From NCBI GenBank assembly GCA_021234155.1, contig JAJEKV010000003.1:29061166-29125165 (forward strand): 64,000 nt of DNA, written 5' to 3'. Under the pieces are notes generated by a model. That model searched no databases. It was not told the DNA's origin and worked only from the letters and a program-made list of their open reading frames with translations. The first letter of the stretch is position 1. Each line of letters opens with the position of its first letter. Source of the stretch: Isoetes taiwanensis (Eukaryota; Streptophyta; Lycopodiopsida; Isoetales; Isoetaceae). A program made the translations under genes and the position numbers. This document shows positions 1-64,000 of this stretch, one piece after another.

Positions 1-358
1 GCAAGGCTACCAATTCTAGTATGGTCAAAGATGTAGGAATCGACAAAGATTTATGTGATAGGGAAGAACCCCTTCAAGTTGAAGCATGATATCGAGCAGG
101 AGAAGAAGGAAGCAAGGAGCGTCACAATTGGTCTAAAACCTGCTTGGCCCTTAGCTCTGTATTTTTCTCCTCTGCCCAGTACTGATTTTAGAATTTAGTA
201 CAGTTGCAAAAAGGTTAGAATACAAACTGCTAACCACTATCATTCGATAATTATCTAGATCTGCCTCATCTCCTGATTTGTGCAGGAATAACTCTATTTA
301 TGCTCTAAGACGAGGGGAACTGTGACGTCTCCTACTCGTATACAATGCTTCCATCATA

Positions 359-480
359 TCCTATATTATAATGTTGTGTAATGGACCACGCCCTAGATCC
401 GACGGCTGAGGTTTAATCCCTTTATTCTATGGTTACGATTTGCCAATCTTTCGAACTTAGGGTTGAGAGTTAACGCAACA
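359..480 (+). mobile_element. Helitron-like 5' terminus (copy A)
   Basis: Starting at TC (359) and preceded by A, TCCTATATTATAATG and about 70 following bases match the 5' end of the Helitron at 55801 (TCTTATATTATAATG, then the shared GACGGCTGAG). Partial similarity to the interior of that Helitron continues to about 760, including a stretch rich in GGCTATGG and GCTTTAGCTTTGGCA. No matching 3' hairpin plus CTAG was found in this copy of the duplication, so this is a terminus without a demonstrated partner. Confidence 0.6.
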
Positions 481-575
481 CAGTTTTAGCGCTATTCCTA
501 CTCCGGCAGGATCAAAGACCAAGGCATGATAGAAACCGACAGCATTATGCTATAGGTTTACCAAGAACGGCCAGC

Positions 576-890
576 ATGATTTCCAAGTTCCGGTCTTGCG
601 TTTATCCTCTGAGCTCCTGCCGTGGAGGTTCTAGCCGTGGAGGTGGTTATGGCTATGGATCGTCAGCTGCTACTTATGGCTCTGAGCGTAGCTATGGCGA
701 AAGCTTTAGCTTTGGCAGCGGGCATGTAAGAACCGATGATTGGTATTGTTTGACCGATAGCTCCAACGCTCAAATCTACGCAAGCAGATTAGCGCATACA
801 AAGATGAGCCTTTGGAGGGTTTGTCAGGGAGTTTATGATAGAAGTCCAGAGTCTGGAGGCACGGGTTTTCGAGGTTATGGGTTTGGATAG
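576..890 (+). other. Glycine/serine/tyrosine-rich ORF, doubtful gene
   Basis: This 104-codon open frame has a low-complexity stretch, GGSSRGGGYGYGS, followed by serine/tyrosine/glycine repeats. The corresponding frame in the other duplicate (31733-31984) keeps the start and the GGSSRGGGYGYGS stretch but then shifts frame. Similar DNA lies inside the Helitron at about 56090-56130, so this is probably transposon-carried sequence. No domain was recognised. Confidence 0.2.
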
Positions 891-2536
891 TAGTGGAGGC
901 AGTGCAAGATCGGGATGGACCGCATTTGCACTAGGTAACTTATTCTATAAAGTATATGAACGAGTCATTTTTGCTGCTTATTCATGAAATCTGTTTACTT
1001 CATTTTCTACAACTAAAGCAATTGGTGATTGTTGCAACATGTAGAGGTTATCCTCTTTATGACAATGAGATAGCTGGATGCAGGAACACCATCAAAAGCC
1101 CTGGCTGATCAAGGTAACCCTGCTGGCTTTCAGAAATAGCTAAATGGCTTAGCATCATGGGATTTCGTAGGATTTGAGTAAGAGCAACAAATTTGCAGCA
1201 GATCAATCAAAGTTGCGCTATTACTTGGAGCACCTTTTTCAAATACATAGATAATCTTGCCACATAATTCTCCATCTTAATAATAGTCATGCCTCTACAT
1301 TGGTATGTATGTTACCTTTTTGAATATTGAAAGGGCTATTGCTGCTAAATCATGCTTTCCATTCCAACTAGCATAACTAAAGGCCACAATGATGGACTTT
1401 CCATATTGTTGCGACTGCGAGCTATGCTGCACCAGAATATCTTCAAACTGGACATCTACTGTAGGCTTACCTTAGGCATCACATGTCTTAGATCTTGGCT
1501 GTAGCTATAACAGATGGTGTCCAGGTCTTTTGCTAAGTATAATGTTGAAGTTTTATGCTAGAAGCATACAGGTTTAGCTGCAGTATATAGATTTAGAGGG
1601 GAACTTCGTGGGGCAACGTGCTGGTTTGTCAATAAAGACCCTGTATTTAGTGGCAGATGCTAGGGCTTTTGGATGCAGCTTAATATTGCAATGATAGTCT
1701 AGAAGAGGATGCCTCAAACTTGGAGATAAGGACTTTAAAAGAATAGGTGAACAAAAGATCTCTGGATCCCAAGCTTCGGCAACCACAGACTGTGCAAGCG
1801 CATCATAATGCTGAGGTAAAGATCCTTATGCCTAATGCTAAAAACCAATAGAGATGTGAACTTTGTCTAATTGTCATTTAGCGGTGATTGCCTTAAGGAC
1901 AAAAGTAAATCAAGATGGGTGATAGCAAACGCACAAGTTACTCGAACATTTTAGTAACAGTCTTATCTTAAGTTACAAGTGCTGAAAATGTTGTTTCTAC
2001 ACGTATTTCTTTATCTGGTTGGTCCAGTAATCATAAAGTAGTTGACATAGCATCAACACATTAGTGCTTTGGGATATGCTTAAAAAAACAGTATCTTAAT
2101 TCTTCTGTTTTTCAGTCGTGACCAAGTATCTAGGAGAGTTGTGGGCCACTATTTTTCAACCGCCATAGATTAAAGGCTTATAAGCTTGCATGCCTGCTCT
2201 TACGTGTTGGTCCGTTCTTCTGCCTAGGTTAGCACATATAAATATGAGGTCCTGCATTTGGTTGCCTTAATATTTGTTGCAAATGCCGACGAGGATGTGC
2301 AACTGTTTAATGTCGAAAGCCTCAGAAAATTCGTCCAAGTAACCATCATTCAATTAAATTGGGTTTATGTCTTAATTTTGGGACAAATTTCATATTGCAT
2401 GTTTTTAGTAGCATATTCAAATTCACACATTTCACCTCAAAATTATGAAAACGTAATATCATGTTATTTACAAAATAGTCAATATTTCACAATATAGCAC
2501 CATATCATAAAAACGTGATAACAAAAATTTACATAG
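890..2536. other. No recognised gene (within duplication copy A)
   Basis: Only short frames are present and none resembles a known family. The matching stretch of copy B (about 32040-33680) is equally uninformative, although it keeps a 95-codon minus-strand frame at 32483-32770 that is broken here. The 2340-2550 portion is AT-rich. Confidence 0.5.
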
Positions 2537-5330
2537 TTATTCAACTTTCTTCAAGCACCCCCAATGATATCATAGCCTTATTCCTGACATCCTGAGGTAT
2601 TGTAATTCTCGCATTTCTAGCTGGAATAGTGTTTGGAGTCCATGAGTACAAAAACACTTTCATAGTCTAGCCAAAGATCGTGATCACTCGGATTTCTCCT
2701 CCATTTCTTTGTCCAACAACTGAAAGTACCTTTCTTTATCCGATACGCTGGTCAACTCGATGCACCGACACCACCATTCCACCCGCATTACGGTTGAAGT
2801 TAATATTACCTTCTTTCTTTGCAAATATCAGAGATAGTGAACCCCAACCACACCGATATGTATCTAAATCACGGGGCTTTACTACCACAAATTGGTGGCA
2901 TTCCAAGTCGTGGAAGGTTCATAAGCATGCATGCCTAGAAACTTTGGCCTATTGTTCTTAGGACCAACATAGTGTTTGTCGAAGGAGGAGGAGCATATTG
3001 TTTTGGCGAATGCTACTTACAAGGTCATCAAAATCCTCAAAGACCGCTAAGGTCTTCCACCTAGTTTTAGGCAACCACCCTTCTTTTTCAATTCATCCGA
3101 GGATGTGTCTATCTCCCCAACAAAGTTAATCACCTTTTTCCAAAGAAGCCACCAAGGCACGGTTGGTGTCATCCGATTGGTTTGCCAATGCTTTATATAG
3201 TCTTGGATTCCTTCCTTAGTCAATCCCAATTGCTTCACTTCTTCAAGAGGTTTTAAAGCTTTTGGTTGACCTAGAGGTATCATAGGCTTGCCATTCTCAT
3301 CTCTACGCCCATATTTCCTCCCTCCTCTCCACTCATCCTCCTCAAGGTCTCATCTTCCATTGGAAGATTGGAATCCCATCTCTCACCCAAAAAGTGAACT
3401 GCAGAGGCCCTGAATGACCTTCAAGATCCAATGTATAACCATCCACAAAGCTCTTCCAATCTGCACTTCTTCTATGAGAGAAGCTATAGGGTTTGGAGTA
3501 GTGCATTCATGCAAGATTTCCATTAGCCTAGGAAAGTTGGTCACCGCTTGCTCGCTTCAAAGATACAACTATATTTGCCAAATAATGCATCCACATCCTC
3601 ATGGGTATGCCCGGCATAAGAAACCCTAAATTAACTCTTTTCAAATATCCCCACAAATTTAAGTAGGATAGGAAAGAAAAAACATCCACTGTTTTATTTT
3701 GGCCAAAGACAATTATCAAGTTGCAAGAGAAACCTTTGGGTAGATCTTGAGGTTTAGCACGCGAAGTTGAAGCTCCAACATGTTCATTAGACCCATGCTT
3801 CCTAAACCTTGCCTTGTTTGAACTCTTTTCAATATTGTTAGGTTTCCATCTAACAATGCTCTATGTAGTGCCCTGCTAGTCAGAAGGTCCTCGAGGTGAC
3901 CATTGTATCCATTTTCATAGTTTCTCAAACACCTCATGATACTCCCAATATGAAAAATCCGACCATCACTCCACAACTCCAAACTAAAATGGCCATAGTA
4001 GGTTTGATTCTCGCCCATGCAAGATTGCCCCAAATATTGAGATCTCAGAAGGGTATGATCTTCCACATGACTTTGGTATGTACTTGAATTGTGGAAGACA
4101 AGTCTTTTGTCGGGTCCATCTTGTCATGTATAATACATAAATAGTTATTGGGTTCCAATGCGTATAAAGTCCTCCACATCCAATAACATGATCTACATGA
4201 TAGTTGGTCACCATATGGTCCTTCATATGCTCCTTTATCCTAGCCCTTGACTAGGTTGCACAGCCTTATCAAGAGTCTCCTTCAACTTAGCACATAAATT
4301 GCACTTTGCAAAGTTGTTTGAAGTTGCTATGGTGACATGATTGAAATGCTTCTTCCATAACCTACTAAAGCTAGGTTGATATTGGAAGAATTCCCACCCT
4401 CTCGGCAAAAAACCCCTGTAGGGAATTCACTTTTCCAAAATACTCTTTTGAGTACAATGTGATGGCAACCTTTTCAAACAACCGCTTTTTCCTTTTCATC
4501 CCTTCTCGCTTTTGTGTGGCATAGACTCTCGCATTGAAATCAATATATTTTTCAAATATCTCCCCGCGCTGTGGTCCTAGCCGCTGGTCTCAACAAACCA
4601 TTATTTCCATGTAAAGCAATCCCGCTCCCTCTCTGCTTTTTTGCCAATTATGCCATGAAGAAGTTGGAATTGCATGGATACTCCGCCATGCTTTTTGCAC
4701 ATATCCATTTGCCTAGCAAAGGGTATCTTTTTCTGCTTGGGTTTCTTTCATCTTGAAGTGCATGCTCAAGATTGTGTACATGTAGGTCCTCCTCTCATCA
4801 AACAAGTACTTTTGAAAAGTGGCTCTTGCTTCCACCAATTGTTCTATTGTGAAGAATTGCATACAATCACTCCAACAACAACTGAGCCCCTAACCTTCAC
4901 CATTGTCTCAATGCTTGGTGTCACTAATCAACTTGGCTCTTTTGCTAGGATAATGTCCGGCAACCGATACTTCTCCCTTTTGCCTAGGTTTAGAGTTCCA
5001 ACCGCCAATGGATCAATATCAAGACAATCATTGTCCCCAACAACCTCAAAATTCGAAAAATATAATCCTCCACAAATTGAACACTACTTATAGGCTATGC
5101 CATGATGCAAGGAACCTCCAATTGCTTGACACAACCAAAACATTCCTTGTCACCCAAACCTTTACCTTTCCAAATTGTCTTCCAACATCGAAATTGCAAT
5201 ACCAATATTGTCTTCCCCTAGCCTTTCATCATTAACAAATTTTGACCAGATCCGCTAGCACAATGACTCCTTGGCCTACTATTTCCTTTTGTTGCACTTG
5301 TGCATGATTCTCACCTTCTTGTTCCTCCAT
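2537..5330 (-). pseudogene. DUF7869-like transposon-associated gene, frameshifted (copy A)
   Basis: Read on the minus strand from an ATG at 5330 (MEEQEGENHAQVQQ), the frames carry in order: a stretch like VCKKAWRSIH, a later HGNNGL segment, CNLCAKLKETLDKA, IIHDKMDQ (legible with copy B), TYYGHFSLELW, and a decayed LGFLMPGHTHEDVDALFGKYS-like motif near 3600-3630. This order is typical of a large family of unknown function in non-seed plants, which I know as DUF7869-type; family assignment is from memory. Stops and frameshifts occur roughly every 60-110 codons. The last frame ends at a TAA at 2537-2539. The AT-rich DNA before it (5450-5830) could be promoter sequence. It probably makes no full-length protein. 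Confidence 0.5.
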
Positions 5331-5399
5331 TGCACCCTACTATAGAGGACTAATTGTTTTTCTTCAACATTCTTGCTAGGAGTTGGTTTTTCATTGATA

Positions 5400-5840
5400 T
5401 TGCTCTTTTCACCATCTTGAGTTGAGGGGCACCATTGACCTAGGCAAATTGCACCCTTTTTTAGTCAATGAGTAAGAAAAAAATTATTACACCATAAGAT
5501 AAAAAAGTAATGCATATTTATGGAATATGTAGAAAATCAAATTTTTAAAAGCAAGAAATTCTTGGAAATAGGTTTAATATAATAATAACAATGGGCGAAA
5601 CGAAATCATTTAAAAACAAGAATTTTCATGGCAACAACAAGGAAATGATATTTATATAAATATATCCAAATTTTTAATTATCGAAAATTTGATATATGAT
5701 TACTTAAAAGACATATAACTAATAGACGGGAGAATTTATTATCCATAATAATATACCCTAGATAATATAGTCATGGAAATTTCAGACGCGGGCGTGTTAT
5801 TTGAGGCAATTAATTATTCACGCTAAGAGCTAATTAACCC
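5400..5840. other. AT-rich intergenic stretch between divergent units
   Basis: This AT-rich stretch has no coding signal. It separates the minus-strand DUF7869-like pseudogene from the plus-strand TATA box at 5841, so it may have served as a shared promoter region. Confidence 0.4.
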
Positions 5841-5847
5841 TATATAA
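5841..5847 (+). promoter_or_regulatory. TATA box of the small acidic ORF (copy A)
   Basis: TATATAA preceded by CCC and followed by ACC is a canonical plant core promoter. It lies 59 bp upstream of the ATG at 5900 and is conserved in the other duplicate at 36975. Confidence 0.55.
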
Positions 5848-5899
5848 ACCGGCTCACGCCTCAAGACCATTCTCGTCCCAATTTTTTTTTCGCCTCGCC

Positions 5900-6175
5900 A
5901 TGAAGCATTCACGGGCCATGATGAAGAACCCGAGGTCTCGGCACAAAGAGACGCCGGTTGAAGAACCCCTCTTCCCCCGGCCATCGATTTCTTGCCCAAT
6001 TCTCCTCTCGATTCCCGATTCAGGGATGATGCTGATTTTGAAGAGGAGGGAGTTGAGCTCCTCCCGATTCCTCCGATTCTGAAGAGGAGGAAGAGGAGGA
6101 AGAGGAGGAGTTGGAGGAAGAGGAGGAGATGTCCTCCCAAGAGCATGAAACTCGCCTGCCTCGTGGTTGGCTTGA
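5900..6175 (+). pseudogene. Small acidic (Glu-rich) protein, frame damaged (copy A)
   Basis: The ATG at 5900 follows a TATA box and a T-rich leader. An early basic part (SRHKETPVEEPLFPR) is followed by DDADFEEE and long Glu runs from GAGGAGGAAGAG repeats. Copy A shifts frame at about 6045-6060, so the acidic frame is read as arginine-rich in the track frame. Copy B keeps the acidic frame to a stop equivalent to 6173-6175. A highly acidic tail occurs in histone- or RNA-binding chaperone-like proteins, but no fold can be assigned. Purine-rich repeats can give such ORFs by chance, so the gene call is tentative. Confidence 0.35.
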
Positions 6176-6964
6176 CTCTCAAACAGAATGAAATCTCTCA
6201 AGAAGAGGAGGAGGAGGAAGAGGAGGAGGAGGGGAGGAAGAGGATGAGGAGGAAGGTCGAGAATTCACCCGCTTTTAGAATGGCCGAGAGATGAGCCAGT
6301 TTGCATGTCCTGCTTTTATTTTTTTTTCACCTTTCTTTCTTTTCTAACACCTTTCTTTCTTCTTTGTTCCGACGGGAAGATCAATGATGCATCCCTGCAG
6401 CATCTTGTAAAGCCTTCGGCATTTTGTAAAGCCATTCTTGGCATCCAGACATATCAATTTTGAATGAAATCAAATAGTTTTCTTCACAAACTTTTTCTTC
6501 AAAATGCTTTTCTTCAAAACAGCTTTTTCAGACATAAAAATATTTTGAATGAAATCAAACTGCTTTTCCAAGCATTTTGTCTCCAAAGTGTTTTCTCCAA
6601 AATTTTGTCTCTCTCGCATTTGTGTCAACAAAGTCTCGAACACTATAAATCAACCAATCACGCAATAAGATATAGGAAATTTTCCTATAATGACCTAAAA
6701 ACAATTCCCCAACTCAACAAGTCATTTTTTAGCCTTGATAATTTTGCCTTTAAAATTATTTTTAATTTAGCCTATATAAAATTTCGAAATTCTTTTTTTT
6801 CTAATGCAATGAATGGAATAAAATGTCATGGAGAATTTATTGCATGAAATGCAATATTCTCCATATATACCATATACATGTCATGTCCAAGGAAGACCAG
6901 TACGCCAGCGCAAAGCAATTCAAGCAATCAATTATTCACGCTTAACTTATTTTCTAATTGTGCC

Positions 6965-6972
6965 TATATAAA
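6965..6972 (+). promoter_or_regulatory. Second TATA box, before the truncated gene (copy A)
   Basis: TATATAAA in the context TGCC-TATATAAATCC lies about 345 bp upstream of the ATG at 7316. It is conserved in copy B at 38125. The long leader between them could hold a 5' UTR intron; this is inference. Confidence 0.4.
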
Positions 6973-7315
6973 TCCATTTTACTTCCTCAAAGTTCCTACA
7001 TTTTCTTCCTTCCTTCATAATGATTTGGTTTGCTATGTCATTGGTTTTGATCCGCCCTCCCGAAATCTTGGTGAGCAGATTTATATTCATCAATGTTAGA
7101 TGTTTGGTTTCGTAATTCCTAACTTACTAAAAGACTCGCTTTTGTTCTCAGAAAGCATCTCGTAGCGCAGGACATCTGAGACTCGCATTAAAACCAAAAA
7201 GCAGGACTAAGGTCTCATAATCGAAAAGCCTCTAATTAAAAACCACAAGCATCTATCCTCCTTCCAAACCTTCTAACTCAAGGTTAGTTTTCATTTAGTT
7301 TTAAGTATCATCTCA

Positions 7316-8366
7316 ATGGCGTGTTTAATCCAAGAAGACAAGCTTTTGCATTTGCTCGAGGCGAGGAAGCGATGATGTTTATGAAAACCGTAATAGTTTT
7401 TTATAAACTTCATCCGCTTTTTTTTGTTTCGAAAATTCTTGAGTTTCTTCCCAATTAATCATGCTATTGCATGCAAGTTTCTATTATGAATGTGTAGTAG
7501 AAAGCATTAGAAAAATCAAAGATAATATTTGAAACACGCTTAAGCGTGTTTTAGGGTAATCTTAGTTTTTCAACATGAATACACGCCGGCGTGCATTCAG
7601 CAGGAGGGAGAAAAAAAAAAAAACATGTGATAGATAAGTAAATAGATAAAGGCCAGCAATTATTTACACCGGGTTATCGAATGCACGCCGAGCGCAGTAT
7701 AGTTTTTCCTATATAGCGCTTTTTACACGCCGAAATGCAAAACAATTGTATCCCTACTTTCAACTTTACGCTTAAACACGGGCGGTTCTTAGTTTCTAAG
7801 TTTATAAATAAAGAAATATAATACTGTGCTGAATACCGATAATTCACCACTTCCCATTGATAGATGCCGTTACATTAATCACCCTGGTGACCTAAGATGG
7901 GATTGGAATTACATTTGGGCCGAAGAATCACGTTCTCGGCCCTAATCTCCACCGCTGGAACTGTACCGAAAGCACCGGGCTCTGCTCTGAGCACCGCCTT
8001 GCAACCCCTGGAGTACTTGGATCAAGTAATGATGATGCGCGAGCGCCAGTGGCAATGATAGATCTCGGCTCTGGGCCCTTGTAATCGCATCTTAGGTTTC
8101 CGCCTTATCTTTAATCACTTCGAGAATGCAAAGATACGCATTGATCGAGAGTAATCTTCATCCGCCACCGGTGATTCAAAATGAGTGAGCCGCGCTTAGT
8201 GGTTAGCCTTATGCCCGGATGCCTCAACATCATCTAACCACTACCACAGCGTATAACGATGCAATGGAGATGGCTCAACCAATGTTCACTAAAGGAAGAT
8301 GCCATACGCATGCATTGGAGGTTCAACCAATGGAAGGTGAGGTGGAGCAGAGGAGGAGCAGGAGAG
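7316..8366 (+). pseudogene. Truncated 5' end of the palindrome-intron gene (copy A)
   Basis: The ATG at 7316 opens LIQEDKLLHLLEAR, identical in copy B, but here the frame breaks after about 18 codons. A palindrome-bearing stretch that looks like an intron (about 7400-8200) follows. Then comes the start of an exon that in copy B encodes two units of a PLPQALYDA-like repeat. Similarity to copy B ends at about 8366, so only the first fragment of the gene was duplicated. Confidence 0.4.
7532..7599. repeat. Pair of near-perfect CACGC...GCGTG palindromes
   Basis: At 7532-7551 there is a perfect 20-bp palindrome, AAACACGCTTAAGCGTGTTT. At 7576-7599 there is a 24-bp palindrome centred on ACGCCGGCGT with one mismatch. 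Further decayed members follow at about 7680 and 7725. Copy B has the same series at 38690-38990. Confidence 0.8.
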
Positions 8367-11220
8367 AGTAACCATCTAGCTACCCAAAATCCAATATTTA
8401 TGTTTCTCCATCTAGCTACCCAAACCAAAAATTCATTCCCCATTACCGTCACGCTTTTGTGGATCTATTTTACATTTTGGTTCGAGCATTTAAAACCACT
8501 TACTATTTTGGCACCATTTTGTCGTGACAAAGCCTTTTACTAGCGTAATGACCCTCCTCACAATTATCTAGTACATAGGTCAATCTATTAATTTCAAAAT
8601 ATCTATTTCCTAAGATTTGGCTTAGGTGGGGCTTGTGGAGGATCTCAATTTTTTTTTTTCCTATAGTCCGGTAATGCCTTTTTCTTTTCTTCCGCATGGT
8701 CGGAATACCAGGCTTCACTAGGTCGCTATTAAGAACAACCCACAAGTAGGAGGCCTGGATAGTCAAGCCGAGAAATGGTGGTTCTCAGGTAAATCGGTCA
8801 GCGATGGTATCTTTTCTTCTTGCGATTTTGTTTCTTGGATTCGGGATCGCGGGTCTTTTTTTCCCCTATTGCTTCCCCTTTTTGTCGCTTTTTTTTTCTA
8901 TTGCTTCCCTTTTGCCGCTTCTCACCGGAATTGACTTCTCGCCATGAACATTTTGTTCTCTAACTTTCTCAATAAAAATTTTGAATGATTTCTGAGTTGT
9001 TCGGCCAGTTGATTGCCATGAACATTTTGTTTTGCGGTAGAGAATGAGGATTGTGTTAGGGTAGCCGAGCGGTTTCATTGTTTCCATTTCGGTTGTAGCA
9101 AAGCGTAGAATGTGAGCAATGGTTTGGCCTCTCTTATATCGCCTTTCGCGCTTCCTTCCATTGGCCTTTGATTTGCGAAACATTTTCATCCCTCGGTGAT
9201 TGTTACCGTGTCTCGGTAGATTGTGCACCTTCGTGATAGATTGTGCTCGAGAGATTGTGCATTACGCTGCCTCCGACCGATTGCAAAAACATTTTCTTGC
9301 CTTGCCAATGGTTGATGGCAATCAGATTTTGATTTGCAAACGTATTTTTATACCAGATATGACGCTACAGTGCTATATCGGTGTGTGGTGTAAAATCCCT
9401 TGCCCTTGATCTTAGCATATTCTCACGATTATACCTTCATCCAATGCACAAGAAAAACATTTACACATGGAGACATTAAGACATGGACGACTTCAAATAA
9501 GAAACATAAAAGCAATCATATTTTTCCCTTTTCTATGTCCATCTGTTTTGGCTTAATTAGAGGCAATAACTTAAAATTTATTATTTTAGAAGAGAAGCGG
9601 ATTATTATATGGTTTGGTTTAAGAGTCATCGTTCTTGCTTAACTATGGATAGATCTGGCTTTTCCAAATATATGCAAATTGAAGCAAAGATATTCAAAGC
9701 TAAATTCCCATCGGGCGATATATTATGAAGATGTCTTTTGGCGAGGCTTCCCCTCTATATGCATATGTAAGACAAGAAAATGACATTACAAAATTAAACC
9801 TCACCAGATTCATTTATCGCACCTTACAAACAGTCTAAGTTGTTTGTTGATGGCACTAGAGAAGGTGTAACTAGAATCCCCAATTAGTGTGATTAAAAAT
9901 CCTTTGGACATTAACTTCCTCGTAAATATGGGGTAAATGCTCACTCTATACCCCTCCGATATATTCTCCATACGAATCTTGCAAAGACTGCTTTTGAGAG
10001 AGAAAAAACCAATATAAGATTTCCTTGATTCGGCTCCACAAATATATAACCTTTGACCAGCAGGCCGGGTATATTAAGCACACGCCACCCTAGACAAGGA
10101 ATAAGATGTGGAGAATTGGCGAAACTAAAAAAAGCTTGGAAGAGCGGGCGTGTAGTGGTTATGGCAAGCCATCCGCCAATGCACTCCTTATAAACCCATA
10201 TTTGCGTAAAAGGCATTCTCCCGCCAATTTTCCCCTTCGCACCTGCTCAAACACACACAGTGATCGATCTTTCATCCCCAAAATGTGATAACCGAATCGA
10301 TCTTTACCTCTTCACTGTCAAACTTAAACCTCTGAGGTCGAATTGGAGCACACCATCTCTCGGTTCTGTATTTTTCTCAGCCCCAAAATGCAATGCGATC
10401 CATTAAATCCATGAATGCGCTAGAATTGTGGACCGCATTTCTATCGTAATGTTTTGCAAAGTAGATCGAAAGTACGAGAATTGGATCCGTGATCCGCTTG
10501 ATCCGGATCCATCTTTTTGTGAGGATTTATGTGGGTATTTATTTGGCCTTTAACCATAGCCGCTTATTTTCCTTCCAGGTGTGCCTTTTTTTGGCAAATA
10601 AAACCCTGTTATATATATATCCTCGATTCACCTGATCCGTGATGCCTTTTTCAATTGTGTATTGGTCGAGCATGACGATGTTGCCGCATCCAAAGGCATC
10701 TTTACTTGTGCATTTGAACAATGTCTTAGCTTAAACCGCAGACAAGTTTTTTGGGTTCCTCGATATTGACAAACAGAGCACCAAATGGCACAACCATGGC
10801 CGTGAGCCTTGCATTATTCTCGCCAAAACTCTCTATTATAGCACGTAATTTTCGCTCTCTAAATTTTCTTTGGTTAGCACGTAATCCAAAATGGTGCTTG
10901 GCTTGGCGATGTTGATGGAATGTAACAATAAAAGACCTCCGTCAAGAGCTCAAGGTAAACAATCATTCTACCGGGCTTATTGCTTAGCTTGGAGTAAATT
11001 GTTGCCAAAGCTGGCTCCTCAAAGCGTTGAGGTATTTATCTCCTTTGGTACAGCTCCATTCCATAACCCATAGAGGTTCACAAGATAAAACAAAGGAAAA
11101 AGTTTAGCAAAAAAAAAATAGCAGAGTGGAAAAGTCTGGTAATTCACCTGATTGAAAACTAGCCGGAGGCCATACAAATCCTCATAGTGCATATACACCT
11201 TGGCTGCCGCTTTTTGGCGC
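8367..11220. other. Unassigned region
   Basis: No frame longer than about 120 codons and no recognisable domain. A short phrase, GCCATGAACATTTTGTT, occurs twice (about 8941 and 9015). T-rich runs are present at 8650 and 8888. The stretch looks like decayed intergenic or transposon DNA. Confidence 0.4.
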
Positions 11221-11636
11221 TTAGCATTTTACCGCCCCTAAAACCAAGTAAATGAAAGCCAAAGTAAATGTAAGTTCAAGGAACCAAGCTTTGTCTTTAC
11301 TTGTCGCCGCTGGCCGACCGGGTTTGTCACAAAGATTCTCGTTTCCGCTATGTGTTGAATCTAAACCCTCGGCCAAAGCAAAATTTGTTTGCCGAGAAGA
11401 AATCAAGGATTATTGCAGAGGAAGGATTCCTTTGAGAGGAAGAATGTCGGATCCTTTTCCCCGGCTTTGTGGAAAGTGTAAGGATGAGCCATGAATGAGT
11501 CCATGCCGCTGAGCACCACTTTATTGGGTCTCAAACCGGACTTTGTCGTACTAAGCGGGCTAACCCCAAAAAATTCTCCTCCCAATACGTCCGGATTCGC
11601 GAGGGCTTAACCCGAAATGACGCAGGGCGCCGCTGG

Positions 11637-11870
11637 GGCGGATGCTCGCGGCAGCAGCAAGCAACCGGTTCGCCAGCAACCCCAAACCGGTTAGTGACGC
11701 TATCGATGGCGTGAGGGCATAGCGTGCATTGATTGTCGCGGGGCATCGCGGGGCGGATGCTCTGGCGTGGCGCTGCACTGGTTATTCAGCGAACCCCCAA
11801 ACCGGGTTAGTGACGCTATCGGCAGATGGCGAGGGCATGGTGCATTGATTGTCCCGGCCGGGTGCCTCTC
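11637..11870. repeat. GC-rich tandem repeat, two units of about 110 bp
   Basis: Two consecutive units share GGGCGGATGCTC, an AACCCCAAACCGGTTAGTGACG core, GGCGAGGGCAT and GTGCATTGATTGTC. The units differ by small indels. The block is much richer in GC than its surroundings. Confidence 0.7.
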
Positions 11871-12277
11871 TTCAGCAACCATTTTGACCGGTTTGGGTTT
11901 CCAAAGCTTCAAGGCAATTGCCTGATGAGCGTGGACAGAGGAATCAAGATTGACTGCTCAAAGTTGGGCTTTGGCTTGGATCGCCCGATGGGTTGAATAC
12001 ATGGAGCTTGCCGCAAGCGGCGCTTCATAAATGCTTCGCTTGTGCTCTAGAATGATGGGTGTAGAAGGTGGAGCATGATGGCGCAAAAGATCTCGAAAGC
12101 ACTATGGACATGGGATAGCCACTGATGCAGGAGGTATAGGCCCAAAAGTTCGCGGAAAAACGCCCACAAAACCCTCACTGGAAGAAGAAGTTCCAAATCG
12201 GTATATGAAGAAAATGGAGGGCGAAGCGCGGTACCAAAACGACTGACAATATCCTCAGACCTGCACATGCAGAGGCT

Positions 12278-12571
12278 TTAGACCTCCTCAAGCGCATCCC
12301 CAGCCCGCCAGAGCTTGAGTTTCCTTGGCAGCTCACTGACTGCCTCTGTCAATTGGCCATCCCCACCGATTGCTCCAGACCCCCAAAGAACGAAGTTTCC
12401 CTGCATATCCCCTGATTTCCTCCCCAAAATCCGGATACCCTTCCAAGCTCCAATTATCCCCATGTTGCAGCAGCCAGCTCCTGAAAAAATCCCGATTTGG
12501 GTTTGTTCCGAATTTTGGGGTTCGCTTACGAACCCTACATGACTGAAGTTAGTTTCGAGCCGATCAAGCAC
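12278..12571 (-). other. 97-codon ORF, unrecognised
   Basis: An open frame of 97 codons, MLDRLETNFSHVGFVSEP at the start, with a Gly/Cys-rich centre (SGAGCCNMGIIGAW). No domain was recognised. The antisense frame (12315-12542) is also open and proline-rich, which reduces the weight of either. It could be a gene fragment carried by a transposon. Confidence 0.2.
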
Positions 12572-12802
12572 CGGTTGAGTAGGGCTATTGATTGCGCACT
12601 AAGAAAGGGGATGCCGCTTTTTTTTTTTTATTTATTCTATTTTAAGGGACACGCGTCTCTCTCGTGATTCTTCCTAGGGAAAAAAATATTAGCATCAAAC
12701 ATATATGGCAACCAATTTTATATATACAAGAAGCGATCATGCGCCAAGGTCAGCCGCTTAACATTTCTCTTTCTTCCAAATCCATTAGAGGGGATTTATG
12801 TC

Positions 12803-13060
12803 GGTGAAAGCATGTTAGGGCCTACATATGTTACCAAAAGTACTTTTTTCAGTAATTCCTCGGTAAGTACATAATTGTATTTTAAAGTACCTAGACTACA
12901 AGATTGACTAAAAGAAATTGTGTTATATTCAAGAGTAGTAGTACATACATGTTATGTCAAGAAGATGGTTAAATATCAAATATATCATCATCTTTTTGAC
13001 TACCCAGAAGTATTTTCCGTGTAGTTTCCAAAACATGTAGACCCTAACATGCTCTTACCC
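12803..13060. mobile_element. MITE, copy 1
   Basis: It starts GGTGAAAGCATGTTAGGG and ends with the imperfect inverse, CCCTAACATGCTCTTACC. A second member with the same ends and related interior (AAAGTACCTAG) lies at 46321-46641 in the opposite orientation. There is no coding capacity. A target duplication could not be fixed with certainty. Confidence 0.65.
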
Positions 13061-13753
13061 TCAACTTGGAACCAACGTGAAAACACATCTTCAAGCATAT
13101 CTCAAGCCATGATGCTTTGCCCTTATATTGAAGATAATAATGTTATTTCAAGGCTCTCAAAATGAGGTTCAAATTTTGTGATTCACTTTTGCTCGCATTA
13201 GTGTTTAAAAGCAAACATTTAAATAAAACCTAATTAACCAAGGGAAAATGCCATTTTAACATTAAGTATTGAACCTAGTAATGCTAACCATACATTAACT
13301 TATAGCCTAGTATCTTCGCAAAAAATATTATATTGTTTTGATATGTGGATCGCCCTACATTCTTGTTTCCTACAGAGCAATCCAACTTCGTGGTTCCAGC
13401 CCAAGGAATGGGATATTGGCTCAAGTGGTCGATCTAGAGCTGGATGGTCCTTGTCTTCGTAAGGATTTGCCTTTAAATTCCAAAAAAGGCATAGCTAAGA
13501 TCCTCCCAGTAGCGTGGAACCCTTCAAAACAAAGGTGAGTCTACAAAGATTGTGAAGAGGATGTTAGATCCTCCTGGGGATATCTCTGTTAAAATGAAAA
13601 GGGAGGACCCCAGCCCACTTGTAGTTCATACAATTGATAGTGAAAATGAGGTTAGCAACAAAGAGAATAGGGTATGCAAAGTTGATCGGCAAGAAAAAGG
13701 CAATGTGGTAAGCTGTAACCGCAAAATGTCGTGAGAAAACGGGGGGAAACAAT
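13061..13753. other. Unassigned stretch with two short ORFs
   Basis: Plus-strand frames at 13338-13538 and 13552-13734 follow one another and read like coding DNA (lysine/serine-rich, little repetition). No family was recognised and no start or splice sites could be supported. Confidence 0.25.
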
Positions 13754-14033
13754 GAGAATGTAAGACCTAGAGAGGATGTTCATATGGCGATAAGACGATA
13801 CATCCTAACAAAATGTGAGAATGTAAGACCCAGAGAGGATGTTCATATGGCGATAAGGCGACAATACATCCAACAAAATGTCGGCCTCACGCCGGTGCAA
13901 ACAAATGGCAGATCAAAACCAACCAAAACCATGGTTAACAAATTTTGTTAACCATGGTTTTGGTCCGAGAATGTAAGACCTAGAGAGGATGTTCATATGG
14001 CGATATAAGGCGATACATCCCAACAAAATGTCG
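13754..14033. repeat. Three copies of a ~64-bp repeat
   Basis: Copies start at 13754, 13817 and 13967 with GAGAATGTAAGACC and continue through GAGAGGATGTTCATATGGCG to CAACAAAATGT. The first two are in tandem. The third is separated by a spacer holding a long perfect palindrome. Confidence 0.85.
13923..13963. repeat. 41-bp perfect inverted repeat (20+1+20)
   Basis: The left arm CCAAAACCATGGTTAACAAA is exactly complementary to the right arm around a single T. Each arm contains its own shorter palindromes, CCATGG and GTTAAC. Half of the structure recurs at 14057 next to the third 64-bp repeat. Confidence 0.9.
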
Positions 14034-14099
14034 GGCTACCAAAAAAGAAATGGCGCACCAAAACCATGGTTAACAAATCGAGACCACGCAAACAGGCAA

Positions 14100-17000
14100 C
14101 TTTAGTCGATGCATGTCCTTCGTGACCATCGTGATGTTCATTTTTCATGGTTGTGCGTAAGGGTGCAACGGAATGTACAAATTTTACCAAATGGTTTTTG
14201 AGCAAATAAAAACTTCAAAGGAAAATAGAATCCCAAATTGCGGTTTCTTGCCTCCCCTTAACCAACTCAAGAAGATGCCCTCTATGGAACATCTTCGCCA
14301 CACAATTCCCAGGGGGCTTATCTATCAAGCATTTGGCTATGGCGTCAACCTGCTTTTTGTTCTTCTCCCCACCGCACCATTTCCATCGCTACTATTTGGA
14401 CAATGCGCTTTACGAAGCGCCGATCCATGTTTATTTTTCAAAACCGAGCCACCCAAATCTTCAATCCACGCCGGAATAGGGATTGAAGATTCAAAGATTT
14501 GCCAGCCATTAGGGCAAACAAACGTAGCAACAAGAAGATTCGTCCACCGTAAAAGCAAAGAAGAGGCCATATAGCACGTGCAAGGCGTGCCTCGGGTCAT
14601 GGGTACTAGAGAAGCCAAGAAAGCCAAGGTCCGCCTGGTAAAACAGAGGATTCAGAAAAGCAGCTTAGGTTTACAGCTGAGATTCCGCTTTTGAAGAAAC
14701 AGGCAAAATATAGCTAATCTAGCATCCTTTTTTCTTCAGATCGCCACAAATCACCCTCGTGCCCTTACCCATCACTAATACCATGCACTGCACTGGTTTT
14801 TGGGCGAAAACCTCTCGATGGGGATTTATAGTCTGACTTGTTGGATGATTTGGCCACTGTGGTTATAACAGTAAAGGCCCCTCGCTTAGTCTTATCTGGC
14901 TTCCCCCGCCAAGGGATTACTCCCACAAGTCTGATTCTTTAGAGAATCCCCATAGTTCAACACCTTTCGTGATGCTTTTACCCCTCGACGTGCCTTTGCA
15001 TTATCAAACCGCTATAAGATCTTCGCATACTTTTGGTTTAACCCGACCTTGGTCTGGGTTAATTCGCTATTGATGATTATGACTGCCTCAAAGCCCCACT
15101 ATCGATTCGAATCCACTCTGATCTCTATAGCCCGGTCTATGAATCCTACAAAGAAATGGTTTTGCAGAATCAGCTTCCAATCTCAAGAACTCGATTCATC
15201 TGTTGCTCAATTCCATCTCTCGGCTTTATAGAACTTTTCTTTGAGTTCACAAATAGTTCTCAGATACTTAACACCGCCGACAAAGCCCCTTGTTCGACCC
15301 AAATCCAAGCTCGAGCTCCACTTGAAGATCCGCAAGTCCGGTTTGTTCCACCATTCTATTTCGGAGGTATTGTTCTCTCTAAACTCCCCTACCTTCTCAG
15401 ATTTTAATGGTTGAGTCATTTTGCATATACTCTTTTTTTCCTCAGAAAAGCCTTTGCATCTTAATCCTGTAGAAAAGTATGGTTTTTTGCAACCATATAA
15501 TGCTTTCACAGATAGTGCAATCGATGGAGGGAATGGGAGAATTTAACGGCCCAAATTGATTTAGATTGCAATTCTCGACCAATCGCAATTGCCCTGCACT
15601 CCATTAGGGATTACCGAGGAGCACTTGGAAGGATTACGAGTTGCTTTTGCCATCTCCACTAAAAGGAGCCGAGATTTCAGAGTCAACAACCCCCACAAAA
15701 AGAGTAACTTCGAGATAAATTTAAGCACATTGTAGCCAAACCCTAACACCGCCAATAAAAGGGCCGAGCTATTTCATGCATTTTTCACCGTCAAAATAGT
15801 CTAATCATCATATAACTACATATCAACAGAAAAGAGCAAGCGACAAGCTTTCTAATGAGTCCAACATCTCAACCGACATGGGAATCAAAAGTTATGTGCA
15901 AAAAATCGGGCTGAAACCCTAGGCCATCACTGCCGCCCTTCAAATGCAAGGCTCTTTATCCCAATCGCCATGGTCACATGGGGTTTTGTATGTTTTGTAC
16001 TATTTTCTAAGGTTTTCATATGATTTGATGGCCAGATTCATCGGGTGTATTAAATAATATTTCTAGAGTGCACCCTTTGTTAGCCATTCATTTTAGAAAA
16101 GAGGGCAAATCCCGGGAGGCTTTTTTTGTGTGGAAGTTGATCTAGACAAAGCATGCAAATATCCTCCCATTATTTTTAGAGTATCAAAGAATCCCAAAGA
16201 CTTGCCTTGGGAAAGCCCTACACGATTCTTCCTCGATATACAACATTTTATGGTTATAGTTGTTGCCATGGGCTTGTCTTCTTGCCATAGCTGGTTTTCT
16301 TCCCGCCATAGTTGGTGTAAGCAGTGGGTTTCATTCATCTCCGTAGAGAAAATCAGTACAACTATTGTTTTGAATGAGCCATTTTTTATTTAAATGCATC
16401 CGCTCATACTTTTATGCGTGATGATGCAATATAAGGGTGTTATCGACCGATTTTTAAAATGAAGAATTGAAACTCGAGAGGCTAAGTCTTTCCAGTGCTG
16501 CCGATGAGATGCCTTACGTAGTTTGTCCCGCTAGATTTATCATATACATCTGCGGATAAATCTGCTACCATTGAAGGCGTGGATCTAGAAGTTGAATCCA
16601 TTTTTTGTAAAGACGATCTTTACCTAGTCCGGGAGAGATTAAACCCGCCATGGTGTCGCATGTTTTGTGATTTTTCGCTATTGAAGAAGGGACTTTGGTG
16701 AAGCTTCTCGAGCTCAATTTAGAGCACCGCCAAATTGAAAGGTCGCCGACGTTCGTAAGGCCGGATTCTTATCCGCTTTGAAGAGATTGATCCCGCCGGG
16801 TTGCCCATCGAAAGAGCTACCAATATCCATGCAATCATAGGAGCCGGATCTCGTTCGCTGGAGTTGATCTGAGCTTCAATTGTTGTCCCAAAGTTACAGA
16901 AGTTGTTCGTCTGCCTCTCATTCCTTAAAATATCTTCAAAGGCTTTGCCTTTTAGCACTAACCCTTTCCAAAGGCCACAATTATAACTAAACTTTCCTAT

Positions 17001-19520
17001 CACTTGGCTTAGAAATACAAAGGCTATTATCGCCAAATTTTTGGCAAACACTATCATGACATATAGGTGGTTTGCTCCGCTATCTCCAAATTTATTTTGT
17101 GCTCTTCCATGTCGAGTAGTTGTAAATCACCCCTTTGTTTCTTTGTAGGTGGACACGCTGTAATGCACTTTGAATGGGAGGCAAAGTCCATCACGTGGAC
17201 ATGAGAAGAGTTCTTAGTATTTGATCAAACCATTATCGCTTGTGTTATCCTAGACAATATTGTTCCCTAAACACTTGTGCTTTGTATGGAGTTTTTCATA
17301 TATTTTCAAGAAGTTGTGTTTTTTTGAAGTGCCTAGGTATTTACTAGGGCCGGAAGGGCCCACTTATTTTCAATATAAAAACTAAACATCGCCGTCAGAT
17401 GCGACGGTTTCCAAATGGTTACATTCCATGTCCGTTGGTCACGGGTCGACGCCGCATGGACGGATCCAATCCGATGCCGCTACAGACGCCGCTAAATGGC
17501 CTTTCTCCCCGCTAGACAAAACCAACACATTTAAATTAAAATCCCCCTGAAAACCCCCCTTTGGTTTGAGTGCATATTCACACGGAGGTTAAGGGGCAGG
17601 CCAGAGCCCCTAAAAACTTGCAATACATGTACAAAATTAGCACCATTAAGTATATATTCCTCAAACCTTATAGTATTTTGCAAACCTCAATATATAATAT
17701 ACAAAACTTGTATATGCATACCCCACAAAGGAGGACCGCTATTTATGGTCCACATCAAGGAATAAAGGGCAATATGCCCATCCGACAAATTTGTTCTAAT
17801 AACCCCCATGTGAATATGCATCCAAAAAAGCAAAACTATTAAGGGATTGGTTCACTATGAACCTTCTTGCGATCTAAAATCATGAAGTGGGCTTTTCATC
17901 TTCTTCTAGTTGGATTTTGTGGTCTATCCGGGAGAGGCGACGCTTTGTGTATTTTTCAAGGAGCAGATATTTCGATCAATGACTTCTTCATTGTATACTC
18001 AAGCAAATCCACATCGTCAGTGAAACAACTCACAAGCACATCATCATGAAATCCAACACGAAAGCATGTTTAACTACCCAACACCTGTAAGACAAGAACA
18101 AGATGCAAACATGCATTAGTTCTTGTTTTGAAGCAACAATGTCCTTGGGAACTCCTTGGTTGCACATGTATATTGGGTTTAGGTAGTAATCCACTTCGCA
18201 ATCCTATATAGTTCATCATAGTGAGGGGTGGTAAATAAACCCTTATCACGACTTTGATAATCATGCACATGTTATGCTAGCTACATGAATGTTTGCACCA
18301 TCACCCCACAACTTTGTGTGTAATGAACATAATTAGGGGCACCATGTCCCCGATATGTTCCCTCATCACTTGTGCTAGATATATTTTTTGTTAATCTATT
18401 TTTTCCATGAAAGAAGCATAGATACTTGCCTCAATGGTTGACATACATCTTCACATCCAATACGAGGCCTTGCATAAAGCCTCTTCCAATTGTGTCTCCA
18501 TTTTATCTTTTTTAGCCAGACGATATGTTACGATTGGAGAAGCTGCTATGACCCTGTCGCAATTTCCTACATATAGGTTGCCAAATTATTCCCAGTAAAG
18601 ATTTCATAATTTTGGCGAGATAAGGGGATGTCTTCTGTAGGTAAAAGGGCATGAAAGTGCAGGTGTGTGTGTGTGAGAAAAAACAATGGTTAGAAGTGTG
18701 TGAGTAGAGAAAGTGAGCCAGAAATAGAGCTTCATTCGGGCAAGGGATCCTAGCATGGCGGGCAGCCAGATCTAACCCATGTGTATTGAGCTGTTTTGCA
18801 CGTTAAGTGCTGCGTGGAGTTTCAAGAAGGTCGCCGGAGATGCTGCTAACCCGGGCAAACATCGGCTAATTTCACTGGAACGTTTGCCATGGAGGGCGGA
18901 TTTGGATGAGAAGCCAAGGGTTCGGTTGTGCGTGGCATGATCTATTTCCATACCATATACAGGCTTGTGACATGGCTATGGCATCCTTTTGCTTTGTTTA
19001 TGTACGAGTTTGTATACACACCTTCTCGAGGCTTCTTTATTGAGGGCTTCGTTTGTAGCTACTTTATGAATGGTAGAAGTTTGAAGTTAGCCCATTTTTT
19101 TGTTTCTTTTGATGCACTTCAGTTTATCGCCCTCTGTTATAAATCGCCCACTTTTAGTGAGTACTTAAGGGGTTAGGACTATGTTGCAATAGATCCTTTC
19201 TTGTGTTATTTCTGATTGTTTATATGGGCTCTTTGTAGGGCAAATTTTAGTGGCCAATTCCTTATATGGTTTTGCCATAGCCATGCCCGCCTTCCGTGAA
19301 TTCAAGCTCTTACTCAAAAGTACAGAAAGTGCGATACAAAATTAGAGATGATGTGATTTTGTTCTGTTGAAGCCCACTTTTGTCCGCAGGCGAGGGCAAA
19401 CTTATTATGCGGCAAACTTATTTCCTCAAACTTGTATTTTTCTGCCATGCATCGTCCACTTTTGTTGCAATATGAAGTGTTCACTTCCTCTCTTGGTTAT
19501 TGTTTTTTCATTGGATCCAA
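14100..19520. other. Long unassigned region
   Basis: Frames up to 133 codons (14173-14574) are present, but none shows a domain I can name. Sequence is AT-rich with frequent stops in all frames. Some of 18.9-19.5 kb may be the upstream part of the LINE that follows. Confidence 0.4.
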
Positions 19521-19529
19521 GCATAGTTT

Positions 19530-19700
19530 CATGAATATGCCAAATGAAGGGCCGGAATTTATACATCAGCCCCATGTATGAGTTTATGACCCATCATCAA
19601 ATATGTATATACATACATGGTATACTTGAATCTATACACATAAGAAACGAATGTACTACCATTGTGCATTTGCATAAAACATAGATAAGAACAACCCATA
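19530..19700. repeat. Dispersed repeat, copy 1
   Basis: It shares GAATATGCCAAAT-AAGGGCCG, TATACTTGAAT-TATACACATAAGAAA and AGATAAGAACAA-like words with 22950-23130 in the same order. The repeat sits directly before the readable reverse-transcriptase part of the LINE and seems to replace its upstream portion. Confidence 0.6.
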
Positions 19701-21873
19701 AAGTGAAGAAACGCTTTGCAATAAAAAGAGGGGTCAACAAGGTTGTCCCTCTGCACCCTTTCTTTTAAATGTTATGGAAGCTTGGGTACGCCAGGATTGA
19801 AGATACCAAAATAACAAATTATCAAAAGGCCTTCTTCCGTGATGATTCCCCGGTGACCAAATTCCAACGGCATTTTGGTCGATGACACCTTCATTTTGAC
19901 CTCTATGGATTTAACTCTATCATCAACACTCTCAAGAAAACTCCTTCATGACTTTGTCGTATCCAAAAGCGTGATTAATCCTCTTGGGCTATTCAAATCT
20001 GTGGATTGGACAAGGTGTACCCAAGCAGCCTAGCCTTTTGAAGAAGTATTACTCCATGTACTAAATCTAAGATTTTGGGATCCCTTGCCATTAAAAAGTA
20101 ATGCTTTGATTTAGGGGATGATATTACCGATAAATTTATGCGTGCTGATTCCCCTCGAACTCTAAAATACCTTCAAAATGGTAGAGCTATAATTGCCAAC
20201 TGCGGATCTCATCCTCGCAGTTTACCAATCCTCGCTATTTGCCCCAAAAAGCTACTACGCTTCAAAGCATTATTATGTGTTTATCTCTTGTTGCCAAAAC
20301 AGAAGATGCCGGCACCCGCCTTATGGGAAGAATGCTCGAAACCCAAAAATTGAAGGTGGATTAGCACAATGAACATCGTGAAGGGTTTGCATTGGCAACA
20401 AATACTTCCATAAAAGCTTCCCATGATAAAAATACATCCCATCCCGCTTTGATCAGGCATTATATCAACAAGTGCCACCCTATGGGTCGAGAAACCTCAA
20501 AATGGAATCATTTCATCTTTTTTTTCCCCTTCTCGTCCTCGCCGCATACCCAGCCTTATCAAGAAAATGGATCAAGGCCCGCTTGAAGTCGTGACAATGT
20601 ATACTTGGGGAAATGGTTTATCCATGGAGCAAATCCATTTTCTGAATCCCAATTCTTTTGATAATCCTAATATGTGCCTTGCTTGCCACTTCCCTCGGTA
20701 AGCAAAATTATGGAAGCAAAAGGGATTACCCCGACAAGATCTTTATGATGATAATGGGATTATTCTATTCCGTAATTTCGCCCTGCGGGAGAAGGTCATC
20801 AAATGCAAATTGCTTTACCGGCCATTATCAATACCGGTGGTCGCAAGGCGCTTAGTCTCACTCCCCCGACTCATGGGAATCGTCAATGGTACAACCGCTA
20901 CAAAGTCAAATTTGCTTACGCATTTCATGAGACAACAAAAGGTTACCATTCACCTAAAAAATGGGAGTTTCTCGATATGGCCGAAAGAACCCTCAATTTT
21001 ACGTGTGGAGTACCCAATCAATCCTAAAATTAAAACTTTTATGTGGCATCCTCGCATAAGGGCCCCGTAAACTAACCAAATCGTAAGAGGGTTTGTTATC
21101 TATGTCAAAAGATATATGACATGTGCCTTGCTAATAAAGGGAAAGATGAAGACCATCTTTTTTTTCAGATCTTGCTTAATGGTCGAACGGTATTGGAACT
21201 TCGTCCGACATCATCCCTGGTTGTTATTATCCCGAACCAAAAGGACTTCTTCATGCCCAATAACCCTCGACGGATCGAGAATCTATGTCCTTTTTGAGGA
21301 TTTGGAAAGGAGAAAGGAAATTTATTTTAACTATGAAATCATCCCTAAACAAATCCATTAAACGTAATATACGATACAATTGATCTTGCACAAATGAGAG
21401 TGATTTATTGTTATGCATACCTTATCCGGATGACTCAGGAGGCCTCAAATGGAAGAAGAAACGTAGCTGAGACGTATAAGGAGGATCAAATTTTTTCGGG
21501 TCCTTGATAGTTCCCTGCATATGAAGATACCATCCGTCTCGCCGTCGCCACCGCACCCTTAATATCCCAAAGGAGCCGCTTACAAGCCAAAGATGTCACG
21601 GAGACCAATACGGCCAAAGCGTACTTGCAGATGCATCTATTGCACATTCCATACCATCATGAAAGGAGGGTACAGAAAACATCTAACCTCAAGATCTTAA
21701 AAGGGAATTCACCAGTTCAAGGTCCGCCACTTATTAAAAAAAACTCTTTCGACTGCTAGTTGAAATTTAAAGCAGAATAATTTTCCGTGGTTACACTTCC
21801 CTTGAAAAAAGTTTTTGTATATTTAACTTATACCTAATATAAATAGATGCCTCAACAAAAAAAAAAAAAAAAA
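19700..21873 (+). mobile_element. Degenerate LINE (L1-type non-LTR retrotransposon), 5'-truncated
   Basis: Near 19735 the plus strand reads QQGCPSAPFLLNVMEAW, the reverse-transcriptase block that normally resembles QGCPLSPLLF. At about 19877 it reads ILVDDTFIL, the FADD active-site block. At 21030-21200 it reads NPKIKTFMW and then C-x-L-I-K-G-K...RYW, matching the C-terminal zinc-binding domain (zf-RVT) of plant L1 elements. Frames change repeatedly. The element ends in a pure A run at 21857-21873, the expected poly(A) tail. No target duplication was established. Confidence 0.65.
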
Positions 21874-22949
21874 TGAATGAGGTATCATCTATTGAAAATC
21901 ACATAGCTCGACAGAATCGTTTTTTTCGCCAAAAGTTGGAGTTTCTTTCAAACCTCTCGTGGAACCTCTCGCAAGATTCCCCTCAACCTCCCGTCCCAAA
22001 CACCAATGCACAATCCAATTAGAATTTCAAAGCTTTTGACATTGCAAACCTCAAGAAACATTATCCTCAAAATGCAGATTCACGAAGTTTTTTATCATTT
22101 GAAGCTTTGGTAAGATCAAGGCCTCACAAGATTCGGCCGTGAGGCAACTTGAATGGGATCCCACTTCATAATTTGGAGAATGAAGACGATATGAGCTGAA
22201 GGATCGTCGCCCAATGATTATCCGCTAAAATTATGACAATCGAAGCGCTTACAAGAAAGTACATCTCCTGATAGCTCAGCTTATTACATCGATTCTCTCT
22301 CACCGCTCCAAATTATTGATGAGGTGACCGGCCGGGGCCCGTGAACTGATCCGCCTTCTTCAGTCGGTGCTGTGAAAACCTCCTGCGGTGCACTACACGG
22401 CCTTTGACTCCGGTCGAGAGCTATATCTTGAAGGTCGCGATTGAAGATAAAGTAAAAGCAAATTTGTTTCTATTGTCGCGCTTCATAGAGGCTTCAAGAA
22501 ACAAAGCGTAAAGCAAAACAGAAACAACAGGTGTTTCAAGTATATTTGCATGTTTATCCGCCTCTTGGCAGCTCCATGGTGGAAGCTCCTTGGTACAAGC
22601 AAAGATTCTCGCCAAACCTTCCGTAGAAGCTTCGGGCTTTCACTGGCAATTTTCTCAAAATTAACTTTGCTTCCCCGCCATGCTTCGATTTAGATGCAGC
22701 CAATGATTTTTGTAATCGCACAAATTAGCTGTGGTCCAATTTTTTTTTTACCAAAACCCCACCCTTATTTTTCACCAAAACCATTAACAAAATCATAAAG
22801 AAGAGATAAAACCTCACCCCTGCTTTTTCCAAACCATTAACAAAATCATAGTAAGAGATATTTTGGCCAACCTTATGACATATATTTGCTCTATCCTTAT
22901 TGCTCTATCCTTATTGCTTTTTTCTCGATCATTGATTGAAGCATTATTT
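21874..22949. other. Unassigned region after the LINE
   Basis: No domain recognised. A phrase related to ACCATTAACAAAATCATA occurs twice near 22785-22850 and again near 23805, hinting at a decayed repeat family around the ORF at 23274. Confidence 0.35.
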
Positions 22950-23130
22950 GTGAATATGCCAAATCAAGGGCCGAGGAATTTACAAGACATCGTATCTAAC
23001 TGAATGCAAGACGCACCTATACTACCTTACATTATAATGATATACATACACCATATACTTGAATGTATACACATAAGAAATGACAATTACTAATTAATAC
23101 ATTCACAAAACACGATAAGAACAAATCGTA
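22950..23130. repeat. Dispersed repeat, copy 2
   Basis: Second copy of the repeat at 19530-19700, sharing the TATACTTGAATGTATACACATAAG core. Divergence is moderate with several indels. Confidence 0.6.
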
Positions 23131-23273
23131 ACAAAGAAGACCGGGCACAAATAAGAACTTGAATTGAAGAAATAAGAACAAATAACAAGAATCGAGACCA
23201 TAGCCATAGCTAGAAACCTAGCTTAGCCGGAGTAACCATTGTTATTCAAACTTCGTGAAGCTAAGCTTTGTAA

Positions 23274-23780
23274 GTGCCTCCCCGCTTTTACACAATCAGC
23301 CAAGCCTCCTGCTTTTTACGCCACCAAGTCACGATCTTCCTCACCATGTGCCCCACCCACCATGCTCTGGACTGGCCACTAACAAAAGCAAAGCCCAATT
23401 CAAAGATAACTACCAATCTTCACCTCAAGCCCCCGAGGTTGATTTCTGCGTTTACCAAAGATAATCTGCTACCCAAAGGCCGCATGAAAATCCATGCAAT
23501 AAGACCTAAGCTAGGCAAAGAAGCAACAGGCTTTCGCCTCCATGCTTTCAACATGCTTAGAACCTCGTGGAGATTAGAAGCCACCCAAGCACACCGGCAA
23601 GCACCAACAGCCCCCCGCCACCGGCTTCTTCCCCGCCGCTTCACCGCAAGCTTCACAGCCACAAGCTTCACCACCGCTGTGCAGCTCCTCGTCCCAGCCA
23701 TGCCCTGGCTCGCCTTCCGCTTCCCCGCTTCATGCTCTGATGGCGTAAGGCCCACCCACGTCCCCAATTTTTCTTCCTAA
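23274..23780 (+). other. 168-codon ORF, unrecognised
   Basis: This is one of the longest open frames in the first 45 kb. The product would be Pro/Ala/Arg-rich, and the opposite strand is open over 23420-23767, so which strand (if any) codes is unclear. The block is GC-richer than its flanks and is bracketed by copies of an ACCATTAACAAAATCATA-like phrase. It could be a captured gene piece. Confidence 0.2.
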
Positions 23781-23781
23781 A

Positions 23782-24300
23782 ACCCTAAATTTTTTCGCCT
23801 AAACCACTAACAAAATCATACTTAAAAAAATAAGACCCTCACCCCTTTTCCCCGCTAAACCAATCACAAAAATCATAGGAAAAAGACAATTTGAACTCAT
23901 TTACATGTGTGCATATAAAAATACGTTAGATTTGGAAATTCCACATCCCTGATTTGCATATTCATATCTTAGGATTTTTGGGATCCAAAAAAACCCTACT
24001 TGTTGGTAAAATTTAACTGAGTCAATATACAAGCAACACTAGATACATTATGTTTGGAAGGAAAGAATGAGAACCTTGGGGCAGAGTTCAGGCCTCAGCA
24101 TGTGCAAGAGGAAGAAAAGCATTGTCCCTGTTGTTGCCCCCATTCACCCCAGCATTTTGTTCTGCAGCCCGCGTGATTGCAGAAGAACAAGAAGAATACA
24201 TTGCAGCCACCAACGTATCAATTAGTAGTCCGACAACGATAACGCATTGAGACCCGTGACAAGGCCAGATGCTGGCTTCTAGAAGGGAAATAAAGAAGAC
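23782..24300. other. Unassigned region before the PPR pseudogene
   Basis: AT-rich, with one more copy of the ACTAACAAAATCATA phrase near 23805. No coding signal recognised. Confidence 0.35.
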
Positions 24301-26132
24301 TTGGACATAATCGAAGCAAATAAAATCCTGAAGGGAGTATTAATGCAGGTTCTCTTGTTGCGTCACTGTGGCACAGCAACTGCTTTTATTAGAAGGGCAG
24401 AGTTATCCATGCCCATCATCAGAGATGGGCATCATCACGACAGATTCTTAGGAAATCTTCTTATTCAGATGTATGGAAGATGTCTAAACCCCAGATGATG
24501 CAAAGAATAAGTTTTTATAATATGCACAACTGGAATCAATTTTCATGGAACATTATGCTCACAACATATGGTCATCATCGGCATGTTGATGATGCTCTTA
24601 GATTGTATGGTATCATGCGGAAATCGAACTTGATGTCAAACGCTGTATCATGGAACGTGATAATCTGGGTTCTTGGAAAATGGGCAGGGGACAGAAGGCG
24701 ATACAAGTATTCAGAGAAATGCAGGCAGAACATATCACCCCTGCAAGGTAATTTTTTTCAATATTCTCAATGTTGTTCAGATCCAACATTTTTGATGAGG
24801 GGAAGCTTATCCATGCTCAAATTATTGGCAGTGACTTGCACTTTCAATAGTTTGTGTTGTAAATTGCCTTATCACCATGTATGGAAAAATGTGGAAGAGC
24901 TGAAGAATCAGCAAGGATATTTGATTTGATAGTTGAGAAGGATATAGTGGGTTTTTCAGTGCCATGATTGCAGCATGTGCAAGCAATGGAAGATGCAAGG
25001 GATGCATTACAATTATTCAAGCAAATAAGGGAAGGAGGATTAAATCCAAATCCAGTTACCTTGTTAGTGCTCTTTGATGCATGTGGCAGCCTAACTGACT
25101 TAAAGGAAGGCAAGGCATTGCATAACCTCATCTCTGAAAGTGGGCTTGAGCTAGACACCATTTTAGGGACGGCCTTGTAAATATGTATGGAAATAGTGGA
25201 AGTGTTGAAGATGCCCGGCTGGCATTTGAAGCAACACCTAGCAAAGATGTGGTAGCCTGGACTTCTATGATTGCAGCATATACCCAGAATGGGTATGGTG
25301 AGGAGGCTCTGCTGTTGTTTCAACAAATGATGAAGAATGGCGCTTGTGCCAAACAAGGTTACTTTTATCAGTTGTTTAGAAGCTTGTACTAATCTGGGAG
25401 ATGTCGAGGAAGGCAAAGAGATACATCGATACATTGTCGACATGGGTGTTGAATCTGATATTGCAGTTGCAAATGCACTTCAAACATGTACGGAGTTGTG
25501 GTAGTTTGAATGAAGCATGGGGCATTTTGACAAAATACACATGGAAGATTTGATCCCATGGAATACACTTATTCGATATGCTCAACATGGCCAGGGTAGG
25601 GATGGCCTTCTTTTATTTCAAAAAATGCTGGAAAAAGGATTGATGCCTGATCAGTTCACTTTTGTTAGTTTTCTCTGCGCAGCCATGCTGGTCTATTAGA
25701 TGAGGGTAACCATTATTTTATTTCATTATGTCACATGAATTCTCTTTACCCAACTGTGGAACAATATGGTTGCATGGTCGATCTCCCCTGACGGGCGGCA
25801 TTGGTTTTCTTGGTCCAGCAGAAGACATGATTGATAGCATGCCATTTGACTGTTCTGTCATGCCATGGACATCCTTGCTCAGTGCATGCGAAGGTACTCA
25901 AACGGAACAGGCAAAACGAGCTGCACAGCATCTTATAAATGTGGATCCTAGGAATCCCACACCTTATGTGTTGCTGAAGAATATCTCTTGCAGCAGCTGG
26001 CAGGTGGGAGTGATGCAGCTGGCTGAGGAAAGAAATGGAAGAACACTGCCGCAAAAAACAGCTAAGCAAGAAAAGAGAGAAATTCATTGCAGATATGGAA
26101 GTGGAAGAAAGATATGCAGGACTATATTTTGA
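24301..26132 (+). pseudogene. Pentatricopeptide repeat (PPR) protein pseudogene, PLS/E type
   Basis: The plus strand encodes consecutive PPR units spread over several frames: HDRFLGNLLIQMYGRC (24430), FSWNIMLTTYG (24540), DIVGFSAMIAAC near 24945, then DALQLFKQIREGGLNPN (24998), LGTALVNMYGNSGSVEDARL across a frame change at 25180, and DVVAWTSMIAAYTQNGYGEE. It ends in an E-type tail (TPYVLLKNIYAAAGRW near 25955). PPR proteins of this class bind organellar RNA and often act in editing; the family belongs in mitochondria or plastids. At least five frame changes and several stops make it non-functional as read. The ~600-bp minus-strand frame over it (24844-25443) is its shadow. Confidence 0.85.
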
Positions 26133-26136
26133 AAGA

Positions 26137-28640
26137 GATAAATGAATTTTTATTTGACCAAGTATTATATGGATGCAGTGGATTAGTAAGTTGAAAGAGA
26201 AAAAGATTTTGGTCTTTCTATTCCATGTCTTTTCTCTGTCAAAAGCAGCTGATATTGCAGGTTGATTCTAGGCCATTGTGTGGAGATTCTGCAAACAAAC
26301 GGCACAGGTAATCTTTGCTTTTTCAAAAATTTCACATCCTTCATTTTTTAGTATTTTGTTGCTTTTACAGGAATAGCTATGGGATTCGCTTTGACAAGTA
26401 TGTAAGATACATCCTGCCTTTCTGCTATCTCCCCTGCTATAAGCACCTTTAAACTCAACTGGTTCATCAGAAGTAAATTGTGCAGAGTTCCAACTGTTAA
26501 GTGGTTTCTCAATCTTGTATCTAAGAATTGCAACTTTCTACTTTTTTTTTCTATTTCGACTATGTGCCTGGTGTTTTGGTGCTCTTACAAACTTTCCTCG
26601 TAGCATGCCAAGGTCAAAACAATTGTGTTTGTACATATCTTAGTAAAAGCAGACGAGCATGGAGTTGAACATGCATATGCATAAGGTCACCAGTCATTAA
26701 ATAATCAGATTCGCCATATCAGATGTAGCTCAAATGCGGTGGTTATATGAATAAATTAGAGTTCCTGGACCTGAAGAGCCCAAGACAAGTAAATACTACC
26801 ATTGTTGTGAATTTCAGGGATATAACAGAACCAGCATACCGCTGGGATTTGCAGGTTCAACAAAGGATTTGACATTGGGGAAATATATGTTACGGTTTTC
26901 CCATTTCCAGAGGTAGAATGTTTAGAGCATTTGTGGTTTCCATCAAAATGTTATTTAGTGGCATTAATGATATTAAAGTGTGAAAATGCTTGTTGAATTT
27001 ATGTATATGATATGAAAATTCTGTTAGGAATATTTATTTGCTGTTTGTGGTTGTGGCAAAGTTTAGGCTTTCCTAATTTCCTCAAAAAAATAATTTTTTC
27101 GATTTGCTTTAAAATATAGTAGGATATACTACATTGAAAAGAGGCTAATAAATATTTATCCCATTCATTTTGATATAGGTAGGAATCAAATTTGATAGTA
27201 ATAAAAATTTTCCCAACCAAATTTTATTACTAGGATAAGTCTCATCCAAATCAGAGGGTGCCCTGCTCATCCTAAAGCTAGAAGGAAAATGTCCTATTCA
27301 TCTCAAATACTTTGCCATATTCATGCCGTGAATAGGAACAAAAGGGATAAACCGAGGAGTATTTCTTCATAAGCATGCTAGTGTGGATGTGGAATTGGCC
27401 TAGCTTCCCCTTTTTTTTTTTTTTTTAAATTAAAATTTGCAAAAAGATTGACCTCAAATTTATCATCCGCTAATTTAATATTGCCTTGGTGAACCCTCAA
27501 CGTGATCTAAATATCTTGCCAATGAGTCCCACAATGTTTCTCCTTGTACCCCTATTTATCACAACATTAGTACATACTTGGTTTCTTTCTACAAGGTTTT
27601 TGAACACTCTAAAATGCCTCCTTTTCCCTTTGAGACTTCTATGAATCATATATGACCAATAGGAACTAGTTCCTAGTGGTCAGGTGTGTCCAAGAACTTG
27701 ACGACAAGTTGGCATGGAATGAAGCAATTACTTGGTGATTTGTAGATGGAATTGAATTAAATTGCAGTCCATCATATGGTTTCTTATTCCGATGCGCATT
27801 TGATGTATTTTTTTCTACTAAATATTAAATTGTGTTCCTAGACGTATTTTTCTTTTGATGGTATGTTGTTAAGTTATCTCCAAAATTAACTTACTTTCCC
27901 CTTTAGAGGGATATGACCTATTTTTGCATTGGTGCTCTTGCTATTTAAGTTACTTCACCTTTTAGAACGATATGACCTATTTTGCATTAATGGACTTGTA
28001 ATTTGGTTCATGTCTTTTTCCTTTTTTAGACCTATTGTTCCAACGTTGTTCCTAGATAGCAACATGTTCTAACATGCACACCAAACATTGAGGATATTAT
28101 ACTAATTTGCACAATGGTTATTTTCTTCAAACTCCATGCCATTGTTTATGTTGATCATATGATATCATAGACAAATTTTATTAGAGGGCCCATATTTGAT
28201 AGTTGACATATGCCTATGTGATCATCCACCCAAAATTTTGATTTTAATTTCGCTTGATACTTTTGCATTTTATATTTAGTTTTATTTGGATATGAAGTAT
28301 ATATCGTTCGTCACTGCATTGAGTTTTTGTTACATGGGTTTATATTGAAAACATTCTCGTTTGGCCTTGCTAGCAGGATACCACAACATTAGCTTGTTTG
28401 TGACTTGCATTTCAAGCATTGGTGGAGTTGCTTTTACTAATAATATGTTACCGGTTTTCATGGTTCAATTGGATTCGAAGGGGTATTTGGCAATTGCTTA
28501 CTATACCTTATTACTAATGACTAATCCATCATGGCCTCGCGAAACAACCAAATGATCGCAGAAGTGATCTTATTGGTATGATGTCTCCGTATATCCTAGG
28601 TCCACATCACCATACAAATCTACATTAGTAGACTTGTATG
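26137..28640. other. AT-rich unassigned region
   Basis: No long frame and no recognisable domain. There is a T-rich run near 27411-27426. A line of short phrases (CCTATTTTTGCATTGG and CCTATTTTGCATTAATGG, 27918 and 27978) suggests an old internal duplication of about 60 bp. Confidence 0.4.
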
Positions 28641-28647
28641 CACCAAG

Positions 28648-30100
28648 TGTGGGGCATGGCCAAGTTATTTACATTTAGGAGGTGACCCATTTCCACATGG
28701 CTTCACTCTATAGGTGACCCGCCACATGGGTTCGCCCCTATTGGGGCCAAGTGCCCCCTGCGGAACCCTAACACATAAAAGGCCAAACCCCAAACGTAGG
28801 ACCACTTTTGGCTCCACCAACTTCGATCCACCAAAGATGTGCCCACAACACCCATTTGAGGATCGCCTTCGATAGCCAAGGTTGCGGTGAGAGCAACCGG
28901 CAAGCAAGCATGCTAGAGATGGAGAAACAGAGTCGAGGCGTACCGTTAGGAGAAGGTACTGAGACTCCAATTGAGTTGCACATTGTGTCCTAGTAGAGCC
29001 ATTCTAGAACCTATAGTTCGAGATAGCATGAACCCTAATCAATGAAGCCTAACTATAAGTTAGATGTATGTGATTAGATCGCTTGTTATTCTTGTTATTT
29101 AACATGTTATGTTGATATATGATGATGGTTGATCTTATGTTTGCACCTCTTGTGTATTGGGAAGGGGGTAGAGACCTAGTAGCTATTATTTAGATGATGG
29201 TCCTAGTTTAAACCCATTAGTTCCCATTATTATGCGACATGCATAGAGCCCACCTCGCCACGGAGGGTACCGAGGAAGCAATGCACACAACGGGTCAAAT
29301 GTGGCAAAGTGGAGGGAGGACCTTGTCGAAGCGCTGCCACCGGGTCCCATAGCCGAATTAGGCTCATAGTTGGTCACTTCGCGGTGGGCCGGTATGGATC
29401 CGACACTTCCCCGGTCAATGGTGTCGCCTCGATTCTCAAGAGTTGCAAGTGTCGGGTTGGCTTTGTTTTGGGGAGTTCACCGGGTATGGACGCAGGTCGC
29501 CACAATCCTCTAGCCATGGAGCCACCGGTGACCGAGGGGAGATGCAACCCTTCCTACCTCATCGGACGGGGAGATGCAAACCGAGTAGTCTCGCGGTGAT
29601 ACCATGGGATTACGCCTCCTGTGAGGTTACAGCCATGTCGGAGCCCCATTTAGCCTATCTACAAAGTATGCAATGGAGGGGCTTGATGGAGCGTCAACCC
29701 TGCCATTGTTATTGCCATCCCAAGTCATTGCCATAACTCTGCCTGTTCTATATGGAGCCCCCACCATCACGACTCCCTTTGAGTCGAACCCTCGGGTAGG
29801 AGCCCTATTTGATGTATTTGATGCATTTGTTGTATTATTGCATTCGATAACATGGATGGATGGATTATCACTACCCCTTCGAGGTAGTTTTGTTATTATT
29901 AAGCTAGTGCTTATGTTGTATATTTTGCTTCACCGATATAGGAACCCATAGAGGATGATGGAATGACACCCCTCAAAGTTCTCTACCGATAGTCCGCCAC
30001 CCTAGATGCGAAGTTAGACAGAGGGCCCATAATGACGGTAGCCGCTGGATGGGGAAGGTCCTTCGTTGTATACCGCCATGCCGATATAGCGAGCATCACA
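28648..30100 (+). mobile_element. LTR of a Ty3/Gypsy-type element, diverged
   Basis: It shares ordered blocks with the LTR at 61043-62604: TGTATTGGGAAGGGGGTAGAG (here about 29153), the GCAAAGTATGCAATGGAGGGG block (29665), CCTTTGAGTCGAACCCTCGGGTAGGA, and the end CATCACA. The proposed start TGTGGGGC is less certain than the end. Directly after the end lies TGGTAGTCAGAG, a one-indel version of the primer-binding site. Internal frames are short and are not genes. Confidence 0.65.
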
Positions 30101-30101
30101 A

Positions 30102-30113
30102 TGGTAGTCAGAG
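30102..30113 (+). other. Decayed tRNA-iMet primer-binding site
   Basis: TGGTAGTCAGAG differs by an inserted G from the standard TGGTATCAGAGC. It follows the LTR end CACA by one base, and the next bases (TAATGATCTTGG) match the leader after the PBS at 62606. Confidence 0.65.
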
Positions 30114-30399
30114 TAATGATCTTGGTTGACCAAGATCAAGCACCGGGTCATTCTCCTAAGTAGCTAACCCGCCTAGTAGAAAATTTGGGGTAAAACCCCA
30201 ATATGAACCCTAAATTTGGGAGAATGTTTTTCTTCCATCGCTAGAATGTCATTAGCAAGTCAAATCTAGTTGTTAGGTAAGCTAATTTTGAATAGAGAGT
30301 CAAACAAACCCGTGGTGGTGGAACGATCTAGATTCAAGATCTTCGATTGATTCTTATCATTAGTCTCCTATTCGAGTAAGTACATTGTGCCCAGGCTCG

Positions 30400-30514
30400 T
30401 CTTCCCTTGCATGGCATCTCTGTGCTTACACGCTAGATGAGACATGTAAATTTTGTACTTTTTCCTCGATTAATAAACTTCTTGGCTTTCAGCCCTTCAA
30501 AAAAAAAAAAAAAA
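30400..30514 (+). mobile_element. Retroposed 3' end with poly(A)
   Basis: A TTTTTCCTCGATTAATAAAC sequence, which contains AATAAA, is followed about 20 bp later by a 16-A run at 30499-30514. This is the structure of a LINE or processed-transcript 3' end. The body upstream could not be assigned. Confidence 0.45.
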
Positions 30515-31159
30515 CACCTTTCTAGTAAATTTGAGCTCAAAGTTATTCATGAGCCCCATTTGATTAAGTGGAAATTGAACGAAGAATCGCCAATAGGGTG
30601 CGATGATTAATATTTGGCCCAAAACAAATGGGGAAAAATTTTGAAAGATAGTTAAGTAATTAGAAAAAGTACTTTAATTAATAACCCTTATTTATAATAT
30701 TCACACTTACAAAAGGTGACCGATAAAAATCTCTTTGAAAAGTACCCCCAACCTTAGATCTTTCAAGATTCTATCCTTGAGCCCTTTCCTATTGTAGAAT
30801 TCCTAGGGAAAATTTTCTAGTCATCATGGAGTAGACCCAATATGCAAGTTTCACCTCAAAAGGTGACCCGTGATGGAACGCAGCACTCCAGTAGCTCAAA
30901 TTTACTCCAACAACCCCCCCGACACCATGGTGGACCAAACCCTCAATGCTTCTAGAAGTTCCTTAGGGGAATGGGAGTCTGATCTTCACAAGAAGAAGTG
31001 GCCCAATAGGAGCTAACAGGAGAGCAAAACCAAGGAGGTAGATGAACAAGCACACCAAAGGATAGAAGGTAAGAAAAGGGGAGGAGGACCTGGCGATATA
31101 ATAGTACCTAGAGCGAGTAAAAAGTATCCCAACATGAGGAGGAGGCTCTAAAACAAGTG
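30515..31159. other. Unassigned stretch before duplication copy B
   Basis: Short frames only. The last 20 bases lead directly into the duplicated block. Confidence 0.4.
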
Positions 31160-31512
31160 GCAAGGCTACCACCCTAGTATGGTCAAAGATGTAGGAATCG
31201 ACAAAGATTTATGTGATAGGGAAGAACCCTTCAAGTTGAAGCATGATATCGAAAGTGAGAAGAAGGAAGCAAGGAGCCGCCACAATTGGTCTAAAACCCG
31301 CTTGGCCCTCTTAGCTCAGATTTTTCTCCTCCTTCAAGATCGATTTTTTTAGAATTTAGTACTTGCAAAGGTTAGAATACAAACCGCTAACCACTATCAT
31401 TCGATAATTATCTAGATCCCTCATCTCCGATTTGTGCAGGTGAATAACTTATTTATGCTCTAAGACGAGGGGAACTGGACGCCTCCTACCGTGATACAAT
31501 GCTTCCATCATA

Positions 31513-31630
31513 TCCTATATTATAATGTTGTGTAATGGACCACTTCCCTAGATCCGGACACCTGAGGTTTAATCCCTTTATTCTATGGTTACGATTTGCC
31601 AATCTTTCAACTTAGGGTTGAGAGAGTTAA
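31513..31630 (+). mobile_element. Helitron-like 5' terminus (copy B)
   Basis: TCCTATATTATAATG preceded by A, equivalent to position 359. It is the nearest upstream match I found to the 5' end expected for the Helitron 3' terminus at 47511, which would imply a 16-kb element. No Rep or helicase frame was seen, so the pairing is unproven. Confidence 0.5.
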
Positions 31631-33682
31631 CGAACACGCTTTAGCTTATTCCTACTCCGCAGGATCAAAGACCAAGGTACGATAGAAAACCCCACAAAGA
31701 TTATGCTATAGGTTTACCAAGAACGGCCAAAGATGATTTCCAAGTTCCGGCCTTCATGCTTATCCTCCAGCTCCCCGCCAGGAGGTTCTAGCCGCGGAGG
31801 TGGTTATGGCTATGGATCGCCACCGCTACTTATGGCTCGAGCCGTAGCTATGGCGAAAGCTTTTAGCTTTGGCAGCTGGCATGTAAGAACCGATGATTGG
31901 TATTGTTTGACCGATAGCTCAACGCCAAATCTACGCGCATTAGCCGACACAAAGATGAGCCTGAGGGTTTGTCGGAGTTTATGATAGAAGTCCGTAGTCC
32001 GAGGCACGGTTTTCGAGGTTATGGGTTTGATAGTGAGGAGGCAAAGGTAAGATCTGATGGACCGCGATTTGCATTAGGTAACTTATTCTATAAAGTATAT
32101 GAACGAAGCCATTTTGCCAAGCTTATTCATGAAATCTGTTTACTTCATTTTCACAACTAAAGCAATTGGTGATTGTTGCAACATGTAGAGGTTATCCTCT
32201 TTATGACAATGAGATAGTCGATGCAGAACACCATCAAAAGCCCCGGGCTGATCAAGGTAACCCTCCGGCTTTCGTAAATAGCTAAAATGGCTTAGCATCA
32301 TGGGATTTCAGGATTTGAGGCATTAAACAAATTTGCAGCAGATCAATCAAAGTTGCGCCATTACTTGAGCACCTTTTTCAAATACATAGATAATCTTGCC
32401 ACATAATTCTCCATCTTAATAATAGTCATGCCTCTACATTGGTATGTATGTTACCTTTTGAATATTGAAAGGGCTATTGCCGCTAAATCATGCTTTCCAT
32501 TCCAACTAGCATAACTAAAGGCCACAATGATGGACTTTCCATATTGTTACGACCGCGAGCTATGTCGCACTGTAATATCTTCAAACCGACATCTACCGTA
32601 GGGCTTACCTTAGGCATCACATGTCTTAGATCTTGGCCGAAGCTATAACAGATGGTGTCCGTGTCTTTTGCTAAGTATAATGTTGAAGTTTTTATGCTAG
32701 AAGCATACGTGTTTAGCTGCAAAGATATAGATTTAGAGGGGAACTTTAAGCAACGCGGCCGGTTTGTCAATAAAGACCTCAGATTTAGTGGCGTGATGCT
32801 AGGGCTTTGGATGCAGCTTAATATTGCAATGATAGTCTAGAAGAGGATGCCTCAAACTTGGAGATAAGGACTTTAAAAGAATAGGTGAACAAAAGATCTC
32901 GATCCCAAGCTTCGCAACCACAGATCGCGTGAAGCGACATCATAATGTCGAGGTAAAGATCCTTATGCCTAATGCTAAAACCAATAGAGATGTGAACTTT
33001 GTCTAATTGTCATTTAGCTGATTGCCTTAAGGACAAAAGTAAATCAAGATGGGTGATAGCAAACGCACAAGTTACTCGAACATTTTAGTAATAGTCTTAT
33101 CTTAAGTTACAAGTGCCGAAAAAATGTTGTTTCTACACGTATTTCTTTTATCCGGGTTGGTCCAAGAATCATAAAGTAGTTGACATAGCATCAACACATT
33201 AGTGCTTTGGGATATGCTTAAAAAAACAGTATCTTAATTCTTCTGTTTTTCAGTCGTGACCAAGTATCTAGGAGAGTTGTGGACCACTATTTTTCAACCG
33301 CCATAGATTAAAGGCTTATAAGCTTGCATGCCCGCTTCCACGGTTGTTGGTCCGCTTTTTCCGCCTAGGTTAGCACATATAAATATGAGGTCCCCGTGAT
33401 TTGGTTGTTTTAATATTTGTTGCAAATGCCGTGATTTGGTGGATGTGCAACTGCTTAATGTCGAAAGCCTCGAAAATTCGTCCAAGTAACCATCATTCAA
33501 TTAAATTGGGTTTATGTCTTAATTTTGGGACAAATTTCATATTGCATGTTTTTAGTAGCATATTCAAATTCACACATTTCACCTCAAAATTATGAAAACG
33601 TAATATCATGTTATTTACAAAATAGTCAATATTTCACAATATAGCACCATATCATAAAAACGGATAACAAAAATTTACATAG

Positions 33683-36461
33683 TTATTCAACTTTCTTCAA
33701 GCACCCCCAATGATATCATAGCCTTATTCCTGACATCCCGAGGTATTGTAATTCTCGCATTTCTAGCTGGAATAGTGTTTGAGTCCATGAGTACAAAACA
33801 CTTTCATAGTCTAGCCAAAGATCGTGATCACTCGGATTTCTCCTCCATTTCTTTGTCCAACAACTGGAAAACCTTTCTTTATCCGACACGCTGGTCAACC
33901 GATGCAATCGACACCACCATTCCACCCGCATTATGGTTGAAGTTAATATTACCTTCTTCTTTGCAAATATCGAGATAGTGAACCCCAACCACACCGATAT
34001 GTATCTAAATCTGCTGGCTTTACTACCACAAATTGGTGGCATTCCAAGTCAAGGAAGGTTCATAAGCATCCATGCCTAGAAACTTTGGCCTATTGTTCTT
34101 AGGACCAACATAGTGTTTGTCGGCGGAGGAGGAGCATATTGCTTGCGAATGCTACTTACAAAGTCATCAAAATCCTCAAAGACCTGCTAAGGTCTTCCAC
34201 CTAGTTTTAGGCAACCACCCTTCTTTCAATTCATCCGAGGATGTGTCTATCTCCCCAACAAAGTTAATCACCTTCTTCCAAGAAGCCACCAAGGCACGGT
34301 TGGTGTCATCCGATTGGTTTGCCAATGCTTTATATAGTCTTGATTCCTTCCTTAGTCAATCCCAATTGCTTCACTTCTTCAAAAGGGGTTTTAAAGCTTT
34401 TGGTTGACCTAGAGGTATCATAGGCTTGCCATTCTCATCTCTACGCCTATATTTCCCTCCCTCCTCTCCACTCATCCTCCTCAAGGTCTCATCTTCCATT
34501 GGAAGATTGGAATCCCATCTCATCTCACCCCAAAAGTGAACTGCAGAGGCCCTGAATGACCTTCAAGATCCAATGTATAACCATCCACAAAGCTCTTCCC
34601 AATCGGCACTTCTTCTATGAGAGAAGCTATAGGGTTTGGAGTAGTGCATTCATGCAAGATTTCCATTAGCCTAGGAAAGTTGGTCACCGCTTGTCGCTTC
34701 AAGATACAACTATATTTGCCAAATAATGCATCCACATCCTCATGGGTATGCCCGGCATAAGAAACCCTAAATTAACTCTTTCAAATATCCCCACAAATGT
34801 TAAGTAGGATAGGAAAGAAAACATCCACCGTTTTATTTTGGCCAAAGACAATTATCAAGTTGCAAGAGAAACCTTTTGGGTAGATCTTGAGGTTTAGCAC
34901 GCGAAGTTGAAGCTCCAACATGTTCATTAGACCCATGCTTCCTAAACCTTGCCTTGTCTGAACTTTTCAATATTGTTAGGGTTTCCATCTAACAATGCTC
35001 TATGTAGTGCCCGCTAGTCAGAAGGGTCCCTGAGGTGACCATTGTATCCATTTTCATAGTTTCTCAAACACCTCATGATACTCCCAATATGAAAAATCTG
35101 ACCATCACCCACAACTCCAAACTAAAATGGCCATAGTAGGTTTGATTCTGCCCATGCAAGATTGCCCCCCACCATTGAGATCTCAGAAGGGTATGATCTT
35201 CCACATGACTTTGGTATGTACTTGAATTGTGGAAGACAAGTCTTTTGTTGGTCCATCTTGTCATGTATAATACATAAATAGTTATTGGGTTCCAATGCAG
35301 ATAAAGTCCTCCACATCCAATAACATGATCTACATGATAGTTGGTCACCATATGGTCCTTCATATGCTCCCTTATCCTAGCCCCCTTTGACTAGGTTGCA
35401 CAGCTTATCAAGAGTCTCCTTCAACTTAGCACATAAATTGCACTTTGCAAAGTTGTTTGAAGTTGCTATGGTGACATGATTGAAATGCTTCTTCCATAAC
35501 CTACTAAAGCTAGGTTGGGATATTGAAGAATTCCCACCCTCGGCGTAGGGAATTCACTTCTTCCAAAATACTCTTTTGAGTACAATGTGATGGCAACCTT
35601 TTCTCAACAACCGCTTCTTCCCTTTTCATCCCTTCTCGCTTTGTGTGGCATAGACTCGCATTGAAATCAATATATTTTTCAAATATCTCCCCGCGCAGCC
35701 GTGGTCCTAGCTGTTGGTCTCAACAAACCATTATTTCCATGTAAAGCAATCCTGCTCCCCTCTCGCCTGCTTTTTTGCCAATTATGCCATGAAGAAGTTG
35801 GAATTGCATGGATACTCGCCATGCTTTTTGCACATATCCATTTGCCTAGCAAAGGGTATCTTTTTCTGCTTGGGTTTCTTTCATCTTGAAGTGCATGCTC
35901 AAGATTGTGTACATGTAGGTCCTCCTCTCATCAACAAGCAGTACTTTGAAAAGTGGCTCTTGCTTCCACCAATTGTTCTATTGTGAAGAATTGCATACAA
36001 TCACTCCAACAACAACTGAGCCCCTAACCTTCACCATTGTCTCACGCTTGGTGTCACTAATCAACTTGGCTCTTTGCTAGATAATGTCCGGGTAACCGAT
36101 ACTTTCCCCCTTTTGCCTAGGTTTAGAGTTCCAACTGCCAATGGATCAATATCAAGACAATCATTGTCCCCAACAACCTCGTGCTCGAAAAATATAATCC
36201 TCCACAAATTGAACACTACTTATAGGCTATGCCATGATGCAAGGAACCTCCAATTGCTTGACACAACCAAAACATTCCTTGTCACCCAAACCTTTACCTT
36301 TCCAGCTTGTCTTCCAACATCGAAATTGCAATACCAATATTGTCTTCCCCTAGCCTTTCATCATTAACAGCCTTGACCAGATCTCGCTAGCACAATGACT
36401 CCTTGGCCTACTATTTCCTTTGTTGCACTTGTGCATGATTCTCACCTTCTTGTTCCTCCAT
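33683..36461 (-). pseudogene. DUF7869-like transposon-associated gene, frameshifted (copy B)
   Basis: Paralogue of 2537-5330 with the same start (ATG at 36461) and stop. Copy B preserves other parts: IIHDKMDQQKTCLPQFKYIP at about 35230-35270 and a long C-terminal frame (34520-34735) that begins MDALFGKYSCILKRQ and continues about 70 codons. Reading both copies together shows one ancestral protein of several hundred residues. Neither copy has an open frame of more than about 110 codons. The function is unknown; its repetition in the window suggests a mobile or amplified family. Confidence 0.5.
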
Positions 36462-36974
36462 TGCACCCTACTATAGAGGACTAATTGTTTTTCTTCAACA
36501 TTCTTGCTAGAGTTGGTTTTTCATTGATATTGCTCTTTTCACCATCTTGAGTTGGAGGGGCACCATTGACCTAGGGCAAATTGCACCCTTTTTAGTCAAT
36601 GAGTAAGAAAAAATTATTACACCATAAGATAAAAAAGTACGCACATTTATGGAATATGTAGAGGTAAATCAAATTTTTTAAAAGCAAGAAATTCCTTTGG
36701 AAATAGGTTTAATATAATAATAACAATGGGCGAAACGAAATCATTTAAAACAAGAATTTTCATGGCAACAACAAGGAAATGATATTTATATAAATATATC
36801 CAAATTTTAATTATCGAAAATTTGATATATGATTACTAAAAAGACATATAACTAATAGACGGAGAATTTATTATCCATAATAATATACCCTAGATAATAT
36901 AGTCGGCGGGAATTTCAGACACCGGGCGTGTTATTTGAGGCAATTAATTATTCACGCTAAGAGCTAATTAACCC

Positions 36975-36981
36975 TATATAA
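36975..36981 (+). promoter_or_regulatory. TATA box of the small acidic ORF (copy B)
   Basis: TATATAA, 61 bp before the ATG at 37036, in the same context as 5841 in copy A. Confidence 0.55.
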
Positions 36982-37035
36982 ACCGTTCACGCCTCAAGAC
37001 CATTCTCGTCCCCAATTTTTTTTTTCTCCCCGCCA

Positions 37036-37317
37036 TGAAGCATTCTCCTAAATAAGCTTCTCATGAAGAACCCGAGGTCTCGCAAAGAGACGCCGGGTTG
37101 AAGAACCCCTCTTCCCCCGCCATCGATTTCCTTGCCCAATTCTCCTCCTCGATTCATTCGTGAGGATGATGCTGATTTTGAAGAGGAGGAGTTGAGCTCC
37201 TCCTCGATTCCTCCTGATTCTCAAGAGGAGGAAGAGGAGGAAGAGGAGGAGTTGGAGGAAGAGGAGGAGATGTCCTCCCAAGAGCATGAAACCGCCTCGC
37301 CTTCGTGGTTGGCTTGA
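37036..37317 (+). CDS. Small acidic (Glu-rich) protein, unknown
   Basis: The ATG at 37036 lies 61 bp below a TATA box. The first codons read MKHSP and then meet a TAA; the copies differ exactly here. From 37132 an uninterrupted acidic frame runs to a stop at 37317: a REDDADFEEEE segment, serine-rich SSSSIPPDS, a block of Glu residues, then SQEHETASPSWLA. The upstream part RKETPVEEPLFPR is visible in another frame, so the ancestral protein was probably about 90 residues. Acidic tails of this kind suit nuclear basic-partner binding, but nothing proves it. Confidence 0.35.
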
Positions 37318-38124
37318 CTCTAAAACGTAGAATGAAATCTCTCAAGAAGAGGAGGAGGAGGAAGAGGAGGAGGAGGGGAGGAAGAGGATGAGGAGGAAGG
37401 TCGAGAATTCACCAGCTTTTAGAATGGTCGGAGATGAGCCGTTTGCATGTCTGCTTTTATTTTTTTTTTTCACCTTTCTTTCTTTTCTAACACCTTTCTT
37501 TCTTCTTTGTTCCGCATCGGGAAGATCAATGATGCATCCCTGCATCTTGTAAAGCCTTCTCGGCATTTTTTTTGTAAAGCCTTCTGGCATTTTGTAAAGC
37601 CATTCTTGGCATCCGTACATATCAATTTTGAATGAAATCAAATAGTTTTCTTCACAAACTTTTTTCTTCAAACAGCTTTCTTCAAACAGTTTTTCAGACA
37701 TAAAAAATATTTTGAATGAAATCAAACTGTTTTTCCAAGCATTTTGTCTCCAAAGTGTTTTCTCCAAAATTTTGTCTCTCGTGATTTGTGTCAACAAAGT
37801 CTCTGAACACTATAAATCAATCACAAAGAAGATAGGAAATTTTCCTATACGACCTAAAACAATTCCCCAACTCAACAAGTCATTTTTTAGCCTTGATAAT
37901 TTTGCCTTTAAAATTATTTTTAATTTAGCCTATATAAAATTTCTAAATTTTTTTTTTTTTTAATGCAATGAATGGAATAAAATGTCATGGAGAATTTATT
38001 GCATGAAATGCAATATTCTCCATATATACCATATACATGTCATGTCCGGGCGGAAGACCGTGACGCCAAGCGCAGTTAATTCAAGCAATCAATTATTCAC
38101 GCTTAACTTATTTCTAATTGTGCC

Positions 38125-38132
38125 TATATAAA
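38125..38132 (+). promoter_or_regulatory. TATA box upstream of the palindrome-intron gene (copy B)
   Basis: TATATAAA, conserved with copy A (6965), about 340 bp before the ATG at 38468. Confidence 0.4.
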
Positions 38133-38689
38133 TCCATTTTACGCCTCAAAGTTCCTACATTTTCTTCCTTCCTTCATAATGATTTGCCGGCTATGCTTCA
38201 CTGTTTGATCCGCCCAAATCTTGGTGAGCAGATTTATATTCATCAATGTTAGATGTTTGGTTTCGCAATTCCTAACTTACTAAAAGACTCGCCTTTTGTT
38301 CTCAGAGCATCCAGAAGTGTAGGACATCTGAGACTCGTAATTAAAACCAAAAGCAGAGGACTAAGGTCTCATAATCGAAAAGCCTCGAATTAAAACCACA
38401 AGCATCTATCCTCCTTCCAGCCTCGTAACTCAAGGTTAGTTTTCATTTAGTTTTAAGTATCATCTCAATGGCAGGTTTAATCCAAGAAGACAAGCTTTTG
38501 CATTTGCTCGAGGCGAGGGAAGCAGATGATGTTTATGAAAACCGTAATAGTTTTTATAAACTTCATCCGCTTTTTTTGTTTCGAAAAAATTCTTGAGTTT
38601 CTCTTCCTGAATTAATCATGCTATTGCATGCAAGTTTCTATTATGAATGTGTAGTAGAAAGCATTAGAAAAAATCTGAAAGATAATATT

Positions 38690-38990
38690 TGAAACACGCT
38701 TGCCGCGTTTTTAGGGTAATCTTAGTTTTCAACATGAATACACGCCGCTGCAGCATTCAGCAGGGAGGGAGAAAAAACCCGCAGATAGATAAGTAAATAG
38801 ATAAAGGCCGCAATTATTTACACGCTCCTCATCGAATGCACGCCGAAGCGTATAGTTTTTCCTATATAGCAGCTTTACACGCCGAAGCGCAAAAACAATT
38901 GTATCCCTACTTTCAACTTTTACGCTAAACACGCCGCGGTTCTTAGTTTCTAAGTTTATAAATAAAGAAATATAACACGCCAGCGTGAAT
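38690..38990. repeat. CACGCC-n-GCGTG palindrome cluster (copy B intron)
   Basis: Members include AACACGCTTGCCGCGTTTTT, ATGCACGCCGAAGCGTATAG, TACACGCCGAAGCGC, AAACACGCCGCGG and ATAACACGCCAGCGTGAATA. It lies between the presumed first exon and the PLPQALYDA exon. Confidence 0.65.
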
Positions 38991-41900
38991 ACCGATACCC
39001 GCCACTTCCTATTGATAGATGCCGTTACATTAATCACCCGGTTGGTGACGAAGATGGATTGAATTACATTTGGGCCAGCAATCACACATTCCTCCAGCCC
39101 CGCCGCTCCAATCTCCAAATTTGAACCGCAAATGAAAGCACCGCCTCGCCCGGAGCACCAGTCTTGCAACCCCTCGAGTACTTGGATCAAGTAATGATGA
39201 TGGCAGCAGAGCGCTGGCAATGATAGATCCGGGCTCGGGGCCCTTGCAACGCACGGAGGCTCGCCCTCTTATCTAATCACTTCGAATGCAAGACATGCAT
39301 TGATCGAGAGTGAATCTCGCGATCCGGCCACCGAGATTCAAAATGAGGAGCCAAGCTTTTCTTAGTGGTTAGCCTCTATGCCCGGATGCCCCAACACGAA
39401 CCACTACCACAAAGCGGTATAATGATGCAATGGAGATGGCTCAACCAATGGAACCACTACCGCAGGCGCTATACGATGCATTGGAGGTTCAACCAATGGA
39501 GCAGGAGGTGGAGCAGGAGGAGGAGCAGGAGGTGGAGGTGGAGCAGGCGGGGGTGGTGGAGCTAGAGCCTGGTGTTTTTGCCGGGTTTTACCGTAAGAAT
39601 TCACTATGCCCCGCAATGGAAATGGGAGATCGATAGCCCAGCTACTCAATAGACCGGGCTTGAAACAAGAGGTCCGATTTTGTCCGGTTTATCCAAATTT
39701 ATCCGATTATATACAATTGTAATCTTTTTCCAATGAATACAACAAATTTTGTCTACTTCTATATTTCTACAATGTAATACATGTTACATACCTTTTTTAA
39801 GCGGTTTCTTGGCCATGCAACAAATGTTCCAACACTTTCTCCAACCGTATCCCCACCGGGTGTCTCATGAGGTAAAGCTTCATCCATAGCGCAAAGCTAA
39901 TCAATCAGAACTCTGGACATACTTATCCCCGAAGCGGAATTCCATGACAAGCATACGGATCGATGGAGTCGATCTTGCATAATCCTACTTTCCTTTTCTC
40001 GATTTGTAGTTAACATGAAACATTCATCTTCGACACCGCAGAAAATTGCTATTCGTGACACCTACTATTGGAAATTAATGTTCAAGCTATTGAATGAGAT
40101 GAGTACCGTAATTCTCAGAGCCATTCTTGAGAAGCTGATTTGAGTCTCCAAGCTGATTTGAGAAGTCGGCGCCATGGAAACTCCTGGGGCCGGAAAATTC
40201 AATTAGAAGAAAGATTAGGTTAACTACGCTTAGGCGGGATAAATTTTTGCGGATTTTAAAAACTTAATGAAAGAAGTCTACGGACGGGTCTTCGCCATTA
40301 TTATTTGTATGTGTCAAGAATATTTCGAAACCGCATTTTGTGTTTTCTTTGAAATTCAAATTTCTATTTCTCGCATTGCAGTAGAAAAAGCTATTTCTTC
40401 GAAAGCAGCTCGAAAGGCCAGATCCGAAATGACCTTCCCGACTGCTACTAGGCTTAATTCCCGAGATGTCTTCTAAAGCCAATCGAGGTCGAGGCGACGG
40501 GCAGAGGAAGCGGTGGAAGAGGAATCTCTAAACCCGCTCTTCTCAAGTTTCGAGGACGCTGATCGTAATACACGTAATACACGTAACCCTATTCAAGGTA
40601 TTTAATTTGCCACGTATCACACAATCGTGGTGGAGAGTATTATGCTTGCATGAATTTGAGATATTTCCTTTCACTTAATATGCTTTGCATGAGTTTGAGT
40701 TATTATGCTTTGCATGAATTTTAAGTATTAACATCGCTAATGCTTTGATTGTCCGCTCAGAGAACATAATTTTGCTCGCTTTTATATATAGAATATAGCG
40801 GTGTTAGACGCTTTGGAGATAGCAATGTTCAATGAGGTTAAATAGTGTGAAATATGGATTCATGAAGGGTATGTAGCTTAAAAATGTGGATGCAAAATAA
40901 TTTAGTTTCAAATTAACGATAGCATGGTCAATAATAGAGATACCAACACGCCAAGCGGATTTGTACTAATTTAGGTTTAAATGCACGCCAAGCCGCGATC
41001 TCTTGTTCTGAAAAAGTACTCTAAAAAGTGCTCATCTTCATTTGCGCTGCTCAAGAGGAAGAAAACCCCTACTAATTCGGGTTCTAATCCCCGCCAAGAA
41101 AGCAAGGGCGCATCGACCCGTGATGCGGTACCATATGATCTCACCTTAGATGATGAAGGGTCGATTCTTATAGCAACCAATCGACCCTCGCCGGCCCTCG
41201 GAAGAGGAAATGGACGAGGGTGTCGAGTGGTACGCTGACCTTGCCAAGACAAATGGCAAGCTCGACTTAACTCTCTTCTCGAGGAAAAAGGAAGCGCACA
41301 AGATGGCCAAACAAGGATCCTAATCTCTTTGTGAGGAAGAGGATGACACCCAATCGCAAATTGCTCTTGGAGATTACACAATGTAGGTAAGAAAGATCCG
41401 CCGTGACTTACTCACCGTAGAGCTACCGTGATACAAGGATACGCTCATGAAGACAGATGTGAACGGTGAGACATGTTTTAAGTATGGTTGGCCAACCAAT
41501 GTAGCAGCTTACGCCAATATCTATTTGCCAAGGGGTTACAAATGCGTAGAGGCATGTTCACTAAACCGACACCAAGTCACTATTTGCAGCAAGCTAGGGA
41601 ATTAGCTGACTTGAAAGCTTCTAAAAGGGTCCTAGATCTAGGGAAGAATGTTCAACCCGGCAGCTTGTCGGGCATGGAGGCTTCGCTTTTGAGAATGAAC
41701 AGACAGAGTGGCGCAGCCTAGAGGCCATGAACAAGCTCAATAAGTACGACCATTATCCATTGGGTCTTAAGGAAACTTTTATGATCCATGTGAAGTCCCT
41801 CATCCGCTCACCAAGCTCCATTTATGTTAGCAGAGATATGATCCAAAGACATGCCATGGAGATTGTTCGAGCATGATTAGTAATCCGTGTCAAATGCCTA

Positions 41901-42215
41901 TGCCGATGATGTGCTACCTTGGGATATGATCTCAACAAGTTCTCGGCCAGGTGGATCTAACGCCCGTGAGCTATTATCAAGTGATGATATTAAATATGTC
42001 ATCATCGACGGGCAAAGATTCCGCTGAGGCACAAAAGGCCATCATCGCAAAAGTAACAAACAGCCAAAAGTGTTCTACAATCACTATGCGATAGGAGGTG
42101 TCAGATCTTGATGCCAATACTTCACCCGCAGATTTACTGAGATTAGTGCAACTTTGAATGAAATGGGGAAGACATTTCTATACAAAAGGTAATCAACCCG
42201 GTTTCATAAATTGTA

Positions 42216-42460
42216 TTCACGCCAGCGCAGCTTTCAAATCAAACCAATTCACGCCAGCGCATTTGAATCATCACGCCACGCCAGCGCCAAGTCAACCAAT
42301 TGATTTGAAAACACCGGGCGCGGAATTTCATTGATTTGAAAACACCGGGCGCGGAATTGGTTTGATTTTGAAAGCACGCGGGCGAATTGCATTAGTAACT
42401 TTATTCATTTCACGCCAGCGCGATTTTTCTCTTCATCAATTCTATTCAAATCACGCCTAC
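42216..42460. repeat. CACGCCAGCG palindrome cluster in an intron
   Basis: At least eight degenerate units: CACGCCAGCG repeatedly at 42219-42285 and 42411, ACACCGGGCGCGGAATT twice (42311, 42341), and related words at 42375 and 42452. AT-rich phrases such as TTGATTTGAAAA separate the units. The cluster sits between a GT donor at 42189 and a TTGCAG acceptor ending at 42506. Confidence 0.75.
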
Positions 42461-44496
42461 ATGTTTCTATTCTATGATATCATTCAATGTCCGCATTTTA
42501 TTGCAGTCCATACGCTTGAACAACCGCGCCACGCCCGCCAACAAGGGTGGAATATGGTTGCCCATTGCCCACCGCATGTGGCGGGTCAAAGTCCGAGGCA
42601 TTCAAGCCGGAGCGGACTCGCCGCAGCACAATTATACAGAGAAGAAGAAGACCGCAAGAAAATCAAAGAAAAAAGGTGGTGATGACATTGCATCCTTCCA
42701 AAAGCTCATCCAAAGGTCGTCAGACCAACAGATCGTGATAAGATTGTGTTTTGTAAGGAGGCAAGATGGCTCAAGTGGAATGAATTTCGACGCTTTATGC
42801 ACAAGGGAAGCCGCCGATACTATGGGTAGGGTGCCTCCTCGCTGATGTAAGCATCTTTGACTTGAATGTGACAGATGAGAAAGACTCGTGGGCTAGACGA
42901 CGCCGAGACCATTTGGGTTTTAGACCGGTGCTTAAAGAAGGAAGTCTTATACAAGAAGGGTGCTTTCACCAAGGATAGGATGTCCTTCGCTGAGTGCCGC
43001 AAATCATGTAAAGGATGTAATGTGATAATGAAGTCACCGTAGGAGCCGAAGTTACAAAGGCTATCGGGGATGTGGCATTATCCGAAATTGGATTGTCGGA
43101 CAAATACAAGGTCAAGAATGATGACATCAAGAAGTTTGTATTCTGTCAAAGGACTTCCTAAAGAATTGGAAGGCTAAAAAATACAAAACATAAGGAGACT
43201 CTACCCCTAAGGTAATCGGGCCGAAGTTGAGAAGAAAAGTGGCCCTTTGTGAAGAAGATTATCGAGAAGACGACAATCGCCCAAGATTCGGGCCTCCATT
43301 GGGTACAAAGGTCTCTTTGCCGATTCAACTTCCGCCTTAAAAAATATATCACTCTTTGTGTTGGACAGCAGGGTGGGAGAGGAGATATGGGCATGAACCG
43401 AAGGACTACAAGAGCTTCTTTACCAGTCAGATAGGATTGACAACCGAGAGGTCCTTCACTATTGTCATCGCTTGTCCTTTCGTGAGTCACATCTCGAGAT
43501 GCACTATCTGCCGCTCATGATCCGAGTGCCTCAAAGTTATTAGGGAGGGATGCCTAATATATGATGTTAAGGATAATGAGTCAAACGTAACCAAGATGGC
43601 ACATGTGATCTTTATTATGATATCCATGTCGCCGACGAGGAATATGATATTGCTAAGGCCAAGGGTGACAATAGCAAAGCATGGGAATGTTTTCTTCTAG
43701 ATGATCCGCACTTAAGAACTATATTCTTTCATACGGATCGTGATCACCGTAATGATGAGTCGAAGAGGATGAGGATCGACCCTCCTAAGTGGGGAAATCA
43801 AGCACGAAGCTACAAACTAAGGAGAAGGGCCCCTTAAATAAAAATGGATTTCCGCCTATGGCTGCTTACCTCGTCGAGGCATTTGCTCCAATTGATACAA
43901 CCCGCTTGGAGCTTCATGTTGGAGGTTATATTGCCCGAGAGGCTCTTATGGGTGCAAGAAGATGTCACCGCTTTGTGAGTGATGAGCGCCAAAGACTTTC
44001 TTGAACCATTCCTCATGCATGTGCTTGCCAAGTCTCCTAAAGGCCCTTATGGCAACCTGAAATCATCAGCAATCAAAAGTCTCGTGAGACTTGTCCAATT
44101 CGGAAGTGGACGCTGCTCCCGGAGAGGGAACTAGTAATCTGCAACTGATAAGGAAAGCAAGAATGAACAAATAGCTGCTAAACCGGTTGCTCAAAGTAAT
44201 CGCGGATGGCGGCTAACTTAGGGAATATCCTTGCCCACATTGGGTGATGCAAGCAACAATAGAGTAGATTCACAGTGTTAACAATGAAATAATTGACAGG
44301 GAAACCGAAAATGAAGGCAACGGCGGCTCTAGTGATTCACGTGGGTTTGCCAAATCAATAGTAAAATAATGTCGGGCCAGAAGGACGCAAATGAACTAAT
44401 AGAAAATAACAATTCTAACAAATGTAAGAAGACGAAGATTAAGGGTGGCGGAGGGGAGAATGACGCCGATGACGGCAGCGAAACTGAAGATGATAG

Positions 44497-44706
44497 GTAT
44501 GGCCTTGCCGACGAAATAGCGCCACGCGTGATTTAATTTGTATTACCTTTGAATTAAATCGCGCCAAGCGTGCTTTGATTATTTTTCGTTGTCAAATTAA
44601 ATCACGCCGAAATGATTTGGTTATGACTATTTCAAATCACGCTTGGCGTGATTGTATTGTTTGTGTTATCGTATCTTGCTGACCGGATACATGTTTGATG
44701 TTTCAG
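44497..44706 (+). other. GT-AG intron with CACGC...GCGTG palindromes
   Basis: Donor AG|GTATGG at 44497 and acceptor TTTCAG ending at 44706. Joining the exons keeps frame: an acidic ...ETEDD plus S is followed by FHCVSKKVVVFDLNGVL. Within it, CACGCGTG, CGCGCCAAGCGTG, CACGCC and CACGCTTGGCGTG occur at 44523-44652, each set in ATTTAAT-like DNA. Confidence 0.65.
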
Positions 44707-45280
44707 CTTCCATTGCGTTTCTAAGAAGGTTGTGGTGTTCGACCTAAACGGAGTCCTTTGCAAGACTTTTCCGAAAAATAAAGTGGCTAGAGAACAGTTT
44801 CATCAGACACCAGTAGAATCAAACACCAAGTGGATCTATCCGCGGCCGCACTTGAAGGAGATGCTAGACGAGGCATTCAGTGTTATTTCGAAGTTGGTAT
44901 TTGGTCATCCATGGAACTAAGGAACATCAAGGATACTTTGGAGGCACCGGGGAAATGCGAGAAATTGGTTGACCCTTTGGGATCGTAACAAATGTGTGAA
45001 GTTCACTAATCCCAAGGATCCAACAGGCAAGCCTATCTTCATCAAACACTTGAGTAACATGATGGACGAACTTGGTATCGAGAATAAGGATGATATAATC
45101 ATAGTGGATGATGATGCTCTCAAATGCTTCTACAATCAAACACAGTGCCCCGAATCCACCATCTTACGATCCAAAAACTTTGGGACAGATGATTTTCTCG
45201 TGAAGTTTGTGTCTATTATGCATAATTTGGCTATGGGGATGACGGTGGGTGAAGTGTTAGATTCGCACTTAACCGGATAG
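44707..45280 (+). pseudogene. NIF/FCP1-like HAD-superfamily domain (C-terminal part of the gene above)
   Basis: The exon opens FHCVSKKVVVFDLNGVLC, the HAD motif I of NLI-interacting-factor (FCP1/SCP-like) phosphatases. YPRPHLKEMLDEA follows, as does VGIWSSMELRNIKDTL in a second frame (motif II region). LWDRNKCVKFTNPKDPTGKP and DIIIVDDDALKC (motif III/IV) follow in a third. The domain ends at 45280 with GEVLDSHLTG. Two frame changes (about 44875 and 44960) break it. The second aspartate of the canonical DxDx(T/V) motif is Asn here, so even an intact protein might lack phosphatase activity; similar DLNG variants exist in land plants. Confidence 0.7.
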
Positions 45281-45710
45281 AACGGGCCGACATGGAACCA
45301 CACCTTGTTAAATACATGGAAAACATGGATTGATCCCTTAATGTTTTATTGGAATATATGATATTTTTGTATGATATTTGTGCCATGTATCGATAATTTC
45401 GAAGTCCGAATTGCCTCTAAAATAATGCAATTTGTTATTATCAAACCTAATATTATCATCTATTGAGCAAGCAATATTTGTCTCATCTATGTTAGCAACT
45501 TGCTCTTCATTTCTCGCATATTTCAATTCGATATGAAAAGTCACACGCGAATCGCAACCTTATGTTATTTTTGAAGTCCAAAAAAAAAGATTAAAAAAAA
45601 CAAAAACCCCCTAGAAGACAATAGCAGGTTGGCGTGATTTTGGAGTTGACATAATCCCAATTTAATTGGATGATGGTTAAGTGCCTCATGACATGCCTGG
45701 ATTTTCGGCA

Positions 45711-46061
45711 GGCTGTTAAGGAAGAGGAAGATTTTATTTATATCAGGTGCTGCTCTGACTGTTGGATTTGTTGCTGCTGCCCCATATTTGCATCTTACTT
45801 CTTATCCTGGTTCCAAAGTCCTTATAAGGGGACCCGTTGCTGCTGTTGTTGGCATTGCCCAGGGTTTACACAGGTCAACCAGGGCTGTTTACACCGTGAG
45901 TACCAAAAGTAATTATGATCTTAGTTTTAATTGTGCCATGGGTTTTCAGTAAATTTTTAAGAGCTTTGTCCTGCCAGTTTACAGTGAACACCTGCGATTA
46001 CAAGTACAGCTTGCATGGTTATGATAAGAAGTCTGAAGATTACCTCAGAATTTTATCCGAG
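45711..46061 (+). pseudogene. Fragment of an ABC1/ADCK1-type atypical kinase gene (two exons)
   Basis: Exon one, after a TTCGGCAG acceptor, reads LLRKRKILFISGAALTVGFV then GPVAAVVGIAQGLHRSTRAVYT and ends at 45895 before GTGAGT. Exon two, 45978-46061, reads CDYKYSLHGYDKKSEDYLR and ends before GTAATT. Order and splice phase (0/0) match the N-terminal region of plant aarF-domain (ABC1/ADCK1-like) proteins, found in mitochondria or plastids. The kinase core (KxGQ motif, catalytic loop) is missing downstream. Intron retention fits a DNA-level capture, such as by the Helitron ending at 47511, rather than retroposition. Confidence 0.6.
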
Positions 46062-46320
46062 GTAATTGCAGAGGTTTGGTAGTCTGTTTAATCTTCCATA
46101 ATAGTTCAACTAAAAACATCTACGCATCCTAGCATCATATAGAATTATATGATGCAGTGTGTCGTGGCATAACTGCTACTGTTATCTATGGTGATGTAAA
46201 TTTGTAGAATGCTTAGAACTTCCTCCCAATATGTCCAAAAATTAGTTCAAAGATCTCTTTGCATGGAAGGGGTCTGACAGGAGTTACAAGAACTATGCAG
46301 GTGGCAAACAAATGATTGCA
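46062..46320. other. Unassigned stretch after the ADCK1-like exons
   Basis: This may be intron sequence of the captured ADCK1-like gene. No exon was recognised. Confidence 0.35.
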
Positions 46321-46641
46321 GGGTAAAAGCATGTTAGGGTGTGCCTTAAAAAGTATCATTTAGGGACTAAAAGGATACCCAAAAAGGTAGCCAGCTCTGG
46401 GTACTGGGTACCTGTGTAAGATCTCAATAAAAGCTACGTTTTAGAATTATTGTATTTATTTTGACCTCCAATAGCATTACCTTTATCGTAACGTTGAGTA
46501 TTAACATGAGATTGACTTTTATTTTGGATTTTTGAGTTAGTTTTGATGAAAAGAACATTAAAAAAGTACCCAATTCTAAAGTACCTAGTGTATGTACTTT
46601 TGCAGGTTCCAAAAGTGGTACACCCTAACATGCTTTCACCC
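46321..46641. mobile_element. MITE, copy 2
   Basis: Inverted ends are GGGTAAAAGCATGTTAGGGTGT and its near-exact inverse ending in CTTTCACCC; arms differ at a few positions. The flanks share TGCA on both sides, a possible 4-bp duplication. Related to 12803-13060 in opposite orientation. Non-coding. Confidence 0.75.
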
Positions 46642-46822
46642 TGCACTTGATCTGCATATTCTCCCCAGTCCTATAGCAGGTTACAGTGACATGTGCCTAC
46701 AGGGTAACATTTTTTAAAAACTCAAGCCAGTTATGTTTTGGTGATATTTGGAGACAAAAGCATAGATTATTGGAATGAGCCGGATTTTGTTTAATTTGTA
46801 CCCATTTTGAGGAAGGATATCA

Positions 46823-46898
46823 TATTCAGTAAATTCTCTGCTGTTTGTTCCTTTATGCTATATTCAGTAAATTCTCTGCTGTTTGTTCCTTTATGCTT
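46823..46898. repeat. 38-bp tandem duplication
   Basis: Two adjacent, nearly identical units starting TATTCAGTAAATTCTCTG. Below it (46900-47070), looser repeats of CAACTACAACTTTATA with TGCCATGTCC follow. Confidence 0.9.
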
Positions 46899-47070
46899 AT
46901 ATAACTGTATTGCCATATCCTTTTCCAACAGCTACAACTTTATATTTAAATTAAATAAGTGTGTTGCCATGTCCATTTCCAACAACTACAACTACAAGCC
47001 ATGTTCTTTTCCAACTACAACTTTATACTTAAATAATTGTATTTCCATGTCCTTTTTTAACAACTACAAC

Positions 47071-47120
47071 GATAGTAAAGGATGTAACTACGTGTGATAG
47101 TAAAGGATGTAACTACGTGT
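47071..47120. repeat. 25-bp tandem duplication
   Basis: GATAGTAAAGGATGTAACTA plus CGTGT, twice in perfect tandem. Confidence 0.95.
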
Positions 47121-47511
47121 GACGTGGATAAAAAGACGGAACATTAAGTTACAACCACATGAACAAGGTTACACTAAATAATGCAATACATGCAATAAAT
47201 GCAATCCCTTCAAAGGCGTACATGGGTATGGGTGTTGTGCACATTCATACACAAGCAACAAAAATGGAATAGACGTTTGTAGCCAGAAGACATCCATATT
47301 CATATACAAGTAGCAAGAATAGAACACAATAGAAGGAAAAGTGACTATACGAGATTAGATACACAACATCAACAACTCATAAACATAGCCACTTGCAATC
47401 TACAGCTTCCCCAAATGATTCAATGACTGAGAAGTTATCATATGCAAATGCACATTCTCAACATTTATAAGTTCCCAAATTATGCCCAGCAATGCTGGGC
47501 ACCGTTACTAG
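47121..47511 (+). mobile_element. Helitron 3' end (copy 1)
   Basis: About 390 bp match the 3' part of the Helitron at 55801-58904. The end has the hallmark hairpin GCCCAGC-AAT-GCTGGGC (47484-47500), followed by seven bases and CTAG (47508-47511), then host T. Shared subterminal words include CTTGCAATCTACAG, AACATCAACAACTCATA and TTCATATACAAG. The 5' end is not identified with certainty. The ADCK1-like fragment and MITE copy 2 may lie inside this element. Confidence 0.8.
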
Positions 47512-48316
47512 TAAGATCTAGGGTTTATCCCTCGTGCCAATGTGCATGCTGACAGAGGTCGTCCACCTAACATCGAATCCTTGTTGATCACAAGAACCCG
47601 ACGGTGCAGAATGGACGTGTCATTCATCCCCTCGCCCTCGGGATCGACCTAGCAGTGGAAGCGTATAAGCACATAGCATCAAACACACATAGTTCCACCT
47701 CACCATAATATAGCATCTATAACAATAACATTAGTAATATCAACATAAGGGAGATCCTACCCAGGGCTCAGACTCAAGTGGATCGACTGACAGCTTGGAT
47801 CTCCAGAAGTCAAAGCAGACAGAGTTCATAACAATGGACTTGGCTAGCATAGAACATGGTCATTGGGTAGTCCACTCCATCTGCCCCTCCTGTGCATACT
47901 TTGCAGAATAGGCTCATAAGTCTTGGGACTTGACTGTAGCCTGCAGAGGCACGCATGCCTATTATAGGTGGCTAGCGAGCCACTGCTCGTCTATGACCTG
48001 AACCCCATTGAAGGTGACGCATTACCCAAGAGGTGTTGAGCCCATGCCTTGCCCACACCCGGTGGCAAACCATCAAGCCTAACCTGCTCAGTTCCTCGGT
48101 AGGCTTTACATACCAAAGGGATCAATCTGTAATGGGACATGCCCTCCTTTTATGTCGGTCTAGCCCCACCACCCACAACCAGGCAGGTTCGATTGCACGG
48201 GCTGCATTTATTTGGGAATTATGGAGGTTAACTAGGTGCATAATCTACTAAGGCCTTCAGGGTCTCTACCCCCTTCCCCAAGACATAGGATTTCATAGAA
48301 ATCAACTATAATCATC
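47512..48316 (-). mobile_element. Ty3/Gypsy LTR fragment, reverse orientation, part 1
   Basis: On the minus strand this matches the second half of the LTR at 61043-62604 in order: GGGAAGGGGGTAGAGACC, CTGGTTGTGGGTG, GTGTGGGCAAGGCAT, GCAAAGTATGCACAGGAGGGG, GAGTCTGAGCCCTGGGTAGGA. It is cut at 48316 by the hAT insertion and resumes at 60412. Its outer end abuts the Helitron end at 47511 and lacks the LTR terminus. Confidence 0.8.
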
Positions 48317-48324
48317 CATAGAAC
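48317..48324. repeat. 8-bp target-site duplication of the hAT (left)
   Basis: CATAGAAC, identical to 60404-60411. Confidence 0.97.
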
Positions 48325-48446
48325 CAGTGATAGGTTCAATACTGTATACGTTTTATACGTAATACATATTTTTCGTTTGATACGACACAAATTTGACGTT
48401 TAATACGTCAAAAATACGTCTAAAAAAATTTTCGGCGTCGGAAAAA

Positions 48447-48624
48447 TTTCGCGTAAGCGAAAACAACTGTTTCCTTAAACGAAGTTTCTTTCGCGTAAGC
48501 GAAACAGTTGTTTTCGCTTACGCGAACCAAAAAAAGTTTCGCGCAAGCGAAATCAACTGTTTCGCTTACGCGAAAATATCTTCGCGTAAGCGAAAGAGTT
48601 GTTTTCGCTTACGCTTACGCGAAA
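48447..48624. repeat. Left subterminal array of the hAT
   Basis: Seven copies of a 16-bp unit close to TTTCGCGTAAGCGAAA, in both orientations (48447, 48489, 48512, 48537, 48559, 48581, 48603). Each unit is itself a small hairpin with 6-bp arms TTTCGC/GCGAAA. The last unit has an internal CTTACG duplication. Confidence 0.95.
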
Positions 48625-49083
48625 GAAACTTTGCAAAGCATATTGGGGCGTTTTGCAAAGGGAAAAAAACTTTTTGTGCCACTGTTTGGTCTATTTTGTG
48701 CAGATGAAATATTATATATAAGAAAAATGTGTTTAGCTCTAGAATTCGCCTCGAACGTTGACTACCAGGTCGAGTCCACATACTCCTTGGGAAACGGTCA
48801 GCCTTTGAGGTGTGGGTTTTTGCGTTTGGGGCCTGACGCCGGAATTGTGAAGTGAGATTCCTCCTTCACAGAGTTTTCCGACCTTGGGTTCCTACCCTGT
48901 TCCTTAGAGACCTATAGGTTCCTGTCCTTCACTCCTTACGTTCGAACGGGACGTCGATATAACCTATGCGTAGTGAGCTTGCTCCTTTGCGTATATAGAT
49001 GTCAGCCTTTGGTTCGGACGATTAAGGAGTCTTTACCCTTTAGCATACCAGAGCAGAGACAGTAATTTTAGATAGCAGCAGGG

Positions 49084-51656
49084 ATGGCAGCTGGTCATGC
49101 ATCCACATCAGGCGCCGCTGGCGGCCATGCATCTACATCCGGCGCCGCCGGCGGTCATGCATCATCATCTAGGGGTGCGCGGCCATCGCGCGGTCATGGC
49201 AGGGCCACGGGGGTTGGAACAGCACGTGGAAGAATTATATGTCGAAATACTGGTGGTCGAAAGAGAGGTCCTGAGTGGGGATTTGTGAAGGAATTTGGTC
49301 AGAATGAGTGGCAATGCGTATTTTGTGGGTACACGTCAATAAATGGATCCGCGACAAGAATACAAGCTCATCTTTTACGGGATCCTAAAATTGGGGTGCA
49401 AACATGTACGGCATCTGCTGACATACGACAAGATGCACTTGAAGTGTTGGGTCGAAAAAAGAATAGCAGCAGAAGAACACAGCCAAGGGATAGCCAAGGA
49501 CCTTCACCATGCCAAGAAGAAGAGATCAATTACACCACCCCTCCTGCAGCGCCAATGTACCAACCAGAGGGTGGACTAGGGTCAATAGGAGGGTTAAGTA
49601 CGGGCGAAAAAAGAATGGTAGAGACAATTGGGATAGTGGAAAGACAGACTAAGCAACAGAGGGTTGACCAGTGCTTAACATCAGAGCAACTGAAGAAGAC
49701 GCAATTGAAGGTTGTAGAGGCATTTTTATATGCCGGGTTGTCTCCACATGTTTTGGAGCACAAAGCAATGAAAGAAGCCTTCCAGGAAGTTGCCAAAGCA
49801 GGGCCGGCTTTTAGATTGCCTTCATACAAACATGCCAATAACAAAATGGTGGATGAAATACACGGGAAAATGGTCGAGAGGGTGGAAATGAAGTTAAGTC
49901 GTGTTACTGAAGCCAGGCCAGCCTCACTAGTGACTGATGGTTGGAGCAATGTAAACAAGGACCATCTTATAAATTTCATGATCGTGTATCCAGGGGGCGA
50001 AGTATTCTTGAAAATCGTAGAAACCAAAACGGACCAAGTCACAGGAGATTGGATTTTTCAAAAAACAAAGGCTGTGATAGAGAGTTTTGGGCCGAAGAGA
50101 ATATTTCAGGTCGTAATGGACAACGCGTCTAATTGTAAATTAGCGGGTGAATTGTTGGAGTCTGAATTTCCAAGATTGCACGCGACCAGCTGCCAATGCC
50201 ATTGCCTGAACTTATTGCTGAAGGACTGGTTTTCACAGCACACTTGGTTCAAAGATCCCATTCAAAAGGCCCGTCGTCTCGTGAAATTCATCACAAAGAA
50301 GCCGACAATTTATGCCATATACAAGTCATTGTGTCAGAAGGCCCTAGCACTCATGAATCCTGGGCAGACTCGGTTTGGTTCCAATTACATTTGTCTTGAA
50401 AGAGTGCTTAGGTGTCGCGACTCGATTATCTCGACCTTCAACCATACAGAGTTCTTTGAATGGGAGAGGAGGTAGAAGGGAAAAAATGCTTCAAAACACC
50501 GGCAGCAAGCTGCCACCCTTCGAGAAATGCTTGGGCGGGAGACATTTTGGAGAGGCGTAAAGAATGTTGTCAAGTGCATGCCATCAAAACCCTTGATTCT
50601 TCGAAGGCAAGCACTGGAAAGGTCTGGAGGTGCTGGCACTCCATTCAATCCTTTCTACAGCGTGATGGCCCCAATGCACCCTTTGACAATGCTAAGCGCG
50701 CAGCACTGCTTAGAGACTTTAATGAACGATGGAAGAAGTCCTACAATGATCTTCATGGCGCCGCACATGCTTTAGACCCACACAACCACGATATGGACCA
50801 GCATATAGATAAAGAAGTGATGGGTTCATTGAAGAAGGTTGCAAAAATGTTTTACCCCAACAGCTCGGACTACAAAATTTTCATTGCCGAGTTAACTGAA
50901 TACCAGAACTTGAGTGGAAGGTGGGCAGATGAAGAGCTTCATGATGCACTGGAGAGTCACAAGAAGGAACCAAATATGGAATCTTATGCATGGTGGCAAG
51001 CCCATGGACATGTTACTGATACGTTACATGCCCTTGCAATGACTATCCTCTCCTTGGTATCCTCCAATAGTGCAAGTGACAGGAACTGGAGTGCTTATAA
51101 GTACATACATAGTGTGACACGAAATCGCCTCTTGCATAAGAAGGCTGACAAACTTGTATATAACTTCTCAAATTGGCGGCTCTTGAATCGCAACAGTGGT
51201 GCAGCCGTAGTTGATAAGCTACAGTTTCCTTTTATGGATGCAGATTCTGAAGTGGAAGAGGACAACTTCGAAGACAGTGAGGACGAGCTGCTTGCTGTAA
51301 ATGCCGCTAACCATGTTGATGAGGACATTCAACGTACCCATTTTGTCGATGCCGAAGATGATTTAGACAAGAACATGTTCTCGGATGACTCAGACGACAG
51401 CGAAGATACAGAAGAGGAGTCTGATACAGAAAGGCCAGGTCTAAATAATACAGGAGATCTGCTTGAGGACTTAATAGTACGTGAGCCAGCGGACTCTCCA
51501 ATGCCAATGTCCCAGACAAATAGTCAACGTGTCAGAAGAAATACAACTTGAGGACGTTGCAGTAAGGGAAAGGGCCAAAGGAGGTTGAACCTAGGCCAGC
51601 ATGCAGAAGAGGACGGAAGCCCAGATGATGAAACTGATGAAGACGGTGATGTCTAG
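49084..51656 (+). pseudogene. hAT transposase (BED zinc finger, DUF659, hATC), decayed
   Basis: It catalyses cut-and-paste excision and insertion at the element ends. The ATG at 49084 opens a Gly/Ala/His/Ser repeat (GHASTSGAAG, three units). A BED-type zinc finger follows at about residues 64-108 (WQCVFCGY...H...C). A DUF659/RNase-H-like core carries the catalytic-type TDGWSN (about 285) and VMDNASNC (about 343), with CHCLNLLLKD. The frame meets a TAG at 50473-50475 and continues in the same frame with AATLREMLGRETFWRGVKN. It then shifts near 50590 to the frame holding the hATC dimerisation domain (NSASDRNWSAYKYIHSVTRN, about 51070-51125) and an acidic tail. A TGA at 51549 precedes 34 more open codons to a TAG at 51654. 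Both stops could be C-to-T changes. Introns are an alternative for the frame change only. Confidence 0.9.
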
Positions 51657-52287
51657 ACGGTAACCTCCTCTAGAACGAACGATTTCTGCTCCGACCCCCA
51701 TTTTGCGCGTCTTTGTGTAATATAACCTAGCAAAGTATCTAAGATACATTGACACAGAGACACGCAGAAGAGAGTCAGAGCAAAGCTCGCTCCTTCTAAA
51801 GGAGGTAACAAGAATTTCGAGAAGTCTATATTGTTTGCCATGGAGAATATAAAGCCTGGTGACCTGACAACCATTCAAGAGGGTCGCGCTCTTGGCTTAC
51901 TCCCTTTTCGAGTTTCTTGCTTGCTAATTCAGGCTTACTCTCTTTTCGAGTTTCCTGCTTGACGTATCTAATTCGCCACCTAGAGTGAGCGATGTCATCC
52001 CAGGGGGCAAATTAGATACATCAAACAGAAAACGAAAGAGACTAAGTCAAACAGGACAAACAAGCGACTAAGCCTGACATGAGGTCCAGATGTCAAATAG
52101 GTTGCGTGTGCAGATGTTTTGACTCACTCACATACTTACTTTACTTAACTATAATACAAACAACTCAATGTGGCAACCCAACCCCCAAAATTTTATTACG
52201 ACAAAGAAATCCTCGTCAACGAACGTTGGTTCATTCATGTGCATCTGAGATCTTAGGGAAAAATATCAAAAAATAAATGTAGACCGC
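51657..52287. other. 3' region between convergent transposase and RING-like gene
   Basis: No gene. An imperfect 36-bp tandem duplication, GCTTACTC-CTTTTCGAGTTTC, lies at 51895-51962. It presumably holds the 3' ends of both convergent transcripts. Confidence 0.5.
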
Positions 52288-53025
52288 TCATGGGTTTAAG
52301 TATTCGTCTGCATCCAAGTTCACACCTTCGTCACCTGCTGGCCCAGGAGGCGGCGGTAATTGATTAATGTCTGGTACCTCTTCACCTTCACACGGTTCTT
52401 CTACCCCCCTCCAAAGGTCCATTTCACGTTGGGATTGGAACGCATGAGCCATTCCATCCCTCCTGCGAGCAACCAGAGGTGGCAAGGGAGGCATGCGTGA
52501 TTGCAAGTTGAGCATTGCATACTGGTGCTCTGGTATAATATATCCATCATCTGCTGGACAGAACCTACTGCCCATCATCCAATCCAACAAGCACCTCAAA
52601 TGCAGACGATGTCCACACCCTAAGGCATACCAACCAACTTGGGTTAGATTGTCCGCACACACCTGACAATATCTAAAGTCCCCGTTCTTTATATCGTCCC
52701 ACTGACTTTCATATAGGTATTCAGGAGGGAGGTATGCAATACCCTGCTCCTTGGAGACTCTAAGGGAATCATAATCTAAGACTCTTGATATTGTGCGCAT
52801 GTGCTCATTGTCTACTCTCAACACCGCATTTTCCCTACCCAAAGCTGCAAGTTGATTCTTCGTGTCTAATAATTGTGCAGCCATCTTGTCATGAGCATTT
52901 GCACGATCTTTTAAGCGCAAGTTTTCCTCTGACAGAGTCAGGTTTTGACTTCTTTCATTCTCTAACTGAGCCTTCAGTTCTACCTCATCATCCCATGCAC
53001 TTTGCTTTTGCAACCCCCGCCACAT
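52288..53025 (-). CDS. hAT cargo: coiled-coil / RING-like zinc-finger protein (terminal exon)
   Basis: The 245-codon frame begins MWRGLQKQSAWDDE after a CTTTTAG acceptor-like sequence, so it may be the last exon rather than start at this Met. Residues about 15-90 are heptad-rich (LKAQLENERSQNLTLSEENL), a coiled coil. At about 118-160 a RING-type pattern is visible: C-x2-C, then C-G-H-x2-H-x2-C, then CP. The eighth ligand, normally Cys after CPxC, is replaced (CPADDGY), so zinc site two is incomplete. RING proteins usually act as E3 ubiquitin ligases; the altered site makes that uncertain. The C-terminus is Pro/Asp-rich (INQLPPPPGPAGDEG). It lies inside the hAT, opposite to the transposase. 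Confidence 0.65.
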   Translation of the reverse strand: MWRGLQKQSAWDDEVELKAQLENERSQNLTLSEENLRLKDRANAHDKMAAQLLDTKNQLAALGRENAVLRVDNEHMRTISRVLDYDSLRVSKEQGIAYLPPEYLYESQWDDIKNGDFRYCQVCADNLTQVGWYALGCGHRLHLRCLLDWMMGSRFCPADDGYIIPEHQYAMLNLQSRMPPLPPLVARRRDGMAHAFQSQREMDLWRGVEEPCEGEEVPDINQLPPPPGPAGDEGVNLDADEYLNP

Positions 53026-53191
53026 CTAAAAGTTTTATGGCATCTTGAAGCAGATAGGTTATAGTCACGGGCTTATCACCAAGAGCGCTTTCAGAATCGT
53101 CCATGAGCTTCACTCTCTTTGTTGCTACCACTTCTTGCTTCCTTGTTTCCACTTTCTCTTGGCATAATTTATGGGCTCCCCTCTCACAATC
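53026..53191 (-). other. Probable middle exon(s) of the cargo gene
   Basis: A minus-strand frame reads RVKLMDDSESALGDKP and TYLLQDAIKLLDVAG, between the two larger frames and without its own start. It most likely belongs to a spliced transcript joining 53192-53824 and 52288-53025; splice sites cannot be fixed by eye. Confidence 0.35.
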
Positions 53192-53824
53192 TCATAGTAC
53201 ACTTGCTTGGCAAACGTCTTCTTGAATTATTGGTTTTATCATTGTTCCTTTCACTTGCACCCACCTCTCCAAAGCTTTAGCTCGGACTTCAGGGATCTTG
53301 CAGTCATATGCCTTATACTTACCTGCTCTCCTGCTTGGCCAGTCGACGTCAAACTGTTTGGCGTCTAAATTGGCCTCGATATCCTCAAAATCTGCTCCAT
53401 GTGGGCAACAACCTGGGCCCATGTCACATGCAACTCCATGCACCTCTGTAATTGTGACACCCTCTTTCTTGGCCACTTCTGCCATTGCCCTCAACCTTAA
53501 CAACTCTTTTGCACGCGCTTCATTCATTCTAGCATGTTCCTCTGCTTTTTGTATCTGTTGTGCCCTAACCTCTGACAATGTAGGTAGAGAAGGGAATTCA
53601 AATCCATCTGGGTCTGGAGTTCTCAAAGTGTCCGACATAGAGAAGTCTCCTCCATGCGCGGTTTCATCAGCCCCTTCTCTCATGTGCTGATGAGAAGAAC
53701 TCGGTTGCCGATGAGACGAACTAGGTCGTTGAGACATTCTTAAGTGTTTAGCACTAGGTAGTTGTGAGTTCGTTTTCTTGCGGATAGGCTTTACATTAAC
53801 TGCGCGAAATAAAAAACAACTCAA
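53192..53824 (-). CDS. hAT cargo: Ser/His-rich N-terminus plus conserved helical region
   Basis: The frame has 210 codons. The natural start is probably the internal ATG at MSQRPSSSHRQPSSSHQH (about 53737), since the upstream part follows an acceptor-like TTTCGCGCAG. A low-complexity Ser/His/Pro region is followed by TPDPDGFEFPSLPTLSEV and a charged helix, IQKAEEHARMNEARAKELLR. A Cys-rich stretch, ACDMGPGCCPHGADFED, comes next, then DVDWPSRRAGKYKAYDC. No family was recognised. It shares the minus strand with the RING-like frame 167 bp downstream and may be its upstream exon. Confidence 0.5.
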   Translation of the reverse strand: MSCFLFRAVNVKPIRKKTNSQLPSAKHLRMSQRPSSSHRQPSSSHQHMREGADETAHGGDFSMSDTLRTPDPDGFEFPSLPTLSEVRAQQIQKAEEHARMNEARAKELLRLRAMAEVAKKEGVTITEVHGVACDMGPGCCPHGADFEDIEANLDAKQFDVDWPSRRAGKYKAYDCKIPEVRAKALERWVQVKGTMIKPIIQEDVCQASVL

Positions 53825-55626
53825 TATGACTTATAAATTACAAAAAAAAAAACAAGTGCAACAATGATAAATACATAAAGATGTTTTATTGAATGTATTT
53901 AAAGCAATTGTTCAATGATTATTTTTTTTGGTTGCATACAAGAGAACTCATAAATGGCACGCTAAGCGTGACTTGGTCCAGCTTGGTCAGCATCGTCTGC
54001 CCCTAACCCAACTTGAGGAATCCAATCTGATTCCGTTTGGGGTCTTGTGCAATGTGTTGGAGAGCAATTCCAGGTGCTCCGCATGGTGTTCAGTAGCTGG
54101 TTCAGATCAAACTTGCGTGCCTTATCTCTTATTGGGGATTCGACACAGTGCTTCAAATAATCGCACATGTTTCGAAACCTCTGGCTTTGTTCATTGGTAC
54201 CCATACTCTCCAAGAAAGAGTACTTGCGTGCAAAATCAGCAAGGTAATAGATAAAGTAGGCTGCCCCTAAGAGATCGAAGTCTACCCTTGCAGGCACCGT
54301 CTTAGTTCCATCTCTTTTTGGACCCCAATACAAATCATCATGCATGTATGGATAGGCAAGCCTTTCATTCTCAATGGCCTTTTTGGCAGCAGCATCCATG
54401 CCTTTGTATGCCCACTGCTTCACTTCCACTGGCTCGCCTATTAGGCGTTCTTCTCCCCAGTCACATATACCAATATAAACAGCCTGGGGCTCCGTGCATC
54501 CTCTCTCTTTCCCAAATTCAAAATGAAGCAAGACATTGCCCGGGTGTAAGTCCATGTGTAGATGGTGCTCTTTATGAAGCTTAAACAAGCCGCTTAAAAA
54601 CGACATAGTTAGATCACCCACTCTTTGAGCAACATATAACTCCTGCTTTCTTCGTTGCTCAAGCTTATGGACGTCAACCTCATTGTGGGCTTACACCCTA
54701 ATCTCTTAAATGCATGCACGGCAAACTCATTATCTCCATGATGCACAAAAGTGATGCACAAGAACCCCCATTCCAAAGGGGAAATATCAACCCCCGTTCT
54801 TTCCAACCCGGTTAATGCGACCAATGCAAATATGATAGAGCCATGTCTAACCTGCATTTGTGATTCCCTCATGTTTTTCATCATGGCCTTTACTATCACA
54901 TCAGGTCTGGCCGTACCTAACCGCACATCCTCATTCTGAAATTTAACACAATAGGGTTCGTCTTTAAGAAAACTAGAACCCAAGATATTGCATTTGAACA
55001 TCGTTCCATATGTTCCTGAACCAATTCTGGTCCTGTTCATTATTTGAGAGGAATCCACCATTGCAAACCATATAGTCTTGGCATCTGCCCTTTTTCTTGC
55101 TTCCCACTCTTTATCAGTCTCACCAGGATGCTTGGCTCTAATAGTCTGTGCCAACACTTTCTTAACTAGGTGAGGGGGTTGATGGGTTTCTTTTCTAGGC
55201 TTTCGATTCGTCCAAGTTGTGTTCCATTCCACAGCTTTATCTTTTAAAGACTCTCTCAAGCGGGGACTAGTTAGATTTGCCACTGCATGAATCATATTTC
55301 CAGTTGCACGGGATACATTGCCATCTATCCAAGCATACCTTTTAGAATCAATCTTTTCAGGTTCTACGTCTATCATTCGAGGCCCAAAAGCTCTCTCAGC
55401 ATCTCCCATGAGACTTGAGTGGAAGTCTAGCCATCCTTCATCTGTTGTAGTAATCAACTCTAACTCAGATGGGGTGGCAGCACATATTCGCTCACAGAGC
55501 CAATTCATTAAAGCGGGTCTTAAGGAGGACCATGGCTGTTGGGGTCTTGATCTCTTTCTCTGCATCTTAGTAGAGGACTCAACCTCTGGGTTCATGTGAG
55601 GCTCTGCTTCTACCCTAGGTCCTTCT

Positions 55627-55629
55627 TTA
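55627..55629. repeat. TTA target duplication of the CACTA-type MITE (left)
   Basis: TTA here and at 58929-58931, the 3-bp duplication expected for CACTA elements. Confidence 0.85.
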
Positions 55630-56660
55630 CACTACTACAAAAATAGGTAGAAATGGCACAAAAGTGACATTTATCCTCCGCCTTTTTACCGGGCATAAAC
55701 GTCACTTTTGTGCCATTTATGACGTTTGTGCTCCCCAAATGGCACAAAAGTGACGTTTATGCCCGGTAAAAAGCGGAGGATAAATGTCACTTTTGTGCCA
55801 TCTTATATTATAATGTTATTGTGTAAGTGTTGGACCCAGCCCTAATTTGGACGGCTGAGATCCATCGACATTGCACGGCCAAGATTTCTTCTCTTCTCAT
55901 CCTTTTTTTTTTTTAGGTTTCAACGGTGTAGAGCTTTGGACGGTGCAGAGCTCGGGACGTTTTGCCCCTCCTGAAGCGTCTTGCCACAGCCTGAGCTCTC
56001 CAAGCGCAGAAGAGACTGCCGGAACTTGAAACAAATTTTGATGCAAAAGACTTGAAACAAATTTTGATGCAAAGGGAAAACAATGGCTGAAGCTTTAGCT
56101 TTGGCAATGGGGGCATAAGACCCAGGGATTGGTATTGTTTTGTCGTGTTTAATAAGAACAGCTCTCGCTCCTGGCATCTTGAGGTTCTTGAGGTTCTGGA
56201 CTTCTGCCGCTTTCCCTGTAGAATCTGTATCTCCAGCTATGGCGATGGGTTCGAATATTGATGGACTATGGCGATGGCAATTTGCACGGGATGGCTCTTC
56301 TTCTTCCTGACGATCACGGGTAAGATTTGTCTTTAGTTGTTGCTTTTCGTTTTGCATTGTTTCTACAAGCGAACAGGCACCAAGAGCTGAAGAACGAGCT
56401 GAGCTGAAGGCGGGTCATGGGTTTCCCTATTCTCTGCACCTTTACGTTCTTCTATCTTCTCGGCATGCTTCTACAAATAAGGTAGGGTATTCTTGCATCA
56501 AACACGGCCGAGTAGCAGGTCTTAGAGGTAATATGATACTGAGGGAAGTAGTTGGAAAACCAAATGGGATCCAAATGCCGAGCTTTTAGAACTGGTTTTT
56601 CTAGCAAGCAAGAAGGCCGTCTTACATCTTTGACTTGAGTAGTATTACGAAAACCTGCAG

Positions 56661-56928
56661 CTATGGCTTTTGCAACCGAAGTTTTGTCGCCTCCTGCAGA
56701 TGCATCGTAACACGTGCATTTGCAATAGGGTTCCTTCGGCATCGCCTATCCGTTGTTGTTTTTTTTCACAAAGGGCCACTGAACCGGAGTGATTCGGGAG
56801 GATGTTTGAATAAAACAATGTCTCGGCCAAAACCTTAGCCAAGTCCGGCTATGGCTATGGCTTTTGCAACCGAGTTTTTGTGCAATGAGTTTTGTCCGCC
56901 TCCCGGAGAGATGCATCGTAACACGTGT
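56661..56928. repeat. Internal direct repeat of the Helitron
   Basis: CTATGGCTTTTGCAACCGA to GATGCATCGTAACACGTG at 56661-56717 recurs at 56857-56927 with an extra insert, GTGCAATGA. It may be a captured exon fragment duplicated inside the element. Confidence 0.75.
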
Positions 56929-57971
56929 GTAATCTTGCCTAACGTCCAAGATAAATGCATAATCCATATCGGACTTGGAGATCCTATCTACGCATATAAC
57001 TCAAAAGTCCTCTTTTAAGAAACAACGCACCACATTTGCAAGACCAATGATGGATTTATCCTTTTGAGTCATCCTTCCTTTACATGGATGTTAGTGTTTG
57101 GTCCATCTTACATATCAACCAATAAGTTTCATTCTCGCATTTCAAAATTCCTTTTGTCTTTTCTAACAGGGCATTGTTGATGCGGGTTTGCCATCACATT
57201 CTAAAGGTTTACAAGTCACTACAAAATTTTCTTGGTAAACATTCACAAGGTGTTGCCTTCTTTGGAACTTATTATAGGTACATCTTATATCCTATACCAA
57301 ATCTTTTAGAGGTGTTGCCAATCTATATATTGTTAAATTTGTTCAAATAGCTAGCCCCTTCATAATGCAATTGCAATGTTTACGAGATCACGGGGTTTCG
57401 TGATAAGGTGTTATCCGCCTAGCTAGGGCAAAAAAAGGCATATTGTTTATTGTCTTGAAGGCATGAGCTACAATGGGAGGTATTGTAGCCATTGTTCATG
57501 CTAAGCAAAGTCAGATTTATTGCTCTCAAGATATTCCTTGGTTTCCATAACATGGGCTGTGCAATGCATTTTGCAACAATGCATTTGAATGGTGGGATCA
57601 ATTGGATATTTGTCTTTGCTTTTAGAGTAGGTTCTGTGTTTAGCTTCCTTCATGAGATGGTAGAGTACCTTTATAAGATGTCAAAGAATACTGGTTCATG
57701 ACTATGGCACACAACTAATCTCTGTAGGACTTTGCACCTTCAGCTATAGCCTTCAGTCAGTTTCAGCAAATAGTACCTAGCATTTGAATTGGTATCATTC
57801 TTTTGATTTGGAAAAATTATCTGCCGATATATTTAGTGATATTAAGTCACAGGACAAATCTGAAGATCTCGAATGTTAACCTTCCCCAGGCTATCATAAT
57901 TTCTTTAGAACTAATCCCTAGCTTTGCAATAAAAATGCAAAAGCTCTATTATATCATTCAAGAATTGTCAG

Positions 57972-58277
57972 TTCTTTAATACAGATATATTGTATGGAAG
58001 TGCTGTATTGTTGAGATGGTTCAATACAGATATATTGTAAAAGGAAGCGTTGTGTTATGATGAGATGGACCTCTTTAATACAGATATATTGCAATGGAAG
58101 TGCTGTGTTGTTGAGATGGTTCAATACAGATATATTGTAAAAGGAAGTGTTGTGTTATGATGAGATGGACCTGAGAACACGATTTAATGTTGAAATTCCA
58201 CTAACGTTCTTCTATGCCATGTCTCATAAGAACATAAGTTAATGTTGAAATTCCACTAACATTCTTCTATGCCAGCC
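57972..58277. repeat. Two tandem repeat blocks in the Helitron
   Basis: 57972-58172 holds two ~100-bp units, each built of two half-units that begin with AATACAGATATATTG and end in GAGATGG. 58173-58277 holds two ~55-bp units with TTAATGTTGAAATTCCACTA and TTCTTCTATGCCA. Confidence 0.9.
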
Positions 58278-58998
58278 TTAAAAAAAGAACTTAGTTTTTC
58301 ATAAATTTAACACTAGCACACATGAAATACATATATGAAGAAAATCCATTAAGCCCATCTTTCATATTTGATTTTCAAAAGACGAACACATGTTTCATTA
58401 TTTATTTGCAAACACAATTAAAATGTCAAGTATTTTTAAAGGTATCTCTAATCAAAGGAGCAAAGTACTTCTAGAGGTAGCTATAGATAAAGGTGTAGTG
58501 CATAATGAACAAAATGTCTAAGGTTACACATAATCATGCAATGCCTTCAAAAGGTTACGTGCAACGCACATTGACATTCATATACAAGCAGCAATACATC
58601 ATAGCCACCACACATCCACATTCATATACAAGCAACAAGAGAGAGCGACTTAATGAGATTTAGAACACAACATCAACAACTCATAGACATGGCCTCTTGC
58701 AATCTACAGGTTCCCAAAATGATCCAATGGCCCGGACTTGCAATCTACAGGTTCCTAAAATTATTCAATGGCTTAGAAGTTATTGTATGCAAATGCAAAG
58801 TTCCAATGGCCTAGAAGTTTACTGTAGGAAAATGCATAGGTTCTCAGGTTCCCAACGCTTACAGGTTCCAAATTATGCCCAGCAACGCTGGGCACCATTA
58901 CTAGTTTCTACCTATTTTTGTAGTAGTGTTAGGGCTCATGTGAGGCTCTACTGCTTCTAGTCTAAGCCCGTCTAACTCTTGTGGATTCATAGCAGCTT

Positions 58999-59018
58999 TA
59001 GATAGATAGATAGATAGA
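58999..59018. repeat. GATA microsatellite
   Basis: Four to five tandem GATA units just upstream of the kinase-like start codon (58990, minus strand), thus in its 5' leader. Confidence 0.8.
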
Positions 59019-59019
59019 A

Positions 59020-60077
59020 GAAACTGTGTATAGATAGCGATATGCAAACTGTAGCAAAGCAGCAACAATACCTACAAGTCTGGGGAAAAAAAAAACCCAC
59101 TTTAGTGAGTGTCACTAATGCCGAAATAGTTCATTAAGATTCTACTAGTAAACTACTAAGTTTCAAGCTTGACAGTTGTAGGCACCCTACTGAGTTTAAC
59201 AAGTTCTCTCATTCTCTTCAACAAGTTTAACTTATGATCTGACCCAGCTACTGACTCCATTAGGAAACTCCCTGGCGGCACTCAACTGAACATATTGCAT
59301 AAGACCACCTAGCAAAGTCACGAATATTTAATGAAATATACGCCACTCCCTATATTAGTGTTGGACTTTCGTCAACAACATCGTCAGAAAATAGGGTATA
59401 TCTCATTAAATATTCTCCTGACCTTCCATAAGAGTACAACACCCACCTTTTAGCACCGCGTGACCGAAGCCAACAAGCGGCAGGAGAGGGCTATACACCT
59501 AAATGGGAGGTTGACCCTAGCAATCCTCGATATCAGCAATGACACCCACCCTCGGCATGGCACAATTCAATGTGGCACGCCAGGCGAGGGTCACTGCCTC
59601 AGCCAAGGATCACTTCGAACTAAAACCTAGTCTCTCTTAAGGATCACTCCCTACCCTAACTGCTACTGTTGTCGATGAAAGGGTAGGCAACCAAATTTCT
59701 CTTTCTTATTTTTTTTATTTTTATTTTTATTTCATTAATTTTTTTCCTTTTTTTATTGTTTCTGTTCCATTGTTTTTTTTTTCTTTTTTTTTTTCATTAT
59801 TTTTTTCTCAAAAATCAGTCTGGATTCGACCATAGAACGAGACGCTCACCATCGTCACGCCCCTCAATGGAGGGGGGCAACAGGCGAGGGCCTCACTATG
59901 GAGGAACCCTAGACCTACAATAAAAAAACAACAAAAAAACTAACTAGGCTTGCCTAAAAACTAAGAAAAAATGAAAAAAACGGGAAAAGGGGCACAGGTT
60001 GTGAAGGAGGGCGCAGGTGGTTTACCTTTTTCTGCGCAAAAACAAAGAAAATGCGCCTCCGTATATATAAAGAAAAG
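59020..60077. other. Promoter side of the cargo genes; hairpin and T-rich tract
   Basis: No gene. 59323-59341 and 59396-59414 form an inverted repeat (AATATTTAATGAAATATAC against its inverse, one mismatch). 59705-59815 is a T-rich low-complexity tract. As the sequence upstream of the kinase-like gene, it probably contains its promoter. Confidence 0.45.
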
Positions 60078-60276
60078 TTCGCGTAAGCGAAAACTACTGT
60101 TTCGCTTACGCGAAACCCGCTTCGCGTAAGCGAAACTTATAAAACAGCTTACGCGAACGAAAAAAAGTTTCGCGTAAGCAAAACCTCCTATTTCGCTTAC
60201 GCGAAAAAAGTTTCGCGTAAGCGAAATTTAAGACTTCGCTTACGCGAAGTCGGGGACGAGATTCGCGTAAGCGAAA
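60078..60276. repeat. Right subterminal array of the hAT
   Basis: About nine copies of the TTCGCGTAAGCGAA-type motif in alternating orientations, as in the left array at 48447-48624, some with one or two changes (for example GTAAGCAAAA). Confidence 0.95.
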
Positions 60277-60403
60277 AATAAATACGAAATATTTCCGGCC
60301 GGCGAGTATTAAATACGAAAAATACGTATTTTTCCCAAAAATACGTATTTTTGGACTTTATACGTCTGAAAAAATAATTTCATACGTACAGAACCTATCC
60401 CTG

Positions 60404-60411
60404 CATAGAAC
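60404..60411. repeat. 8-bp target-site duplication of the hAT (right)
   Basis: CATAGAAC, identical to 48317-48324. Confidence 0.97.
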
Positions 60412-60839
60412 AGAACAATAGAATATCATCTAATCTATCTACCTAACATACATGGTTAGGTTCTTTCGTTAGATGCTGAGTTCTTGGCATCTATAAGGCC
60501 TCTAAGGCTAATCTAACATACTAACTCGGCCTAATGTCGGACTGAAAGTCGGCATTTCCTGATCCTTGGATTGCTCCAGCTCCTCAGAATGCGTCCACGC
60601 TTCTGTTCGACTGAAGATGATCAAATTCGAAAGGTTTGTTGTGCAAAGACAGCTTAGCAACGTCTGGCAAGGTGGAATGGCACAGACATTGGCAAACCAG
60701 CTCTTGGACACTGGAACCCGAAAAGGAAAAGTTTAGGGTTCCAATCTCTTTTACATGACCCTTTTAGGGTTAGGGCCAAAAGGTCATGTAGGGTTTTGCC
60801 ACGTGGCAAAAATGGGGTTATATGAACATTATAAGGACA
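60412..60839 (-). mobile_element. Ty3/Gypsy LTR fragment, reverse orientation, part 2
   Basis: Continues the LTR interrupted at 48316. On the minus strand it shares CCAAGGATCAGG and a CTAACCCTAA region with the U3/R part of the LTR at 61043. It lacks the LTR start (TGTGACGT) because the Helitron end at 60840 cuts it. Confidence 0.65.
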
Positions 60840-61042
60840 CTAGTAATGGTGCCCAGCGTTGCTGGGTGTAAGTTAGAAACTTGTAAACGATTAGCCAGCA
60901 ATGCTCCTAAGATGGAAGGTGTTGAACTGCCCTTTTAAGGCTAGATGCTTTTCACTTTTCAAAGCTTCTGCAAGATCATTTGTACAATGCAATAATAGCT
61001 CGTAATAGGGTGTGCATTGAGGTTGAAGTCAAGGTGCAAAAG
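60840..61042 (-). mobile_element. Helitron 3' end, reverse orientation (copy 3)
   Basis: On the minus strand it ends CTAG (60843-60840), with the hairpin at 60851-60867 (GCCCAGC-GTT-GCTGGGT, one G-T pair). The rest matches the other copies only over the terminal tens of bases. It is interrupted or ended at 61042 by the LTR. It points towards the copy ending at 47511, tail to tail, with the reverse LTR fragment between. Confidence 0.65.
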
Positions 61043-62604
61043 TGTGACGTTCCAGCACAGTATACGGTCCCAGGATATATACTGTACTGCCTCGTCACGC
61101 GTACACGCCATCCCGACTGACGTGTACGCCGACGTGTAGCCAAGCAAGTAGCACCCTAGGGGGCAACTTGCAAGGTGTGTGCATTTATTAATATGCACAT
61201 TTACCCATGTGCACATGTATCCAAGTGTACACATTTACCGACTTAGTTATTAAAGGCAAGTGGGCCATACCCAATTATCCCACATGCTTAAAGGGATAAT
61301 GGGAAACCCTAGCCCTAACCCTTTGTCTATATAGGTAAAGAAAACCTAAACTTGCTATTTTTGTTCATGCCATTTTAGGGCTCTGTTTTGCTTGCCCCAG
61401 GAGCAAAACCCACCTCCCAAACTCTGTTTGAGCGATCTAGCTTATTAGTTCCCCTTTCTAGCTTCATCTTCTAGCAGTTCAGCAGGATGGTCGAGTTCAG
61501 AACAGGAGGAGCGAGCCAAGGATCAGGTATTTTGTCAATTGAATAGCTTAAACCGCCTCCAAGTCATTGAAAGCCTATTAAATTGCCCATAGTAGCCATC
61601 TAGATCTCTAGATACCCAGTCCTAACTAAAGAACCTAACTCTATGATATAGATTAGATCTTGTTCTTTAGTTCTTCTGTGATATGTATGATGATGTATCT
61701 CTGTGAACTCATTGTATTGGGAAGGGGGGTAGAGACCTTAAAGCCTGGTAGTTGATGCTCCTAGCGAGCCTCTTTAGTGCACTGTAAATTCGGCCCGTGT
61801 GCAAGAGCCACACCTGGTTGTGGGTGAAGGGGCCAGACTGGCTTATAAGGAGGTTCATGTCCTGACTCATGAACGATCCCTCTGGTGTGTAAAGTCTACC
61901 AGGGATCATTGTGAACTAGGTCTAATGGCTTGCCACTGCGTGTGGGCAAGGCATCGGCTCGACACCCGTGGAGTGATGCGTAACTCTCCATTGGGTTCAA
62001 GTCGAATAAGGGCAGTGGCCCTCTAGTCACCTTGAGTCAGCATGTATATCTCTGGAGGGAGTGATCCCCACCTGCCCCATCAAAACTGGGGAGATGCAAC
62101 CCAGGAATAGCCCCTTTGGCTATGCATCCGGCTGGCTACAGTCAGGTCCCAACACTTTTCAACCTACTCTGCAAAGTGTGCACAGGAGGGGCGGATGGAG
62201 TGGACTACCCTAAGCCATGTTCTTATGCCAGCCAAATCCATTGCCATGAATTCTGTCTGCAATGACCTCTGGAGGCCCAAGCCGTCAGTAATCCCCTTGA
62301 GTCTGAGCCTTGGGTAGGATTCCCATATGTGATGTACTGATCTTTGTCTATGCAGATATGTGATGAGCCATCCTTCAAGATGGTTATGTGATGTTGATGT
62401 TGTATACTGACATGTATGTTTACGCTTTCGCAGCTAGGTAGGCCCTGAGGGAGACAGGGTAAATGACCCCTTCATTCTTCCCACTGGAACTCACCAAGGT
62501 TACAGTGATACGTGGAGGGCCCTGTATCAGTATGGAGCTGGTATGGGGGATGAACTCCTGTTCGTATACGGTGAATGCACCGTATATGAGTAGGGGACGT
62601 CACA
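61043..62604 (+). mobile_element. LTR of a Ty3/Gypsy element, full length (1,562 bp)
   Basis: It starts TGTGACGTTCC and ends GGGGACGTCACA, giving inverted TGTGACGT/ACGTCACA ends. A TATATA box lies at 61328, about 285 bp in, after CCCTAACCCTTTG. Near the 3' end ATACGGTG-AATG-CACCGTAT forms a hairpin. The primer-binding site follows one base after the end. Short frames inside (for example 61799-62026) are not genes. Confidence 0.88.
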
Positions 62605-62605
62605 G

Positions 62606-62617
62606 TGGTATCAGAGC
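62606..62617 (+). other. tRNA-iMet primer-binding site
   Basis: TGGTATCAGAGC, perfect complement to the 3' end of plant initiator methionine tRNA, the standard primer of plant LTR retrotransposons. It fixes the 3' end of the LTR and the plus orientation of this element. Confidence 0.92.
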
Positions 62618-62715
62618 AATGTTCTTGGAGACCAAGAGCAAAACACTGGCCATGCTCCCAGTAGTACTAACTTGATAGAGTTCTCAAACCTCGAAAAAAG
62701 TGGGAAAATTTTTTC

Positions 62716-63989
62716 TTATTGACAATGATCTTCAATGGACTTGCTGTAGACTAGAATGTCGTCGAAGAATACAATGACAAATTTATCTAAGAACTCCCTG
62801 AAGATGTCGTTCATGAGACGCATGAAAGTTGCCGGGGCATTCGATAAGCCAAAGGGCATTACCGTAAATTCGAAGTGCCCGTACCGCGTTCTGAAGGCGG
62901 TCTTATGGATATCTTCTTCCTTTATCCTTATTTGGTGGTAACCCGACCTTAAGTCAATCTTAGAGAAAACTTTCGCTCCTTGGAGCTGATCCATCAAATC
63001 ATCTGCCCTTGGCAGCGCATACTTATTCTTTATCATCTGTTTGTTAAGCTGGCGATAATCTATACACATTCTTAGACTCCCGTCTTTCTTCTTTGCGAAG
63101 AGTATGGGTGCTCCAAAAGGAGACACACTTGCTCTAATGAATCCAAGGTCAAGCAATTCCTGCAGCTTCTTCTTGAGCTCTATCAACTCTGGGGTGCTCA
63201 TTCTGTAAGGTGCCTTGCTAGTAGGTTTAGCATCTAGAGCTAGTATGATTTCACACTCTACACCCCTATAAGGTGGTAGCTGACGGATTTGATCCGAAAA
63301 TACATCATTGAACTCCCTAATGAGCCTTGCTACTGGCTAGGGCAACTGATTCCCACTTAGGTTACTTCCCTTCTCTTTAGTTGGTTCAATTGCCTCTAAC
63401 CTCAGAATATAATCCACCTTATTTCTTACTATACTTTTTCTTAGCTGCTTCATAGAAATGCACTGCACAGGAGAAGCTACCTTCTTACCTTTTACTATGA
63501 ATCTGTTGTCGTCCGACGCCGTCATGGAGATCTGTTATGCTCGCAGTCAATCATCGCTTTAGCTGGCTTTAGCAACTCCATTCCTACTATAAGGTCATAC
63601 TTTCCAATATCCATGACCTCTGCCCCCATCGACCACTTGCTTCCACTAAGGTCTATGTCAAATGTGATCCTCCTCCCCTTAATGTGGCGAATGACACCGC
63701 TTGTCATGCTAACTGGCCTTGGCTTTGACTTCAAGACTTTATTCTTCATTAGGGCAGCAAGCCTAGGAGAGGCAAAGTTGTGGGAGCTACCTGTATCTAT
63801 CAAGACTAGGTATGGATTGCTATCTATGATTCCCTCAACCGAAATGACTGTGGACTGATTTTCAACATCACCTGACTCAATAGCTGCACAAATATGGCAC
63901 TCACCATCTATGAAATCTTGCGCTTCCTGCTGGTCGTCCTCTTCGTCATCTCCTTCGGTTGGTGACTCCCAATCTGCAAGTTCTGCCAA
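62716..63989 (-). pseudogene. Ty3/Gypsy pol fragment: aspartic protease and reverse transcriptase
   Basis: Minus strand, continuing beyond the window end. 63989-63522 holds a retropepsin-like protease (LVLIDTGSSHNF, active site DTG). A frame change at about 63525 leads to TASDDNRFIVKGKK. A TAG near 63340 interrupts before [13 protein letters not shown] and [11 protein letters not shown]. The reverse-transcriptase frame continues to 62716 with [51 protein letters not shown] and the catalytic [12 protein letters not shown]. It stops after IEDHCQ, where the LTR leader sequence begins, so RNase H and integrase are missing. Its orientation is opposite to the LTR and PBS beside it. Confidence 0.92.
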
Positions 63990-64000
63990 CGCTGCCTGCA

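Follow-up and report, generated by a model that had tools for sequence, protein, structure and literature searches.

A damaged hAT element in Isoetes taiwanensis with convergent kinase and RING genes, probably a selected accessory module

The window, that is, the whole stretch of 64,000 nucleotides of Isoetes taiwanensis DNA that was analyzed, carries one hAT insertion between positions 48325 and 60403. It is probably a damaged copy from a hAT family with several genes, in which, very probably, a protein kinase-like gene and a coiled-coil/RING gene constitute an accessory module under selection, comparable to mudrB and VANC in the MULEs. The transposase gene faces these two genes in a convergent arrangement, and all three are broken in the window copy.

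The inverted ends of the insertion are 13 bp long and complementary at 12 of 13 positions: CAGTGATAGGTTC on the transposase side (T-end, 48325–48337, plus strand) and GAACCTATCCCTG on the kinase side (K-end, 60391–60403, minus strand). They are bounded by the perfect target site duplication CATAGAAC (48317–48324 and 60404–60411). Neither of these words alone proves anything: the window contains CATAGAAC four times, and the genome has an exact match to the 13-base end at six places versus 24 for its reversed control. Decisive support for the boundaries comes from the flanking repeat, which has a diverged inverted copy at approximately 61.45–62.36 kb (61452–62357, minus strand). By the original prediction, flanks that were not contiguous in an empty-site allele would have meant wrong boundaries; this paralogue runs uninterrupted through the insertion point, providing a built-in empty site. 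The right flank matched the continuation of the paralogue with a score of 85; none of 586 random window segments reached this value, their maximum being 36. A single insertion between these ends and a perfect duplication, as originally proposed, is thereby confirmed. The 8-bp duplication, the 13-bp inverted ends and the subterminal arrays at both ends are features of the hAT superfamily. These arrays are composed of a palindrome-like motif, TTCGCGTAAGCGAA, and lie at 48443–48631 (T-end) and 60073–60282 (K-end).

Nested within the insertion is a CACTA-type element (55630–58928) with 24-bp perfect inverted ends starting CACTACTACAAAAA and the target site duplication TTA. This is a later insertion and lies outside the hAT cargo. 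The original description of a 12-kb hAT element with cargo is therefore right as to the single insertion; 3.3 kb of the 12 kb belongs, however, to the CACTA element, and the transposase, kinase and RING genes are all damaged. Another copy of the family, C1049, contains copia coding DNA.

The transposase gene (49084–51551, plus strand) specifies DUF659 (E 6e-28) and hAT dimerisation (Dimer_Tnp_hAT, 8e-8) domains, both over the Pfam cut-offs, together with a BED-like N-terminus recognized by eye. It is interrupted by an in-frame TAG stop at 50473–50475 and then by a frameshift further downstream. The residue aligned with the SER glutamate of Hermes, the position at which the hAT catalytic acidic triad ends, is D in the window copy and E in copy C1075. 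Four copies were read for the transposase (the window, C1075, C1026 and C1092), and in each of them it is broken.

Convergent with the transposase lies the coiled-coil/RING gene (52288–53737, minus strand), its start codon, like that of the kinase gene, being placed by our own count. The window copy is frameshifted at about 53.0–53.2 kb; in the relatives at L040 and L043 the frame is open over 483 and 477 aa. The window gene possesses zf-RING_2 (9e-6) and zf-C3HC4 motifs, the latter over its Pfam cut-off both here and in less damaged relatives. Seven Cys/His positions are invariant in aligned rows from both of the cargo lineages, A and B, into which the family falls; judging from this alignment the eighth zinc ligand would have to be another residue, for example the invariant Asp after CP.

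The protein kinase-like gene (53962–58990) is on the same, minus, strand. Its coding sequence is split by the CACTA insertion near the gene start and has one frameshift near 54690, while L010, L014 and L029 hold open relatives of 589, 575 and 575 aa, respectively. The window fragment matches Pkinase (2e-4) under the Pfam cut-off; relatives exceed the cut-offs for PF00069 (33.6 bits, cut-off 31.7, in L010) and PF07714 [PK_Tyr_Ser-Thr] (36.2, cut-off 23.1, in L089). The kinase lysine and HxD....N are invariant in aligned rows from both lineages, DxG likewise in the four full rows, and the glycine loop is altered in L029. AF2 models of the protein and of the kinase domain alone (mean pLDDT 41.4 and 39.3) were too poor to confirm the fold, and a PDB fold search with the former produced no match at E ≤ 0.001. 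The NCBIfam search gave no relevant match, and no relatives were confirmed in viral contigs or in bacterial and archaeal genomes. By their Pfam domains, in the window and in relatives, the predicted hAT transposase and opposite-strand kinase and coiled-coil/RING genes are real.

This layout recurs throughout the genome, where scoring of the matches listed gave at least 146 places for the kinase, 173 for RING and 91 for the transposase. A listed RING place lies within 15 kb of 41 of the 91 transposase places, against a chance expectation of 0.28, and a listed kinase place within 15 kb of 28 of them; in every instance (41/41 and 28/28) the cargo gene is downstream and on the opposite strand, hence convergent. 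For half of the listed kinase places (73/146) a RING place lies no more than 15 kb away, in 71 of the 73 downstream on the same strand, and the distance between the two is 1.6–2.6 kb in 61 of these listed pairs. The matches listed show no RING within 15 kb for 50 of the 91 transposase places, and no kinase within that distance for 63. At one which had no cargo listed (C379) the 2.6 kb inspected were just the family's intergenic DNA. Ten other copies, five long and five MITEs, all display perfect 8-bp duplications, each different, and CAGGGATAGGTTC at both ends. In the five long copies, which have both ends and the duplication, the matches listed include the kinase in five, RING in two and the transposase in two. 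Four MITEs were examined whole, and in each the T-end and K-end are joined. The original prediction was to be checked by seeking further copies that share the cargo order but differ in their duplications; the outcome supports it, and a one-off capture does not account for the cargo.

It is very improbable that two unrelated elements, a hAT and a separate cargo element, adjacent or nested, have been mistaken for one. The CACTA element in the window and the copia DNA in C1049 might suggest it, but the window and five further long copies have perfect outer duplications, both outer flanks are joined in the empty-site paralogue, dozens of places show the same order and strands with the kinase–RING spacing given above, and the four MITEs unite both ends. 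The cargo as a separate nested element was dropped, being contradicted by these observations.

In almost every comparison dN/dS lies below 1 for the two cargo genes. Within lineage A the 120 pairs compared over the kinase N part had a median dN/dS of 0.31, and the 190 pairs compared over the RING C part a median of 0.30, the rows being stop-free sequences only, which favours constrained copies, and the pairs not independent. The RING N part is under weaker constraint (0.53 within A and 0.64 for the single B pair). Between the lineages pN and pS were 0.21 and 0.71 for the kinase part and 0.19 and 0.83 for the RING part; synonymous sites are near saturation and the proteins have been kept. In the kinase N part (48/48) and the RING C part (80/80) every A–B pair had dN/dS below 1. 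Such values argue against random capture, and together with the uniformly convergent layout among the listed places they bear out the original view of an organized element.

An ancestral element might nevertheless have amplified, without benefit from its cargo, after a single capture of kinase and RING genes from the host. Plant hATs do acquire coding fragments, as Pack-TYPE elements (PMC8903248, in part), and stops are present in many of the scored kinase and RING places. With synonymous sites near saturation, however, C1049 and the window still share about 58–69% protein identity, the open kinase frames of relatives measure 558–589 aa and the layout is the same, in addition to the A–B ratios above. 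The frames of a neutral passenger are not expected to last that long, and we regard this explanation as improbable.

Alternatively the kinase–RING half may work for the host, or to another selfish end, for example in defence or signalling, the transposon being a mere vehicle. Plants typically employ kinases and RING E3 ligases as regulators. In the same element pairs, moreover, dS was 0.6–0.9 for the transposase and 1.6 to infinite for the kinase and RING parts, so that in these elements the split between the cargo lineages seems to predate the divergence of the transposase. Against this, each cargo gene was scored at well over 100 places, many of which carry stops, as is usual of a transposon gene, and the subterminal array motif tracks the cargo lineage, which links the cargo to the DNA of the element itself. 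We assign this possibility a low probability. The array motif agreed with the cargo lineage at 6/6 B-array and 5/5 A-array cargo loci within 20 kb, one class among the loci being assigned by our own inspection. The outer ~110 bp look alike by eye in the lineages.

There is about an even chance that the lineage-specific arrays are plain transposase binding sites, as is AAACGG in Ac, and unrelated to the cargo, a reading which is compatible with an accessory role for the latter. Subterminal hexamers are bound by the Ac transposase (PMC3260210, in part). In many copies the match lacks the N-terminal part of the transposase, and this part could therefore have diverged in step with the array motif. 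Against this reading stands a single case, C1092, in which the BED-like region is by eye almost identical to that of the window whereas the T-end motif is different.

If the kinase and RING genes are an accessory module, the transposase would act on the outer ~110 bp, and the kinase and RING protein would be factors which raise the success of the element. The most likely route would be phosphorylation and ubiquitin-tagging of the transposase or of host silencing proteins, and the lineage-specific arrays may be a site of their action. Regulated anti-silencing by the two proteins, specifically, is suggested only tentatively. It is unlikely, if conceivable, that a VANDAL-like system evolved independently in a hAT, in which kinase and RING act upon the lineage-specific arrays of their own element and of its MITEs, so that silencing by the host is overcome or tuned, arrays and cargo co-diverging and the transposase half being exchanged between lineages. 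In VANC-like anti-silencing an accessory protein binds tandem motifs and removes methylation; here only the lineage-specific switch of motif is seen.

To our knowledge, descriptions of autonomous hATs usually give them one gene. Ac, in the part of PMC3260210 consulted, measures 4.6 kb and has a single transcript and one transposase. With Ac/Ds and other plant hATs (same source) the Isoetes family shares 8-bp duplications, short inverted ends, subterminal repeats, a hAT transposase and short non-autonomous derivatives; unlike Ac, its elements are about 8–10 kb long and two further convergent genes recur across copies. MULEs likewise combine a transposase with accessory genes (mudrB in MuDR; VANB and VANC in VANDAL), and VANC acts on noncoding tandem motifs which diverge between families (PMC6446971 and PMC10398659, both in part), a parallel to the lineage-specific arrays seen here. 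The family is not itself a MULE or VANDAL, having hAT domains and an 8-bp duplication as against a MULE transposase and, in the MULE groups considered, 9–10 bp; its accessory proteins, kinase and RING, are probably of a different kind from mudrB and VANC. Pack-hATs also have hAT ends around coding DNA, but Pack-TYPEs are non-autonomous, contain captured gene fragments and are without transposase (PMC8903248, in part). Here a transposase gene, though broken, lies within the same duplication, and the cargo frames which ride with it are long, open in relatives and have dN/dS below 1. A hAT with a kinase/RING module was not found among the listed titles and abstract openings of the open-licence PMC literature, nor was mention of DNA transposons in the available portion of the Isoetes genome paper (PMC8566536).

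If true, a conserved and selected kinase and RING module in a lycophyte hAT would mean that accessory regulatory genes arose in this superfamily as they did in MULEs. A single assembled genome offers two cargo lineages that differ in their subterminal motifs, together with MITEs and numerous insertions, and the family is thereby a natural experiment in which the role of accessory transposon proteins is directly testable.

The element at 48325–60403 is bounded by 13-bp inverted ends (12 of 13 positions matching in the window sequence) and carries the CATAGAAC duplication on both flanks. Self-comparison of the window placed these flanks within a repeat which has a diverged inverted copy nearby; joined together, the flanks align to this copy across the point of insertion. 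The right flank matched the copy beyond this point with a score of 85, the maximum for random window segments being 36 (n = 586, all lower). Because the repeat copy aligns across the insertion point and the flank match exceeds that of all 586 segments, the original prediction of a single insertion within one duplication is upheld. The exact 13-base end is uninformative alone, occurring at 6 places in the host genome versus 24 for the reversed control. A CACTA-type element (55630–58928; 24-bp perfect ends, TSD TTA), younger than its hAT host, interrupts the window kinase gene after approximately 20 codons; without it the hAT copy measures about 8.8 kb. Positions 47280–47512 and 60836–60889 show 74–87% identity to the right end region of this CACTA element, and are possible relatives of its end. 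Elsewhere, an 8.4-kb sequence at 1–8364 is repeated in the same orientation at 31160–39531 with 91% identity, no open frame of at least 250 aa was found in 1–46000, and 62716–63336 (minus strand) holds a reverse transcriptase fragment [RVT_1, E 1e-30] which is part of a retroelement.

The plus strand encodes, from the left end of the element, a hAT transposase with DUF659 and dimerisation regions, broken by TAG at 50473–50475 and a frameshift; the gene is broken in all four copies read over it (window, C1075, C1026 and C1092). At the position aligned with the Hermes glutamate the window copy has D, probably through damage to this copy, since C1075 has E there. More than 12 genomic transposase copies match at 87–95% only from residue ~139–176 onward, leaving the N-terminal part unmatched; this could stem from mosaic N-termini, from frameshifts or from insertions.

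The minus strand carries, read from the right end, first a kinase gene and next a coiled-coil/RING gene, both frameshifted in the window. Less damaged relatives have kinase frames of 589 aa (L010) and 575 aa (L014 and L029) and RING frames of 483 aa (L040) and 477 aa (L043). All five frames scanned, from relatives with long frames and the divergent locus L089, exceeded Pfam cut-offs: Pkinase and PK_Tyr_Ser-Thr in L010 and L089, and zf-C3HC4 in L040, L043 and L089. The kinase lysine (CVK), together with HMDLHPGN and DWG, is retained in alignments of both cargo lineages, A (window type) and B (the divergent type of copy C1049), the L018 row being out of frame beyond HMDLHPGN; the glycine loop is altered in L029. 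Seven RING Cys/His positions are invariant, as is the Asp that follows the final CP. In both lineages the N-terminal part of the kinase gives a weak match to TFIIF-beta HTH, below cut-off (E 0.006 and 0.011).

Searches of the host genome (1,658,258,908 bases, 1110 contigs) with window queries scored at least 119 kinase, 150 RING and 91 transposase places, from 1330, 972 and 2175 first-look candidates respectively. Divergent C1049 queries gave at least 78 kinase (1706 candidates) and 112 RING places (1265 candidates). The merged totals are at least 146 kinase, 173 RING and 91 transposase places; pieces of a single copy separated by over 800 bp enter these totals as distinct places. Among the matches listed, a RING place lies within 15 kb of 41 of the 91 transposase places, a kinase place of 28, both of 20 and either of 49. 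The predicted recurrence of the cargo order was borne out, the cargo being downstream on the opposite strand in 41/41 and 28/28 of these listed cases. Likewise, a RING place is listed within 15 kb of 73 of the 146 kinase places: in 71 it is on the same strand and downstream, in 2 on the other strand and upstream, and in 61 of the 73 pairs the midpoints are 1.6–2.6 kb apart. Chance would yield 0.28 transposase-RING and 0.46 kinase-RING pairs. Against cargo linkage, 50 of the 91 transposase places have no RING place nearby among the matches listed. At one of these, on C379, the 2.6 kb read was family intergenic DNA, partly duplicated, and ended before any RING. This DNA (L099/L100, C379:324500–327100) is expanded by direct and inverted ~130 bp repeats, which match repeats that C1026 and C1049 have between the RING and transposase genes.

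End-query searches (40 scored places for each end, of 1636 and 1665 candidates) paired both ends in at least five long copies (approximately 8.4–28 kb) and in some twelve short copies (~700 bp). Each of the ten copies whose ends were read (5 long, 5 short) is flanked by a perfect 8-bp TSD that differs from those of the others, and each carries CAGGGATAGGTTC at its two termini. Among the matches listed, the five long copies contain the kinase in 5/5, the RING in 2/5 (C1075, C1054) and the transposase in 2/5 (C1075, C908). Four MITEs (short non-autonomous members) read whole are 99.0–99.6% identical, which suggests recent movement. A family MITE also lies at copia coding DNA beside the B-lineage cargo of C1049 (L089 9184–9923), with its own 8-bp TSD, ATGCATGG, on both sides.

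Selection on the cargo was assessed by Nei-Gojobori codon comparison of stop-free rows that spanned 60% or more of the query, after removal of identical rows (kept: kinase N part 19/36, kinase C part 12/55, RING N part 16/50, RING C part 24/36). In this order, the lineage A median dN/dS was 0.31 (<1 in 120/120 pairs), 0.27 (52/53), 0.53 (89/90) and 0.30 (190/190), with the caveat that pairs are non-independent and the choice of stop-free rows favours constraint; a run with duplicate rows still in gave a similar picture. Lineage B gave 0.24 (3 pairs), 0.64 (RING N, 1 pair) and 0.18 (RING C, 6 pairs). For comparison, dN/dS for the N part of the transposase was 0.35 in one within-A pair and 0.12 in two A-B pairs. 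Between A and B, pN/pS for the four parts was 0.21/0.71, 0.20/0.78, 0.40/0.83 and 0.19/0.83 (Fisher 3.7e-30 for one kinase pair): synonymous change is close to saturation and the proteins are still preserved. Despite the caveats, this contrast is difficult to account for unless purifying selection acted over a long time.

Transposase dS between C1092, the one B-cargo copy whose transposase was read at the DNA level, and the elements with A cargo (window, C1026, C1075) was 0.61–0.93, versus 1.6–2.8 for the kinase parts of the same pairs, where some rows cross broken frames, and saturation for the RING parts. This suggests an exchange of the transposase half between cargo lineages.

The outer ~110 bp of the elements look alike across lineages by eye; the exact ACGTATTTT count is zero in the transposase-side end of C1092 and in L002. 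The inner array is TTCGCGTAAGCGAA in A copies (both ends of the window element and C1075; kinase-side end of C1026), TTCGCGTACGCGAA in the B kinase-side ends of C1049 and L002, and a third form in the transposase-side end of C1092. At least three A motifs occur in the 1.5 kb upstream of the kinase match at 8 of 30 A loci, and at least three B motifs at 0/30; one A locus, L009, has 2 B motifs beside 9 A motifs. Eight 201-bp B windows contained B motifs in two (C1053, C1032), a C1092-like form by eye in one (C1010), no array in five and the A motif in none. Genome-wide, two-copy array patterns gave 690 (B) and 1030 (A) strand matches, and reversed controls 0. We typed 32 B and 28 A clusters among the first hundred or so places listed per pattern. 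Among the matches listed within 20 kb, cargo lineage agrees at 6/6 loci for B clusters (C188, C191, C223, C490, C734, C907:9.46 Mb) and 5/5 for A clusters (C13, C50, C177, C215, C907:51.4 Mb). We put C907:9.46 Mb in B from 63% identity to A versus 77% to B; the lineage of C188, C177, C215 and C734 was each taken from one identity, those of C215 (70%) and C734 (68%) lying at the 70% cut. Targets of VANC, a MULE accessory protein, are noncoding tandem motifs which diverge between families (PMC10398659). The arrays may equally well be ordinary sites for the transposase, as in Ac (PMC3260210). A separate locus, L005 (C1089:17583262), has the exact TIR CAGTGATAGGTTC with ACGTATTTT repeats, and its end holds 0 A motifs and, by eye, no B motif; from these features it is perhaps a further related hAT lineage.

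The evidence gives good support for reading these elements as a hAT family with several genes, among them an accessory module under selection. By analogy with VANC and with mudrB (PMC6446971), we favour the reading that the cargo may regulate the element's own activity: the kinase and RING proteins would do so via phosphorylation and ubiquitination.
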